This document shows positions 1 through 64,000 of a DNA stretch of 64,000 nt, in pieces; the first letter of the stretch is position 1; each line of letters begins with the position of its first letter. This stretch comes from Strigamia acuminata. Taxonomy: Eukaryota > Arthropoda > Chilopoda > Geophilomorpha > Linotaeniidae. A program made the translations under genes and the position numbers. The stretch lies in assembly GCA_949358305.1 (NCBI GenBank), contig OX442314.1:28567118-28631117 (forward strand), read 5' to 3'. A model generated the notes under the pieces. The model was not told the origin of the DNA and did no database searches. It worked only from the letters and a program-made list of their open reading frames with translations.

Positions 1-530
1 TCAAAATAGGCGATGTAGCATGTTTCGGGGTGCCGTTCCAACGGCGAATCGTTTAAGGGCGAATCTGGCCATTCGGACGAATGGCGAATTTCGACCTTAT
101 TCCGTCCAAAAGCAGTCCCAATGGCAAATTTCTCCCAATTCGCCATTGGGAACGTATTTGGACCTTCTAATGACGAATTGGTAGAAATTAGCCACAGGAG
201 CGCGTCATGAATCTGCCGCGACAAGCCGACGCAAAAAAATGGTTTTGGATCAAAAAACCAGTAAGGTTAGGTTCGCGGGGGGTCAAGGGGGGGCTGCGCC
301 CCCCCTTGTTAGCCCTTCTTAGGAATTGGGAGTCGCGGTAGTTGACGCCCACAGATTCGCCATTGGAAACGCAAATAACGTTTCCAATGGCGAATTTCAA
401 TACACACGTTTCCAATGGCGAATTTGCCCAGATTCGCCATTGGAATGTCAAAATACCTTTCCAATGGCGAATTTTCAAAATTCGCCATTAGGTGATTCGC
501 CGTTGGAACGGGTACCCCATGTTTCATCAA
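1..530. repeat. Cluster of short inverted repeats with core TTCGCCATTGGAA
   Basis: About a dozen copies of a 10-13 bp core (TTCGCCATTGG or its complement CCAATGGCGAA) occur in both orientations, for example near 80, 140, 355, 387, 413, 433, 466, 482 and 496. Several neighbours are in head-to-head pairs, so the stretch could fold into hairpins. The spacing is irregular, so it is not a simple tandem satellite. The pol frame of element A runs into this cluster and takes its last codons from it. Confidence 0.8.
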
Positions 531-3351
531 TGAGAGGCGAGTCGTCCGCATCTAATGGTTCCGATGGTTCCACAGGCGCACGGCTAAGGGCATCCGCAAC
601 ACGATTCTGTGCTCCTGAACAGTAAAGAAATGTAAATTTGTACTCACTGAGGGACAAAACCCATCGTGCCAGGCGTCCTTTTGGTTCTCGCTGCTGGAAA
701 AGCCACTTTAACGACAAATGATCGCTTTCTAAATAAAAATTCATCATCTCAAGATACACACGAAATCTCTTGACCGCCCAAACCGCCGCTAAGCATTCAA
801 TCTCGGTGACGCTGTAATTCTTTTCAGCAGAATTTAATGCACGCGATGCAAAGGCGATAGGTGTTCGTTCACCTTGATCATTTAGTTGCATGAGGGCAGC
901 GCCCAAACCTGAATAGCTGGCGTCTGTTTGTAGTATGTATGGCTTGGTCCAATCTGGGAATTTTCGGTGTAGAGTTGGTTCTGCCAATCCTTTCTTGAGT
1001 GAATCAAATGCCTCTTGGTGTTGAATCGTCCAATTCCACTCAGAATCTTTTTTGAGTAAGGGGCGAAACACCTCGCATGTTTTTGAATAATTTGGGAAAA
1101 ATGACTGATAATAACCAATCATTCCTTTGAATCTTTGTAATTCTTTGATGTTGGTAGGCGCCGGAAAATATTGAATCGCCGTCACCTTGTTTGGATTTGG
1201 TTTAATATGTCCAGCCTCCACAATGTGTCCCAAAACCTCGAGCGATGTTCTGCACAATTCCGTCTTGTTGGCGTTCATGGTGAATCCCGCTTCATCCAAG
1301 GCTTGAAGAATTATTTTGAGATGTTGTACATGCTCCTCGAAAGTTTTGCTGAAAATTATCACGTCATCGAGATAAACGAACACGAACTTGTAAAGATATT
1401 TCGACAAAGTTTTGTTCATGACTCTCTGCAGAGTTGCTGGGCCATTAATGGGTCCAAACGGCATTCTCACATATTCGAAAAGTCCTCTGTGCGTAATAAA
1501 TGCGAGAAATCTCTCGTCACCTGGACGCACTCCAATCTGGTGGAAAGCTTCTCGTCCATCTATGATCGAAAACCAATTTGATCCTCCTAAATAAGAAAAT
1601 ATAATATCGATGTCGGGTAGTGAGTAGACATCTGGTAAAGTTTGAGCATTCATCGGTCTAAAATCCATGGCTGTACGCCAATCTCCAGTTTTCTTTGGAA
1701 CAACAACAGGCGCCACCGCACAATCACTTTTTGATCGACGAATAATGCCTTGCTTTAGTTTTTGGTCCAAATAAGCGTCAATTACCATCTTTTTTGCTGG
1801 GTTAACGGGTCTTACAGGCACATGAATTGGTCTAAAGTCCGGTTTTAAATTTACTTTAAACTGAGTGTTGTTGCATAATCCAACCTCCTCGCGAAATACT
1901 TTCGAAATTGGTCGAAGAGTCTGAATTAATAAACGAATTTGGGGTACCGTCAATGATGACCACAGCTGGTCGTAAATCCAATCCAGTTGCGTTGGATCAC
2001 TGCTTGGTTGATATTGTAGTACGTTAACATCCAGAGGCGGCTCCGAAATCGTCGAATGATCGTGTACTCTGGCCATGAGCGCATCTTCATCCACACGACG
2101 CAAAAGCTGTCTTCCCTGTGTGTTAAGCTGTTTCACTGTTGGTGACAATTCATAAAGGCGTCTCCGCTGTCGTCTTGCACGTCTGCGTTGGCTAAGCGTC
2201 GAAAACAATGATGAATTGAATTTTCTTGATTTTTTAATAGAATCCTTTCTTCTTGGTGACCATATTAATGACCATTGATCCCGTGCACGATTCCGAATCC
2301 TCTTGATTTGGTGCTGAGCATCGTCATTTGGATATTCAAAAATCTCTTGCGATAAAGGTCGATGTTCTAGAAGAATACAATTAATGTTGTTAATTAATAC
2401 CTTGGGCACATCCTTGGGGCTGTCCTTTGTATCATCGGGCTTCTTGATGGGAAATAAAAGAACAGATTCTGACTTATTAGCTTGTTCTAAAGTCATGAAT
2501 TGTCTTCGCTCTGGCGATCCCTTCAAATACCACTGGCACAACTCAAAGTCTGCGCACAGACCAACCGCTCTGCAGAAATCTCTTCCCAGCAGAAGGTCCT
2601 CTGATGTTTTGGGTATAATTAAACAAATGAAAGAAATAATGGCCAAAGGCGCGCGCACCGACAGTTTAACAGATCCCTTAACTGGAATTTTGTCATCGGC
2701 CGCTGTACGCACTGTTTCGTGAAGTTCGAGCAATTCCAAACCCATATTTGCTTTAAGTTTGTTAAATAACGACTCCGACATTACACATGTCTGAGCGCCT
2801 GAATCTAAAAGTGCGACAAAACTCACGTTGGCCCATGTTATTTTGATGTATGGTGCTTCTCTGTTGAAGCGATCAGTCTTCGTAATTTCGATTATTGGCT
2901 CTTCGGATTTTTGCAATTCCTCGGGCGACAAAAGAACGAAGTTTGTTTGCAACGCCTCACTCTGCGTTGTCAACGAAGTTGGTTTTTTGGGGGTTTCCTT
3001 GGCTTTCACAGACGAAAGTTGCGCTGATTGTGTTGGTTGTGGTGTTACGACACCGGGTGTTTTTGTTTTTGATTTACTTGAATCTGATTTGATTAATGTA
3101 GTTAATTTAATGTCCGTAGACGGGGTTAATGATTTGTTGTTGTCTTCTCGAACAGCAGATGGCGCCTCTGGTGTCGGAGTAGACGGTTTTGTACTTCCAT
3201 CGATGTCTGGTGATTCCTCAGTCTTCTTCTCAGTAGAGTCCTTGATGTTTGTATCCGACCCACTCTCTGGACTCATGCTTTGAGCAGGCCGCTTGCGTTT
3301 CCCGACTGACGACTCCATTCCTTGCCACAAACGGGGCACACAGGCCTCCAT
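475..3351 (-). CDS. pol: Element A pol: protease, reverse transcriptase, RNase H (no integrase)
   Basis: The 958-residue frame is a retrotransposon polyprotein. A Ser/Thr/Lys-rich N-terminal part is followed by an aspartic protease motif (LLDSGAQTC, about residue 180), reverse transcriptase with catalytic YLDD (about 660), and RNase H (LQTDASYSGLG about 809, ending in VADALSRAP). It stops some 25 residues after RNase H, where a gypsy element should continue into integrase; the last residues come from the inverted repeat cluster. It overlaps gag by about 79 bp in another frame, which suggests ribosomal frameshifting, so the first methionine need not be a real start. Without integrase this copy cannot be autonomous. 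Confidence 0.85.
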   Translation of the reverse strand: MEACVPRLWQGMESSVGKRKRPAQSMSPESGSDTNIKDSTEKKTEESPDIDGSTKPSTPTPEAPSAVREDNNKSLTPSTDIKLTTLIKSDSSKSKTKTPGVVTPQPTQSAQLSSVKAKETPKKPTSLTTQSEALQTNFVLLSPEELQKSEEPIIEITKTDRFNREAPYIKITWANVSFVALLDSGAQTCVMSESLFNKLKANMGLELLELHETVRTAADDKIPVKGSVKLSVRAPLAIISFICLIIPKTSEDLLLGRDFCRAVGLCADFELCQWYLKGSPERRQFMTLEQANKSESVLLFPIKKPDDTKDSPKDVPKVLINNINCILLEHRPLSQEIFEYPNDDAQHQIKRIRNRARDQWSLIWSPRRKDSIKKSRKFNSSLFSTLSQRRRARRQRRRLYELSPTVKQLNTQGRQLLRRVDEDALMARVHDHSTISEPPLDVNVLQYQPSSDPTQLDWIYDQLWSSLTVPQIRLLIQTLRPISKVFREEVGLCNNTQFKVNLKPDFRPIHVPVRPVNPAKKMVIDAYLDQKLKQGIIRRSKSDCAVAPVVVPKKTGDWRTAMDFRPMNAQTLPDVYSLPDIDIIFSYLGGSNWFSIIDGREAFHQIGVRPGDERFLAFITHRGLFEYVRMPFGPINGPATLQRVMNKTLSKYLYKFVFVYLDDVIIFSKTFEEHVQHLKIILQALDEAGFTMNANKTELCRTSLEVLGHIVEAGHIKPNPNKVTAIQYFPAPTNIKELQRFKGMIGYYQSFFPNYSKTCEVFRPLLKKDSEWNWTIQHQEAFDSLKKGLAEPTLHRKFPDWTKPYILQTDASYSGLGAALMQLNDQGERTPIAFASRALNSAEKNYSVTEIECLAAVWAVKRFRVYLEMMNFYLESDHLSLKWLFQQREPKGRLARWVLSLSEYKFTFLYCSGAQNRVADALSRAPVEPSEPLDADDSPLIDETWGTRSNGESPNGEF

Positions 3352-5189
3352 GATTGCCTGTCAGACATGAACCATTTGTCCGTTGGTGTTTTTCTCCACA
3401 TAGCATTCTTCGGGAGCTTTGGCTCAGAAGGCGCTTCTTTAGCTGCTGGAAAAATGACAACGTCTTTGGCACATGTGTGCTGTGTTTCCGCTCTAGGTGT
3501 TGGCGTAGTAGTCGCATTCATGACGTGGACATCAGACTTTTGTGCTGCCGCCGATGCAGACTCCTTTGGCGGGTCCCTTTTTGATTCCTCGCTGTTGGGA
3601 TCTTCTGGATCAATTGCACAAGTCGACATGTCCTCGAGCAACGCTGTTAATACTTTGTTGAATCGTGAAAAACGACCAGACCTGGACGAAGTAGATTGTT
3701 GATTTAACTTCTCCTCCTCCGTTCTGGTACGTGTGGCAGGACCCACTCCTGCGGGCAAAGGCATCTCTTGGTCCGAAACTCCGCACTGTCTGTACTCAAA
3801 AGTCCGCAACGAATCCAACTGAAGGCGATTATCGACGTCGTTGCCCATTTTGACTGCGTCGTCGATCGTCCTGATGCACCAAGAGCGCATTAATTGTACG
3901 ACCTGAGTTTGCATCATGCCCTGAACTCGTTCCCACTGCAAGCCCTTGTCCTTGTATCCAGCAATGTTTAAATAATGAATCATCTCGCTGAGGAACGACA
4001 TAGTTGATTCCCCTGGCTTTTGTTTGCGCTGAGACAACTTAACATTAGCTAAAGCTGAATTAATGGAAAATACCTGCCTGAAAATTAATTCAAAGTCCTC
4101 CCAATTGTTAGGTTTTGGAGTTAGAGCCATCCACCAACGTTGCGCTCTATTTCGAAGCGCGAGAACCACGTATACTTTCAAATATATTCCCTCCGGTGCT
4201 CCCATGGTAAACATGTGCGCATATAGCTTACCCAGGAACAAGTCCACTGTGTCGAAAGTAGCTTCATCCGGGTTGAAGTATGGAATTTTTTCAACTTTAA
4301 GTTTATACCTTCCAACCTGAGCGGCTTGACGCTGATCCTCCGACTCCAACGAGAGTTGAGATCTCGTGTGAGGGTGTTGTCTTGAGGCGCTGAGTGGTAT
4401 GCCTTGACTACCTCTTTGAGCGGAATCCGGGTCAGGATTTGTTGGTGGGTCCCGTGGAACATTGAAAGTCGTGTCTCCCTGTTGTGAATGTTGTTGGCGT
4501 CGTCTCGGAGAATAAGAGCCAGTGCGTCGGGGTTCTGACGCACGTCCAGTATCTCCAAAAGAAAAATCGGCTCCCCGAGTTTCTTCTTGACCACGACGTG
4601 TGGCCCCTGAACCTGCTTCTGGTGCTGGTGGTTCAGGTCGAGTTTGCTCGTTGTGCGAGTGGATAAACTCCTCCACTCTGTCGTTCAGCTCGCGCCTAAT
4701 TTGCCTCATTGATTCGAGCAACTCCTGGCGAAGTTCGTGTTGTAACTCCCTTCTATCCTCTCGTAATACTCTCATCAATGCTTCCATCGACAATGCAGGT
4801 GGATTCCTTCGATGTTGTTGTGGTTCCGGTTGCATAAACGTAGGTTGGTAAGGAGGCGGCGGTCCTCGTTGAATTTCTTCTCGAACCGCCCGCATCCCGT
4901 CCACAACTCGTCTTCTCTCCATGAGTGAGTCCTGCAAATGGCGTCTATTTTCCTCCCATTGTTCTCGTGCCGCAGCCGCTTCCTGTTCATGTTGGAGTTG
5001 ATCCGCTTCCATTTGGGCGTATGTCCTCCAAGGATTGGAAAATGGTACGTCTGTAGAAATTGGTTGTACTAGTAGATCTTGTTGTTGGTCTGGCTCATGG
5101 ATAGGTGAGTCTGGAAGTGGCAAAGTATGCGCTAGTTCGGCGTCTACGTCCGAAACACTGGACTCTGACAGAGCGTCGCGTGAAGCCAT
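3273..5189 (-). CDS. gag: Element A gag
   Basis: The 638-residue protein lies just inside the 5' LTR and ahead of pol. The N-terminal third is rich in Gln, Glu and Arg and looks coiled-coil (about residues 55-110 and 140-175). A retrotransposon gag domain follows at about 290-440, recognisable by the tryptophan-rich core (AQRWWMAL, then NWEDFELIF). The C-terminus has a CPVCGKEW element that could be half of a zinc finger, but no full CCHC knuckle was found. The reading frame is intact. Confidence 0.8.
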   Translation of the reverse strand: MASRDALSESSVSDVDAELAHTLPLPDSPIHEPDQQQDLLVQPISTDVPFSNPWRTYAQMEADQLQHEQEAAAAREQWEENRRHLQDSLMERRRVVDGMRAVREEIQRGPPPPYQPTFMQPEPQQHRRNPPALSMEALMRVLREDRRELQHELRQELLESMRQIRRELNDRVEEFIHSHNEQTRPEPPAPEAGSGATRRGQEETRGADFSFGDTGRASEPRRTGSYSPRRRQQHSQQGDTTFNVPRDPPTNPDPDSAQRGSQGIPLSASRQHPHTRSQLSLESEDQRQAAQVGRYKLKVEKIPYFNPDEATFDTVDLFLGKLYAHMFTMGAPEGIYLKVYVVLALRNRAQRWWMALTPKPNNWEDFELIFRQVFSINSALANVKLSQRKQKPGESTMSFLSEMIHYLNIAGYKDKGLQWERVQGMMQTQVVQLMRSWCIRTIDDAVKMGNDVDNRLQLDSLRTFEYRQCGVSDQEMPLPAGVGPATRTRTEEEKLNQQSTSSRSGRFSRFNKVLTALLEDMSTCAIDPEDPNSEESKRDPPKESASAAAQKSDVHVMNATTTPTPRAETQHTCAKDVVIFPAAKEAPSEPKLPKNAMWRKTPTDKWFMSDRQSWRPVCPVCGKEWSRQSGNASGLLKA

Positions 5190-5317
5190 GTTGAAATAAT
5201 AATATGTGTGCCGGCAAAAATAAGTAATTAATTAAATAAATATAACGACCTATACTTGCGTAGTCTTCACTGAAGAAAATGGTGGTTTGTGTTCTCTTAG
5301 AACACGTTTCGAGTTGA

Positions 5318-5335
5318 ATCCTGTCTAGCTCGCCA
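5318..5335 (-). other. Element A primer-binding site (probable)
   Basis: The minus strand reads TGGCGAGCTAGACAGGAT four bases inside the LTR edge, the usual place and TGG start of an LTR-element primer site. I did not assign the tRNA. Confidence 0.55.
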
Positions 5336-5339
5336 AGAT

Positions 5340-6369
5340 TGTCACGTCGTAGTCGACTTTTTAACAATGGTTTCGGAAATTTGAGAATTTCCAGGGATTG
5401 TAATAACCAGAAAATTTAGGTTCGCAGGCGCTGCAACTCTTAAAACTTTGCCGGGGGTGGTAGCTAGGTTAAGACAGCGTCTATTCGTGAAATCTGTATT
5501 TTTATGGGTGCAGGATTCAATTCGGGCGCCATACAAAATGGCGAACGTTGATACTTCGAATTTAAGACCAAAATATCGCTCTTCACTAGGGAAAATGTCG
5601 TCATATGCTAGGCGTACTTACGAAGAGTATATTTCTTCTCCTGGACACGCGCAAACGTTGGGTGAACGCGCAAACAGGTACCAAACCGCAGACAACGTCG
5701 TCGAACCGTCGATAATGAAATGAATACGCAATTGAGACGAGTATGAGTTCAAAATGTCTAGGCTGAGGAGGAAGTCACAGTCGTGGCATAAAATGTATTG
5801 ACGAATTAAGACCGTCGAATACGCCGCTTTTCCAGTAATTTGTACGCAAATAAAGGTTGTGGTTAGATAGCCAACCATGAGAATTCGGGCTGCATAATGA
5901 CCGTATGCGTTGAGACGCAACATAAATCGCACTTGGAAATCTTCCTAGTTAAGACAGGAGATGTTGACTAGTCGAAGGCGAAAATTATTCTCTCTGTCGA
6001 AAATGTCTTGACAGAACAAGTCACCTCTGATCACATGTCAAAGGCCAAGTCAATTCCCAATGGGGACCGAGCAGAAAACAGGCGATCAGGGGTGAAATAT
6101 GCAAATTTAGAGCGCGATTATATCAACTTATTGCAGAATTCTCATGAATTGTCTGGATGGGGTGATTAAAACCAGGCCAAATTAAAGATAAACATCAAAA
6201 ATAAGGAAAATAATATAAAATAAAATAATAAATTTGGATTTGGGAAAAACAAAATAATTAAAGGAAACTGGAACAATTTCTCAATAATATTGGGAAAAAT
6301 TTAAAGGAAAGGCGCAAAATGCGCTTAAAATTTTGAAAATTATTACTGTCTAAAGTCAGGACCGTGACA
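5340..6369 (-). repeat. Element A 5' LTR
   Basis: It runs from TGTCACG to CCGTGACA, giving the inverted ends TGTCAC..GTGACA. The same ends and much internal sequence recur at 54620-55640 as a solo LTR with a 4-bp target duplication, which fixes the boundaries. Confidence 0.85.
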
Positions 6370-6754
6370 AACTATTGAGGCAACCAAGCTAATCCTCAAT
6401 TAGGACACATTATTGGGTCATACTTGTAAGTAGAAGAGAGGAAACACAAAAGAAAGGAAATAATTTATTTTGGAAATACATTCCACATGATAGGATTACC
6501 GAAATATCGGCCGATAGCCGATACCGATATCGGTATCGGTCAAAGTCTAGGAGAAAGCACTCTTTTAGATTGAACAAGAAAGGATCACAAAAGGATACTG
6601 TTGCAGTGTACGGGCTTCCCTTGTCAATTTCAAAATGGCCACCACACAAGTTAGATAAGGGACAAATAAACTTCCAATTTCTCTAATGATTGCAGATGAA
6701 GCATTCAAACCCAAAAGTAAGCATTTTTCTAATTTTACTACAATGCATACATAC
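6370..6754. other. Channel copy 1 intron (between exons k and d), residual part
   Basis: No gene is seen. The stretch is close to 37271-37655 of copy 2 and holds a short stretch of alternating CCGATA/TATCGG repeats near 6508-6540. Open frames here are not supported as exons. Confidence 0.6.
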
Positions 6755-6856
6755 ATTAACAAATGTAAATTGCATTATTGAAGAAGTAGACTGCATGAGG
6801 TTCCGCTGACTCGTAAGAATAGATTCTATCTTCGCTCCAGGTGGCCGCACATACAA
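6755..6856 (-). pseudogene. Channel copy 1 exon k (domain 2 ectodomain)
   Basis: This 102-bp block, phase 0 at both ends, has a CAG acceptor and a GTATGT donor. It matches exon k of copies 2 and 3 and is open (34 codons, starting LYVRPPGAKIES). Confidence 0.65.
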
Positions 6857-6948
6857 CTGAGGAGATAAAAATATCGATCAGATTCTACTCTCAACAAACA
6901 TCAGAAAATGTTGACAGAGAGGCTAATAAACAGTGCACGTGCACCTAC

Positions 6949-7037
6949 CTGCCACAAACCATGAGAACATGTGATGTCTTTATTTTTTATAAAGCTTAAC
7001 AAAACTGCTGACGCGGATCCAGCAAACTTCATTGGCT
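6949..7037 (-). pseudogene. Channel copy 1 exon j (domain 2 ectodomain)
   Basis: The 89-bp block has a TAG acceptor and GTAGGT donor and encodes 29 codons plus two bases, ending CSHGLWQ. It is colinear with copies 2 and 3. Confidence 0.65.
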
Positions 7038-7093
7038 CTAAAATGAATTAATAACTCACGTAATTTTAATATTTATTTAAATTCTTGTAATAC

Positions 7094-7178
7094 TTAGTTC
7101 GAACTCGAAGCATGTTCCCGAATGCATGTTTACATCATGCCTACTGAAGGTATCGTTTTTTTTCCTCAACCCAGCTCC
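7094..7178 (-). pseudogene. Channel copy 1 exon i (domain 2 ectodomain)
   Basis: The 85-bp block encodes the segment ending GTCFEFEL, the G-x-C-F-x-F motif found after TM1 in DEG/ENaC subunits. The donor is GTATTA, and the acceptor has changed to AAG. Confidence 0.65.
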
Positions 7179-7240
7179 CTTATGAAAGATTAAATAATTA
7201 TACGTCAGAAATAAACGAGACAACAAGAAAAAACAACTAC

Positions 7241-7901
7241 GTTCAGTACTGCATCCACGACGTATTCATCAAATCTCGGTTTCTGGTTTTTCCAAACCTT
7301 TTCGAGTGATGGTTTTTTATCACTCTTCATTAGATCAATAAAATGAACTTCGCACTGGTGTTTTTTAATCTGCTTTGCATATTTTTTCGTGTACGCTGCC
7401 GTTAAAAGGCCTTCAGTGCAGGCAATTACATTAGGCATGTAAATTGTGTCGTTTTCGTGAACTGTAACGACTGTTTTGGTCGGTTCGCTGTAGTAAAACT
7501 GGATTTTAGTTGCGACGACATACGATGCAATTACAGCACCTGCAAACAGAACGGTGTATTGCACATAACGAGTGGTTTTTGATTTATATGCAATAATTTT
7601 TTTGTTTTTTCCCTCCAGCTTTCCGTGAATCTTCACTATTTTGCTCGCAATTTTTTTCGTCGACGGCCTTCTTTTAACGCTCTCAAATAGCCGCTTAGCA
7701 ATCCATCGAATTACAGCCAATAAAGACAACAAGGACAAGCCCAATGCAAATCCCAAATTTCCACCTAAGTCCACCAAAAGTGCAATTTCGTCATAGAGAT
7801 ATTTTTCAGTTAGGACGACGTATGTCGCATCATTTTGCTTCATTTTGGTAATTACTATATTTTCATCCGTTAATTTCTCCACAACGAGGTGGTAATGATA
7901 T
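7241..7901 (-). pseudogene. Channel copy 1 exon h, distal part (TM2 of domain 1, linker, TM1 of domain 2)
   Basis: This is the 3' 661 bp of the linker exon. It encodes TM2 with the GLS motif, the basic linker, TM1 of domain 2 and the first part of its ectodomain. The exon is cut at 7901/7902 by element B; the missing start lies at 21410-21569. Removing one copy of the ATAT duplication gives the same 817-bp length as copies 2 and 3. Confidence 0.85.
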
Positions 7902-8921
7902 TGTCGCGCTCAACTCTAACCGTCGCTAACTCGTGGGTTGATTACTTAATTCGACTAACTCACTACCGCTTTGCTCAAGCGGTTTACCCAAAGAAATGAT
8001 TACACAGATATAAAAGGTAAAATATAATATAGATTTATTCTGTGGGACAATGTACAGATATATCTTATATATATATATATATAAAAGGTAGGTAAAAGGT
8101 AAATCGGAATGGGTGAAGGGAAATGGAAAGGTAAAGGTATGATGAAAGCTGGCTGGAATCGGCGAGGTCGTCTGTTGTCTCGGTCGTGTCCAAGATGGCG
8201 TCCTCGTTGTGGCAACGTGGTGTCGTCTTGGGCCGGCGTGGCAATATGGCGTCCTCGGCTCGTCTCTGGCTGGTCCTTCGGGCTCACGCTGGTCGGGCGC
8301 GAGTGAATGCTTAGTTAAAAGGCTTACTTCGGGCTGTTGTCTAGGTTTTTGTGTGGTGTCCGGCGATCACACAGCGGCGGACTCTTCTGGCTCCCGGCGG
8401 TCACACAGCGGCGGGAACGCTCGTCGTGGTTTTACTGCAGTTTAGGCTTGTGCGACCGTTTGTCTGCACAACTCGCTAAACTGGAGTGGTTTTTACTATT
8501 TCTAGCTGGTGTGCTAAAATAGTGTGGTAATCTTATCTCGCAGGTTACTCTGCGGAGTTTGACACTGACCAAACGTACTCACGGTAAATTGTCCTTTGTC
8601 CTTGGTCAATCCCAGTATATTTACTTGGGCCTGATCTTGTAGGACGACGGGTTTTACGTGTGTTTCTCGTTTGATGGTTGTGTTGGTTCTGCCCGCTCAG
8701 TGCAAGGCACATTCCTTTGCACAAAGCGGGGTTGACAGGTGACCGGAATCACCCAATGGTGGGGTGGACGAGCCATCCCCACTCCCTCAGGGCAGACGCC
8801 TGTCCATTGACTAGATGTCAATGCACTGAGGGAAGGGAGACGCGCTTGCGGCTCCCCTTACACCCGAAACGAGGTCACGAGAGAAACTCTTCGTTGACCC
8901 CGGTCCAGTCGGGTCACAACA
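7902..8921 (-). repeat. Element B 3' LTR
   Basis: It starts TGTCGCGCTC and ends GGGTCACAACA on the plus strand (TG..CA ends). It carries an AT microsatellite near 8067-8082, one unit shorter than in the other LTR. Small ORFs inside are not genes; they recur unchanged in the other LTR. Confidence 0.92.
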
Positions 8922-8940
8922 CTTCCCCCTCCGAGCTCAG
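8922..8940 (-). other. Element B polypurine tract
   Basis: Directly inside the 3' LTR the minus strand reads GAGCTCGGAGGGGGAAG, the expected purine tract for plus-strand priming. Confidence 0.7.
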
Positions 8941-8957
8941 ACCGTGGGGCTGAGCGA

Positions 8958-11747
8958 TCACTTCTTTCCTGGGGGACCCGACACTGAGTCCGTCACCTGG
9001 GCGTAACTCACTCCAGGGACAGGCGGTTGAGTGCCGGGTGGCGCGGGTAGATCGCCTACTAACGCCGAGGACCGATCTCGGGGGTCCTCATGCTCCGTAA
9101 TGAAGCATAATGCATGGCCGTCAACTGGCTCATGCGGGGCACGCGTCCTCTCGTGTAACCAAACGCTCGGGATGTAGGCGGAGAAGCCGGTGTTCGTATG
9201 CCGGATGGCATTGGCTTCCGCTGGCGTCACTGGCACACGGTGGGCTCTCAGCAACCTCTGGTGGAAGATGAGGTCTCTAGTCTTCCGGATCTGGTTGTGA
9301 AGCCAGATGAAGACTGATTTGCCTTTGTCCCGCTGCGCGAGGATAAACCTCCTGGTCGCCGTCGTCATCGAGAGATGGGGAAACTCTTCGATGATTCGCC
9401 CGTAATAGTCTGGCGGAGGCGGTGCCGGCTTCGGCTTCTGGGTGGCCGCGGGAATAGCGGCTTGCGTCGTTGTCGCCGCTCGGGCCGGTGAGGTCCCGGG
9501 CGGTGTCGGCTTCGTTTGCTCGACGGACCTGACGGGTGGCGTTCGGCACAGCAAGCGCTTTGGTTTACCCGCCACTTCGAACAGGGCGGGTCCTTGCGGG
9601 GATATCTCCGCAGGCATCGGTGGCGGAATCGGAACTCCGCTCGTCGGCGAGATCACCATTTCTACATCCTCTGCCGATTCTTCCGTCTGGATGGTCAAGG
9701 CGCGCAGTTGTTGGGTAGGCGCCGCTGTCCAGGTGGCGGAGGTATAACGAAACGCCGTGCTTCGCAACTTGTACCCCTCAAATTCGGGGTTTACCACATC
9801 CCTGGTTAGCTCGTACCGAGTCAACACAGGGTCGGGCAGAATGGAGCTCCACTCTGCGAGGAGTGCACGGGGAACCTGTACACCCTCTCTGTCCACGACA
9901 GACCATGCGGCCATCGCCTGACGCCCTTCTCCGAAGAGTGCTGGGGTTAGCAGCTGCATCATGACCTTGGTCAATGATAGCTGTAGGCTGCGACGATTCA
10001 CTGGATTCGATCGCTCCGAATCCGCAGTGAAGGCACACGAGAGCTTACTCATCATCGCCGTTGCCCATTCGATGAAATATCGCTGGGCCTGATCCACACC
10101 TCGCAAGGCGGGCGCGGAGACTCTTGGGTCTTCCATCACGAAGCGAAACGCTGAGAGCTCGGAGATAGTCGGATTGGCGGCTTCTCTCGCGAGTCGCGCT
10201 TCTTCGTCTCGCCTCTCGAAAAACAGGGCCGAGGAACCGGATCGGGGTTGGCTCGGCCTGTAAATGCCGGTCAAATTGGCTCGACATTCCTGCGCAATGC
10301 TCTGTCCAACGGGGAGAGGGACTGAGCGGTCGGTGGGTAAATCCGGCGGATCGCTCGAATTCAACAACGACGGCGGCGGCAGGTTCGGAGGCGGCTGCGT
10401 CTTGGTCGGCAGCGTCGGCGTCGGCAGCGGTGGTGTTGGCTGCGTCGGCGGTGGTGGCGTCTCCGTCGTCTGCACTCCAGTCATTGCGACTTGGAGCGCC
10501 GGGAGATGTTGTCCGGAGCCTGAAGGCTGCACGATGGCGGTTGGCATGCCATCGGGTCGTGGTCGCGAATTAATGTAGTCTGCGAGCCACCTTGCCACCT
10601 CGTGTGGGGTCACCTTCCCGTCGGTGACAACACCCATCTTCCTGGCGTGTTTCATCGCGGGATCGAAACGTGTCAGTTTCGTCCGCTTCATCTGAGTCAG
10701 AATCTCGCGAAGGTCCCGCGTATCTGCCGCTGGGACGTTTCGCTCACCTGACTGGCTACCACCTCGTCGACCCGCTCTCTTGGAGGCGTAGGCGGGTTCG
10801 GGGATGGGACGGCCCCGAGCTTCGCACCTCGCGAAGTATCGCTCTTTGCGATCTTTTTTCCGCTGCTCGCGATGAGTCAGCGGACGTCTAGAAGTGCTGG
10901 GACGAGAGACTCGCTCTTCGTCACCAGACATCCAAACCTCCTTGCACTCCTTACCGTCTTTAATCTGACGGTTTATGAAAATTCGCGGTCGGGAATACTG
11001 CGAAGGGTCACGCACCGTACTAGTGGATGGCCCAGCTTCGTTGCCTTCAGTCGTGTTTTGAGCGACACGCTGCTTCTTGGTTGTCGCTGGGGAACGCGAC
11101 TGGCTGTCCCCGGCGCCTTTGGAGCGCTTGCGCTTCCGCGGGTAGCTGCTCTTGGGCCCCAAAATCCCCAGGTAGTGGAGCTGCCACATCTCGGCTTGGG
11201 ACGTCAAAATTCCCATCCGAGGTCTCCACTGGGGCGTACTCTCTCCCAATCGCAGCCTCTCAAACCACAGATGAATATCATCCGCGGTCATCCCCTCGTT
11301 TTGGAGGATGCGCTCGGCCACTGCCGTAGCGGTATCCACCAGCTGTTGTCTATAATGCTGGTAGATGGCCTCACGGGCCTCTTCTGTCTCGGCTGCTCGC
11401 CACGCATGCAGCACGTGTTCCTCCGCCGGGTTGCCAGTGTACTGACTTGACAATCCGGGGTGGAAAATCGGCGATTTCGGGTCATCGTCACGAGCTAACT
11501 CTGTGGCGATGCCTTCGCGCATTCCCTCCGGGAACGTATCCAGGAGCGTGCAGTCTCGTACCCAACGTCGGGCGATGCATCGGGAATGTAGTATTCGCAG
11601 GCGCCAAGGGTCGGCGTCTTCGCCGAAACATCGTCGGTAAAAATCGGGCAGCGCGCCTCGAAATATCCCGCCACGAGTGATGCAAGCGGGGTCTAATGGT
11701 CCCCATGTTTTACGTAGTGCCATCTGGAAGGATGGAGAAATAAACAA
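8958..11747 (-). CDS. Element B ORF3: large protein of unknown function in env position
   Basis: The 929-residue protein follows pol, where some gypsy elements have env. I do not recognise its family. It has no obvious signal peptide, membrane segment or Cys-rich ectodomain, so an envelope role is unlikely. It shows a basic, nuclear-localisation-like stretch (YPRKRKRSKG, about residue 200), a second Arg/Lys-rich part (about 290-330), a long Pro-rich region (about 430-480) and a compact C-terminal half. A block near residues 635-675 (QAMAAWSVVDRE then ELTRD) is recognisable in element C (QAMAVWTTVNRE), so this part is conserved between two elements. The second methionine (MALRKTWG, about 11723) may be the real start. 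Confidence 0.75.
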   Translation of the reverse strand: MFISPSFQMALRKTWGPLDPACITRGGIFRGALPDFYRRCFGEDADPWRLRILHSRCIARRWVRDCTLLDTFPEGMREGIATELARDDDPKSPIFHPGLSSQYTGNPAEEHVLHAWRAAETEEAREAIYQHYRQQLVDTATAVAERILQNEGMTADDIHLWFERLRLGESTPQWRPRMGILTSQAEMWQLHYLGILGPKSSYPRKRKRSKGAGDSQSRSPATTKKQRVAQNTTEGNEAGPSTSTVRDPSQYSRPRIFINRQIKDGKECKEVWMSGDEERVSRPSTSRRPLTHREQRKKDRKERYFARCEARGRPIPEPAYASKRAGRRGGSQSGERNVPAADTRDLREILTQMKRTKLTRFDPAMKHARKMGVVTDGKVTPHEVARWLADYINSRPRPDGMPTAIVQPSGSGQHLPALQVAMTGVQTTETPPPPTQPTPPLPTPTLPTKTQPPPNLPPPSLLNSSDPPDLPTDRSVPLPVGQSIAQECRANLTGIYRPSQPRSGSSALFFERRDEEARLAREAANPTISELSAFRFVMEDPRVSAPALRGVDQAQRYFIEWATAMMSKLSCAFTADSERSNPVNRRSLQLSLTKVMMQLLTPALFGEGRQAMAAWSVVDREGVQVPRALLAEWSSILPDPVLTRYELTRDVVNPEFEGYKLRSTAFRYTSATWTAAPTQQLRALTIQTEESAEDVEMVISPTSGVPIPPPMPAEISPQGPALFEVAGKPKRLLCRTPPVRSVEQTKPTPPGTSPARAATTTQAAIPAATQKPKPAPPPPDYYGRIIEEFPHLSMTTATRRFILAQRDKGKSVFIWLHNQIRKTRDLIFHQRLLRAHRVPVTPAEANAIRHTNTGFSAYIPSVWLHERTRAPHEPVDGHALCFITEHEDPRDRSSALVGDLPAPPGTQPPVPGVSYAQVTDSVSGPPGKK

Positions 11748-13137
11748 TTAATAAAAAGTTAATATTTAAATACGTAGATAAATGGTTGGTTTCGAGGGAC
11801 GTTGCCAGTACGTGCAGCCGTCCGTCGAGACCGATTCCTGTCTATCGGTGCAAACGTAGGACGAATTGTCCCTCGTCGGATAGAAAAAGAGAAGTCATCA
11901 CGTGAAAAATCTGTCTCATGTCCAAAACGCACAGCGAGACGGAATCGAGCCTTTAATCTGGATTCTTATCATCAGATTTTACTTCAAATTAATTCTAACA
12001 TTAATTAGAACATTACTAATAATTAAATTAATAATTATCAGTCATTCGTAAAAAGAATTCGTCGGGTGTAAATTATTACTAAAATCGCACAATAAATGTG
12101 CTTGTCGAAATGTTATTAAATAAATAAACCTAATAAAGAATTATTCCGAAGTCGGACTTTGTCTAATTTTTAAAAAAGTTAAAGTCAAATTAAATTTATC
12201 CAACACACCGAAAAATTCATCGTACGAATGTTAAGTTGCATCAATTTGATGCGTCAAATTACTTGTGGAGAAAAAATATTCTTTTACAGAATATTCTCCC
12301 CTTGTCATAAAATTATCTATGGCTCGAGCCCATTGTCTCGCTCGTGACTCAAGTCATGAGGAATTTTCGAGACGCGAGGCGACGTGAAGTCTGCGCTCGC
12401 ACCTCGAAAACAAATTAACAAGGAAAAAAAAATACGATCGTGTGAGCGATCGCGGTTAATAATTAATTATACGCTATTTCGAGTGCAAAGCACTCATGTC
12501 AGGTATTAGTCAACAAAATTTCTTCTTCAGCAGCACGGAACTAGTTCTCATGTGCCGATGCCGACTTCTACCTGATCGGGCTGGACTTGGTTTACATCGC
12601 GGTCCCAGTTTTCCTCGTCCTCGTGCTCGATGGCCAGCACGTCGTTCTCTTCCTCGTCCATGGCGAGGAGCGCGCACAAAAATCTCAATCACGATTTAAA
12701 AAGGATGATAAAACTATCTCAAAAACTCGGTGAAAAACTCGGTAAAACGTTAAAAACGAGGATCACGCACGAATGCAGCGATCAGCTGTGAAAAGCGGAA
12801 GTCTGTGTGAACACGAGGTAATCGCGATGGATTCTGGGTAATATACTCCAGAACCCGGGTGTTTGAGACTAGTGCGCACCTACCCGTGCGCATGTTACGC
12901 TACGGGTCTCCTTTGTTCTCACTCCCGTGCGCGATTGCTGCTACGGGGTCTTTTGCACGCGGTATCCGACCCGTGCCGATAATTTTGCTACGGGTCCCGC
13001 GTTTCCACGCCATCTCGTGACGCGAATTCGACCGATATCCGCTTTGTTGGACTTAGCGAAATTTTCTGCGACGTGATGGCTTGCACTATCGGTCGATTAC
13101 ATTTATTTTTAGTGCCGCCATCGACTCGTAATTTATT
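11748..13137 (-). other. Element B untranslated spacer between pol and ORF3
   Basis: About 1.4 kb without a convincing gene. It is AT-rich from 11950 to 12500 and contains many CGAG/CTCG words and several ACGGGT repeats around 12850-13000. It may hold a promoter or splice acceptor for ORF3, but no specific signal could be assigned. Confidence 0.5.
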
Positions 13138-16100
13138 TTACTTCTTTCCTACGACCTTTCCGCCTTTTATGAACGGATTATCTCTTTTTGGTCGCAGGTT
13201 ACGGATCGAGGCAGGTACGATATTTTTTGTTGTTTTTTGTGTCTGTACCTCCTCATTATTGTTTTCTTTTTTATCCGTGTTTTTTGTGTTTGTTTCAGGA
13301 GTTTCTCCTGTTTCCCCCCCGACCAAAATTGGATCCGGAACGGATTCAACTATCTCGTTTACCGGAGGTGAAGGGGCGTCGAAATACTCCTCGTTGTCAC
13401 TTGGCGGTGCTTTTTCCGACTCGCCAGCGAACATATCGACGATTTGGCCGTCAGTTTTAGACTTGACTTGGCCTTTGGCCCACATTTCTTGCGGGAATTC
13501 CGGAATGTACGGAGTTAACTCTCGTACTTGTATCGACTTATGCTCGGTGTTGTCTTCGAGCTTGCGTAATTTATACGCGTTACCGCCATGCTTGCCGATG
13601 ATCACATACGGACCATCTCTCTTGTCGGCCAAGCTGGCGGTGATTCCTCTCGCTGCATTTGAGAGGATGTGTGTGTCCTTCCACACTAAATCATTGTTCT
13701 CGAAATTCACAAATTTTCCACCGCTTTTATCTTGTAAAATGCGGTCGCGCATGTTAAAAATGTGCGCCATCATATGTTTGTATGTGCTCGAAATTGTTTG
13801 CTCCAATTTATATACATACTCATGTGGTTTCTCTGGGTCCACCACATTTACCGACTCTGCCACTCGTGGGTCCCAAGGCACTCGTACCTCTCGGGCGAAG
13901 TTGAGGTAGGCCGGAGAAAAATCTCTCGTCCTCGAGACTGTTGTTCGTATGCTGAACGCGATCTCCCTCAAGTATTCATCCCACCTATTGTGGATGTCAG
14001 TGAATATGCTTAGTGCATATTTAATGTCCCTGTTGAGTCGCTCAACGGGATTTGTTCTGGGATTGTAGGTCGAAGTATGTGACGCCACAATCCCGAATTT
14101 CTCACAAAACTTACCCCAAATTTTCGAGATAAATTGGGGTCCGTTATCGGATATAATTTTACGTGGAAATCCGTAACGTAACGCCACGTCGTAGATACAT
14201 TCAACGATTTTCTCTGCTGAAGGTCTAGCGACGGCGTACAACTCGGGCCAACGAGTTGCCACGTCCATTATAACGATAATGTACGCATTTTTATTTCCCG
14301 TAACGGGTTTTGGGCCCATCACATCGACACTTAAACAATCAAAAGGCGCGTAAGGCCCTAAGAAAATAGTTTCGAATGGTGATTTACTCCTCGGCTTGCA
14401 CGCTTGACATCGCTGACATTGGTGGACAAAAAGAGCAATATCTTTTTTCATCCCTGTCCAGTGAAAAAGCTGTGTAGCACGATAGAGTGTTCTGCTTACT
14501 CCCGCATGGCTCGCAAGCGGGTGCCCGTGTAACAACCACAGCACGCGACCGATTAAGGAAGCAGGTATTACTACCTTTACTGCGGTGTCCGATTCACTCA
14601 AGTCATCTTGGTGATTTGGGTGATGTTTCACTAAAAGGCCGTCATCCAATAGGTAATCTATGGATTCGTGTGCATAACGACGCTTCTGCCTTCTGGTTAG
14701 ATTGGGCGGATATTTTCCTGTCAGTACGAATCTAGCTCTGTCCTGACATTTCTTGTCTAATTTTTGTTGCACAATTATTTCCTCCCTTGTCGGGGGACTG
14801 CTTTGCATCTGCTCGCCGACATGAGCGTGGAAGGCGCTTAGAAGCGGGTCATTTATTCTCCGCTCTAGCTTAAATTCCTTCCTTGCATTTGGGTAATTGT
14901 CAGCAGCTGGTTGGTATAACCGCGTCCAAAATCCACAGAATTTTACATCTGCCGGAGACGCGGTGGGAATTTCATTCATCTTCCTTAAATCCCAACGGTG
15001 ACAACTCGTAGGGCAATAAATGATGCGGGAGTCATCCTCGCCATCATCGTCAGCGTCGATTGGATCTGACACTGGTGCCCGTGACAGAGCGTCAGCCACG
15101 ACGTTATATTTGCCGGGCTTGTATTGAATGGTCAAGTCGCATGCCATCAGTTCTAACTGCCATCTGGCTAGTCGACCGGCTGGCTCTTTTAATTTCATCA
15201 GCCATTGTAACGCTTGATGATCTGTGTGGACCACAAATTTGGTATATTCGAGATAATCTCTGAATTTCCTTATGGCCCACACAACGGCCAAACACTCCAA
15301 CTCGGTGGCATTGTAATTCTTTTCAGCGCCTTGGAGTTTGCGACTTATAAACATGCACGGCAGGTCTTGTTCGACTCCGTCGCGCACGTGTGTTTGGAGC
15401 AACGCCGCTCCTAACCCAACTCTGCTGGCGTCCGTGTGTAATATGAACGGCCGGTTTAAGTCGGGTAGAGGCATTACGCCGACTTCCGTCAGCATCCTCT
15501 TTATTGCATTAAATGCGATGTTGCACTCATTTGACCATACAAATTCGTTTTCATTCTTCAGGAGGTCGGTAACTGGGGCTGCCACTTCAGCTAGACCCGG
15601 TAGCAACCTGCCGAAGAAGTTTATCATTCCCATAAACCGTTGGACACCTTTAACGTCCTCGGGTGGTGGGAAACGATTAATCGCATCGATTTTTTCGGGG
15701 CCAATAGCTAAACCATTGACTCCAATGCGATAACCCAGGAAGGCAAGCTCCTTTCGACAGAACTTGCTTTTGCCCGGATGCACGTGTAACCCAGCTTTTG
15801 CCAGCCGGGTGAGCACTTGGTCGATGTGCTCAATGTGCTCTTCGAATGTTTTAGAGGCAATAACTATGTCATCTAGGTATGCCCACACAAACTGATGCAG
15901 GATATCACCCAATACGCTTTCGATTAGTCTCTGAAAGGTACTGGGAGCATTCACTAAACCAAATGGCATGACGTTGAACATCAACCGTCCAATTGGCGAG
16001 TAAAATGCTGTTTTTAACTTATCCTCTGGCCTCATCTCAACTTGCCAGTATCCCTTCGACAGATCCATCGTCGTAACCCAAGAAAAGGGGCTAAGCTCTC

Positions 16101-17208
16101 TCAAAATGGATTCGATAGACGGCATCTGTATGGGATCTATTTCTGTCACCGCGTTTAATGGGCGGTAATCAATGCATAGGCGTGGGTCCGAGCCCGGGCG
16201 CATCACGAGCACAACTCGCGTCGCGTATTCTCCCTGGGCCTCGGAGACAATGCCACTGTCTAGCATTTCTTGGCACATTTTTTGCACTATTTCACGTTTT
16301 TGCGGGTTCATTCCCTTATACGCAACTCGTATAGGTTTATTATCCGTCAATTTAATTTCGTGAATAGCCCTATTCGTTCGGCCCGGTTTTTTCGACAGGA
16401 TCCCCTCATATTTAAGTAGGACCCTTCGTAGGGCTGCCGCTTCGTTTAATTCTAAAGCGGCGTCGGCGACAAGCGTTTCCACTACATTGTCCCGTTGCAA
16501 TTCTGTTACGAATGCTTTAAAATCGTAATCTTGAACGAATTTCTTTAGGCCTTTCTCCCACTGTGTCTTGTCGGCCGCTTCTTTTACAAGAGCTGGTGGC
16601 ACGACAATTGCGGGTCTTTCCTTATCATTTCTGATATAATTCCAAGATTTCGTTATTGGATTGGGTTGTATTTCCATTGACGCCATGAGGTCTAAGCCCA
16701 ACAGAAAAATTCTGTCGCATGTGGGCAGGACCAGGAAAGGGTGCTGTTCTACTCCTCCGAGCCACTCCATGGTCAATAATATAACTCCTTTTGGACGCGC
16801 CATTCCGTTGGCGGTTTTTAGACGTATATTTTTATTAACGCCTTTTATCTTATCGGTGAGACCCAATGATGCTACTATGTCTTCGGAAACGAACGAGCGA
16901 TCTGCTCCCGAGTCTAGTAGTCCCATAATTTTTTCACGTTCTATTGTCATGGGCAACATACATAGGCGGTTGGTGTATTCGACCGCCACGTTGCACATGA
17001 AAACACGAAATTCTTCTGTGTCTTCGACTACTTGAGGTAATTCTTCAAGCAGTAGGTTCGGTTCTTCCGCCTCAGCCTCAGCGTTTGCGGTAATTACCTG
17101 CAAAGCGTTGTTGGCCCTGTCTTGAATTTGGGCGTTAGCTATGTCACTACCCATTTCTTTGACTGGTGGCGGCTTATCGAACCCTTTGTTAAACCCCTTT
17201 TTCTTCAT
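13138..17208 (-). CDS. pol: Element B pol: protease, reverse transcriptase, RNase H, integrase
   Basis: The 1356-residue polyprotein is complete and of Ty3/gypsy type. In order: aspartic protease (LLDSGADRSF, about residue 100), reverse transcriptase with AYLDD (about 444), RNase H (LHTDASRVGLG about 591, VADALSRAPV near its end), zinc-binding HHCC region of integrase (HPLASHAGVSRTL to CQRCQACK, about 900-940), and the integrase core with LSVDVMGP (about 962), ISDNGPQF (about 1021) and PVERLNRDI (about 1055), giving the D, D and E. A variable acidic tail follows. It starts 23 bp after gag in a different frame. No inactivating change was seen. Confidence 0.92.
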   Translation of the reverse strand: MKKKGFNKGFDKPPPVKEMGSDIANAQIQDRANNALQVITANAEAEAEEPNLLLEELPQVVEDTEEFRVFMCNVAVEYTNRLCMLPMTIEREKIMGLLDSGADRSFVSEDIVASLGLTDKIKGVNKNIRLKTANGMARPKGVILLTMEWLGGVEQHPFLVLPTCDRIFLLGLDLMASMEIQPNPITKSWNYIRNDKERPAIVVPPALVKEAADKTQWEKGLKKFVQDYDFKAFVTELQRDNVVETLVADAALELNEAAALRRVLLKYEGILSKKPGRTNRAIHEIKLTDNKPIRVAYKGMNPQKREIVQKMCQEMLDSGIVSEAQGEYATRVVLVMRPGSDPRLCIDYRPLNAVTEIDPIQMPSIESILRELSPFSWVTTMDLSKGYWQVEMRPEDKLKTAFYSPIGRLMFNVMPFGLVNAPSTFQRLIESVLGDILHQFVWAYLDDIVIASKTFEEHIEHIDQVLTRLAKAGLHVHPGKSKFCRKELAFLGYRIGVNGLAIGPEKIDAINRFPPPEDVKGVQRFMGMINFFGRLLPGLAEVAAPVTDLLKNENEFVWSNECNIAFNAIKRMLTEVGVMPLPDLNRPFILHTDASRVGLGAALLQTHVRDGVEQDLPCMFISRKLQGAEKNYNATELECLAVVWAIRKFRDYLEYTKFVVHTDHQALQWLMKLKEPAGRLARWQLELMACDLTIQYKPGKYNVVADALSRAPVSDPIDADDDGEDDSRIIYCPTSCHRWDLRKMNEIPTASPADVKFCGFWTRLYQPAADNYPNARKEFKLERRINDPLLSAFHAHVGEQMQSSPPTREEIIVQQKLDKKCQDRARFVLTGKYPPNLTRRQKRRYAHESIDYLLDDGLLVKHHPNHQDDLSESDTAVKVVIPASLIGRVLWLLHGHPLASHAGVSRTLYRATQLFHWTGMKKDIALFVHQCQRCQACKPRSKSPFETIFLGPYAPFDCLSVDVMGPKPVTGNKNAYIIVIMDVATRWPELYAVARPSAEKIVECIYDVALRYGFPRKIISDNGPQFISKIWGKFCEKFGIVASHTSTYNPRTNPVERLNRDIKYALSIFTDIHNRWDEYLREIAFSIRTTVSRTRDFSPAYLNFAREVRVPWDPRVAESVNVVDPEKPHEYVYKLEQTISSTYKHMMAHIFNMRDRILQDKSGGKFVNFENNDLVWKDTHILSNAARGITASLADKRDGPYVIIGKHGGNAYKLRKLEDNTEHKSIQVRELTPYIPEFPQEMWAKGQVKSKTDGQIVDMFAGESEKAPPSDNEEYFDAPSPPVNEIVESVPDPILVGGETGETPETNTKNTDKKENNNEEVQTQKTTKNIVPASIRNLRPKRDNPFIKGGKVVGKK

Positions 17209-17231
17209 GAATGGCGCAGACGGTCGAGAAA

Positions 17232-20200
17232 TTATTTCTTCGCCGCCTGCGCTGACTCGTTTTTTGACTCGTTTTTTGCCATGGCGAGTTTAATCTCTGC
17301 CATCTGCTTCATTATCGCGTCAAACTTAGCGTCTTCTTTCGCTGTTCTTGGGCACTCATTGGAGTAGTGGCCCGGTTGGTTACACTTGAAACAGCGAATA
17401 TTTGATTTGTCTCTTGGGGCTTCAGTCGATTTTTTCTTTTCAGGGTCTGCTTTCGACGGTGGCGTGTAATTTTTCCGAAAATACTTCGGAATTCGGCCGG
17501 CATTTGGTTTTAACCTGGCGCGAAATTCTTCTACCGCTCTATCTCGATGGATGAGATGTACTAGCGGTCCTTCCTCATCGCAACCCGTTGATAAGGTATC
17601 GCGATAACTTCGTATTTCTTCGTCCGTCGAATAATCGTCTTTTTCTTCTTTTTCGTCTGATTTTCCGACATTTTGTTCGGCTTCCTCCCCCTCCTTGACC
17701 TCCTCCAGTGTCGCTTGCATGGCTGACGCTGTCGGTGCCTTTTTAGGGGCGGCCAAAGGGTTGGAAGGCAGCGTGGATGTCAGTTTATTTTTTATTTGTA
17801 AACCAACGCTAGCTTCTGCCAGCTCCATTATACCGCTAAGATATTCAGTAGGGCGCATAATCTTATCTGTCGCCCCATATCTTTCCGCACTCAACTTGAG
17901 ACGTTTAGCGGTTGCTGCTTTCTCCGCTTCTGGTAAAGCGGAATAATATCTCTTCTCGATATCTATCGTGTTCTCGAACAGGAAGGCGCTCATCTCCTCG
18001 TAGCTACCTCCTGTCGGTGCCCTTTCTTCAAGTAGCACCCGTTGCGAGTACTCCGACAAACCGCCGAGAAAGAAAAGGTTGAATCCCGTGGCATGAAATT
18101 CCATCGGGGCCTTTTCGAACAACAATCTGGCGCGAATGTCGTAATCCATTATGGTTTCACCAGGCATCTGGCGAAGACCTCGCATCTTTCGGCTCACCTC
18201 TTCGGGTGTCTCGCCGTAGCGCAGGTCGAATCTCATTAAAAAGTCGTCCCAATTGACGCCTTTCAATCCTTGGTACCACTCACGTGCCGAGCCTGTCATT
18301 AGCTCGACAATACCGTGGGTGAGCATGTCTCCTACGGTGGCTTTAGTGGCAGTCTTAATTCGAATTACTTCGTCAAGGAAGCGATCTCCCGCTTTCCATG
18401 ACCCGTCGAAACGGTTCTGAATATAAAATTGCCACCTAATATTCCCGGTAACACTCATGGTGTCACGTCGGGAGACAGCGTATTTTTTCTTTACGCGGTC
18501 ACCAGTGCTACGATTACGATCGTTTCGTTTGCTCAGATCGATTCCCTCGGCTTTTAACGAGCCAAGTAGGGCTCTTCCAAGCTCTCCCATCGTATACTGC
18601 CGACCCGTCGAATCGGTAAACGCGCTTTGTCGGGGAAGGTCCTGAAACTCCTCCCGTCGGTGGTCGCTATTTTCCGATCGACGTCGTTTCTCTCTATCGC
18701 GCGGAGAGTTGGATCTCTTCCGGCGATTACTTGATTTTTCCTTTCGTCTGTCGTCGTTGGATGAGGGGTCGGAGCTGGGGTCGGGAGACGGTGAGCGGCG
18801 TGGCGGGTTGCGCCGTGAAGAGTTTGACTCTTTCCGGCCCCTACGACGGTCGTCACGTTCCCTTTCTCTGCGTTCATCGCGTTCTCTTTCCCTTCGTCTT
18901 TCTCCGGAACCTCTCTCCGAATCGTGATGACTGGGTGCATTTGACTCCAGTCCATCTGACGACGAATCACTATTTCCGTAGTGAAAATATTTCGGTCTTT
19001 CATCGCGTTTGCCTTCTTCTCGCGAAGAGGTGCGATCATGCGATTGTCTCCTTGACGACTCGTCGTCTTTAAGGATGGGCACTGGTTGTTGCCACTCAGT
19101 CCCTTGTGGATTATCATGCTGTTGGCTTGTGAGAGCTTGCTCTTCATTTCGCCTAGCATTATTAGCGTTGATTAATCGCGTTATCGCATTATTTGTGGCT
19201 GAATCGAGAGCTTGCATGCGGGGCCGAGTTTGTTGTTCTCTGGCCGACGCATCTCTCTTGCGCGGAGTAGCTGGTGTTGCTCTCTCCGGCTGGGGTTTGG
19301 GTTTGGCCTTCGGCGTGCGCTTTGGGTCTCCCTCTAGGCTCTCGTCGGACAGCTCGGATGAACTGACCTCTGGTTTGCGGACGGATTTCGGGTCATCTCG
19401 TCGCAATCTGGCCATAAATGCTCGCTCTGCTTCTTGTTGCGAGTGGAAAGCATATCGATGTGCTCTCAGGGCTCGGTCAACTATTTCTACCTCCTCGGGA
19501 GTAGTCGGATTGGGCTGGGTTCTGCCGTACTCGAGAGCTTGCGCTTCTCTTTCCGCCAGCTTCCTCCGTCTCTCGCGAATGGCTTGACGAGCCTCGTTCT
19601 CTGCATCCGCTTCAAATTGAGCGGAATCAACCAATTGTTGAGCGTGTGCACCTTCAACAATGGTGATTTGTGGGGATACACTGTGCGCTTTTAAAGCTGC
19701 ACGTACGATCTGTAACGTTTCGTACACGGTAATTTTCCCCGTCGGAAGGGTGTATCTCACTCCCTCCGCTTGTGCCAACTGCATCGCATCAATCAAGGTG
19801 CCCGAGACGCTGTAAGGCTGGCTTGAAACACGCTTGACAGAGGACGAGTTGGACTTGTGCCCTTCAGACACTACCGAGGCTGGTCGACTGTGCGTAACTG
19901 GCGTGTTTAGTGCCGAATTAGCGGTCGTATTTGAGGCCGTCTTTTGTATCGGAGACGCTGCTTTCGGACTGCCCACCTCGGTGTCGTGCGTTAGACGAGG
20001 CGATTGGTTACGGGATAAAACCTCGTTTCCGCTCGTCTCGCCGTCACGGTTAGAACGCGGCAGTTTGGAGTGAGATTGCTCTTCACCCCGCTCTGTCTCG
20101 TCCAATCGCTGCCTCGTCTCGGTGCGAGACGGGTGCGATGCCTCGGATGCGCTTCTACGATCGGGTTTAGGCTTACGCCGTTTTTGCCTCGCTTCGTGCG

Positions 20201-20342
20201 CTGAGGCTTTGGGTAAGGGACCTCCAGATCGCAAGTGATAGTCGGCGCCTTTACGACTGCCGGCTCTCTTGTTTGCGTCGGAGTCGGAATCTGTTACTCG
20301 GGTATTATCTGCCATTTCTTGCTTTGGGTATGATGTAATCAC
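17232..20342 (-). CDS. gag: Element B gag
   Basis: The 1036-residue protein is the first gene after the 5' LTR. The likely start is the internal methionine MADNTRV (20315), because element C begins in the same way. The N-terminal half is highly charged, rich in Arg, Ser and Glu, and low in complexity. The capsid-like part lies at about 640-760 (WEDF-like signature NWDDFLMRFDLRYGE). One CCHC zinc knuckle (CFKCNQPGHYSNEC) is near residue 995. The block ADYHLRSGGPLP near residue 34 is matched in element C (SDYHQRSDGPVP). Confidence 0.88.
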   Translation of the reverse strand: MITSYPKQEMADNTRVTDSDSDANKRAGSRKGADYHLRSGGPLPKASAHEARQKRRKPKPDRRSASEASHPSRTETRQRLDETERGEEQSHSKLPRSNRDGETSGNEVLSRNQSPRLTHDTEVGSPKAASPIQKTASNTTANSALNTPVTHSRPASVVSEGHKSNSSSVKRVSSQPYSVSGTLIDAMQLAQAEGVRYTLPTGKITVYETLQIVRAALKAHSVSPQITIVEGAHAQQLVDSAQFEADAENEARQAIRERRRKLAEREAQALEYGRTQPNPTTPEEVEIVDRALRAHRYAFHSQQEAERAFMARLRRDDPKSVRKPEVSSSELSDESLEGDPKRTPKAKPKPQPERATPATPRKRDASAREQQTRPRMQALDSATNNAITRLINANNARRNEEQALTSQQHDNPQGTEWQQPVPILKDDESSRRQSHDRTSSREEGKRDERPKYFHYGNSDSSSDGLESNAPSHHDSERGSGERRRERERDERRERERDDRRRGRKESNSSRRNPPRRSPSPDPSSDPSSNDDRRKEKSSNRRKRSNSPRDREKRRRSENSDHRREEFQDLPRQSAFTDSTGRQYTMGELGRALLGSLKAEGIDLSKRNDRNRSTGDRVKKKYAVSRRDTMSVTGNIRWQFYIQNRFDGSWKAGDRFLDEVIRIKTATKATVGDMLTHGIVELMTGSAREWYQGLKGVNWDDFLMRFDLRYGETPEEVSRKMRGLRQMPGETIMDYDIRARLLFEKAPMEFHATGFNLFFLGGLSEYSQRVLLEERAPTGGSYEEMSAFLFENTIDIEKRYYSALPEAEKAATAKRLKLSAERYGATDKIMRPTEYLSGIMELAEASVGLQIKNKLTSTLPSNPLAAPKKAPTASAMQATLEEVKEGEEAEQNVGKSDEKEEKDDYSTDEEIRSYRDTLSTGCDEEGPLVHLIHRDRAVEEFRARLKPNAGRIPKYFRKNYTPPSKADPEKKKSTEAPRDKSNIRCFKCNQPGHYSNECPRTAKEDAKFDAIMKQMAEIKLAMAKNESKNESAQAAKK

Positions 20343-20367
20343 AGGTTAGAATCAGTTATTCGACTTG

Positions 20368-20385
20368 ATCCCGGACAGGCCCCCA
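20368..20385 (-). other. Element B primer-binding site, tRNA-Pro-like
   Basis: The minus strand reads TGGGGGCCTGTCCGGGAT two bases inside the 5' LTR. This matches the classical tRNA-Pro primer site (TGGGGGCTCGTCCGGGAT) at 16 of 18 positions. Element C has nearly the same site. Confidence 0.75.
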
Positions 20386-20387
20386 CG

Positions 20388-21409
20388 TGTCGCGCTCAAC
20401 TCTAACCGTCGCTAACTCGTGGGTTGATTACTTAATTCGACTAACTCACTACCGCTTTGCTCAAGCGGTTTACCCAAAGAAATGATTACACAGATATAAA
20501 AGGTAAAATATAATATAGATTTATTCTGTGGGACAATGTACAGATATATCTTATATATATATATATATATAAAAGGTAGGTAAAAGGTAAATCGGAATGG
20601 GTGAAGGGAAATGGAAAGGTAAAGGTATGATGAAAGCTGGCTGGAATCGGCGAGGTCGTCTGTTGTCTCGGTCGTGTCCAAGATGGCGTCCTCGTTGTGG
20701 CAACGTGGTGTCGTCTTGGGCCGGCGTGGCAATATGGCGTCCTCGGCTCGTCTCTGGCTGGTCCTTCGGGCTCACGCTGGTCGGGCGCGAGTGAATGCTT
20801 AGTTAAAAGGCTTACTTCGGGCTGTTGTCTAGGTTTTTGTGTGGTGTCCGGCGATCACACAGCGGCGGACTCTTCTGGCTCCCGGCGGTCACACAGCGGC
20901 GGGAACGCTCGTCGTGGTTTTACTGCAGTTTAGGCTTGTGCGACCGTTTGTCTGCACAACTCGCTAAACTGGAGTGGTTTTTACTATTTCTAGCTGGTGT
21001 GCTAAAATAGTGTGGTAATCTTATCTCGCAGGTTACTCTGCGGAGTTTGACACTGACCAAACGTACTCACGGTAAATTGTCCTTTGTCCTTGGTCAATCC
21101 CAGTATATTTACTTGGGCCTGATCTTGTAGGACGACGGGTTTTACGTGTGTTTCTCGTTTGATGGTTGTGTTGGTTCTGCCCGCTCAGTGCAAGGCACAT
21201 TCCTTTGCACAAAGCGGGGTTGACAGGTGACCGGAATCACCCAATGGTGGGGTGGACGAGCCATCCCCACTCCCTCAGGGCAGACGCCTGTCCATTGACT
21301 AGATGTCAATGCACTGAGGGAAGGGAGACGCGCTTGCGGCTCCCCTTACACCCGAAACGAGGTCACGAGAGAAACTCTTCGTTGACCCCGGTCCAGTCGG
21401 GTCACAACA
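20388..21409 (-). repeat. Element B 5' LTR
   Basis: It is 1022 bp with the same TG..CA ends as the 3' LTR and one extra AT unit. It is the promoter end for this minus-strand element. Confidence 0.92.
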
Positions 21410-21569
21410 ATATGCGTTTTTTGAACAAGGTCGCAAGCAACCACAATCTAATGTTGCCAGTGTGGATAATTCTAGTTTGTACGCAGCCTCGTGAGTTTTA
21501 GATACAATGGCCTTATTTTTGACAGCACGGCAATCACGAACTGCATCATTAAAAGGCATGTAGGGTAAT
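21410..21569 (-). pseudogene. Channel copy 1 exon h, proximal part
   Basis: It begins after a TTTCAG acceptor and encodes LPYMPFNDAVRDC through the C-x-C-x-x-P-C motif, just before TM2 of domain 1. It is cut by element B at 21410. Confidence 0.85.
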
Positions 21570-21660
21570 CTGAAATTTAAAAATATATTTAAAGTCAATA
21601 AACTCAATATTGAGTGAAAAACAGATGGGCATTTTCTCTTTTTTCTGATTTTCTTTACTT

Positions 21661-21701
21661 TGTGACTGGATATGGTCTTACCCGCGCAGTATGGGGATTT
21701 A
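21661..21701. repeat. Remnant of the solo LTR seen whole in copy 2
   Basis: TGTGACTGGATATGG and the bases up to GGGGATTTA match the start of 39086-39645 at the same site before exon h, then switch abruptly to the intron that follows exon a. This is the deletion breakpoint of copy 1. Confidence 0.8.
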
Positions 21702-21740
21702 CATCAACCACATCGATAAAATATAATTTTCTTAGCTTAC

Positions 21741-22226
21741 CTTTTTAACTCTTACAAGCTCAACATTTCCCATTAAACTCGAATCGCTCCACAGCCGAGT
21801 GTAGTTGTCAATCTCGGTATTTAAATTGATTAGTCCTCTCACTGCACTTCCACAATGTTTGAATTCCGAATAGACGTCACCTTCAAAATGTAGTGGCCAC
21901 AAAGCGGTCAAAGCTGCAGTGTCGAACCCTGCTGCAGAGAAGCCGAGTAGTTTTAAGTGTGTTGTCTCTTTAAATTCAATGTTAACTTCAACCGGTCCAG
22001 ACATGTAATAGCGTAGTCTGTCATACGTCTGGTAACAGCAAATGCCCGAGCAAAAACCGATTGCAATCAACCACAGAATTCGGACCGAAAGTGATATTCG
22101 TTCGTCCAAAATCTTGTTGAGTATCGGTAGGGAATTCATCTCGATTGAATCTTCAATTTGTTCTCTACATAAATACCTAATGCAATGTTTTCGTTTGATG
22201 ACTCGTCGGTTTCTCGCGAGTGCCAT
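21741..22226 (-). CDS. Channel copy 1 exon a: N-terminus and TM1 of DEG/ENaC domain 1
   Basis: The exon is 162 codons from MALARNRR to a GTAAGC donor, phase 0, the same length as in copies 2-4. A basic cytoplasmic N-terminus of about 47 residues precedes TM1 (about 48-66, ILWLIAIGFCSGICC), followed by the start of the ectodomain (YMSGPVEVNIEF). The frame is intact, but the gene downstream is broken. An acceptor CATTTTCAG lies about 37 bases upstream of the ATG, so a 5' leader exon probably precedes it. Confidence 0.85.
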
Positions 22227-22570
22227 ATTGCGAGTGGAGTTGTTGTCCGTTAACGCGCACTGAAAATGTATTTCAAAAAATTCAATAACGATTTTTGATT
22301 TATTTTTAGAACAAGCCGCACTGACCGTGACAAGGCCTAATTTAAATTTAAATTTATACAAAATTAAAAAAAATGTGTACTCTTTATAAAAGTGCACATT
22401 TTTTTTTAATTTTGTATAAATTTAAATAAATAATAATATTTTAATAATAATATTTTTAACGTTTTCACAGAGACAAAATTTTTAGTTGAATTTTTAATTT
22501 GAAATTATATAAAAAGCCGATCACTAATTAAATTTTCTACCTGCAGTGTCGATAAAATTAAGTGACTTGA
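22227..22570. promoter_or_regulatory. 5' flank of channel exon a (copy 1)
   Basis: This AT-rich flank is shared in part with the flanks of the other units (GAAAATGTATTT, AATAACG, CAAGCCGCACT and CTAATTTAAATT blocks). It is probably an intron or promoter. It stops at GACTTGATG, where the copia remnant begins. Confidence 0.45.
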
Positions 22571-22765
22571 TGTTGTTGGTACATAGTAAAATCCACGACC
22601 ATTGAACGATAACAAGAAGCAAAAGCTGTTTATTTTAATCAGCCATTTTTATGTACACAGAGTTGTCAAGGACAACAGCGCTCACACAATAAAGGTCTTT
22701 TTCCTTTTTGTCAAACAATTGCGCAATTACTCAATTATTCATTTTTATGTTTAAATCCACTCACA
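22571..22765 (-). repeat. Copia 3' LTR
   Basis: On the minus strand it begins TGTGAGTGG after the polypurine tract and ends CCAACAACA, about 195 bp. Confidence 0.65.
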
Positions 22766-22864
22766 ATCTCCCCTTTGATTTTAACACTCAAAATAAAAGA
22801 AAACGAACCGTTAACAAACTTAAACAACTAGCATTAACATTGTAAACAATTTTTCATCTTGTCT

Positions 22865-23737
22865 TCAAAGAATATTCATTCCTCGTAAACATTTATCTAT
22901 GTTGGGCTTGCTAAGTGGTTTTATCATCAAAACAGCCAACACCTCCATTCCTGGTACGTGGACCACCTGGATCTTGTCCGTTTCGACTCTTGATTTAATT
23001 AGATGATACTTTCGGTTCAGGTATTTGGTCCGTACTCTTTGTATCCCATCTTGCAGCATCTGGACTGCTGCTTCGTTGTCGTTATAAAGCGTAATCTGCT
23101 GGCTGACCGGTGCTTGTAGATCTCCCAAGATCCCCTTCACCCAACTCAACTCTTTAATCGCATCAGCCACCGCATTCAGTTCGCTTTCGCAAGAAGACTC
23201 CGCCACGTTGCCTTGTTTCTTGCACCTCCAACTCAACAACGAATCCTCATTCTTCACTATGAATCCTTTAAACGACCGTGCGTTTTGTGTTGAATTCCAA
23301 CTAGCATCCGCGTAAGAGTGCAAACAATGTTCTCCCTTCGTATACTTCAGCTTGTAATCTAGCGTTCCTCGAATATATCTCAGTACTCGCTTGGCCGCCG
23401 CCAAGAGCATCTCCCTCAAATCTTTGTTAAAGCGGGAAAGAGAGCTTACTGCAAAACTCAAATCTGGCCTGGTGCTGGTCGCTAGGTACATTATGCTGCC
23501 CATGACTTCCTGATGAAGTCTCTGGTCCACAGGCTCACTATCCTCGAATTCTTCCAGCTTGAGCCCTAGTTCACACGGTGTAGCAACTGGGTTGCATCTT
23601 TCCAGCCCAAAACGTTTCAACACCTTTTCCGCATATTTGCGTTGAAAAAGACAAATTTCCCCGTCTTTTTGGCTAACTCTCAAGCCCAAAACGTACGTAA
23701 GTTTGCCCATCGCCACCAATTCCACAAACTTGCCCAA
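22865..23737 (-). pseudogene. Copia pol fragment: end of reverse transcriptase, RNase H
   Basis: The 290-residue frame has the copia signatures YVLGLRV (end of RT), GSIMYLATSTRPDLSF, the RNase H block with YADASWNS and ESELNAVADAIKEL, and the terminal KYLNRKYHLIKSRV. The catalytic YVDD part of RT is missing: upstream, at 23738-23920, a second frame encodes the segment before RT (ITPAAHKQAMTLPEANK), and an internal deletion joins the two. It is not functional. Confidence 0.85.
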
Positions 23738-23920
23738 ATCTCAAATCTTTTCATCCCGAATTTCTCGTGCTGATGCATGGAATTAATCCCATCTCGCATC
23801 GCTTTGTTCTATTTATTCGCCTCGGGTAACGTCATCGCTTGCTTGTGCGCGGCAGGCGTAATCAAAACGTCAGCCATGTTGGCTTGTTCTCTCAGCCTTC
23901 CCGAACGACATACACCGCGT

Positions 23921-24006
23921 TGTTTACATAAATACCTAATGCGATGTTTTCGTTTGATGACTTTTCGATTTCTCGCGAGTGTTATATTGCGAGTGGAGTT
24001 CTTGAA
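23921..24006 (-). pseudogene. Fragment of channel exon a (start only), fused to copia
   Basis: The minus strand encodes ITLARNRKVIKRKHRIRYLC, closely matching the start of exon a in the intact units. It ends at the copia remnant on one side and the hAT element on the other. Its 5' flank reappears at 33257, beyond the transposon nest, so it is the head of another channel unit split by insertions. Confidence 0.8.
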
Positions 24007-24043
24007 TGTTTTCAAGAAACAGAAACAGTAACAGAAAGCCTCT

Positions 24044-24754
24044 CTACGGGGGCTGATGATCTAATTCTGGATTTGTGAAAACATCAACATTAGTAATTTC
24101 ACAGATACTCGGTACTTTGGATTCCAGCGAGATCAGCACAGAAATGCTGTCGAAATACGAATTCCATCTTGTGATTCCGGGTGTTGGAATGAAACGATTA
24201 CAAAGTTCATGTAGTTTTTCTGCAACCTGTGCGCTACGATTCATCTTGTTGCAAATCGATTGAAATTTGCACATTGCACTGTTGTAACGCCGCTTGTATA
24301 TGTTCGTTTTTAACGCCGTAGCAGCATCCGTCGTAGCGATCAAGTTAATCGAATGTGCACTGCATCGGAGATGCGAGGGTAATTCTAAATCGAAATCGAA
24401 TTCACTGTCGGGTGTAGATTCTGGCCCAGTCAAGATATCTCCAACCGATTGAAGAATTATTGGTTCATCTTCATCTTCAACTTCTTCAGGATCGGACTCG
24501 GTATGTTCAAACAACCTAAAGGCTTTGACAAAGTTACTGGCATTGTTGGTGATTGTTTTCGTAACTTTCGATGGATCCAGGCCGTACTTGTTGTGGATTG
24601 AAACTAATTTTCTGGCAATTTCAAGGTAGGTGTGTGATCCAGTGAATCGTTGAACTGCAATTGCGGCCGATTTCCTTTCGAGATTTTCATTTAACCAGTG
24701 AATGGTCATCCCCAAAAAGCTTTTACAATGAGAGGTCCAGATGTCGGCTGTCGT
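24044..24754 (-). pseudogene. hAT transposase, middle part of catalytic domain
   Basis: The frame reads ADIWTSHCKSFLGMTIHWL at its start, the hAT core signature around the first catalytic aspartate, then an acidic insertion and CSAHSINLIAT, the Cys-His-x-x-N-L motif of hAT cores. The frame stops before the C-terminal dimerisation region. It continues the piece at 32356-32908 across the inserted TIR element. Confidence 0.85.
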
Positions 24755-24779
24755 ACCGTCATCTGGGGTAACATTGAAT

Positions 24780-25547
24780 ATTTTTTTTAACTTTTTTTGT
24801 ACATTTTTTACTGTATCTTCATAACTAATTATGTTAAAAATTTAAAAAAATTTTCTAGTATGCATCTAGGTGTAAAGAACTTTGAAAAAAAATATGGAAT
24901 TTTTCGGGGCATCCCAAAGCTGAAATTTTATTTTTGAAATTTGTGTTCAAAGTTTCCCGTGAGTGGGGTAACAATGAAAACAATGAAAAAGATTTTTATT
25001 TAGTTGTTATCTTTGTGAATAAAGCCCAAGTGTTCATTGTTAGACTACGCTGAATATATCTTGAAACATACAGATTACAATTAGCTCAAATAAGCTACTG
25101 TTCAAAGTTACCCCATTTATTCCCAAATATAAATATTTTATCATTATAAAGATTAATTACAAATAAACTGTAAAAATATTTTTTAATAGGAAGAATACTG
25201 CCTTGCATCCTGCTTTCTTTTGTAATTGCTCATCTAAACCATTAAAAAAAATTTAAAATATAGTTCAATGTTACCCCAGATTTTCGAAAAGTGTGGGGTA
25301 ATTTTAAACGCCCCTCCCACGACTAACTGGATCAAAGTACATGCATTTGACCAAAAAACAATTTTCCTCTAAGGAATAGTAGTTATAAATGACTACAAAT
25401 CAATATAATTCCCATTTTTGTTAAAAACTTAGACATAACTTTCAAAAACCCTGTTTTTTGCAGAAAAATTCACCGTGCCTCTTAACTTTTTTCCTCAGGT
25501 TCAAAAACGAAAGTAATATGATTTGAAGTAAACAAACATCACTTGAA
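24780..25547. other. Non-coding interior of the TA-flanked TIR element
   Basis: AT-rich, without a coding signal. Several GGGGTAA or TTACCCC words (near 24965, 25112, 25273 and 25294) echo the terminal repeats. Confidence 0.6.
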
Positions 25548-25551
25548 AGGT

Positions 25552-26370
25552 TGTGGTGAGCAAAAGGGATAAATATTCCCCCCAAGCGGATATTTGCCCT
25601 TTGACTCACTGCAACAGACGGGTCATTCCTCTCGTGTTGGCTCCGCCTCTCTCTGAGCAGGTGTGTGCCCCGAGGGGAGTGAGGTGTCGGGTGGCAAGCC
25701 CCCATTGGCTGCGCCGGCCCCTCACACTGACCCATAAAAGGGAGAAATTCCCGCCAAAAGACAGAACTTACACAAACGACACCAAGAACACAGCAACTAC
25801 CTCACCGTCAGGCCAACTTCAACTACAAGTTAGGATTGATCGAGGATCGCTGAGTAAAGTGCGAACTGTAACTCTCACGAAGTCACTTGCGAGCTATTCC
25901 TGCGAAAGCACGAGAATAGCCCTTGTGAAATCACCCAGAATAATCGCCCAGACGATTATTCGCCGAAGTAAGTGTCCAAGTGCTTTGTAGGGAACCCCAA
26001 AGTTCCTAGACGAGGCCTCTGCGACGCTAAACCAAACCCTAGACAACAGGCACGGATAGAAGACTCGAAAGAGCATTCCACCGCGTCCGTGAAGACGAAT
26101 CCGTGACGAATTAACGACAACTCGAGACGCCGCCTTTGTTCCGCCGACCACGCGGAATCGACGACGCCATCTTGAGAAATCCTTTGTTCGACGCTGACCA
26201 CGTCGACTCTAGAATTATTACTGAGTGTATTTTAAAGGCATAAAGCCTGGTGAATAAATTACCTGTTTATTTACATACATTTGGTATTCATTTGGGTATT
26301 TACATAATTGATCACAGGTAACGTATTACACGTTAGCGCTATTTAAACCTATACAAAGTAGGACGCGACA
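25552..26370 (+). repeat. Element C 5' LTR
   Basis: 819 bp with TG..CA ends. The last GCGCGACA/ACGCGACA bases resemble the element B LTR end. A CATAAAAGGG box at about 25732 could be the TATA-like element. Confidence 0.9.
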
Positions 26371-26372
26371 CG

Positions 26373-26390
26373 TGGGGGCCTGGCCGGGAT
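26373..26390 (+). other. Element C primer-binding site, tRNA-Pro-like
   Basis: TGGGGGCCTGGCCGGGAT lies two bases after the LTR, one base different from element B. Confidence 0.75.
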
Positions 26391-26446
26391 TTAGAAATAA
26401 ATCTCAAACTGAACTTGTGATCTCTTTTAAAAATAACCAAATGAAA

Positions 26447-29400
26447 ATGTCAGACAAAGATGAACAATCCGCGTCTGAAACCGAGCAACCTATGCTCAAA
26501 AAGGGAAACAGAACCTCCGACTATCACCAAAGGTCGGACGGTCCAGTTCCGGAACAATCCGCTAAGGCGAAAGCCCGAGCGAACAAACAAAAAGTGAAGG
26601 CGCAGAAAGAGGAGCAAGCTGCCTCGCTCACAGCCCCCCATGGGGCAGAGCGAGAGCGGATTCCCTTGAATACGCAGAAAGAGGAGCAAGCTGCCTCGCT
26701 CACAGCCCCCCCTGGGCCAGAGCGAGAGCGGGTTCCCTTAAATACGCAAACCTTCGAAGATACCGATACAGAAGTTCCAGAAAATTGCGAAGAAATTCAC
26801 GAACAATCAACCGAACGAGTATCGATATTAGTGGCCGAGGAGACACACAAAACTCCGAGGCAAACAAATACCATCAGCACCAACCCATCGCCACCAGTGG
26901 ATCAAACTCTTGTGCGAGACCAGGGCGGGACCCCGATAACTTCCCACGTTACGGCGAGGCCTGCCTCGGTTTCCCCTGAAGTGGCCCATTTAATACGGCT
27001 AGAACAAACTCCGCGGCGAGGCAGGAGCAGGACCCCGATAACCCCCCAGGTTACGGTGCGACCTGCTTCAGTCTCTCCCGAGATAGCCCACCTGATACGG
27101 CTAACACAACAAGCGACCCGACTGAAAGCAGCGATAGACATTCCAGTAGGGACGTCGGTCTGGGAATCGATTACTCTACTCACTGATGCTATCTGTATGG
27201 CCCAAGCCGCAACGCCAGTCGCAACACCAGCAGCGGAGACGCCCATGCAACAAGAAACGCCAAGTGAAATAGGCGGTTTTGTACCCGACCCCCAAAAAGC
27301 CCTTTACAAAGCCCGCGAAAAGGCTCGAGAAGAAGCGAGATTGGAAACAATAAATCGGCAAAGAAAATTGAGCGCAAAAAGAAGACAACTTTGGAGGGAA
27401 GAAGAAGAAAAACAACAACGCGACAAAAGGACAGCCGAGCGAACGGAAAGAATAATACAAAAAATGAGAGGAGACCAGGAAGCCGAGATAAAGCAAGAAT
27501 GGAACGTCACCGTAGAAGGAAAGCATAAAAAAGCCCAAGACTACAAGGACCAATTCCGAGAACTCCTGGCGCAACATAAAATGGAAAAGCTGCAAAAATT
27601 ACGAGAAGAAGCCATAATTCAGCACCAAAAGTGGGAAGAACAATACCATGAAAGAATGAAAGCTGAAAAGGCTAGAAAGGAAAAAGAACAATTCCTGAGA
27701 GAGCAGGAAGAATGGGAGCGAGAAAGATGGAGAGAAGAATATGAAGCTAAAAAACAAGCTATAATTGATGAACAGAAAAGATGGGAAGCCGAGAATTGGA
27801 AAAAAGAAACAGAGAAATTCCAAAGAAAATACGAACAAGACATTTCGAAGAGAAATAAAAGAGAGAAAGACCAAAAAATGAACCAAAAGCCCGCCTGTGG
27901 CTCTGACATCGAAACAAGAAAGCGCAGAACAAAGCCAACGAAAGCGGCAAAATTAGGAAGATCCCAAGAGGAAGACCGACTGGAACCGAAATCAAGAGAC
28001 CGTCACCCCTCGAAGAGATCCGAAACTGGAGCGACCACTAATGCTTCACTCGATTGGAAGAATACAAATAAGGACCGCGAAGGCCCAGAGAATGAAGAAA
28101 CTAAATGGCATTCTTTTTGTGGGAGCAGCGACGGAAGGGAGCCGCCGCCATCCGGAAGCCAGAAAAAGCCACAAGATGGCGATGAAGTTCCACCTAGAGG
28201 AGCGGAGAATCGCCCCCATGGCAACCCCTCCGACCCCTCCGACTCGTCGGACGACGACCACCCAAGTCGGTTGTCCACGAGAGGAAATCAAACGGGCAGG
28301 GACGGCGACCAACGCCGACCCGACCCCACGAGCACCTCCAACCAATCTTTCTGGAGCTGTCATCCTCGCTCGCAAAAGAGAAAGGATTTCGTAACCAATC
28401 CCAAGCCGCACGCTGACAAACAAACGACAAAGGACAATAGAAAGGAAACATCGAGTAGAACTAAAACACTACTAAGTTGCCTCAAGTCTGAATTTGAAAA
28501 TTATAAACACAAGCCAAAGAAAAAAGCTCGAGACAGAAACGCAACGCTCCTTTCACGTCCAAGTTACACCGAAGTAACGAGCGAGGTCGGCCAATTGACC
28601 AAGCTGTTAACGAAAGCGTCAGACGACAGGACTGCACAGGAAAAGAATTTAACAAAAATAGTCTTTTCTTTTTCGGGAAGAATAAACTGCGACCAAAACA
28701 AAAATAAAACGCTAAACAATGTACGGGTTTCTACACTGACTCCACCGCCAATCGTGAATATTTGTGACGAGCATGGACAAACAAATAAGGCAGAGCAAGC
28801 AATATTAGAACCAATGGAAAAAATTAAAGATTTGTTGCCAAAAAATTTGAATGACAAACCAGAGCGTTTGCAAGATGACCAATCAAGTCCTCATCAGGAA
28901 ACTGACCAACAAAAACAGCCCGACGTGACTCCAGCCCAACCGGAGCAAGCGATTTCGGAGAGAGAGGAAGCAGAAGAAAGCACTTCTGAAAATGATAAAA
29001 CGCATCATCCTCACTGTGCCAAACAGAAATGCGACGAACATCATCCCGAGCGAGAAGACAGACAATGGAATCGATTGTTACCTCCAATGAACAAATATAA
29101 AGGCACCCCCTGTCTAAATGAAAGCAAAAAACTAAAAGACTGCGTTCAGGAGCCTAATCAATCAAGCACGTTGCATAATCCCAAAGTTGACTGTCAAATT
29201 AGGGCCTCTGCACGCAGCCTGATAAAAACCAGAGCAACGGTGAAACAAAAACAGCTAGGAAAAAGGGCTCAACCATCTCCAGTTGGGACGTTACAAACTC
29301 CTCAAGTTACTAAACCCATCAGAAAGAAAAACCAAAAAGAGAAACGAAAAAAGACAAGAGAAAAAAGGAACCGACCGGCGCAGAGTCAAGCGGCCAATTG

Positions 29401-31375
29401 TGAACCATTTGCAATGAAGCGCCGACCGCCCGATCTCACTATGAGGTGCCACAATAAAGAGTTTGTTGCTAACCGCTCCTTCTCAGAGCTCAAGAGAGTG
29501 AATCAGTTGGACGAAGACATCTTGGGAGGGGAAGAGATAAAGAAAGCAACAATAATTTTGGAAGAAAATCAAGAAAAGCCAAAAATGGAGAAAGGAGCAT
29601 TAAAAACAGATTGTGAGCAAGACAAACTGTGTCCAAACTTCAAAGACAATTGGAGTGAGCCAGACAACACTAGAATGATAGCAGTGCAGTCAACTCTGAA
29701 GAAACAAATCCTCTGTTTGTTACACGAGCCCCCGCTGACCAGCCACCCAGACAGGATGAGAAAAAACACTTCTTATCTCATTGGACAATATCCCCAATAT
29801 GTTGCCACTGGGCGGATTAAGATCTGTGCCCTCGCTAAACGCTTTGCTGTGGAGATCACAGAGAATTTATTCGATGCAGCACTGAAATTCAAATTCAAGA
29901 AAAAAGTATTATCAGACAATGACACGCAATTTGTCTTTCAAATATTCAAAGATTTTGATGGCAAATTAAAAAATATCCCGAGCAAGACATATGGATATGG
30001 GTGCAAGTGGAATCAAAACCTGATTGCACAAAATTTCGACATACTTGAGAGAATTCACAATTTGGAAACGGATATTCCATTCACGGACTGTGAAGCTAAT
30101 GACCATGTTTGGAAAGAAATTCACAAACTGCTCAGTGCAGCCAAGGATACGGCTGCCAGTCAGGCAGTTCAAAGAGGCAGTTCCGGCACGAGCAGAGCTG
30201 GACAGGGCGGCAATACTTACAAACTGCTGCAAATAATAGACAGCTACAAATCAGAGCCTGTGGATGTGGATCGGCTGACACAATATCTGCCAGAAGTTTC
30301 CCCAAAGACATGGTTAGAAATTCAGTCAAAATCAGAACACATTCACCGCTGCATCAAGACTTTAATAACGCTGCCGACAGAGATTGCAAATGAAGAACCA
30401 ACCACAGTGGGGCCCGGCCGCGCCAAGCACCAGAAACAAAGCAAAGCCGGTACAGCCCCCTCAATCGAAAATTCAATGACGGAAGCCCCAATAGATGATG
30501 AACGACATCTGGTGGAGTTATCAAACGAGAAGTGGGGCAGTCGATTAACCCCAATTGACCCAGTCATCGTTCAGGCGAGAAATATTCGCCCACAAGTCTG
30601 TGAGAAGATAAACCCTATCAACATTAACCAGCAACGTGACAATAATACAAACAGCCGGCAGAATCCCAATTGTAACAAACTCAAGACTTTTCTTCGTGAA
30701 ATGGAAAACGCCAAAGTCGCCGTCGCCACTTTGTCCAATACGGACTTGGCCCAAGATTGCCATGTAAAACAAGCTATGGCTGTTTGGACCACCGTTAATC
30801 GAGAGGATATAAGCATACCTCCATCAATGAGCGACATGTGGAGCCCAGTTGTCCCCTCGACAAGCAACATCCACTATGGTTTGACACACGACAGAGATGG
30901 ACTGTCTTGGCCAATTACATCAGCTAGCCAACAGCCAACCAGCCCCTGGTGTGTCATTTTACCACTTGCAGTTGAGCCCTCGACAACTTCACCATCAACT
31001 AACAATCGGGAGCGACAAGACTCATCGCAGAACTCACAGGATCAACAACCCAGAGTACCGAGAACAACAAAGTCAATTCCAACTCATACGGCTAGCCCAT
31101 TTGTACTGACCATTGCCATAGAGACATCGGCCACCCACAACGACAGTGGAACTCTCGTTGTATTCCTCACTCATTGGAGGCGTACACAGACCGAAACAAC
31201 ATGCAAACCAAAAAATAAACATGTTTGGTTCTCCATGAGTGAGCAAGTGAACCCACGTTCTATTTCCAACGGAAACCAATTATTCCCGACACCACACATC
31301 CCGGCTTCAGCCTTAAGTTTTGATTATACGTTACCACGGGCTAAGAGCTGGAGGAGAGTTAGGGATCGCTTGTGA
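26447..31375 (+). CDS. Element C giant fused ORF: gag-like, integrase remnant, ORF3-like
   Basis: One open frame of about 1640 codons fills the element; MSDKDEQ (26447) is the likely start because it matches the gag start of element B. The first part is gag-like (SDYHQRSDGPVP) with internal duplications (KEEQAASLTAP twice; SVSPE-AHLIRL twice). A Lys/Glu/Arg-rich coiled-coil region follows, at about 310-510 of the open frame counted from 26372. Near 1110-1290 lie integrase remnants: LLHEPPLTSH, VLSDNDTQF and DHVWKEIH match element B, but the glutamate region is altered. Near 1463, QAMAVWTTVNRE matches ORF3. No protease, RT, RNase H or zinc knuckle was found. It is probably a structural protein mobilised in trans. 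Confidence 0.8.
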   Translation: MSDKDEQSASETEQPMLKKGNRTSDYHQRSDGPVPEQSAKAKARANKQKVKAQKEEQAASLTAPHGAERERIPLNTQKEEQAASLTAPPGPERERVPLNTQTFEDTDTEVPENCEEIHEQSTERVSILVAEETHKTPRQTNTISTNPSPPVDQTLVRDQGGTPITSHVTARPASVSPEVAHLIRLEQTPRRGRSRTPITPQVTVRPASVSPEIAHLIRLTQQATRLKAAIDIPVGTSVWESITLLTDAICMAQAATPVATPAAETPMQQETPSEIGGFVPDPQKALYKAREKAREEARLETINRQRKLSAKRRQLWREEEEKQQRDKRTAERTERIIQKMRGDQEAEIKQEWNVTVEGKHKKAQDYKDQFRELLAQHKMEKLQKLREEAIIQHQKWEEQYHERMKAEKARKEKEQFLREQEEWERERWREEYEAKKQAIIDEQKRWEAENWKKETEKFQRKYEQDISKRNKREKDQKMNQKPACGSDIETRKRRTKPTKAAKLGRSQEEDRLEPKSRDRHPSKRSETGATTNASLDWKNTNKDREGPENEETKWHSFCGSSDGREPPPSGSQKKPQDGDEVPPRGAENRPHGNPSDPSDSSDDDHPSRLSTRGNQTGRDGDQRRPDPTSTSNQSFWSCHPRSQKRKDFVTNPKPHADKQTTKDNRKETSSRTKTLLSCLKSEFENYKHKPKKKARDRNATLLSRPSYTEVTSEVGQLTKLLTKASDDRTAQEKNLTKIVFSFSGRINCDQNKNKTLNNVRVSTLTPPPIVNICDEHGQTNKAEQAILEPMEKIKDLLPKNLNDKPERLQDDQSSPHQETDQQKQPDVTPAQPEQAISEREEAEESTSENDKTHHPHCAKQKCDEHHPEREDRQWNRLLPPMNKYKGTPCLNESKKLKDCVQEPNQSSTLHNPKVDCQIRASARSLIKTRATVKQKQLGKRAQPSPVGTLQTPQVTKPIRKKNQKEKRKKTREKRNRPAQSQAANCEPFAMKRRPPDLTMRCHNKEFVANRSFSELKRVNQLDEDILGGEEIKKATIILEENQEKPKMEKGALKTDCEQDKLCPNFKDNWSEPDNTRMIAVQSTLKKQILCLLHEPPLTSHPDRMRKNTSYLIGQYPQYVATGRIKICALAKRFAVEITENLFDAALKFKFKKKVLSDNDTQFVFQIFKDFDGKLKNIPSKTYGYGCKWNQNLIAQNFDILERIHNLETDIPFTDCEANDHVWKEIHKLLSAAKDTAASQAVQRGSSGTSRAGQGGNTYKLLQIIDSYKSEPVDVDRLTQYLPEVSPKTWLEIQSKSEHIHRCIKTLITLPTEIANEEPTTVGPGRAKHQKQSKAGTAPSIENSMTEAPIDDERHLVELSNEKWGSRLTPIDPVIVQARNIRPQVCEKINPININQQRDNNTNSRQNPNCNKLKTFLREMENAKVAVATLSNTDLAQDCHVKQAMAVWTTVNREDISIPPSMSDMWSPVVPSTSNIHYGLTHDRDGLSWPITSASQQPTSPWCVILPLAVEPSTTSPSTNNRERQDSSQNSQDQQPRVPRTTKSIPTHTASPFVLTIAIETSATHNDSGTLVVFLTHWRRTQTETTCKPKNKHVWFSMSEQVNPRSISNGNQLFPTPHIPASALSFDYTLPRAKSWRRVRDRL

Positions 31376-31406
31376 ACACCCTGTGTTCAAAGCTGGGGGA
31401 AGGACG

Positions 31407-32225
31407 TGTGGTGAGCAAAAGGGATAAATATTCCCCCCAAGCGGATATTTGCCTTTTGACTCACTGCAACAGACGGGTCATTCCTCTCGTGTTGGCTCCG
31501 CCTCTCTCTGAGCAGGTGTGTGCCCGGAGGGGAGTGAGGTGTCGGGTGGCAAGCCCCCATTGGCTGCGCCGGCCCCTCACACTGACCCATAAAAGGGAGA
31601 AATTTCCGCCAAAAGACAGAACTTACACAAACGACACCAAGAACACAGCAACTACCTCACCGTCAGGCCAAATTCAACTACAAGTTAGGATTGATCGAGG
31701 ATCGCTGAGTAAAGTGCGAACTGTAACTCTCACGAAGTCACTTGCGAGCTATTCCTGCGAAAGCACGAGAATAGCCCTTGTGAAATCACCCAGAATAATC
31801 GCCCAGACGATTATTCGCCGAAGTAAGTGTCCGAGTGCTTTGTAGGGAACCCCAAAGTTCCTAGACGAGGCCTCTGCGACGCTAAACCAAACCCTAGACA
31901 ACAGGCACGGATAGAAGACTCGAAAGAGCATTCCACCGCGTCCGTGAAGACGAATCCGTGACGAATTAACGACAACTCGAGACGCCGCCTTTGTTCCGCC
32001 GACCACGCGGAATCGACGACGCCATCTTGAGAAATCCTTTGTTCGACGCTGACCACGTCGACTCTAGAATTATTACTGAGTGTATTTTAAAGGCATAAAG
32101 CCTGGTGAATAAATTACCTGTTTATTTACATACATTTGGTATTCATTTGGGTATTTACATAATTGATCACAGGTAAAGTATTACACGTTAGCGCTATTTA
32201 AACCTATACAAAGTAGGACGCGACA
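31407..32225 (+). repeat. Element C 3' LTR
   Basis: 819 bp, preceded by the purine-rich stretch CTGGGGGAAGGACG. It is followed by the AGGT duplication. Confidence 0.9.
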
Positions 32226-32355
32226 AGGTGTTGCCATCTAATGCACCAATCGCCATTTATATATTTGCTTCCATATTTCAGCAATCTGATGTCGGAACAT
32301 ACTGAACTTTTTGTTCAATGTTACCCGGCATGTTCAATGTTACCCCAGATGACGG

Positions 32356-32908
32356 TACATAGATAATCAAGCGCTTCCAGAGTAATTTTCAACTGGTCAA
32401 ATATTTGATCATACTTTTCCGAAATTCGTTTCACAAGTGTTACACGGTTCATTGGTTTATACGTCGGATTAAATGTTTTAAGAAGTCGTCGAAACTCATC
32501 ATCTTCAACTAATCGCAAAGGTTGCCAACGCATGATGATGAAACAAATGACAGCTTCTTCACAATTCTTTTGACTACTGGAAGTTCGATCTGAAATGGGG
32601 AAATTCAGAGTTCCCTGGCTGCCGTGCGATTCCGGATCAATTTCAACTGCTTTACGTTTTTGCGCAGTTGTAATTGATTTCGTGTGTTGGATAAATTTGT
32701 CCAATCGAGCCCCATGCTTAGCGCTAATATGACGTTTCAAATTAGCAGTGGTTCCAGCTGCTACCGAAATCGGCATTCCGCAAATAACACATTTGGCAGA
32801 AAAGTTCTTCCCATTGAAAGACATGCAACGAAAAAATGTACCGTCATATACTGGTTTCTTACGAATTTCGGTCAACTCCACAGCTTCAGCTTCCATATTA
32901 CGATACAA
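32356..32908 (-). pseudogene. hAT transposase, N-terminal part with BED zinc finger
   Basis: The frame begins MYRNMEAEAVEL and holds a BED-type finger (CVICGMPISVAAG then LKRHISAKH, about residues 35-65), followed by the helical part before the catalytic core (LKTFNPTYKP, about 145). At residue 183 or so it runs into the TIR element; the hAT frame resumes at 24754. The host gene was therefore open when the insertion occurred. Confidence 0.85.
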
Positions 32909-33256
32909 GATCTCGGAAAAAACGATTACGAAAGGGAATTGAATGGCAAACTATTGTTGCAAATCCGTCAAATCCACCAAAACAATAAAACACGCAACAG
33001 GTTGTCAGGGTAGAATATCACAAGTTGTTTTATTAAATCAAATTACACTCCTTTAATATTAAAAAATTCGTCCATGATTGGCTGTGACGTAAAACGTCAG
33101 GTGAACGAACTAGAAACGAACTAGAACGTAGTTTGCGTCAAAAAAACAAACTTTGTTCGTTTTTTACGTTCTTTCAAAAAGGGGAACTAGTTTGCATTCG
33201 TAGTTCGCGAACTACGAACTAAGTTCGCAAACGCGAACTATTAGTTCTCGTTCGAT
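32909..33256. other. hAT 5' non-coding end with subterminal repeats
   Basis: No gene. Between about 33100 and 33245 there are more than ten GAACTA/TAGTTC and GTTCG words in both directions. Confidence 0.6.
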
Positions 33257-33654
33257 ACAACACTGCCGTTTACGCACACTGAAAATGTATTTTAAAAAAT
33301 TCAATAACGTTTTTCAATTTATTTTCAGAGCAAACCGCACTATATAATTATCACTGACGTGACGAGGCCTAATTTAAATTTAAATTAAATACTTAAATAA
33401 AAAAAGTTATTAATGTATGTAATTATTATTTTTAACGTTTTTCGTTTTTCACAGAGAAAATTGTTAATTGAATTTTTAATTTGAAATTTTATAAAAAATA
33501 ACTAAACTTTCGACCTGCAGTGTCGCTAAAATTAATAAGTGACTTGATGTAACTGGTTTTCGGTCACTTGCAACAAAGTTCCCGTATGGCCTGCAAATCA
33601 TGATAAGACAATCTCATCACAAGACAAGCGTCTTGGTCCTTCTCCACTCAAAAT
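33257..33654. promoter_or_regulatory. 5' flank of the split channel unit
   Basis: It corresponds to 57545-57960 and 48775-49160, the sequence upstream of exon a in copies 3 and 2. Shared blocks include TTTTCAGTGTGCGTAAA-like acceptor sequence (minus strand), CTAATTTAAATTTAAATT, and GACTTGATGTAAC followed by GGTTTTCGGTCAC. No core promoter can be named. Confidence 0.5.
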
Positions 33655-33782
33655 TCAAACGTGAAATTTAATAATTAAAATAAAATTATTGACAATAACA
33701 CCAGGCAAATCTTTATTTTCGAGAAAGTAGAAGCTTTTTAAGATTTCGCTAAGCACCCCCTTATGCTTCACTGCAGCATAAT
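33655..33782 (-). other. Conserved block z, candidate exon (first of three)
   Basis: The minus strand has TAATTTCAG followed by an open frame (VKHKGVLSEILKSF..) to TGA. Equivalent blocks are at 49161-49285 and 57961-58085, and the indel between them is a multiple of three. It could be the terminal exon of the upstream channel gene or a leader exon of the next one. The partner block y at about 33842-33908 does not join it in this frame. Confidence 0.35.
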
Positions 33783-33841
33783 CTGAAATTAGACCAAAGA
33801 GACAAACACTTGTTGTGATCCGGGAGTTTATTTGAATAAAT

Positions 33842-33908
33842 ACTTACCTTTTATCCAAATAACTCACAATCGAGATGCCTCTGTGGGGCTTAAACTCTAA
33901 TAGCCTGT
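33842..33908 (-). other. Conserved block y, candidate exon
   Basis: The minus strand shows TTTTTACAG, about 67 bases, then GTAAGT; an alternative GTGAGT lies inside. The copy near 49360-49412 is nearly identical. The coding frame is unclear, so it may be untranslated. Confidence 0.3.
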
Positions 33909-34847
33909 AAAAATGTGTCTAGGGGTGTTGAAAAATAAGGAATACAGTTTTGATTGAACAAAAATGGTAAATTGTGCTTTATTCGTGGAAATTACAAATG
34001 ATTTAGGAAATATAATATATTATTACGAAAATATTAGAGGTTAAATTTAAGACTAAAAAAGGAAGAATTAGAAATGAAATGTGAGCGGCAGGGTTCACAT
34101 GAAACAAAGGAAGTTTTCGCACGCAACAAACGGTGTTTGTTGCACACAAAATGGCGAAGCGGACTCGCCTGGAAAAATTTCACTGCACGTATGATGGCAA
34201 GCTCCGGAAGAACTCGGCGGTGGCTTACAGTCGCTTACGATGGTTCACGGCAAGTGTGGGTGCTGTGACCGTATCGGTGAGTCCTAGATAGTTCAACGGG
34301 ACTCACGATAACCGACGGTGAGCGGTTTCTTGGGCGTTACTCAAGATTTGTACAAGTGCGTGTAACAGACAGTGCCTGTTACACACGAGCGCAAATGTGG
34401 CTGGTTCCACTGGAAACTCAGTGGAAACAGCAGAGTCTCAACTCACCAAACGATACACTATCAATACCTGAAGTTCTGGGTGATTCAAAGCAGTGATGTT
34501 GTGTGTTGTTGGTGTGATGTCAAGAGTGAGCAAAACCGCCAAAATTTGGGGTTTTATGCACTCTCTGGTCCTGCGCACTAAATGTGCTCAGAAAGCTAAT
34601 TTTGGTGCAACAAAGGAATTTGTTGCACAAAAATCGTTGCTATTGCACCATATCCCTGGCCAAAATGAGGGTGAAGTGTGCCAAGGCACACTTCAGTTCT
34701 GCGCACAAACTGTGCGCCGTGAGCTCAATTTGGTGCAAAAGTGTGGCAATCCTGCACCTGTAGGCCTGGCACACTTCGGATCTGCGCAGTAAAGCTGCGC
34801 AATTAGCTTGGTTTGGTGGCACCACTCAATCGCCAAATCCTTTTCCG
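33909..34847. other. Intergenic stretch shared with 49413-51069
   Basis: No gene is supported. It contains several short palindromes built on TGTGC/GCACA (for example near 34610-34640, 34675-34700 and 34785-34800). TTAA at 34047-34050 is the empty site of the MITE found in the other copy. Confidence 0.5.
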
Positions 34848-35240
34848 GTGCCATTTTGCACAATAAAAGTGCCATTATGCACAATAAAAGTGCCATTATG
34901 CACATGAAAAATGTCATATTGCACATGAAAAGTGTCATTTTACACATGAAAAGTGCCATTGAACACATGAAAAGTGCCATTTTACACATGAAAAGTGCCA
35001 TTTTACACATGAAAAGTGCCATTGTACACATGAAAACTGCCATTTTACACATGAAAAGTGCCATTTTACACATGAAAAGTGCCATTTTACACATGAAAAG
35101 TGCCATTTTACACATGAAAAGTGCCATTTTACACATGAAAAGTGCCATTTTACACATGAAAAGTGCCATTTTACACATGAAAAGTGCCATTTTTCACATG
35201 AAAAGTGCCATTGTACACATGAAAAGTGCCGTATTGCACA
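34848..35240. repeat. 21-bp minisatellite, about 19 units
   Basis: The unit is GTGCCATTTTACACATGAAAA with small variants. Because 21 is a multiple of three and the unit has no stop in some frames on either strand, long spurious ORFs arise. The homologous array at 51070-51216 has exactly 7 units. Confidence 0.95.
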
Positions 35241-35288
35241 CATAGATACATACATACTAAGGTAATTATTAATTTTGGGGATAGGAGA

Positions 35289-35667
35289 TTACTTTTTACA
35301 TGTTACAAACAACAATGAAATGACATTCTGTAATAGCTCTGGTATTACCAGCAACGACAAACCAAAAAACAAACCAAAACTATTTCCCACATCACAGAAC
35401 AGAGCGTTTAGGCTGTATACATCATATTCTTTAAATTTCTCTATTAAATTATTTACGGGCATAATTGCAGCAACTGACACAATACTTGTGTTAGGTTGTT
35501 GAAAATAAACACGTGTTTGGTATATATTCTCTGTGCAGGAAGGTTGACAGTAACATTCTTTCTTTATGTCGGTCTTCAGAGATAAATGAATAAACGTGGA
35601 CAAAGCTTCTTTGGCTTCTTCGGCAGAGCTGCATGTGTTGGTCAAATTGTTCTCGGTGAAAGGTAAT
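35289..35667 (-). CDS. Channel copy 2 exon e: TM2 of domain 2 and C-terminus
   Basis: After a CTAG acceptor it encodes LPFTENNLTNTC, the C-x-C-x-x-x-C motif CYCQPSC (residues 38-44 of the exon), and TM2 (about 88-115) with the G-x-S filter motif GLS at 102-104. The first C of the C-x-C motif lies 64 residues before GLS, exactly as in domain 1. A stop follows about 10 residues after TM2, so the cytoplasmic tail is very short unless a later exon is used. Confidence 0.85.
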
Positions 35668-38600
35668 CTAGTTGAATACAGCAGTAATATAATATTATTT
35701 TACAACACATGGCAATTTGTATAGAAATTAGATGAATGTTTCAATTTCAATGAACTTTGGCATTTTTGGATGAGTGACTTACTTGCATTTGATTGATTGA
35801 AATTTACTTCGAAAGCATTCGTTTCGGCATCGGACATGCTCTTCTCGTGCGACGCAGGCATGTGATTTTAAATTAAGTGATATTTTCTACAGCGATTAAA
35901 AATAATTTCAATTTTATGACTGCAACATGAAAATATACTCTGGCTCATCGTAAATGTGTACCCAGTTCCTTTTGGCCGAGCCTGTTTACTCCTAACTGTT
36001 GCCTTTGTACTACCACCAGGAAATGTAGTTTTGTTGTGTTTTTAATTTGTTTGATTATTGTAATGGTTGAAATAATGTTAATTGACTTTTATTTAATAAT
36101 AAAATGTTTTAAAAAATCTTAAAGCAATGCTGTTATTTTTTCAAAATACATGTTTGTTCAGTTCGTTCAGTTTATTGGTTGCTTTTTCAGGAAAGCAAGC
36201 AATTTTTGAATTTTATGATTGATTGTTTTGTCTGGCAAGCACTCAACATGTATTTTGGCCTATTTTTATTTATACCCTAGTGAAATGGCTCGCCAATAGA
36301 AACTGGATACCCACTTACGATGAGCCAGAGTAATTACTTTACTTTTACGTATTCAAGTGATATGATGCTTTGAGTTTTTCCTACTGGCAATTTTAAAGCA
36401 GAAATGCAAAAAACCCAAAGCATCTATAGTACTGTACACTTGTTCAATCCAAAAGAGTCCTTTCTCCCATTACTCTCATTACTCTCATTACTCTCATTAC
36501 TCCTAACTCTACCACCAGGAGAAGTATTTTTTATTTTTATTTATTATTGTGATTATTATGATCGTTTAAATTGATACCGATAATCGGCAACCGAATATCG
36601 GCCAATACCGATACCTGCGCCGATATTTAAATTAAAATATCCAACCCACCCCCCAAAATAATAAAAAAAAAAATTTAAATTGCGTTTATTTTATTTAAAA
36701 AATTTAAAATTTAAAATTTAATGTAACCTTCTACAAGTATACAGGGTGTCCCAAAAGTCTGATCCACCCTAAATATTTCGTGAGCAATTGCATCTCGGCC
36801 AACTTTGATGAAGCGATCGTATAGGAAGTTGGGTGAGAGCAATCCAATGATGTCATCAAATTTGACCTTGAAGGCCAATTTCAAGGTCATTCACTTGCTA
36901 ACTTCTAAACCAATCAGGTTTGAGAAAGATTTTCAATTACAAAGTTGTAGAGCACCATCTAATTAGTCTATACTCAAAACCACCCCATTGTTGATCTGTT
37001 TACGCCTAACTTTGTACTGTGTTCTACTACGTGGAAAAGTAGTTCTGTGTCAAAGCATCACTTTTGACAATGTTGGTAATCGAGCACAATGTCTGGAGTT
37101 CGATTACAATTCTAGTGTTTTAGACTACTTTTTTGTGCCACTACACCAGTGAAATAGATCAACGTTGGAGTGGTTTTGGGTATAGAACTGTTCTTAAAAA
37201 AATTATCTCTTACTGAAAAGTTTTGAGAAAAAAGGTTTGAAATATTGGTCTACTCAGCTTTGTAACCTAAAACTATTGAGGCAACCAAGCTAATCCTCAA
37301 TTAGGACACATTATTGGGTCATACTTGTAAGTAGAAGAAAGGAAACACAAAAGAAAGGAAATTATTTATTTTGGAAATACATTCCACATGATAGGATTAC
37401 CGAAATATCGGCCGATAGCCGATACCGATATCGATATCGGTCAAAGTCTAGGAGAAAGCACTCTTTTAGATTGAACAAGAAAGGATCACAAAAGGATACT
37501 GTTGCAGTGTACGGGCTTCCCTTGTCAATTTCAAAATGGCCACCACACAAGTTAGATAAGGGACAAATAAACTTCCAATTTCTCTAATGATTGCAGATGA
37601 AGCATTCAAACCCAAAAGTAAGCATTTTTCTAATTTCACTACAATGCATACATACATTAACAAATGTAAATTGCATTATTGAAGAAGTAGACTGCATGAG
37701 GTTCCGCTGACTCGTAAGAATAGATTCTATCTTTGCTCCAGGTGGCCGCACATACAACTGAGGAGATAAAAATATCGATCAGATTCAACTTTCAACAAAC
37801 ATCAGAAAATGTTGACAGAGAAGCACACTAAATACTAATGTCAATGTTAGATGCTAATAAAAAGTGCAAAGTGCACCTACCTGCCACAAGCCATGAGAAC
37901 ATGTGATGTCTTTATTTTTTATAAAGCTTAACAAAACCGTTGATCCAACTCCAGCAAACTTCATTGGCTCTAAATTGAATTAACAACTCACGTAATTTTA
38001 ATATTTATTTAAATTGTTCTAGTACTTAGTTCGAACTCGAAGCATCTTCCCGAATGCATGTTTATATCATCCCTACTAAAGGTATCGTTTTTTTTCCTCA
38101 ACCCAGCTCCCTGGTGTGAAAGATTAAATAATTATACGTCAGAAATAAACGAGACAACAAGAAAAAACAACTACTTTCAGTACTGCATCCACGACGTATT
38201 CATCAAATCTCGGTTTCTGGTATTCCCAAACCTTTTCGAGTGATGGTTTTTTATCACTCTTCATTAGATCAATAAAATGAACTTCGCACTGGTGCTTTTT
38301 AATCTTCTTTGCATATTTTTTCGTGTACGCTGCCGTTAAAAGGCCTTCAGTGCAGGCAATTACATTAGGCATGTAAATTGTGTTGTTTTCGTGAACTGTA
38401 ACGACTGTTTTGGTCGGTTCGCTGTAGTAAAACTGGATTTTAGTTGCGACGACATACGATGCAATTACAGCACCTGCAAACAAAACGGTGTATTGCACAT
38501 AACGAGTGGTTTTTGATTTATATGCAATAATTTTTTTGTTTTTCCTCTCCAGCTTTCCGTGAATCTTCACTATTTTGCTAGCAATTTTTTTCGTCGACGG

Positions 38601-41600
38601 CCTTCTTTTAACGCTCTCAAATAGCCGCTTAGCAATCCATCGAATTACAGCCAATAAGGACAACAAGGACAAGCCCAATGCAAATCCCAAATTTCCACCT
38701 AAGTCCACCAAAAGTGCAATTTCGTCATAGAGATATTTTTCAGTTAGGACGACGTATGTCGCATCATTTTGCGTCATTTTGGTAATTACTATATTTTCAT
38801 CCGTGAATTTCTCCAGAACGAGGTGGTAATGATATGCGTTTTTTAAACAAGGTCGCAAGCAACCACAATCTAATGTTGCCAGTGTGGATAATTCTTGTTT
38901 GTACGCAGCCTCGTGAGTTTTAGATACAATGGCCTTATTTTTTACGGCACTGCAATCACGAACTGCATCATTAAAAGGCATGTAGGGTAATCTGTAATTT
39001 AAAGATGTACCATTTAAAGTCAAGAAACTCAATATTAAGTAAAAAACAGATGGGCACTTCCTCTTTTTTCTGATTTTCTTCACTTTGTGCCTGGATATGG
39101 TCTTACCCGCGCAGTATGGGGATTTACAGCACGGGAGGGACGCATACATCACGTAAACGAGACAGAGACTCCAGATTGTTGGGTTTTGGCCTTTAATCCG
39201 TTGTCTAGGGGTTGGGGTCTCCCATCTCACTGTGTGGAGTGCTATTAAGCATGCTACATTGGCAACCGTCCCGTCGCACACAGGGCATAGCTCCCATGTA
39301 CGACGTGGTTGGATACCTCAAACAAACATTCTGCCGTACTTACCTATGGCCCATGAAGCCACTCATGGTACTGCAGCAGTCACCTCGATCTGCCACTGAG
39401 CGTCACAGTGGTGAATGGTGAGAGGAGCGGAGACGGCAGTTGTCTCTGCCATTGTTAGGACCGTGGCAGCTCACTCTGGCACGTCTTCACTCTCGGCTCC
39501 CTCAGCAACGTCTTCGCTATCACCACACCACTCTGCTCTGTACCTCCCTTACTAGGCCGGTCCACTCTTCCAAGACGGGGACGGCTTGGGGTCACCAGGC
39601 AATGTGTGGAGTGACGTAGGTCACTAGGGTGGCCAAACGGTCACAACTTAGTGACAATGTTTTAACGTGATTATGATTAATTGTTGGTATAATACACAAA
39701 AATGTGGACTAACCGACATTCCGGCTTTAAGATTCTAGCCAGACAATCTTCGTAACATTTGACGTTTAGCTGTTCGTCTGGGCTGCAAAACGGGTAGTTT
39801 GATGGTAAAAAATTGTACTGGAAACGAATAATTATTTCAATACATTTATAGCTACAATTAAATCCTGTTTATATCTCACTTGTATGATGAAACACCAAAA
39901 AGCACTTACCTGCCGTAAATGAAAATCCACAAACAACACGTTACCAACTTGTATTGTCATTGCATATCCATATGGTTGCAGAGGATTTATAATAGCAATC
40001 TATTAAGGAGATAATTTAAAATTTAAAGATATACTATTAAATAGATGACTACACGCAGTATTGTCAACGGAGGGAGTTGGTGGGTCCACCCTGTAATCTC
40101 CAGAATCCCAGGAGACTTCAGAGCAATCGTTTTTTCACACAAGAGAAACAGACGGAGCATGCATGAGAAGAGAGTTCTGCAAAGCATTATCGTCTGATTT
40201 GTAAGTATGCCACCTTGGGGTCACAACCCCAGATGTCCCCGCAACGTTTGAGGTTAGAGAAAAATTTTCAATCAGAAAGTTGGAGTGTCCGAACTCCATT
40301 TTGTTTATTGTTATTTTATGACGCGCTTGCCTTCCGCAGCGCCCCCTGTACAATTCTGTTGAATAAATCACTTATGTTAATTTTCACCTACAACATGGCT
40401 GCTTCATAACCAACTTCCACATAATTACATCTTTAAAACAATTCATCGAGACCAAAGAACACATTAATTGGCGACGAGAGATGAGTATTTGACTGAATCC
40501 AGCAACTTACAAACTTTTGTGCTCTTTTTTGGATCTTTTGATGAACTTTTTGCCACCGACCACGTGTCTTTGACCACGCGTTGACCGTTAGGCCTGAACT
40601 TTGATTGTAAGTTTTTGCTCGATTTTACCGACTTTACCGCTCGAAAATGCCTTTGGTTGCGGCACCCGAAAAGTATAACCCACTAGACGACTGGGAGACG
40701 TATTTAATGCAAATCGAATGCGTTTTCTCCTGCAATAAAATCGTCGACGACAAGGAAAAAGTGAATACGCTTTTGGCCTGTGTGGGTATGGCCACTTTTG
40801 CCAAGTTCGTGGATCTCGCCAGACCGAAAAAGCCGACGGAGTTAACGTTTAAGCAGCTCACAGACTTAATGATCAAAAACCAGAAACCTAGACCGGTGAA
40901 ACAAGGTGAAATCGTCCGTTTTCGAGCTCGTAAGCGCAACAAAGGCGAGTCCGTGAGCGACTTTGCAGCCGCTCTTCACTCACTCACCAAGTATTGCGAC
41001 TTCAACACTGCCCAGGACGACGAGATGCGAAACCAGTTCGTGATCGGTTTGAACATGCGGCAGGTTCAAGAGACGCTTTATGTGCAGAAGAACTTGACTT
41101 TTGCGTTAGCCCTCGAAGCCGCTACCTCCGCCGAAATCGCCGGAGCCGACGTGTCCAGTTTTGTTGATGCGCAACAGTCCGTACACCAGCTGCGCAAGTC
41201 GGGAAACTCATCACGTCAACATGCGAACTCGCAAAAAGGAGGCAAACGTCCCTCGAGGGGCACCTCCGGTCAGCAGCACCAGCAGTCAGACCACTCGAAG
41301 CCACAGCACGAAAAACAAAAGTGTAAACACTGCGGCAAATCTGGCCACCGCCAGGACGAGTGTCGTTTTCGCACTGCAAAATGCCACGATTGCGGCATTG
41401 AGGGCCACATTAAGCCCATTTGTCGCGCCACAAAATCGATTACGAGCGCTCATCACACGACGATCTCAGCACCTCGAAAATTGACGTTCTACGCCGTCCG
41501 CATGAAGGAACTGCAAACCCCAAACTCGGTGAACGCAGTGGCCCTCCGACACACCAAACCTTTGGTACTGGAGCTTCGTATCGCCGACATTCTCCTCTGG

Positions 41601-44600
41601 ATGGAAATTGACACCGGAGCGAGAGCGACGATCGTTAGTTGCGAGATGTACGCCAAGCTTTTTTCGAAATTTCCGCTTAAATCGCTCGGCACGGAATTAT
41701 CATCGTACGACAGCGACGCTTTGCCTATGGCGGTTGTGTGCACTGTTCCTGTGGAATACGCCGGCAAATCGTTCACCTTACCGTTGTGTGTGGCTGAGCA
41801 CGGCCAAGTCCCGTTGCTAGGCCGCGATTGGATAGACATTTTCGGTCTCCTCGACGTTGCTGGTGCAGCGCTGCGCGCTGTCGTTTACCAAGCCAAGCCG
41901 GGAGTTCCATCGAAGTCAGCTCGCAAACGTGCGATTCGCCAGCGAGCCAAGCATCCACCCGATCCAGAACCAGATTCGACATCCGCCGTCGCTCCTACTC
42001 GCGACACGGAACCGCTGCCTGCGCCGCGCGACGAGCCGCTTTCTCTGTCGATTATTGCTGCCCCTGCGTGTGGATTGGCTTCCCGCAAGGCTGCGGCAGC
42101 TAAAGATGCTGCTCCACGCTGCTCGGCGAGCGAGGAAGATAAAATCAGACTTGAATCTATTTTACAGAAGCACGAGAACGTTTTCCGGGACGAAATTGGC
42201 TGCTACAACGTGGCACCGGTGAGTATCGACATCGATCCGAATTTCAACCCAATTGTTTTGAAGGCGTACCCGGTGCCACTCGCAGTCAAGCCAGCTCTCG
42301 AAGTGGAACTCCGTCGTTTACAAGCGCTCGGGATCATCACGCCAGTCGCCTCCTCACGTTGGGCGACCCCAATTATGCACGTCAAGAAGGTGGACGGTTC
42401 CATAAAAATAGCCGGATGTTACAATCGGACTGTCAATAAGGCGGTTCTACCGTGTTCATATCCGTTGCCGTTGTTTGCCGACGTGGCTGCAAACTTGTCG
42501 GGGGGAGAGTCGTATTCAATCCTCGACATGAACCACGCGTACAACCAACTCCGTTTGACCGCTGCCAGTTCCGAATTATGTACGATAAACACTCATTTGG
42601 GTTTGTTTTTGGTTAATAGACTTTTTTACGGGATTTCGACCGCTCCTGCATTATTTCAACGCACGATGGACATCTTGACAGCGGACGTTGGCAACACGCA
42701 GCCTTTTATCGACGACTCGGCGGTTACTGGCCCAACGAACTCGGATCATCTGGTTAATTTGGACGCATTACTCGGCGCCTTCGACGGAGCGAATTTAACG
42801 TTGAATCGAGGCAAGTGCAAATTTTTGTGTGACTCTGTCGACTTCCTTGGCCTCCGTATTTCTAAGCACGGGATTGCTCCAATCGAGTCCAAGTTGGCGC
42901 CGTTACGCAATGCTGGTCGGCTCACCGACGTGACTTCACTTAAATCCTTCATAGGCCTTGTTAATTACTACGGCCGTTTTATCAGCAACTTGTCGACTTT
43001 GCTTGAACCGCTGTACCGACTCACTCGTGATGATACGAAGCGGGAATGGTTGGACGTCCACGAGAAGACGTGGCTGAAGGTGCGTGAGTCGGTCTCCGTC
43101 GATTCGGCTCTCGTGCATTACAACCAGAAAGAAGAAGTGTTCCTGACTGTGGATGCTTCGCCTGTCGGCGTCGGCGCATTTTTATCGCATCGTGACAAGA
43201 CTGGACAGCACCGACCAATAGCATTTGCTTCATCGTTGTTGTCAGCCGCTCAACGCAACTACGCGCAGATCGAGCAGGAAGGTTATGCCATCATTTATGG
43301 CATCAGAAAGTTCCACCATTACCTTTTTGGTCGTCGTTTTGTTTTGCGAACGGACCACAAACCACTCGTATCGATTTTTGGCGACAAAAAGGGTTGCAAC
43401 CAAATTGTTGCAGCTCGATTGCACAGGTGGGCAATTTTCCTGTCTGCTTATGACTATCAAATCGAGCATCTGCCTGCTGTGGACAACGCGATCGCGGACG
43501 GCTTATCTCGCAATCCGCAACCTGTCGTCGACACTTCGGAAGACTGTGATTTTCACATTAACGAATTATTGTCGGTCTCAGTTTAAGATTTTCCGGCTTC
43601 AAAACCTGCATTGCAATCCGCGTACGCAGCAGACCCTCTTTTACAACAGGTGCTTCTCTGTGTGCGCAATGGATGGCAATCGAAGACACCGGAATTGCGG
43701 GACTTTTACAAGCACCGAGATGCTTTTTTGATTTACAATGAATTTCTTTTTCTCCACGACAGATTAGTTGTTCCTGCGGACTTTCGTGCGTCGATCCTCG
43801 TTGAGTTGCACGCAGGCAACTTTGGTATTGTGAGGACCAAATCCTTGGCACAATCTACAGTTTGGTGGCCAGCCATTGACGCCGACATCGAGCGGACAGT
43901 GCGCTGTTGTGACGCCTGCCAACGCTCGCTGCCTGATCCTCCTCGCACGTCCACCGTTCGTTGGTCAATTCCGGACGAAGTTTGGGGACGTGTCCACATT
44001 GATTTTGCGGGACCATTCTTGGGCAAGACGTTTTTGTTGGCGGTTGATGCGAAATCGAAATGGTGCAAAGTTCGCGCCATGACCTCGACCACAGCTGCCG
44101 CGACAATCAACGTTTTGGAGGACTGGTTTTGTCAGCACGGACTGCCCATCCACGTGCATTCCGATAACGGCCCGCAATTCACGGCGAGAGAATACCGAGA
44201 ATTCCTGGAAGACAATGGTATCCGGCACACCTTCTCACCGCCGTACCACCCCGCCACAAACGGAGCAGTCGAAGGATTTGTCGGAACGTTTAAACGACAA
44301 ATGGAGAAATTTATCGCCTTGAAATTCTCCCCCACTGATTCCCTCCGACAATTTTTATTCTCCTATAGATCGACACCGCACGTGACGACGAAGAAGACGC
44401 CTGCAGAAATTTTTTTGCGGCGTACGATGCGCACTCGACTTCACCTCCTCAACCCGCGCCTTCTGCCGACCTCGGCATTACTGGAAACGGCTAGAAGTTT
44501 TGCAGTCGGTGATGCAGTTTTCGTTCGAGATTATCGTCATTCGGATAAGTGGATCCCCGGCATTGTGAAAGAAATTGTTTCCTCGACAACGTACACTGTC

Positions 44601-47600
44601 GAAATTGCGGCTGGAGTGTTGTGGTCTCGTCACGTTGACCAGTTGCGGAAACGTGCAACAATTGGACCACCTCTTCCAATTGAAGGGGATGAATGCAGCT
44701 CGGGCCCATTCGTAATGCCACAAACTGCATGTTTGGCTCCGCCTGTCGTCCTGCCTCAACCTCAACCTCAGCTGATAATTCCTGCGCCTAACCAGAACTT
44801 GCCTAACGCGCTTGCAACTCCGCCGCCACCACCTTTGCCTGCGCCGTTGCTCCCTGCGCTTCTACCGTTGCTTCCTGCTCCTCCGCCGCCTCCGCATGTG
44901 CTCCAGCCGTTGCCGCAATCGCCTCCACCAGCTGCTCACTCCAGACGGTCGGCAAGAAAAAGGAAAAATACGGTTACTCAACAAATAATTAACTCATTCG
45001 TGTTTGTTGTTATATTTGTTTATTGATTCGTTTATTACAATGTTAATTTGAAATGTCAACCTTTGTTAGAGTAATTGCTCCCCTGATTGGTCATCAATTA
45101 AGGGGATACTGGAGTGTCCGAACTCCATTTTGTTTATTGTTATTTTATGACGCGCTTGCTTTCCGCAGCGCCCCCTGTACAATTCTGTTGAATAAATCAC
45201 TTATGTTAATTTTCACCTACAACATGGCTGCTTCATAACCAACTTCCACATAATTACAACTTTAAAACAATTCATCGAGACCAAAGAACACATTAAAAGT
45301 TGTAGAGCACCATCAAATTAGTACTATCCAACTTATCTTAGTCATCTTAAGTTAATTGACTTTGTTTTAAAATGAAATAAAATCAGCTGAAATAAAGCCA
45401 GCCAATGCAGCAAAAATTTAATTTCTACTGCAAAAGTATTGAATTTCTTCAATAAATGTATTCAAATTTGCTTTATTGTACAAGTAAACAGGAAAAACCA
45501 CTAGGCGCATTCAATAACTTTTCGTCTAAATTTTCGTCTCCACGAATTTTTAGACGAAATGTTTTGTTTCTGAATGCAATCGTTTATTTGGTAAATAGAA
45601 TAAACGATTGTGTGACTGTCAAACTTGATGTGGAATTACAGATCAAGTTCTAGTTCTAGGCCATATACCGCTGCAAGTCGCACACGGGTATTTTTTTTCG
45701 AGATTTTGCTTCCCTCGCTTTTTACTATTGTTTTCAGCCCAAATAATAACCATAGTGATGATTATTATTGTCGTTTACTCTAAATAAACAATAACTGCTT
45801 CAAAATTGTACTTACGATCGAGATGTTTGCGACCGATCTATCGGAAATCCAAGATGGCTGCCAACAATACCCGATTTGCAAGAGTTTTCTCGTTACACGA
45901 AGATTTAAACGCCCTATTTAGGTCGTTTATTTTCAGCCCGTTTAAACCCATTTTAAACGAGCTTTTAAACGAGAATCTCGTTTAAAAGTTCGTGCAAACG
46001 GGTTTAAACGATCGTTTTGGAGTTATTGAATGCGCGTACTGTCTTTTTTTAATGTCTAAATTATTTTATTTTTTTAAGAATAAAAAATTTCAATTTGCTA
46101 ATTTTTTTTTTTTTTAAAAAAACAGTTAACTTAAGGTGACTAAGATAAGTTGGATAATACTAATATGATGGTGCTCTACAACTTTGTAATTAGGAATTTT
46201 TCTTTAACCTGAATGGTTTAGAAGTGTGGTGATCTCAAAATGATTCACTACTTAGAAGATGAATATATTTTGTCTCCTAATTAATTTGGCTTGGCACACG
46301 CCAAGTCAGATCATGTGACCAAGGGGAGGAAACTTCCCTAGGCACATATCACCCCAGGTTGGCCGCGGTGAAAACGGCAATTAACCGTTAAGGTGCAATA
46401 ATCCTTTGTTGCACCAGTTTTAACTAATTGAAGCGTGCCAGGCTCGCGCCCGCGCTTCAATCGAGACTCTTGAATATACAACACAACCCACAACATCACT
46501 GCTTTTCTACTCCGACTAAAAGTATTGACAGTGGACCGTGTTCTTCAAGTTTCACCAGCTTGCTTTGTACCAACGTAGCCGCAGCTAATTTCCGCATTCG
46601 AGAAGAGAAGTTCCCGCCAGACGTGAACCACTGCCATCGCTGACGCGCGAACGTTAGCCATCGCCGTTGTACGCCGAACGGAAGCCTGCCCGACGTAAAC
46701 CACTGCCTTCGCGCCGTCGTACGCCGAGTAGTAGACTCACGTGAACCATCGTCGAAAGGACCATCGTACGTGAGTGTCGAGAGGAAAATAGAAGCCATTT
46801 TCCTAACAACTAAGCGTTGTTAAGCACAATTGTCGTGCTTTTTCACGTGCAACAGTCGTTGCACGTATTTCCATTATTTCGCGACTTGTCGCTTTATTCC
46901 CATATTATTCTCGTATTATCCGTATTATTACTGTATTTAACCGAATAAAAACATATTGTGATTTTATTGATAAAACCTGTTTTTTATTTCCTATTAAATT
47001 AACCCTAGATAATTTAGGCCGCGATATAAGTCTTTTATAGCATTGACCTGCGGTTTCTGCTTAATTTATTAGAAATTAAGTAGAGAAAAACCCGGATCGC
47101 AGCAGAAGTTAGCAAGTGAATAACCTTGAAAATGGCCTTCAAGGTCAAATTTGATGACATCATTGGATTGCTCTCACCCAACTTCCTATATGATTGCTTC
47201 ATCAAAGTTGGCCTAGATGCAATTTTTCAGGAAATATTTGTAGGGGACCAGACTTTTAGAACACTCTGTATAATAATATTCGTGTAATTATTTCATTCCT
47301 GTCTGTGCTCTCAGCTGTTAACTAAAGCCGTTACCAGTCGCTTAGCAACGGAACTGCCAAAATTAGGGGGTTGCTAAGGCAAACTCCTAATGAGCACCGT
47401 TGCCTGGCACCGAAGCGTGCCAGATAAACGCCATGCATGCGCATTGGCCGATTTTCCGGCTAAATTCTGCAGTAATATTTGATTATTAATCATTCTTTTA
47501 GCTACACTCAGTACCTTCACCAAGCTGTCACAGCTCTGCTACAAACGCATTGTTTTGACCAGTGATTTGTGAGACTCAAAAGATTCAACCTTGATTTGTT

Positions 47601-48750
47601 TTACATTTGAATTACTTATTTAATTCCCTAGACATTATTTTTACTGGCCAAATTAGATAGAAGACCAGAAACGGCATTCAACTGGTTCCACCATTTGAAT
47701 TCCGGGACTCGTATTTGTGAATAAATATAGATTTTTATATTTATTCGATCAATTCTTTGTTGGAAAAATCCAGGAACGCAGCACACCAAACATAAGGTTT
47801 GGCAAATTCTCCATTGGGATTGGATTTCTGATCAGGTCAGTGGAATGAATGGACCCTAGTGATCTGACTAATCTTTTTAGAAAAGGGTCAATAAGATAAG
47901 AAGTAATAATACGGTCATAAGTGGAGTTTTGCAGTTTCCATTTCGACGTAAACTCCAATCGAGTGAAAATCCTTCACTCATGGATAAACCTAAACCGAAA
48001 TGGAATGATTTAAATTAAAAAAGATGTACTCTACTTGAACAAATATTACTTACTAGTCGTCAATACTAAGGTAGATCCCGTGCTCGTGTCCTTTTCACTA
48101 ATTTCTACATTGGAATCAGATGCTATCAAAACACTGCCATTTCGACGCACTTGAGACAGAATTTTGTTGTACTGCAACAATAATCAACTCTGTTAATCAA
48201 ATAATCAAATTACAATTGAAATAAAATCTATTTCTATCCTACATCAACCACATCGATAGCGTACCTTTTTAACTCTTACAAGCTCAACATTTCCCATTAA
48301 ACTCGAATCGCTCCACAGCCGAGTGTAGTTGTCAATCTCGGTATTTAAATTGATTAGTCCTCTCACTGCACTTCCACAATGTTTAAATTCCGAAGTGACG
48401 TCACCTTCAAAATGTAGTGGCCACAAAGCGGTCAAAGCCGCAGTGTCGAACCCTGCTGCAGAGAAGCCGAGCAGTTTTAAGTGTGTTGTCTCTTTAAATT
48501 CAATGTTAACTTCAACCGGTCCAGACATGTAATAGCGTAGTCTGTCATACGTCTGGTAACAGCAAATGCCCGAGCAAAAACCGATTGCAATCAGCCACAG
48601 AATTCGGACCGAAAGTGATATTCGTTCGTCCAAAATCTTGTTGATTATCGGTAGGGAATTCATCTCGATTGAATTTTCAATTTGTTCTCTACATAAATAC
48701 CTAATGCGATGTTTTCGTTTGATGACTCGTCGGTTTCTCGCGAGTGCCAT
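35289..48750 (-). CDS. Channel copy 2: two-domain DEG/ENaC gene
   Basis: Exons on the minus strand, high to low: a 48750-48265, b 48171-48054, c 47989-47913, f 39999-39910, g 39817-39714, h 38991-38175, i 38110-38026, j 37969-37881, k 37757-37656, d 35886-35783, e 35667-35289. Phases agree at each junction as drawn, giving about 815 residues. The product should be a plasma-membrane cation channel subunit with four membrane segments and two ectodomains; all termini and the linker are cytoplasmic. The intron between c and f holds element D, a solo LTR and a fold-back repeat. A domain 1 exon between c and f may have been missed. No stop or frameshift was seen. Function (amiloride-type sodium channel or ligand-gated) cannot be told. 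Confidence 0.75.
35783..35886 (-). CDS. Channel copy 2 exon d: cysteine-rich segment of domain 2
   Basis: 104 bp, phase 0 in and phase 2 out, acceptor CTGTAG, donor GTAAGT. It encodes C-x8-C-x3-C-x8-C (HACVAREEHVRCRNEC to SIKC), the conserved pre-LP cysteine block of DEG/ENaC ectodomains. It is the counterpart of exon g in domain 1. Confidence 0.8.
35887..37655 (-). other. Channel copy 2 intron between exons d and k
   Basis: No gene is seen. It holds a CTCATTACT microsatellite near 36474, scattered CCGATA/TATCGG words (36570-36620 and 37405-37440), and an inserted repeat at 36742-37265. The homologous copy 3 intron (51863-52951) lacks that repeat. Confidence 0.6.
36742..37265. repeat. Interspersed repeat starting CAGGGTGTCCCAAAAGTC
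   Basis: It is absent from copy 3. Its first 170 bases reappear inverted at 47105-47275, and GTTGTAGAGCACCATC near 36943 recurs at about 45299 and, inverted, at 46170. The GGGTGTCC end is common among arthropod interspersed repeats. The right limit is approximate. Confidence 0.6.
37656..37757 (-). CDS. Channel copy 2 exon k: domain 2 ectodomain
   Basis: 102 bp, 34 codons, phase 0/0, acceptor CTCCTCAG, donor GTATGT. It encodes LYVRPPGAKIESILTS and onward, the stretch after the first palm strands. It is conserved in length in copies 1 and 3. Confidence 0.75.
37881..37969 (-). CDS. Channel copy 2 exon j: domain 2 ectodomain
   Basis: 89 bp, phase 1 in and phase 0 out, acceptor ATTTAG, donor GTAGGT. 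The product PMKFAGVGSTVLLSFIKNK has the hydrophobic strand that follows G-x-C-F-x-F in the family. Confidence 0.75.
38026..38110 (-). CDS. Channel copy 2 exon i: domain 2 ectodomain
   Basis: 85 bp, phase 0 in and phase 1 out, acceptor CACCAG, donor GTACTA. It ends HSGRCFEFEL, matching the G-x-C-F-x-F signature of DEG/ENaC. Confidence 0.75.
38175..38991 (-). CDS. Channel copy 2 exon h: TM2 of domain 1, linker, TM1 of domain 2
   Basis: The 817-bp exon is the key of the gene. It starts LPYMPFNDAVRDC, has the motif CGCLRPC (exon residues 42-48), then TM2 (about 92-118) with DLGGNLGFALGLSLLS and the filter triplet GLS at 106-108. A basic linker of about 45 residues follows (about 119-163, rich in Lys and Arg), then a second TM1 (about 164-184, YVQYTVLFAGAVIASYVV) and ectodomain start (YYSEPTKTVVTV, MPNVIACTEG). 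The acceptor is ATTACAG and the donor GTAGTT, phase 2 in, 0 out. There is no stop between the two membrane segments. Confidence 0.9.
38992..39713 (-). other. Channel copy 2 intron between exons g and h
   Basis: It consists mostly of the solo LTR at 39086-39645; the rest matches 54265-54428 of copy 3. Confidence 0.75.
39086..39645. mobile_element. Solo LTR in the g-h intron (560 bp)
   Basis: TGTGCCTGG..GGTCACA ends are flanked by the duplication ACTT (39082-39085 and 39646-39649). Copy 3 has the uninterrupted site (CTTTGCTTAGTGAC near 54349). Copy 1 carries only its first 41 bases at 21661-21701. Confidence 0.85.
39714..39817 (-). CDS. Channel copy 2 exon g: cysteine-rich segment of domain 1
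   Basis: 104 bp, phase 0 in and 2 out, acceptor TTTCCAG, donor GTTAGT. It encodes YNFLPSNYPFC and C-x9-C-x3-C-x7-C ending KPEC, then joins LPYMP of exon h. The frame stays open about 17 codons upstream of the acceptor, so an earlier acceptor is possible. Confidence 0.8.
39910..39999 (-). CDS. Channel copy 2 exon f: domain 1 ectodomain
   Basis: 90 bp, 30 codons, phase 0/0, acceptor of AG type, donor GTAAGT. It encodes NPLQPYGYAM and QVGNVLFVDFHLRQ, similar in pattern to exon j of domain 2. The intron to exon g is only 92 bp here. Confidence 0.7.
40000..40280. other. Intron part left of element D (copy 2)
   Basis: It matches 55740-55990 of copy 3. One short open stretch near 40090-40230 was considered as a domain 1 exon but the frames disagree between copies. 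Confidence 0.5.
40281..40467 (+). repeat. Element D 5' LTR
   Basis: 187 bp, starting TGGAGTGTCC and ending ACACATTAA. An AATAAA signal (GAATAAATCA) is near its middle. The primer site follows at once (TTGGCGACGAGAGATGAG, 40468-40485), like the TGGCGAC-type sites of gypsy elements. Confidence 0.88.
40647..43586 (+). CDS. gag-pol: Element D gag-protease-RT-RNase H
   Basis: The 979-residue polyprotein starts MPLVAAPEKYNP. The gag part (about 1-220) is followed by two CCHC knuckles (CKHCGKSGHRQDEC and CHDCGIEGHIKPIC, about 225-258), protease (MEIDTGARATIV, about 318), RT (about 520-760) and RNase H (LTVDASPVGVG about 834, IADGLSRNP at the end). The two-knuckle, single-frame layout is typical of Mag/K02A2.6 elements. 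The RT active site reads FIDD, not the usual YxDD; both aspartates are kept. The frame ends at TAA (43584-43586), and integrase continues in the same frame. Confidence 0.9.
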   Translation: MPLVAAPEKYNPLDDWETYLMQIECVFSCNKIVDDKEKVNTLLACVGMATFAKFVDLARPKKPTELTFKQLTDLMIKNQKPRPVKQGEIVRFRARKRNKGESVSDFAAALHSLTKYCDFNTAQDDEMRNQFVIGLNMRQVQETLYVQKNLTFALALEAATSAEIAGADVSSFVDAQQSVHQLRKSGNSSRQHANSQKGGKRPSRGTSGQQHQQSDHSKPQHEKQKCKHCGKSGHRQDECRFRTAKCHDCGIEGHIKPICRATKSITSAHHTTISAPRKLTFYAVRMKELQTPNSVNAVALRHTKPLVLELRIADILLWMEIDTGARATIVSCEMYAKLFSKFPLKSLGTELSSYDSDALPMAVVCTVPVEYAGKSFTLPLCVAEHGQVPLLGRDWIDIFGLLDVAGAALRAVVYQAKPGVPSKSARKRAIRQRAKHPPDPEPDSTSAVAPTRDTEPLPAPRDEPLSLSIIAAPACGLASRKAAAAKDAAPRCSASEEDKIRLESILQKHENVFRDEIGCYNVAPVSIDIDPNFNPIVLKAYPVPLAVKPALEVELRRLQALGIITPVASSRWATPIMHVKKVDGSIKIAGCYNRTVNKAVLPCSYPLPLFADVAANLSGGESYSILDMNHAYNQLRLTAASSELCTINTHLGLFLVNRLFYGISTAPALFQRTMDILTADVGNTQPFIDDSAVTGPTNSDHLVNLDALLGAFDGANLTLNRGKCKFLCDSVDFLGLRISKHGIAPIESKLAPLRNAGRLTDVTSLKSFIGLVNYYGRFISNLSTLLEPLYRLTRDDTKREWLDVHEKTWLKVRESVSVDSALVHYNQKEEVFLTVDASPVGVGAFLSHRDKTGQHRPIAFASSLLSAAQRNYAQIEQEGYAIIYGIRKFHHYLFGRRFVLRTDHKPLVSIFGDKKGCNQIVAARLHRWAIFLSAYDYQIEHLPAVDNAIADGLSRNPQPVVDTSEDCDFHINELLSVSV
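43587..45026 (+). CDS. Element D integrase, after an in-frame stop
   Basis: Directly after the TAA the same frame goes on, DFPASKPALQSAYAADPL, so this is the C-terminal part of the pol polyprotein. A zinc-binding region (ELHAGNFGIVRTK, then CCDACQRS) and the catalytic core (VHIDFAGPF, HSDNGPQF, NGAVEGFVGTFKR) are complete, and a Pro-rich tail follows. It either needs stop-codon readthrough or was lost by one nonsense change. No independent ATG start is obvious. Confidence 0.88.
   Translation, partial: DFPASKPALQSAYAADPLLQQVLLCVRNGWQSKTPELRDFYKHRDAFLIYNEFLFLHDRLVVPADFRASILVELHAGNFGIVRTKSLAQSTVWWPAIDADIERTVRCCDACQRSLPDPPRTSTVRWSIPDEVWGRVHIDFAGPFLGKTFLLAVDAKSKWCKVRAMTSTTAAATINVLEDWFCQHGLPIHVHSDNGPQFTAREYREFLEDNGIRHTFSPPYHPATNGAVEGFVGTFKRQMEKFIALKFSPTDSLRQFLFSYRSTPHVTTKKTPAEIFLRRTMRTRLHLLNPRLLPTSALLETARSFAVGDAVFVRDYRHSDKWIPGIVKEIVSSTTYTVEIAAGVLWSRHVDQLRKRATIGPPLPIEGDECSSGPFVMPQTACLAPPVVLPQPQPQLIIPAPNQNLPNALATPPPPPLPAPLLPALLPLLPAPPPPPHVLQPLPQSPPPAAHSRRSARKRKNTVTQQIINSFVFVVIFVY
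45100..45109 (+). other. Element D polypurine tract
   Basis: AAGGGGATAC lies directly before the 3' LTR. Confidence 0.7.
45110..45296 (+). repeat. Element D 3' LTR
   Basis: 187 bp; the differences from the 5' LTR are CTTGCT versus CTTGCC and ACAACT versus ACATCT. Confidence 0.9.
45297..46224. repeat. Fold-back repeat, interior and right arm
   Basis: The stretch AAGTTGTAGAGCACCATC to about 45356 (left arm, continued from 40252-40280 across element D) is the inverted complement of about 46128-46214. The interior has no gene; it contains words such as GTTTAAACGAG repeated in both directions near 45900-46010. Confidence 0.7.
46225..47104 (+). mobile_element. Solo LTR (880 bp) in the c-f intron of copy 2
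   Basis: It runs from TGTGGTGATC to ATCGCAGCA, flanked by GAAG on both sides (46221-46224 and 47105-47108). The uninterrupted target occurs inverted near 36900 (GCTAACTTCTAAACC). A CCGAATAAAAACA signal near 46940 puts the LTR in plus orientation. Short ORFs inside are not genes. Confidence 0.85.
47105..47275. repeat. End piece of the CAGGGTGTCC-type repeat, inverted
   Basis: It is the complement of about 36742-36912, diverged, and ends AAAGTCTG-like sequence at ACTCTG. It completes the repeat into which element D and the solo LTR inserted. Confidence 0.65.
47276..47912 (-). other. Channel copy 2 intron after exon c
   Basis: It matches 56010-56671 of copy 3. No gene is supported; an open frame at 47749-47958 is an extension of exon c past its likely donor and is not kept in copy 3. 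Confidence 0.55.
47913..47989 (-). CDS. Channel copy 2 exon c: domain 1 ectodomain
   Basis: 77 bp, phase 1 in and 0 out, acceptor GGTTTAG, donor GTATTA (weak). It encodes LSMSEGFSLDW and RRNGNCKTPL; GNC fits the G-x-C motif after TM1. The 3' edge is uncertain. Confidence 0.55.
48054..48171 (-). CDS. Channel copy 2 exon b: domain 1 ectodomain
   Basis: 118 bp, phase 0 in and 1 out, acceptor TTGCAG, donor GTAAGT. It encodes YNKILSQVRRNGSVLIASDS and a hydrophilic tail, and is conserved in copies 3 and 4. Confidence 0.75.
48265..48750 (-). CDS. Channel copy 2 exon a: N-terminus and TM1 of domain 1
   Basis: 162 codons from MALARNRR to a GTACGC donor. TM1 is at about residues 48-66, the ectodomain starts YMSGPVEVNIEF, and a Cys (KHCGSAV, about 130) follows. 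The open frame runs on upstream of the ATG through an acceptor CATTTTCAG, so translation could also begin in an earlier exon. Confidence 0.85.
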
Positions 48751-49553
48751 ATTGCGAGTGGAGTTGTTGTCCGTTAACGCGCACTGAAAATGTATTACAA
48801 AAAATTCAATAATGATTTTTAATTTATTTTTAGAATAAGCCGCACTGACCGTGACAAGGCCTAATTTAAATTTAAATTTATACAAAATTAAAAAAAAATG
48901 TGCACTCTTATAATTATTATTTTTAACGATTTCACAGAGACAACTTTTAGTTGAATTTTTTATTTGAAATTTTTTAAAAAGCCGATCACTAACTAAATTT
49001 TCTACCTGCAGTGTCGATAAAATTAAGTGACTTGATATGACCGGTTTTCGGTCACGTGCAATAAAGTTTCCGCATGGCCTGCAAATCTTGATAAGACAAT
49101 CTCACCACAAGACAAGCGTCTTGGTCCTTCTCCATTCCATTCTTGTTTTCCACTCAAAATTCAAATGTTAAATTTAATAATTAAAAAAAAATGATTGACA
49201 ACACCAGGCAAATCTTTATTTTCGAGAAAGTAGAAACTTTTTAAGATTTTGATAAGCACCCGCTTATGCTTCACTGCAGCATAATCTGAAATTAGACCAT
49301 AAAGACAAACACTTGTTGTGATCCGGAAATTGATTTGAATAAATACTTACCTTTTATCCAAATAACTCACAATCGAGATGCCTCTGTGGGGTTTAAACTC
49401 TAATAGCCTGTAAAAATGTGTCTAGGGGTGTTGAAAAATAAGGAATACAGTTTTGATTGAACAAAAATAGTAAATTGTGCTTTATTCGTGGAAATTACAA
49501 ATGATTTAGGAAATATAATATATTATTACTAAAATATTAGAGGTTAAATTTAA
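48751..49553. promoter_or_regulatory. 5' flank of channel copy 2, with blocks z and y
   Basis: It is homologous to 33257-34050. Block z is at 49161-49285 and block y near 49360-49412. No defined promoter motif can be named. Confidence 0.4.
49161..49285 (-). other. Conserved block z, second copy
   Basis: Open frame VKHKRVLIKILKSFYFLENK to TGA after TAATTTCAG on the minus strand; see 33655-33782. Confidence 0.35.
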
Positions 49554-50289
49554 AGGTCATGGGAAGAGAAATGAAAATTTTCTCTCATGTCTTCAAAATA
49601 ACCTGAAAAAAGGTTATGTAACATTTTTAACAGTCAAACTTACCGGGTATATTTAAAAGCATTGTTAAACTTCTAACCGAGTAGTAATTGTTCCGCCATG
49701 ACAGTTTTCAAAAGTTTATAAATACTGTCACCAGGTGGCGTTATTTATACGTCCTCGACGACAAACAAGCAGGCATAATACTATTATGAAGCAGGTGAAT
49801 TCAAGCAAAAATTCGTGATTTTAGCATGTTTTATGCGTTTGTGACGAAGGAGATGTTAATTTGGGTGTTTTAACTACATCTGAGGTTTCAGGTGTGTTTT
49901 TAGCTATAACATCAATGTTTTTAGCTACAAAGTTGATGTTGAATCAAAATTTTTATCTACAAAAATTGATATTTTCCCACTTTTTGATCAATTTTGGCAT
50001 TCCACAGCTGCACAATACCCCGTGATTAACAAATGAGTAAAGTGTGCGGTAACAGTGTTATTAAGAAACAATGTACGCATGATGTGTGTTTACCTCGTGT
50101 TTACAAATGACGTCATCGACGACATAAAATTCCCAGAATGCAATGCACAAAATGGCTCCCTTTTTCAAATGGTAAAAACATGATCTGATCATGTAAAACC
50201 ACTCGTACTTAATTATTTCTTAAGTTTGACAGTTAAAATGGTTATTTTAAAGACATGAGAGAAAATTTTCATTACTCTTCCCATGACCT
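49554..50289. mobile_element. TTAA-flanked MITE (piggyBac-like), 736 bp
   Basis: Inverted ends start AGGTCATGGGAAGAG and extend about 50 bp (through AAAATTTTCTCTCATGTCTT-like sequence). TTAA lies on each side (49550-49553 and 50290-50293). The homologous site at 34047-34050 has a single TTAA and no element. There is no coding capacity. Confidence 0.9.
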
Positions 50290-50293
50290 TTAA

Positions 50294-51069
50294 GACTAAA
50301 AAAGGAAGAATTAGAAATGAAATGTGAAACGATGTTTGTTGCACACAAAATGGCGAGGTGGACTCGCCTGGAAAAATTTCACTGCACGTACGATGGCAGC
50401 GACCGCAAGCTCCGGAGGGACTCCGCGGTGGCTTACAGTCGTTTACGATGGTTCACGGCAAGTGTGGGTGCTGTGACAGTAACGATGAGTCCTAGATAGT
50501 TCAACGGGACTCACGATAACCGACAGTGAGCGGTTTCTTGGGCGTTACTCGAGATTTGTACAAGTGCGTGTAACAGACAGTGCCTGTTACACACGAGCGC
50601 AAATGTGGCTGTTTCCACTGCAAAATCAGTGGAAACAGCAAAGTCTCAACTCACCAAACGGTACACTATCAATACTTGAAGTTCTGGGTGATTCAAAGCA
50701 GTGATGTTGTGTGTTGTTGGTGTGATATCAAGAGTGAGCAAAACCGCCAAAATGTGGGGTTTTATTGACTCTCTGGTGCTGCGCACTAAATGTGCTCAGA
50801 AAGCTAATTTTGGTGCAACAAAGGAATTTGTTGCACAAAAACCGTTGCTATTGCACCATACCCCTGGCCAAAATGAGGGTGAAGTGTGCCAAGGCACACT
50901 TCAGTTCTGCGCACAAACTGTGCGCCGTGAGCTCAATTTGGTGCAGAAGTGTGGCAATCCTGCACCTGCAGGCCTGGCACACTTTGGATCTGCGCAGTAA
51001 AACTGCGCAATTAGCTTGGTTTCGTGTCTTACCTAAGTTGGCACCACTCAATCGCCAAATCCTTTTCTG
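50294..51069. other. Intergenic stretch homologous to 34051-34847
   Basis: No gene is supported; the same GCACA/TGTGC palindromes as in the other copy are kept. Confidence 0.5.
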
Positions 51070-51216
51070 GTGCCATTTTGCACAATAAAAGTGCCATTAT
51101 ACACATGAAAAATGCCATTGAACACATGAAAAGTGCCATTGAACACACGAAAAGTGCCATTTTACACATAAAAAGTGCCATTTTACACATGAAAAGTGCC
51201 ATTTTACACGTAAAAA
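51070..51216. repeat. 21-bp minisatellite, 7 units
   Basis: GTGCCATTTTACACATGAAAA-type units, the contracted homologue of 34848-35240. Confidence 0.95.
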
Positions 51217-51242
51217 GAGGATTGGAGATTACATTTTACATG

Positions 51243-51615
51243 TTACAAACAATAAAACACACATGCAATGACATTCTGTAATAGCTCTGGTATTACCAGC
51301 AACGACAAACCAAAAAACAAGCCAAAACTATTTCCTACATCACAGAACAGAGCGTTAAGGCTGTATACATCAAGTTCTTCAAATTTCTCTATTAAATTAT
51401 TTACGGGCATAATTGCAGCAACTGATACAATACTTGTGTTAGGTTGTTGAAAATAAACACGTGTTTGGTATATATTCTCTGTGCAAGAAGGTTGACAGTC
51501 ACATTCTTTCTTTATGTCGGTCTTCAGAGATAAATGAATAAACGTAGACAAAGCTTCTTTGGCATCTTCGGCAGAACTGCATGTTTTGGTCAAATTGTTC
51601 TCGGTGAAAGGTAAT
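51243..51615 (-). CDS. Channel copy 3 exon e: TM2 of domain 2 and C-terminus
   Basis: LPF start, CDCQPSC motif, then TM2 with GLS intact, followed by a stop after about 9 residues. The last residues differ from copy 2, so the tail is not conserved. Confidence 0.83.
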
Positions 51616-54600
51616 CTAGTTGGATACAGACTTTTAAAGTACGTTCATGGTGGATAGCAGTAATATAATATTATTTAACAACACATGGCAATTTGTATAG
51701 AAATTAGATGAATGTTTCCATTTCAATGAACTTTGGCATTTTTGGATGAGTGACTTACTTGCATTTGATTGATTGAAATTTACTTCGAAAGCATTCGTTT
51801 CGGCATCGGACATGCTCTTCTCGTGTGACGCAGGCATGTGATTTTACATTAAGTGATATTTTCTGCAGCAATTAAAAATAATTTCAATTTTATGACTGCA
51901 ACATGGAAGTATACTCTGGCTCATCATAAGTGGGTACCCAGTTCCTATTGGCCGAGCCTGTTTACTCCTAACTGTTGCCTTTGTACTACGACCAGGAAAT
52001 GTAGTTCTGTTGTGTTTTTAATTTGTTTGATTATTGTAATGGTTGAAATAATGTTAATTGACTTTTATTTAATAATAAAATGTTTTAAAAAATCTTAAAG
52101 CAATGTTATATGCTGTTATTTTTTCCAAATACATGTTTGTTCAGTTTGTTTAGTTTACTGGTTGCTGTTTCAGGAAAGCAAGCAATTTTTGAAATTTATG
52201 ATTGATTATTTTGTTTGACAAGCACTCAATATGTATTTTAGCCTATTTTTATTTATACTTATACCAGTGAAATAGCTCGGCCAATAGGAACTGGGTACCC
52301 ACTTGCGATAAGCCAGAGTAATTACTTTACTTTTACGTATTCAAGTGATGTGATGCCTTGAATTTTAAAGCAGAAATGCAAAAAACCCAAAGCATCTATA
52401 GTACTATACACTTGTTCAATCCAAGAGAGTCCTTTCTCCCATGGCTAAACCTCATTACTCTTAAATCTACCACCAGGAAAAGTATTTTTTTATTTTTTTT
52501 TTATTTTTGTGACTATTATGATCATTTAAAATTGATATAATTTTAATTGTATTTTTTTTAAAATGGTTTTTCTATTCATAAAATAAAGTTTTATGCACTT
52601 TTTAATTTAAAACTCATGTTTGTTCTGTTTATCGGTTGCTTTGTCAGGAAAGCAAACAATTTCCTAAAAATAGGTAATCGATTACAATGTCTGTTTTGGG
52701 TCTATTTTTGTGTATCACTACACAAGTGAAATGGCTCGGCCAATGGGAGAATGGACTCTTTTGGATTGAACAAGAAAGGATCACAAAAGGATATTGGTAC
52801 AGTGTACGGGCTTCACTTGTCAATTTCAAAATGGCCACCACACAAGTTAGATAAGGGACAAATAAACTTCCAATTTCTCTAATGCTAACAGATGAAGCAT
52901 CCATAACCAAAACTAAGCAAGTTTTCTAATTTCACTACAATGAATACATACATTAACAAATGTAAATTGCATTATTGAAGAAGTGGACTGCATGAGGTTC
53001 CGCTGACTCGTAAGAATAGATTCTATCTTCGCTCCAGGTGGCCGCACATACAACTGAAGAGATAAAAATATCGATCAGCAAACATCAAAAAATGTTGACA
53101 GAGAAGCACACTAAATACTAATGTGCATGTTAGATCCAAAGTGCACCTATACCTGCCACAAGCCATGAGAACATGTGATGTCTTTATTTTTTACAAAGCT
53201 TAACAAAACTGTTGATCCGGATCCAGCAAACTTCATTGGCTCTAAAATGAATGAATAATTCACGTAATTTTAATATTCATTAAAATTGTTCTAGTACTTA
53301 GTTCGAACTCGAAGCATGTTCCCGAATGCATGTTTATATCATCCCTACTGAAGGTATCGCTTTTTTTCCTCAACCCAGCTCCCTGGTGTGAAGGATTAAA
53401 TAATTATACGTCAGAAATAAACGAGACAACAAGAAAAAAACAACTACGTTCAGTACTGCATCCACGGCGTATTCATCAAATCTCGGTTTCTGGTATTCCC
53501 AAACCTTTTGGAGTGATGGTTTTTTATCACTCTTCATTAAATCAATAAAATGAACTTCGCACTGGTGTTTTTTAATCTGCTTTGCATATTTTTTCGTGTA
53601 CGCTGCCGTTAAAAGGCCTTCAGCGCAGGCAATTACATTAGGCATGTAAATTGTGTCGTTTTCGTAAACTGTAACAACTGTTTTTGTCGGTTCGCTGTAG
53701 TAAAACTGGATTTTAGTTGCGACGACATACGTTGCAATTACAGCACCTGCAAACAGAACGGTGTATTGCACATAACGAGTGGTTTTTGATTTATACGCAA
53801 TAATTTTGTTGGTTTTTCTCTCCAGCTTTCTGTGAATCTTCACTATTTTGCTCGCAATTCTTTTCGTCGACGGCCTTTTTTTAAGGTTTTCAAATAGCCG
53901 TTTAGCAAGCCATCGAATTACAGCCAATAAGGACAACAAAGACAAGTCCAATGAAAATCCCAAATTTCCACCTAAGTCCACCAAAAGTGCAATTTTGTCG
54001 TAGACATATTTTTCAGTCAGGACGACGTATGTCGCATCAGTTTGCTTAAGTTTGGTCATTACTACATTTTCATCCGTGAATTTCTCCACAACGAGGTGGT
54101 AATGATATGCGTTTTTTGAACAGGGTCGCAAGCAACCACAATCTAATGTTGCCAGTGTGGATAATTCCTGTTTGTACGCAGCCTCGTGAGTTTTAGATAC
54201 AATGGCCTTATTTTTTACGGCACTGCAATCACGAACTGCATCATTAAAAGGCATGTAGGGTAATCTAAAATTTAAAGATATACCGTTTAATGTCAAGAAA
54301 CTCAATATTGAATGAAAAACAGATAGGCACTTCCTCTTTTTTCTGATTTTCTTTGCTTAGTGACAATGTTTTAACGTGATTATGATTACTTGTTGGTACA
54401 ACACACAATTAAGAAAATGTTGACTAACCCACATTCCGGCTTTAAGATTCTAGCCAAACAATCTTCGTAACATTTGATGTTTAGCTCTTCGTCTGGGCTG
54501 CAAAACGGGTAGTTTGATGGTAAAAAATTGTACTGGAAGTGAATAATTATTTCAATACATTTATAGCTACAATTAAATCCTGTTTATATTTCACTCGTAT

Positions 54601-57532
54601 GATGAAATACCAAAAAGCGTGTCACGTCGTATTTGACTTTAAATAATGGTTTCGAAAATTTTTAGGTTTCCAGGGATTGTAATAACCAGAAAATTGGGTC
54701 CGCAGGCGCCGCAACTCTTAATACTTTGCCGGGGGTGGTATCTACGTAAAGACAGCGTCTGTTCGTGAAGTCTGTATTTTTATGGGTGCAGGATATCAGC
54801 CCGGGCGCCGTTGATATTCGTATTAAGATCGTAATATCGCTTTTCACTGTGGGAAAATGTCATCACTCACTGGGCGCTCTTATAAAGAGAAGATTTCTTC
54901 TCCTGGACACGCGCAAACGTTGGGTGTACGCGCATACAGGTATCAAACCACGAACAACGTCTTCAAACCGTTGAAAATGAAATAAATACGCAATTGAGAC
55001 GGCATGCAATTCAAATGCCTAGGCTGAGGAGGAAGTCACAGTCGTGGCATAAAAAGTATGACGAATTAAGACTGTCGAATACGCCATTTCTCCGATAAAT
55101 TATACGCAAAATATGGGCAAATGATAAATGAGGCGGTCAGATAGCCAACCACGAGAATTCGGGCTGCACAATGGCCATATGCGCTAATACGCACCATAAA
55201 TCGCACTATGAAACCTCCCAGTTAAGACAGGAGATGTGAACATGTCAAAAGCTAAAATTATTCTGTCTGTTCTTACTAATTTGGTGAAACAAGTCTCCTC
55301 TGATCACATGCTCATGGCCAAGTCTATTTCCAAAGGGAAATTGGGCAAAAACAGGTGGTCAGAGAGAAATATGTAAATTTTAGGCCGCGAATGCATCAAT
55401 TTATGGCAAAATTCTCATGAATGTCTGGATGGGGTGAGCATGACCAGGCTAAATTAAGGATAAATGATAAAAATAAAATAAATAAAATAAAATAAAATAA
55501 TAAATTTGGAATTAGGAAAAAATGAAATAATTTGAAGAAATCAAAACAATTTCCAATTAAAATGGGAAAAATCAGGGAAAAGGTGCAAAATGCGCTTAAA
55601 ATTTTAAAAATTTCTACTGTCTAAAGTCAGGACCGTGACAAGCGCTTACCTGTCGTAAATGAAAATCCACAAACAACACGTTACCAACTTGTGTTGGTAT
55701 TGCATATCCATATGGTTGCAGAGGATTTATAATAGCAATCTATTAACGAGATAATTTAAAAGTTAAAGATATACTATTAAATAGATGACTACAGTATTGT
55801 CAACGGAGGGAGTTGGTGGGTCCACCCTGTAATTTCCAGAATCCCAGGAGACTTCAGAGCAATAGCTTTTTGACACAAGACAAACAAAAGGAGCATGCAT
55901 GAGAAGCGAGTTCTGCAAAGCATTATCGTCTGATTTGTAAGTATGCCATCTTGGGGTCACAACCCCAAACGTCCCCGCGACATTTGGGTGAAATTGAATA
56001 ATATTATATAATAATATTCGTGTAATTATTTCATTCGTGTCTGTGCTCTCGGCTGTTAACTAAAGCTGTTGCCAGTCGCTTAGCAACGGAACTGCCAAAA
56101 TTAGGGGGTTGCTAAGGCAAACTCCTAATGAGCACCGTTGCTGGGCACGATGCGTGCCAGACAAATGCCACGCATGCGCATTGGCCGATTTTCCGGCCAG
56201 ATTCTGCAGTAATATTGATTATTAATCACTCTTTTTGCTACACTCACTACCTTCAACACGCTGTCACAGCTCTGCTACAAACGCATTGTTTTGACCGGTG
56301 ATTTGTATACAAATCACCGATTACGTAATCTCAACAAGATTCAACCTTGATTTGTTTTACATTTGTATTACTTATTTAATTCCCTAGACATTATTTGTAC
56401 TGGCCAAATTAGATAGAAGACCAGAAATGGCATTCAACTGGTTCCACCGTTTGAATTCTGGGACTCGTATTTGTGAATAAATATAAATTTCTATATTTAT
56501 TCGATCCAATCTTTGTTGGGAAAAATCCAGGAACGCAGCGCACCAAACATAAGGTTTGGCAAATTCTCCATTGGGATTGGATTTCTGATCAGGTCAGTGG
56601 AATGAATGGATCTTATAGTGATCTGACTAATTTTTTTAGAAAAAGGTCAATGAGATAAGAAGTAGTAGTACGGTCAAAAGTGGAGTTTTGCAGTTTCCAT
56701 TTCGACGTAAACTAAATTCGACTGAGAATCCTTCACTCATTGATAAACCTAAACCAAAATAGAATGATTTAAATTAAAAAAGATGTACTCTAGTTGAACA
56801 GATATTACTTACTAGTCGTCAAGTCTAAGGTAGCTCCTGTGCTCGTGTCCTTTTCACTAATTTCTACATTGGAATCAGATGCTATCAAAACACTGCCATT
56901 TCGACGCACTTGAGACAGAATTTTGTTGTACTGCAACAATAATCAACTTTGTTAATCAAATAATTAAATTACAATTGAAAGAAAATATCTTTCTATCCTA
57001 CATCAACCACATCGATAAAATATACTCCGTAATTTTCTTAGCTTACCCTTTTAAATCTTACAAGCTCAACATTTCCCATTAAACTCGAATCGCTCCAAAA
57101 CCGAGTGTAGTTGTCAATCTCGGTATTTAAATTGATTAGTCCTCTCACTGCACTTCCACAATGTTTAAATTCCGTATTGACGTCACCTTCAAAATGTAGT
57201 GGCCACAAAGCGGTCAAAGCTGCAGTGTCGAAACCTGCTGCAGAGAATCCGAGTAGTTTTAAGTGTGTTGTCTCTTTAAATTCAATGTTAACTTCAACCG
57301 GTCCAGACATGTAATAGCGAAGTCTGTCATACGTCTGGTAACAGCAAATGCCCGAGCAAAAACCGACTGCAATCAGCCACAGAATTCGAACCGAAAATGA
57401 TCTTCGTTCGTCCAAAATCTTGTTGAGTATCGGTAGGGAATTCATCTCGATTGAATTTGCAATTTGTTCTTTACATAAATACCTAATGCGATGTTTTCGT
57501 TTGATGACTCTACGATTACTCGCGAGTGCCAT
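51243..57532 (-). CDS. Channel copy 3: two-domain DEG/ENaC gene (least disturbed)
   Basis: Exons on the minus strand, high to low: a 57532-57047, b 56930-56813, c 56748-56672, f 55739-55650, g 54532-54429, h 54264-53448, i 53382-53298, j 53241-53153, k 53053-52952, d 51862-51759, e 51615-51243. All have the same lengths and phases as in copy 2, except e (6 bp shorter). The predicted protein has TM1-ectodomain-TM2-linker-TM1-ectodomain-TM2. In exon h the domain 1 filter triplet GLS has become DLS. An upstream in-frame ATG (MDNNYIRS, 57556) is an alternative start. A solo LTR lies in the f-g intron close to the donor. A domain 1 exon between c and f may be missing from this model. Confidence 0.78.
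51759..51862 (-). CDS. Channel copy 3 exon d
   Basis: 104 bp with acceptor GCTGCAG and donor GTAAGT; the four cysteines of copy 2 are kept. Confidence 0.78.
51863..52951 (-). other. Channel copy 3 intron between exons d and k
   Basis: No gene. It is the homologue of 35887-37655 without the inserted repeat of copy 2. Confidence 0.6.
52952..53053 (-). CDS. Channel copy 3 exon k
   Basis: 102 bp, phase 0/0, acceptor CTTCAG, donor GTATGT. Confidence 0.72.
53153..53241 (-). CDS. Channel copy 3 exon j
   Basis: 89 bp, acceptor TTTTAG, donor GTATAG; reads PMKFAGSGSTVLLSFVKNK. Confidence 0.72.
53298..53382 (-). CDS. Channel copy 3 exon i
   Basis: 85 bp, acceptor CACCAG, donor GTACTA; ends HSGTCFEFEL. 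Confidence 0.74.
53448..54264 (-). CDS. Channel copy 3 exon h: TM2 of domain 1, linker, TM1 of domain 2
   Basis: 817 bp, the same layout as in copy 2. TM2 reads DLGGNLGFSLDLSLLSLL, so the glycine of the G-x-S triplet is aspartate (GGC to GAC). The linker and second TM1 are kept. Acceptor ATTTTAG, donor GTAGTT. Confidence 0.9.
54429..54532 (-). CDS. Channel copy 3 exon g
   Basis: 104 bp, phase 0 in and 2 out; four cysteines as in copy 2. Confidence 0.8.
54620..55640. mobile_element. Solo LTR of the element A family in the f-g intron
   Basis: It runs from TGTCACGTCG to GACCGTGACA, is homologous to 5340-6369, and is flanked by AGCG (54616-54619 and 55641-55644). It starts nine bases after the end of exon f, so the donor GTAAGC survives. 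Confidence 0.9.
55650..55739 (-). CDS. Channel copy 3 exon f
   Basis: 90 bp, phase 0/0, acceptor TTAATAG, donor GTAAGC. NPLQPYGYAIPTQVGNVLFV. Confidence 0.7.
55740..56671 (-). other. Channel copy 3 intron between exons c and f
   Basis: It contains the site that is empty here (about 55986-56010) and occupied by repeats and element D in copy 2. A possible extra exon near 55800-55930 was not accepted. Confidence 0.5.
56672..56748 (-). CDS. Channel copy 3 exon c
   Basis: 77 bp, acceptor GGTTTAG, donor GTACTA; RRNGNCKTPL is kept. The 3' edge is uncertain. Confidence 0.55.
56813..56930 (-). CDS. Channel copy 3 exon b
   Basis: 118 bp, phase 0 in and 1 out, acceptor TTGCAG, donor GTAAGT. Confidence 0.75.
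57047..57532 (-). CDS. Channel copy 3 exon a: N-terminus and TM1 of domain 1
   Basis: 162 codons from MALASNRR to a GTAAGC donor. An in-frame ATG eight codons upstream is preceded by a TAA in this copy only; the other copies have ACG at that place, so MALA is the common start. Confidence 0.85.
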
Positions 57533-58109
57533 ACTGCGAATGTAGTTGTTGTCCATTTACGCACACTGAAAATGTATTTTAAAAAATTCAATAACGTTTT
57601 TCAATTTATTTTCAGAGCAAGCCGCACTATATAATTATCACTGACGTGACGAGGCCTAATTTAAATTTAAATTAAATAATAAAATAAAAAAAAATATTAA
57701 TATACTAGTATATAATTATTATTTTTAACGTTTTTTCACAGAGAAAATTGTTAATTGAATTTTTAATTTGAAATGTTTAGGAAAAGTCGATCACTAACTA
57801 AATTTTCTACCTGCAGTGTCGCTAAAATTAAGTGACTTGATGTAACCGGTTTTCGGTCACGTGCAACAAAGTTCCCGCATGGCCTGCAAATCTTGATAAG
57901 ACAATCTCACCACAAGACAAGCGTCTTGGTCTTTTTCCATTCTTGTTCTCCACTCAAAATTCAAATGTTAAATTGAATAATTAAAAAGAAATGATTGACA
58001 ACACAAGGCATATCTCTATTTTCGGCAAATTTGAAGCTTTTTAAGATTTTGATAAGCACCCCCTTATGCTTCACCCTAGCATAATCTGAAATAAGACCGA
58101 AGAGACACA
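57533..58109. promoter_or_regulatory. 5' flank of channel copy 3, with block z
   Basis: Homologous to the flanks of the other units. Block z at 57961-58085 reads VKHKGVLIKILKSF after TTATTTCAG. The block y region is absent because the 58110-59573 element is inserted just before it. Confidence 0.4.
57961..58085 (-). other. Conserved block z, third copy
   Basis: Open frame to TGA, diverged from the other two by substitutions only; see 33655-33782. Confidence 0.35.
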
Positions 58110-58368
58110 CCAAGGAGGTGAGAAGGAGACGTAACTCCTGCAGAACTTCCGGTACAATGCTTGTCTTCCCGGAAGTGATGTCATTCCCTCTCAATCCGCC
58201 ATTTTCCAAACAGTAACATGCCGCGTGCTGCCTAAACACACAGCTAAAGCGGCCAAAACGCATTGTACCGTGGATGAAATCATGCAATCCATGGAAAAAT
58301 TAATTATTTTTAAACGTCTAAGGTGTAAAATTTAAAAGATATTGAAAGACACGTCGCTACTGGGAGTC

Positions 58369-59086
58369 TAGTGAGTGGTGCGTACAAAACCGACTACGGT
58401 CAAACGAACGAGTTGGGAACTGGTGCAGAAGAAAGTCGAGGTAATTCGTACGTAATAACTTAAATTTAAAACAAAATTAAACCAACAGACGATTAATAGG
58501 AGTTTGAAAAGATGTAAGGTAGAAGACCACGTATTCTAGTCGTCCAAAGTTTGACAAAATGGCCAAGACCGCGGTGCTAAAGTGATAGCGACCGGTTTTG
58601 TCGATTTGGGATTTGATGTCGGGGATTTGATGTCGAGGCGGATTTCAGGTTTTAAAAATAATAATTGAGAAAAATTTAAACATTAATTTAAATATTTAAA
58701 TTTAAGACACCGGCCGAATTTGCTCAACAAGCGATCGACGCTGATGTTCACGTCGTGGGAATCAGTTCGCTAGCAGCCGGACACAGAACGCTAGTACCGG
58801 AATTAGCAAAAGCATTAGAAGCTAGACGCTAGATTAGAAGCTAGATCGTAAATTAATATTAAAAAAGGAAAAAAACGCAATGAAAATAACAATTTTTGTT
58901 TTATTTAGGGACATTCTTATAGTTTGCGTCAACGTTATTCCGCCACAGGATTACGACCACTTACACAAAATCGGCAAGCTCGGCGGGTGCGCAATTTTCG
59001 GCCCAGGAACAAAAATTCCACTCCCAGCGATGAGAGTGCTAGATTTTGTATCGTCCTCGTTAAATAAAAAATCCCAAGCCATTTGA
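58369..59086 (+). pseudogene. MUT: Fragment of methylmalonyl-CoA mutase gene (cobalamin-binding end)
   Basis: Four short exon-like blocks match the C-terminal part of the mitochondrial B12-dependent mutase. 58369-58440 reads VSGAYKTDYGQTNEL, then shifts frame. About 58490-58648 reads GRRPRILV, then DRGAKVIATGFVDLGFDV. 58707-58828 reads [20 protein letters not shown]. 58909-59086 reads VIPPQDYDHL and IFGPGTKIP, to the natural stop. The D-x-H-x-x-G cobalt-ligand segment is deleted, a 14-bp duplication disrupts the second block, and the G-G before VIPPQ is changed. It is a decayed gene fragment. Confidence 0.85.
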
Positions 59087-59540
59087 GAGTGAACTACGTG
59101 TTTTTGTTTTAATATAATTGATCGTGTACATACTTTTGAGATTTATTGTACACAATACTTTGAAAAAATTAACGAAATAAAATTAGCAAAGCATGCAAAC
59201 ACTACACCCAGTTCCAAAGTGTTACTAAAGATGTCTTGGATGGAATGCAAACAGCATTTCCGACAATAAATACTTTTACAATCCCGAATGTCGCAATGTT
59301 ATTTTTGTATGTAAGATTGAAGGCACGATATGCTGGGTTTGGGAAATGGAATAAATTCCACACTAACGACTGTCACTTTTGCACAGTCCATAGCTTTGCA
59401 TCTTTTCCATTTGCATTTACCGGCCTACCGCGCTTGGGAAGCATCGCTGTGTATGGAAAATGGCGGAAACAATCCCACAATGCACTGCGCAAATCGCGCA
59501 TGTGCAGAAGATTATTGCGTACGCATGGTGACACCATTTT
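59087..59540 (+). other. Interior of the TIR element after the mutase fragment
   Basis: An open stretch near 59225-59340 (VTKDVLDGMQTAFPTI, then LFLYVRLKARY) looks protein-like but I do not recognise it; it may be a second captured fragment. Nothing else is supported. Confidence 0.35.
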
Positions 59541-59573
59541 TGCAGGAGTTACGTCTCCTTCTCACCTCCTTGG

Positions 59574-59811
59574 ACACACACTCCTATCTTACCTACGTTA
59601 ACATCACCAAATCGCCAAATCTTTTTCCGTTAACAAAATAAAGTAACCGTCCGTTTTAAAACAACGGAAAACTAAAGTGGAAAACATCTTACAAATTGAC
59701 AACTGATGATCAAATGTAACCACTGAAGAAGATTGGAAAGAGTCGAAAGGTCTTTGGGATGTAACAACATCGCATATTGCATTTGTCATTTAAATATCAG
59801 TTGTCAAAACT
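59574..59811. other. Intergenic sequence
   Basis: No gene or repeat could be recognised. Confidence 0.5.
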
Positions 59812-61302
59812 TGTGACAATTCTACTTTTTGGCTGATTTATAAGCGATTCAACGAGATAAATCAATCGGAACAAGACATTGCTAAACCTAACAATAACCT
59901 AACCGAGATAAGCTATTGAATGTGCGCTAAATGAATAAACAACGAAATAACACGAACTTACGGTTTTACATGTTTATTAACGAGATACAACTGATTCTGG
60001 GTTCTGGGCACGTGTAAACGGGCGGCATCATCTGGTTGAGGATCCGGGGGGCCAAGGGATAGGGCTGGCTTCGCGGTATCGTCACAAAGAACGGTACGGA
60101 GACGTATTCGGCTCCGTGGCACGAACAATCGTGAATGCGAAGAATCCTTCGCATTCGCTGAGATTAAATCCATCAAATATTCATTAGAATGATTCGAGAT
60201 CTAATCAAACACTAAAGCTGTAAGGATGTAACAAATAAATGTTAGATATTAATTATTTAGGCAAGGACAGTCACGATGGTCGTGAAACCATCGAGGGAGG
60301 TTTTGACACCTCCATCCGCCAGCATGCCTTATGATAACATGGATCTCGTTATCCAGCACCAGGTAACTAATTGTTGGGATTACCATTCTCCAGGTATTTG
60401 TTTAACACAGTATTTTTATACCGTTCACGGGCTACCAACCCGGCGTGTTACCTGTATATTGGCCCTTCACCGACCTTTAAGTACGGAAGGACCAGTCACA
60501 GACACGAATATCCCTGAAAGATGTTGGCAGAGCGTCTGACCCACATCCGTGGAATGACGTTTGTCAGAGCGTCTGAACTACGTCCATGAAGTGACAGGGA
60601 TCAGAGCGTCTGTCGGCAACCGCGTTAGTGATGCATGATGTCCCGCAATCATTCGGACTTCCACTTGTGGCAGCCGGCTAATATGCGGGACTATTTCGCA
60701 TCTAGGTTAGTCATCCCGTGTAGAAACATTATACTATGTCACCGTACCAAATCTCCCTGTCCTTTAAGACAGCGAGCTAAAGCTACAGGACCATTATTGA
60801 GACCTAAGTCTACTTATAACCGGGTCAGTCATCCCGAAATAGCCCTACAACGACAATTACCGTTAGGTAGAGAGTCGAGGTTGCCTGATGTGTCGATAAA
60901 GAAAGAGAGATCAAACGATAACCAATACAATATAGACATATTCAGAGCAACCAAGGGGGATTTCCGGTGGAAACATGAGTTAATATAGCTCTTAAAAACA
61001 GTAGGATTACGATTGGCCAATGAGACACCAGCATTAAGGAATCGAGGGTCCGATCTAATCTTGAGGACCAAATCTTGAGGATTCCGATTGGTTCTCATCT
61101 CAGGTAAGTATAGTACGTATTATTGATTCACTAGAATCAATGTCATAAATAACAGTTTAATTTAGTTAATAAATATATTACATTTATTCGTTTAGTTGTA
61201 ATAATTATTACAACTCTTGTGCTTTTTATTTAAACAGCGTGCGTTGAGTAAACTGCGCCATCTAGCGTGAACTTTCGTTTCCACGGTGCTATAACCGTCA
61301 CA
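59812..61302 (+). mobile_element. Solo LTR, 1.49 kb
   Basis: It has ends TGTGACAATT..AACCGTCACA (inverted TGTGAC/GTCACA) and AACT on both sides (59808-59811 and 61303-61306). GTTAATAAATA near 61170 could be the polyadenylation signal, giving plus orientation. The word AGAGCGTCTG occurs three times between 60531 and 60615. Open frames inside are not supported as genes. Confidence 0.8.
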
Positions 61303-61306
61303 AACT

Positions 61307-62408
61307 AAAAGTGATACGCATTCGAAATTAGAATAAGTTTTTATTAGCGTAACGTACAAGTTCGGCTTTAATACGCTAAGTTCGTATTGCTGTGCGAAAC
61401 GCCATTTTTCATGGCGAGAAATTAAAGATGATAAAAACAGTGAATTGATAATTTATTAAGTCATAACCATAACCATTAATTAGAGAGAGCATTATGATCT
61501 ATCGACTTGTTTCTTTATTTCTTGTGTATGCAATAAGGTTTACAATTGCCACAAAAAATGCATATGCAGAATGTTGAATTTGGCATCAAGATACGGGATG
61601 TGAATACTGTAGTTCGGGTTTATTCAACAAACAAAACAGATCAATTCAAAAACAAGTTTTTATAAATCTTTTGGAACCTGTCAGACAGACCCACTGCCAA
61701 AGAACGCCATGATTTTCAGCGAAGTATAAATACTAAATAATGAAATAGCGACAATGGTCGCAAGAAACAATGAAAGGTTGCGCGCATGAAACACAAATGG
61801 CGACGACGTCATTGTTGGACTATCTACAATCAGTTCTCCGTTCAATTCATGCATATATTTGATTTAGTCTTAATGTTTAATTGATGCTCCTTTAATATTG
61901 TATAACACTGTTTATTTCTATTTACCATAGTGTATTTAGCAGTGTACCAAATGTGCTACCATACTTGCATCTTATATTATAACTATTGTAGCAATCGAGA
62001 GCAATTGATGTTTGGGTTACCAGAAAAAAATCTAACAAATATTTTTTTGAAGATGGCAACAAATATGGAAGAAACTGATTTTTCAGCGTTAGAAAAAAAC
62101 CAAGAGTCTGATCTACACAAATTTAAACTTGCATTTTAATAACAAATCATTCAGATTCGGATGTGTATTACTAATGTACAGGGTGTCTGAAAAATGTATA
62201 CGCATTCTGCATAAATTTAACCGTATACCTGCTTCCAAACGGAAATAATCTAACTGAAACTGCTCATTTCTGGACGAAATACCTACTAGTACCAAAAATG
62301 CGTCCCTCATTTTACAGCTTCACCGTAATCACCGACAATGAAAACCATTAAAAACGAATTACTTTTTATTTACTTGTGCTAAATAAATTACTTTCGAATA
62401 ATTAAATA
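61307..62408. other. Intergenic sequence between channel copies 3 and 4
   Basis: No convincing gene. A repeat-like CAGGGTGTCTGAAAAATG lies at about 62179, resembling the repeat end at 36742. Confidence 0.5.
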
Positions 62409-63186
62409 CTCCCTCTGTCCCAAATTATGGTACACATTTCTCTAAAAAATTGTCGATTATCGTTGGTTTTGTATATTTCTAAGATATTTTAACTGAATAT
62501 CCTTCAAAATTAAGTGTGTTTGCTAACCAATGGATTGCATTATGGGTAATTAGTTTTATCATTCCGTTATTGCTGAGTTGCATCTTCTCAAAATGCACTC
62601 AAAATTCAGTGACACCTGTTCTGCTTAAAGTAAAGTGAAAATAAATTCGAAAAATGGCTGTTTCCAAAGAAAAATGACAAAATAGAAGAAATTAACTGAT
62701 AATCAGCGAAATTTTATGCAACAGCTTTTGCTGAAACAAAGCATTGTTAGGAATATGGCACCATTAATGAAATTTGCAGGCAAATAGAAATTACTCGACT
62801 AACTATTTCACGAATTCGGCGAGAAGTTAAAAAACAATACAATGGAGCTTATTCCTGCCAAAAGATAAACATAACAATGCATTTTTGACATTGCAATGTT
62901 GTATGGAGTCAGGGATTCTAGCAAAGAGTGGCAACAATTACAAAATTCACAAATTCAGGGGAATCATTACAAGTTATTGGTATGGAGTATTATTTATTGT
63001 TATTGTTTACTCTTTATTTTTTATTGTTATTATTTACTCCATATTATTTATTCTTTACTTAATTTATTTATAATAATAATTTTCCATTTTTATAATGATA
63101 AAAATAAAATGAAACTTGAAATGCATACCATAATTTAGGGCAAAAATAATAGTAGAAATGTATACCATAATTTGGGTCAGAGGTAG
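62409..63186. mobile_element. TA-flanked TIR element (Tc1/mariner superfamily), degenerate
   Basis: Ends CTCCCTCTGTCCCAAATTA and the imperfect inverted copy (ending 63186) are bordered by TA. A second, partial copy of the end lies at about 63120-63140. The interior has a helix-turn-helix-like remnant (ICRQIEITRLTISRIRREV, about 62775-62830) amid stops, as expected from a dead transposase. Confidence 0.75.
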
Positions 63187-63363
63187 TAATTATAAGAGTG
63201 GACATTTTTTTTTAATTTTGTATAAATTTAAATTTAAATTAGGCGTCACAGTCAGTGGTAATTATATAGTGCGGCTTGTTCTGAAAATAAATTAAAAATC
63301 ATTATTGAATTTTTTGAAATACATTTTCAGTGCGCGTTAACGGACAACAACTCCACTCGCAGT
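63187..63363 (+). promoter_or_regulatory. 5' flank of channel copy 4
   Basis: Homologous, in inverse orientation, to the flanks of copies 1-3; CATTTTCAG just before 63332 is the likely acceptor of exon a. Confidence 0.45.
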
Positions 63364-63849
63364 ATGGCACTCGCAAGAAACCGACGAGTCATCAAACGAA
63401 AACATCGCATTAGGTATTTATGTAGAGAACAAATTGCAAATTCAATCGAGATGAATTCCCTACCGATACTCAACAAGATTTTGGACGAACGAAGATCACT
63501 TTCGGTCCGAATCCTGTGGCTGATTGCAATCGGTTTTTGCTCGGGCATTTGCTGTTACCAGACGTATGACAGACTACGCTTTTACATGTCTGGACCGGTT
63601 GAAGTTAACATTGAATTTAAAGAGACAACACACTTAAAACTACTCGGCTTCTCTGCAGCAGGGTTCGACACTGCAGCTTTGACCGCTTTGTGGCCACTAC
63701 ATTTTGAAGGTGACGTCAATTCGGAATTTAAACATTGTGGAAGTGCAGTGAGAGGAATAATCAATTTAAATACCGAGATTGACAACTACACTCGGCTGTG
63801 GAGCGATTCGAGTTTAATGGGAAATGTTGAGTTTGTAAGATTTAAAAGG
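63364..63849 (+). CDS. Channel copy 4 exon a: N-terminus and TM1 of DEG/ENaC domain 1
   Basis: 162 codons from MALARNRR to a GTAAGC donor, on the plus strand and head to head with copy 3. TM1 is at about 48-66. It is closest to copies 2 and 3 and is intact. The rest of the gene lies mostly beyond the window. Confidence 0.88.
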
Positions 63850-63965
63850 GTAAGCTAAGAAAATTACGGAGTATATTTTATCGATGTGGTTGATGTAGGA
63901 TAGAAAGATATTTTCTTTCAATTGTAATTTAATTATTTGATTAACAAAGTTGATTATTGTTGCAG

Positions 63966-64000
63966 TACAACAAAATTCTGTCTCAAGTGCGTCGAAATGG
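63966..64000 (+). CDS. Channel copy 4 exon b, cut by the window edge
   Basis: After TTGCAG it reads YNKILSQVRRN, identical to exon b of copies 2 and 3. Confidence 0.75.

What the first reader, a model, noticed from the sequence alone, without database searches (positions are those of the whole stretch)
51243..57532. A DEG/ENaC channel made of two fused subunits
Exon h (53448-54264, also 38175-38991 and, split, in copy 1) carries TM2 of one DEG/ENaC domain and TM1 of the next in one open frame without an intron, so this cannot be read-through between neighbouring genes. Flanking exons supply TM1 of domain 1 and TM2 of domain 2. Known family subunits have two membrane segments and assemble as trimers. 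Both ends of a subunit are cytoplasmic, so a head-to-tail fusion is topologically possible. A dimeric concatemer would force an unusual stoichiometry, such as two chains giving four domains or mixed assembly. I know of no described case but cannot search.
Basis: partly seen in the sequence, partly recalled or inferred. Interest (0 to 1): 0.92.

Follow-up and report, generated by a model that had tools for sequence, protein, structure and literature searches.

The report
Sodium channels with two fused subunits
This animal genome, probably a centipede's or a close relative's, carries a large family of genes that each appear to encode two sodium-channel subunits joined head to tail in one protein, although channels of this kind are built from three subunits, so the family poses a concrete puzzle about how such channels assemble.

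Summary
Copy 3 (51243-57532, minus strand) can be read as an 11-exon gene with GT-AG introns and one 814-codon frame: TM1-ectodomain-TM2, a basic 45-residue linker, then TM1-ectodomain-TM2. Copy 2 is equally intact (816 aa). Both halves match Pfam ASC and carry the same series of five intron phases. Over the first 2430 coding bases copies 2 and 3 differ at 113 sites with no indel (dN/dS 0.44); introns show 7 indels in 581 aligned bases. In the host genome (237.5 Mb) two capped searches find 201 places where TM2, linker and TM1 fall in one match, 187 without a stop; in arrays, first, fused and last exons alternate. TM2 segments sort largely by position, which fits one old fusion. The nearest solved relatives are the centipede channels BRTNaC1 and PDPNaC1. 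No listing or passage I saw describes such a family. Expression, stoichiometry and conduction are untested. Most likely each chain fills two of three positions in a trimer; that step is inference.

The parts
57047..57532 (-). Copy 3 exon e1: start codon, N-terminus, TM1 of domain 1 (an in-frame ATG also lies upstream at 57556)
   Evidence: model; ASC match to profile 14-59
56813..56930 (-). Copy 3 exon e2 (phase 0 in, 1 out)
56672..56748 (-). Copy 3 exon e2b (phase 1 in, 0 out)
   Evidence: counterpart in paralogue L043
55650..55739 (-). Copy 3 exon e3 (phase 0)
   Evidence: counterpart in L043
54429..54532 (-). Copy 3 exon e4 (phase 0 in, 2 out)
   Evidence: counterpart in L043
53448..54264 (-). 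Copy 3 exon h: thumb and TM2 of domain 1, linker, TM1 of domain 2
53298..53382 (-). Copy 3 exon e2p, domain 2 counterpart of e2
   Evidence: counterpart in L043
53153..53241 (-). Copy 3 exon 6a, counterpart of e2b
   Evidence: counterpart in L043
52952..53053 (-). Copy 3 exon 6b, counterpart of e3
   Evidence: counterpart in L043
51759..51862 (-). Copy 3 exon e7, counterpart of e4
   Evidence: counterpart in L043
51243..51615 (-). Copy 3 exon e8: thumb, TM2 of domain 2, stop
   Evidence: ASC match
35289..48750 (-). Copy 2: all 11 exons intact, 816 aa (48265-48750, 48054-48171, 47913-47989, 39910-39999, 39714-39817, 38175-38991, 38026-38110, 37881-37969, 37656-37757, 35783-35886, 35289-35667)
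6755..22226 (-). Copy 1: e1 21741-22226, h in two pieces 21410-21569 and 7241-7901 around a retroelement, e2p 7094-7178, 6a 6949-7037, 6b 6755-6856; e2, e2b, e3, e4, e7, e8 not found by blastn in the window; broken
63364..64000 (+). Copy 4: e1 63364-63849 and the start of e2; matches to h and e8 lie just outside the window (G000:C1:28632913-28633725 and 28635890-28636258, plus strand)

Best explanation
Each gene makes one protein of about 815 residues with four membrane segments and two complete DEG/ENaC ectodomains, joined by a basic cytoplasmic linker of about 45 residues. The architecture most likely arose once, when a deletion between two neighbouring tandem genes joined the last coding exon of one to the first coding exon of the next, removing a stop and a start. 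The fused gene was then duplicated into a family of roughly 200 or more loci in this genome. Shown here: intact two-domain frames in two copies, constraint on both domains, matching intron phases, and the fused exon recurring among first and last exons. Inferred: that it is translated as one chain; that the chain enters a three-fold pore with its two domains as neighbours; that the third position is taken by a single-domain subunit or by a domain of a second chain; and that the family serves in sensing, because tandem arrays of this size resemble receptor families. Confidence by step: single two-domain product 0.93; one origin 0.75; two of three positions in a trimer 0.5.
For: Full 11-exon frame with ten GT-AG introns in copy 3 and copy 2. 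Intron phases 0,1,0,0,2 in domain 1 and again 0,1,0,0,2 in domain 2. Pfam ASC 61.2 and 45.8 bits. Domain 2 of copy 2 aligns to BRTNaC1 residues 56-421. dN/dS 0.438 overall (Fisher p 5.5e-5), 0.489 domain 1 (p 0.014), 0.382 domain 2 (p 0.003); 0 indels in the first 2430 coding bases against 7 in 581 aligned intron bases. 201 places span TM2 and TM1 in one match, 187 without a stop in at least one search. Of 142 fused-exon places, 72 have a last exon next downstream within 8 kb and 41 lie between a first and a last exon. One of 5 h-h neighbours checked: it resolved into two two-domain genes. d2 segments one clade, 96/86; d1 as one clade not rejected, AU p 0.399. Same intron phase before the LP(Y/F) or MPF exon in both domains of paralogues on C1, C6, C8 and C11. 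GxS tract kept in 17 of 19 d1 and 19 of 19 d2 segments.
Against: Domain 1 matches its best PDB relative only over the distal half, with TM1 at a weak 12.9 bits. By eye, no HG motif (recalled) stands at its usual place before TM1 in either domain of copy 3. Domain 1 of copy 3 has D for G in the GxS tract, and E at 18' is missing from 17 of 19 d1 segments (one of them has D), so domain 1 could be a poor pore former. The tails of copies 2 and 3 differ in length after base 2430, a stretch I left out of the indel count. In one search, 61 of 142 h places had no matched neighbour within 8 kb downstream, 5 had another h and 4 a first exon next. 2 of 145 rows and 26 of 128 hold stops. The tree rests on 83 columns, many near-copies, and in its best form puts two presumed single-domain segments inside the domain 1 group.
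Confidence: 0.7

Rival explanations
1. The joined chain is a precursor: a protease cuts the basic linker after insertion, and the two halves assemble as ordinary separate subunits.
For: The linker is strongly basic, 16 K/R against 2 D/E in 45 residues.
Against: The linker should be cytoplasmic, out of reach of furin-type proteases (established topology of the family). No cleavage motif was tested for.
Confidence: 0.1
2. Two proteins are made from the locus by alternative promoters or poly(A) sites, and the joined exon is used in part only.
For: Not excluded, since no RNA was available.
Against: There is no Met and no stop in the linker; exon h has its acceptor upstream of the domain 1 TM2 and its donor after the domain 2 TM1; the same layout is matched at 201 places.
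Confidence: 0.05
3. The two-domain chains are not pore formers. They act as regulatory or chaperone subunits, or domain 1 is a structural decoy that hangs beside a trimer made of domain 2 units.
For: E at 18' is missing from 17 of 19 domain 1 segments; copy 3 and L012 have D in the GxS tract; domain 1 of copy 3 lacks the usual post-TM1 P-x-V/I-x-x-C motif (by eye).
Against: GxS is kept in 36 of 38 segments; eight cysteines before TM2 are similarly spaced in both domains; dN/dS is below 1 in both domains.
Confidence: 0.15
4. Artefact or pseudogene: an assembly error or decaying copies.
For: Copy 1 is broken, and 2 of 145 and 26 of 128 fused-exon rows carry stops.
Against: Two complete copies with no indel in 2430 coding bases and dN/dS 0.44; the same architecture on several contigs.
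Confidence: 0.02

Closest known systems
BRTNaC1 (broad-range thermal receptor 1, PDB 8YMR), centipede DEG/ENaC
   Same: Best sequence match in the PDB for both domains; domain 2 aligns to residues 56-421, domain 1 mainly to 250-412. A presumed single-domain gene of this genome (L006) groups with it at 99/96.
   Different: 431-residue chain with one domain, three chains per PDB entry (4 entries, 12 chains). Our chain has two domains and about 815 residues.
PDPNaC1 (PDB 9JF7), Scolopendra subspinipes mutilans
   Same: Same family; matched by both domains.
   Different: 421 aa, nine exons, homotrimer of single-domain subunits (PMC12714832: outline with abstract, passages and section 9 seen).
Drosophila pickpocket / vertebrate ENaC and ASIC
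   Same: Pfam ASC family, GxS tract, cysteine-rich ectodomain.
   Different: Two transmembrane helices per subunit as the shared topology (Zelle 2013, PMC3583452, one passage seen). That term search found no 'fused', 'tandem' or 'two domains'.
Engineered ASIC1a concatemers (Lynagh 2017, PMC5449180)
   Same: Subunits linked head to tail in one chain still give functional channels (passages seen).
   Different: Artificial, three ASIC1a copies. Ours are natural, two divergent copies.

Membership tests
DEG/ENaC (ASC, PF00858) | Pfam ASC profile above the gathering score | tested here: met
   61.2 and 45.8 bits for the two halves of copy 3, cut-off 23.6
DEG/ENaC (ASC, PF00858) | TM1, large cysteine-rich ectodomain, TM2 in each domain | tested here: met
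   Hydropathy peaks at 46-64, 393-411, 461-479 and 796-814 (the last lies towards the C-terminal end of TM2), with one further weak peak at 91-109; eight cysteines before TM2 similarly spaced in both domains
DEG/ENaC (ASC, PF00858) | G-x-S tract in TM2 | tested here: met
   d2 19 of 19, d1 17 of 19; copy 3 and L012 have DLS in d1
DEG/ENaC (ASC, PF00858) | P-x-V/I-x-x-C motif after TM1 (recalled) | tested here: inconclusive
   Present in domain 2 (MPNVIAC); absent in domain 1 of copy 3 by eye; seen after TM1 in the e1 exons of L041
DEG/ENaC (ASC, PF00858) | His-Gly gating motif before TM1 (recalled) | tested here: inconclusive
   By eye only: NS at that place in domain 1; an IHG in the linker of copies 1 and 2 sits further from TM1 and is IHR in copy 3
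DEG/ENaC (ASC, PF00858) | One domain per chain | tested here: not met
   Two domains in one frame; this is the variant claimed
DEG/ENaC (ASC, PF00858) | Trimer that conducts cations | not testable with these tools
   Structure prediction switched off; no expression data

The most novel reading that the evidence does not exclude
A natural family of some 200 subunit pairs builds asymmetric 2+1 trimers: each chain fixes the identity and order of two neighbouring subunits, and a third, exchangeable subunit completes the pore, giving a combinatorial sensory receptor repertoire whose lower acidic ring is set by domain 2 and the partner because domain 1 has mostly lost it.
Probability: 0.35. Interest if true: 0.92.

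Novelty: new variant of a known kind. Interest (0 to 1): 0.82.

Why it matters
DEG/ENaC channels are taken to be trimers of single-domain subunits. A lineage that has multiplied a two-subunit chain into some 200 loci must have solved assembly of a three-fold pore from two-domain units. That makes subunit order and stoichiometry, usually studied with artificial concatemers, testable in a natural system, and it points to a receptor-like expansion in an arthropod that I did not find described in the papers I could search.

Tried and rejected
Read-through between neighbouring genes is rejected, because the junction lies inside one exon. Three or more domains per chain: looked for by asking whether two fused exons follow each other; 5 of 142 did so in the hit lists, and the one examined (L074, C6:4.13 Mb) had a last exon and a first exon between them that the searches had missed; four were not examined. 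Homologues in the large protein collection: none for the full chain or for the four-sequence domain alignment, which suggests that it holds few or no arthropod DEG/ENaCs. Bacterial genome contigs (exon h alignment) and viral contigs (domain alignment): none. NCBIfam on exon h: only a weak unrelated match. Rfam on the window: nothing at gathering scores. Papers: ten searches were counted, and term searches were run in PMC10507113, PMC9822975, PMC7738191, PMC8203789, PMC4244043, PMC9151784, PMC7523956 and PMC3583452; no listing or passage I saw described a fused two-domain DEG/ENaC. PMC12804983 on BRTNaC1 was seen in passages only. The library holds only CC0, CC BY and CC BY-SA papers. From recall, not checked: domain databases list predicted proteins with two ASC domains, usually thought to be gene-model fusions.

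Counting choices: the first-exon list held 73 of the 150 rows, picked by eye near fused exons; one search repeats the count with all 150 and gives nearly the same result (next downstream: last exon 72, none 61, another fused 5, first exon 4; upstream first exon 63; first-fused-last 41). The 142 fused places include partial matches and the broken copy 1. Three of ten introns were left out of the indel count (one for length, two for over 25% mismatch), and coding bases after 2430 (15 in copy 3, 21 in copy 2), where the two tails differ in length, were left out too. The union of 201 used 139 of 145 and 123 of 128 rows, those spanning both TM2 and TM1; 187 of the 201 have at least one row without a stop. 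It includes copy 1, and several near-identical places, some on small contigs, may be alternative haplotypes or recent duplicates. The tree used 42 distinct segments from my loci that met a motif filter, plus BRTNaC1; the four 'single-domain' rows are presumed so because the frame stops 18-22 residues after TM2 and no fused-exon match or 87 lies near them.
Full report
Gene model. On the minus strand of 51243-57532 I built an 11-exon gene whose ten introns all begin GT and end AG and whose exons join into one open frame of 814 codons plus stop. The intron phases run 0,1,0,0,2 up to exon h and 0,1,0,0,2 after it, so the two halves have the same gene structure. Copy 2 (35289-48750) has the same 11 exons, also with GT-AG ends, and encodes 816 aa. 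Copy 1 is broken: exon h is split by a retroelement, and e2-e4 and e7-e8 were not found by blastn in the window. Copy 4 starts at 63364 on the plus strand and runs off the window. A paralogue 53-54% identical in exon h (L043) shows counterparts of nine of the eleven exons, among them e2b and e2p, which I had predicted from splice sites and phase; its e1 and e2 were not seen in the 10 kb fetched.

Two complete domains. Pfam ASC matches the first half of copy 3 at 61.2 bits and the second at 45.8, cut-off 23.6. Hydropathy gives four strong peaks near the expected places and one weak one at 91-109. Both halves carry a similarly spaced set of eight cysteines before TM2. The linker between TM2 of domain 1 and TM1 of domain 2 is about 45 residues, with 16 K/R and 2 D/E, no Met and no stop, which fits a cytoplasmic loop. 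The best PDB matches of both halves of copy 2 are the centipede channels BRTNaC1 and PDPNaC1; domain 2 aligns to BRTNaC1 residues 56-421, while domain 1 matches mainly over residues 250-412 and only weakly at TM1 (12.9 bits). PDPNaC1 is a 421-residue homotrimer (PMC12714832: outline with abstract, passages and section 9 seen). The two halves of copy 2 are 21% identical to each other in the alignment, so the domains diverged long ago.

Constraint. Over the first 2430 coding bases copies 2 and 3 differ at 113 sites without an indel; after that the two short C-terminal tails differ in length. dN/dS is 0.438 (Fisher p 5.5e-5), 0.489 for domain 1 (p 0.014), 0.419 for the linker (p 0.16, few sites) and 0.382 for domain 2 (p 0.003). 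Seven of the ten introns, aligned, hold 7 indels in 581 bases; at that rate no indel in 2430 bases has a Poisson probability near 2e-13 (three introns left out). The joined frame is therefore being kept.

The genome. The window lies at C1:28567118-28631117 of a 237.5 Mb assembly in 157 contigs. Exon h of copy 2 finds 145 matches (142 scored of 1459 candidates, so a lower bound); 139 span TM2, linker and TM1, and 2 of these 139 hold a stop. Exon h of a C6 gene finds 128 matches (128 scored of 1475); 123 span both, 25 of them with stops, which can come from matches that run on past the exon or from decayed copies. The union of spanning rows is 201 places on C1, C3, C4, C6, C8, C9, C11, C32 and C50, of which 187 have at least one row without a stop. 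Identity of spanning matches to the window exon is 24-54% outside the local cluster, so the architecture is old. With first-exon and last-exon matches added, C1:27.39-27.52 Mb reads as nine complete first-fused-last genes and one lacking a matched first exon; C11:5.00-5.06 Mb reads as five complete genes and three with a missing match. For one of those gaps the fused exon is in fact there (L041, bases 1-699). Of all 142 fused places, the next feature downstream within 8 kb was a last exon in 72, another fused exon in 5, a first exon in 4, and nothing in 61; 41 lie between a first and a last exon (all rows used). The lists are capped and insensitive: at one of the five fused-fused pairs, direct comparison found a last exon and a first exon between them. 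The other four were not examined, so a few three-domain genes are not excluded.

One origin. In a tree of 43 TM2 segments (19 domain 1, 19 domain 2, 4 presumed single-domain segments of this genome and BRTNaC1; 83 columns; many are near-copies) the domain 2 segments form one clade (96/86). The best tree places two single-domain segments inside the domain 1 group; domain 1 as one clade is not rejected (AU p 0.399). Exons before the LP(Y/F) or MPF motif begin in the same phase in both domains in paralogues on C1, C6, C8 and C11, and the likely donor after TM1 of domain 2 is phase 0 in L039, L041, L042 and L043; one of the e4 donors (L040) reads GC rather than GT. A single fusion by deletion between tandem neighbours explains this; that event is inferred.

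What it may do. GxS is kept in 17 of 19 domain 1 and 19 of 19 domain 2 segments; the four single-domain segments have GxS in 2 and GxC in 2. At position 18' (numbering of PMC5449180) E is present in 4 of 4 single-domain segments, in 13 of 19 domain 2 and in 2 of 19 domain 1 segments, where A (12), N (4) and D (1) replace it; BRTNaC1 also has E there by the alignment printed. In ASIC1a, E18' sets sodium selectivity, and substitution in one, two or three subunits has graded effects (PMC5449180, passages seen). So the two domains of a chain have diverged at a position that matters for conduction, which fits fixed, unequal places in one pore. The linker length and artificial ASIC concatemers make it plausible that both domains sit in one trimer. 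The third position could be a single-domain subunit or a domain of a second chain; the genome gave 93 ASC exon matches (93 scored of 2095 candidates), fused genes included; among the 14 control genomes of that search one, Thermotoga maritima, also matched. None of the assembly model was tested.

Organism. It is not named. A presumed single-domain gene (L006) groups with centipede BRTNaC1 at 99/96, though the tree tool warns about long branches there, and the best PDB matches are centipede channels, so a myriapod is likely but not shown. Three myriapod genome papers hold no ENaC, degenerin, pickpocket or sodium channel in their main text (PMC4244043, PMC9151784, PMC7523956; term searches only).

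Verdict. I rate it a new variant of a known kind, with high interest because of the assembly question and the family size. The chief limits are the lack of transcripts, of a structure, of other arthropod genomes, and of most subscription literature.

Noticed in passing
7902-21409: Copy 1 exon h is split by a long stretch with Ty3/Gypsy-type ORFs (for example 13138-17289, RT, RNase H and integrase by Pfam); the exon pieces overlap by 4 bases, as a target-site duplication would give.
   Followed up: partly
40611-45026: An LTR-type element (RT and RNase H by Pfam in 40611-43586; the rest not searched) lies in the intron between e2b and e3 of copy 2, antisense to the gene, which is otherwise intact.
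   Followed up: partly
34848-35230 and 51070-51217: 21-bp tandem repeats (unit GTGCCATTTTACACATGAAAA) sit just downstream of the last exon of copies 2 and 3, about 18 and 7 units.
   Followed up: no
53370-54356: Copy 3 and copy 4 (L012, outside the window) have D in place of G in the GxS tract of domain 1, and copy 3 has HR where copies 1 and 2 have HG in the linker.
   Followed up: partly
33266-33804: Sequence 87% identical to the upstream flank of copy 3 (57553-58107) with no first exon matched beside it: perhaps the remnant of a further copy.
   Followed up: no
22865-23740 and 24044-24841: ORFs that look like a Copia-type reverse transcriptase and a hAT-type transposase (from recall of motifs; not searched).
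   Followed up: no
L006 (G000:C6:3523627-3526974): A presumed single-domain DEG/ENaC gene whose TM2 segment groups with centipede BRTNaC1 at 99/96.
   Followed up: partly
G000:C1:28552189-28556617: A further copy with first, fused and last exon matches lies just left of the window.
   Followed up: no
G000 whole genome: Very large DEG/ENaC complement: 93 ASC exon matches scored of 2095 candidates, and 201 places that match the fused exon.
   Followed up: partly
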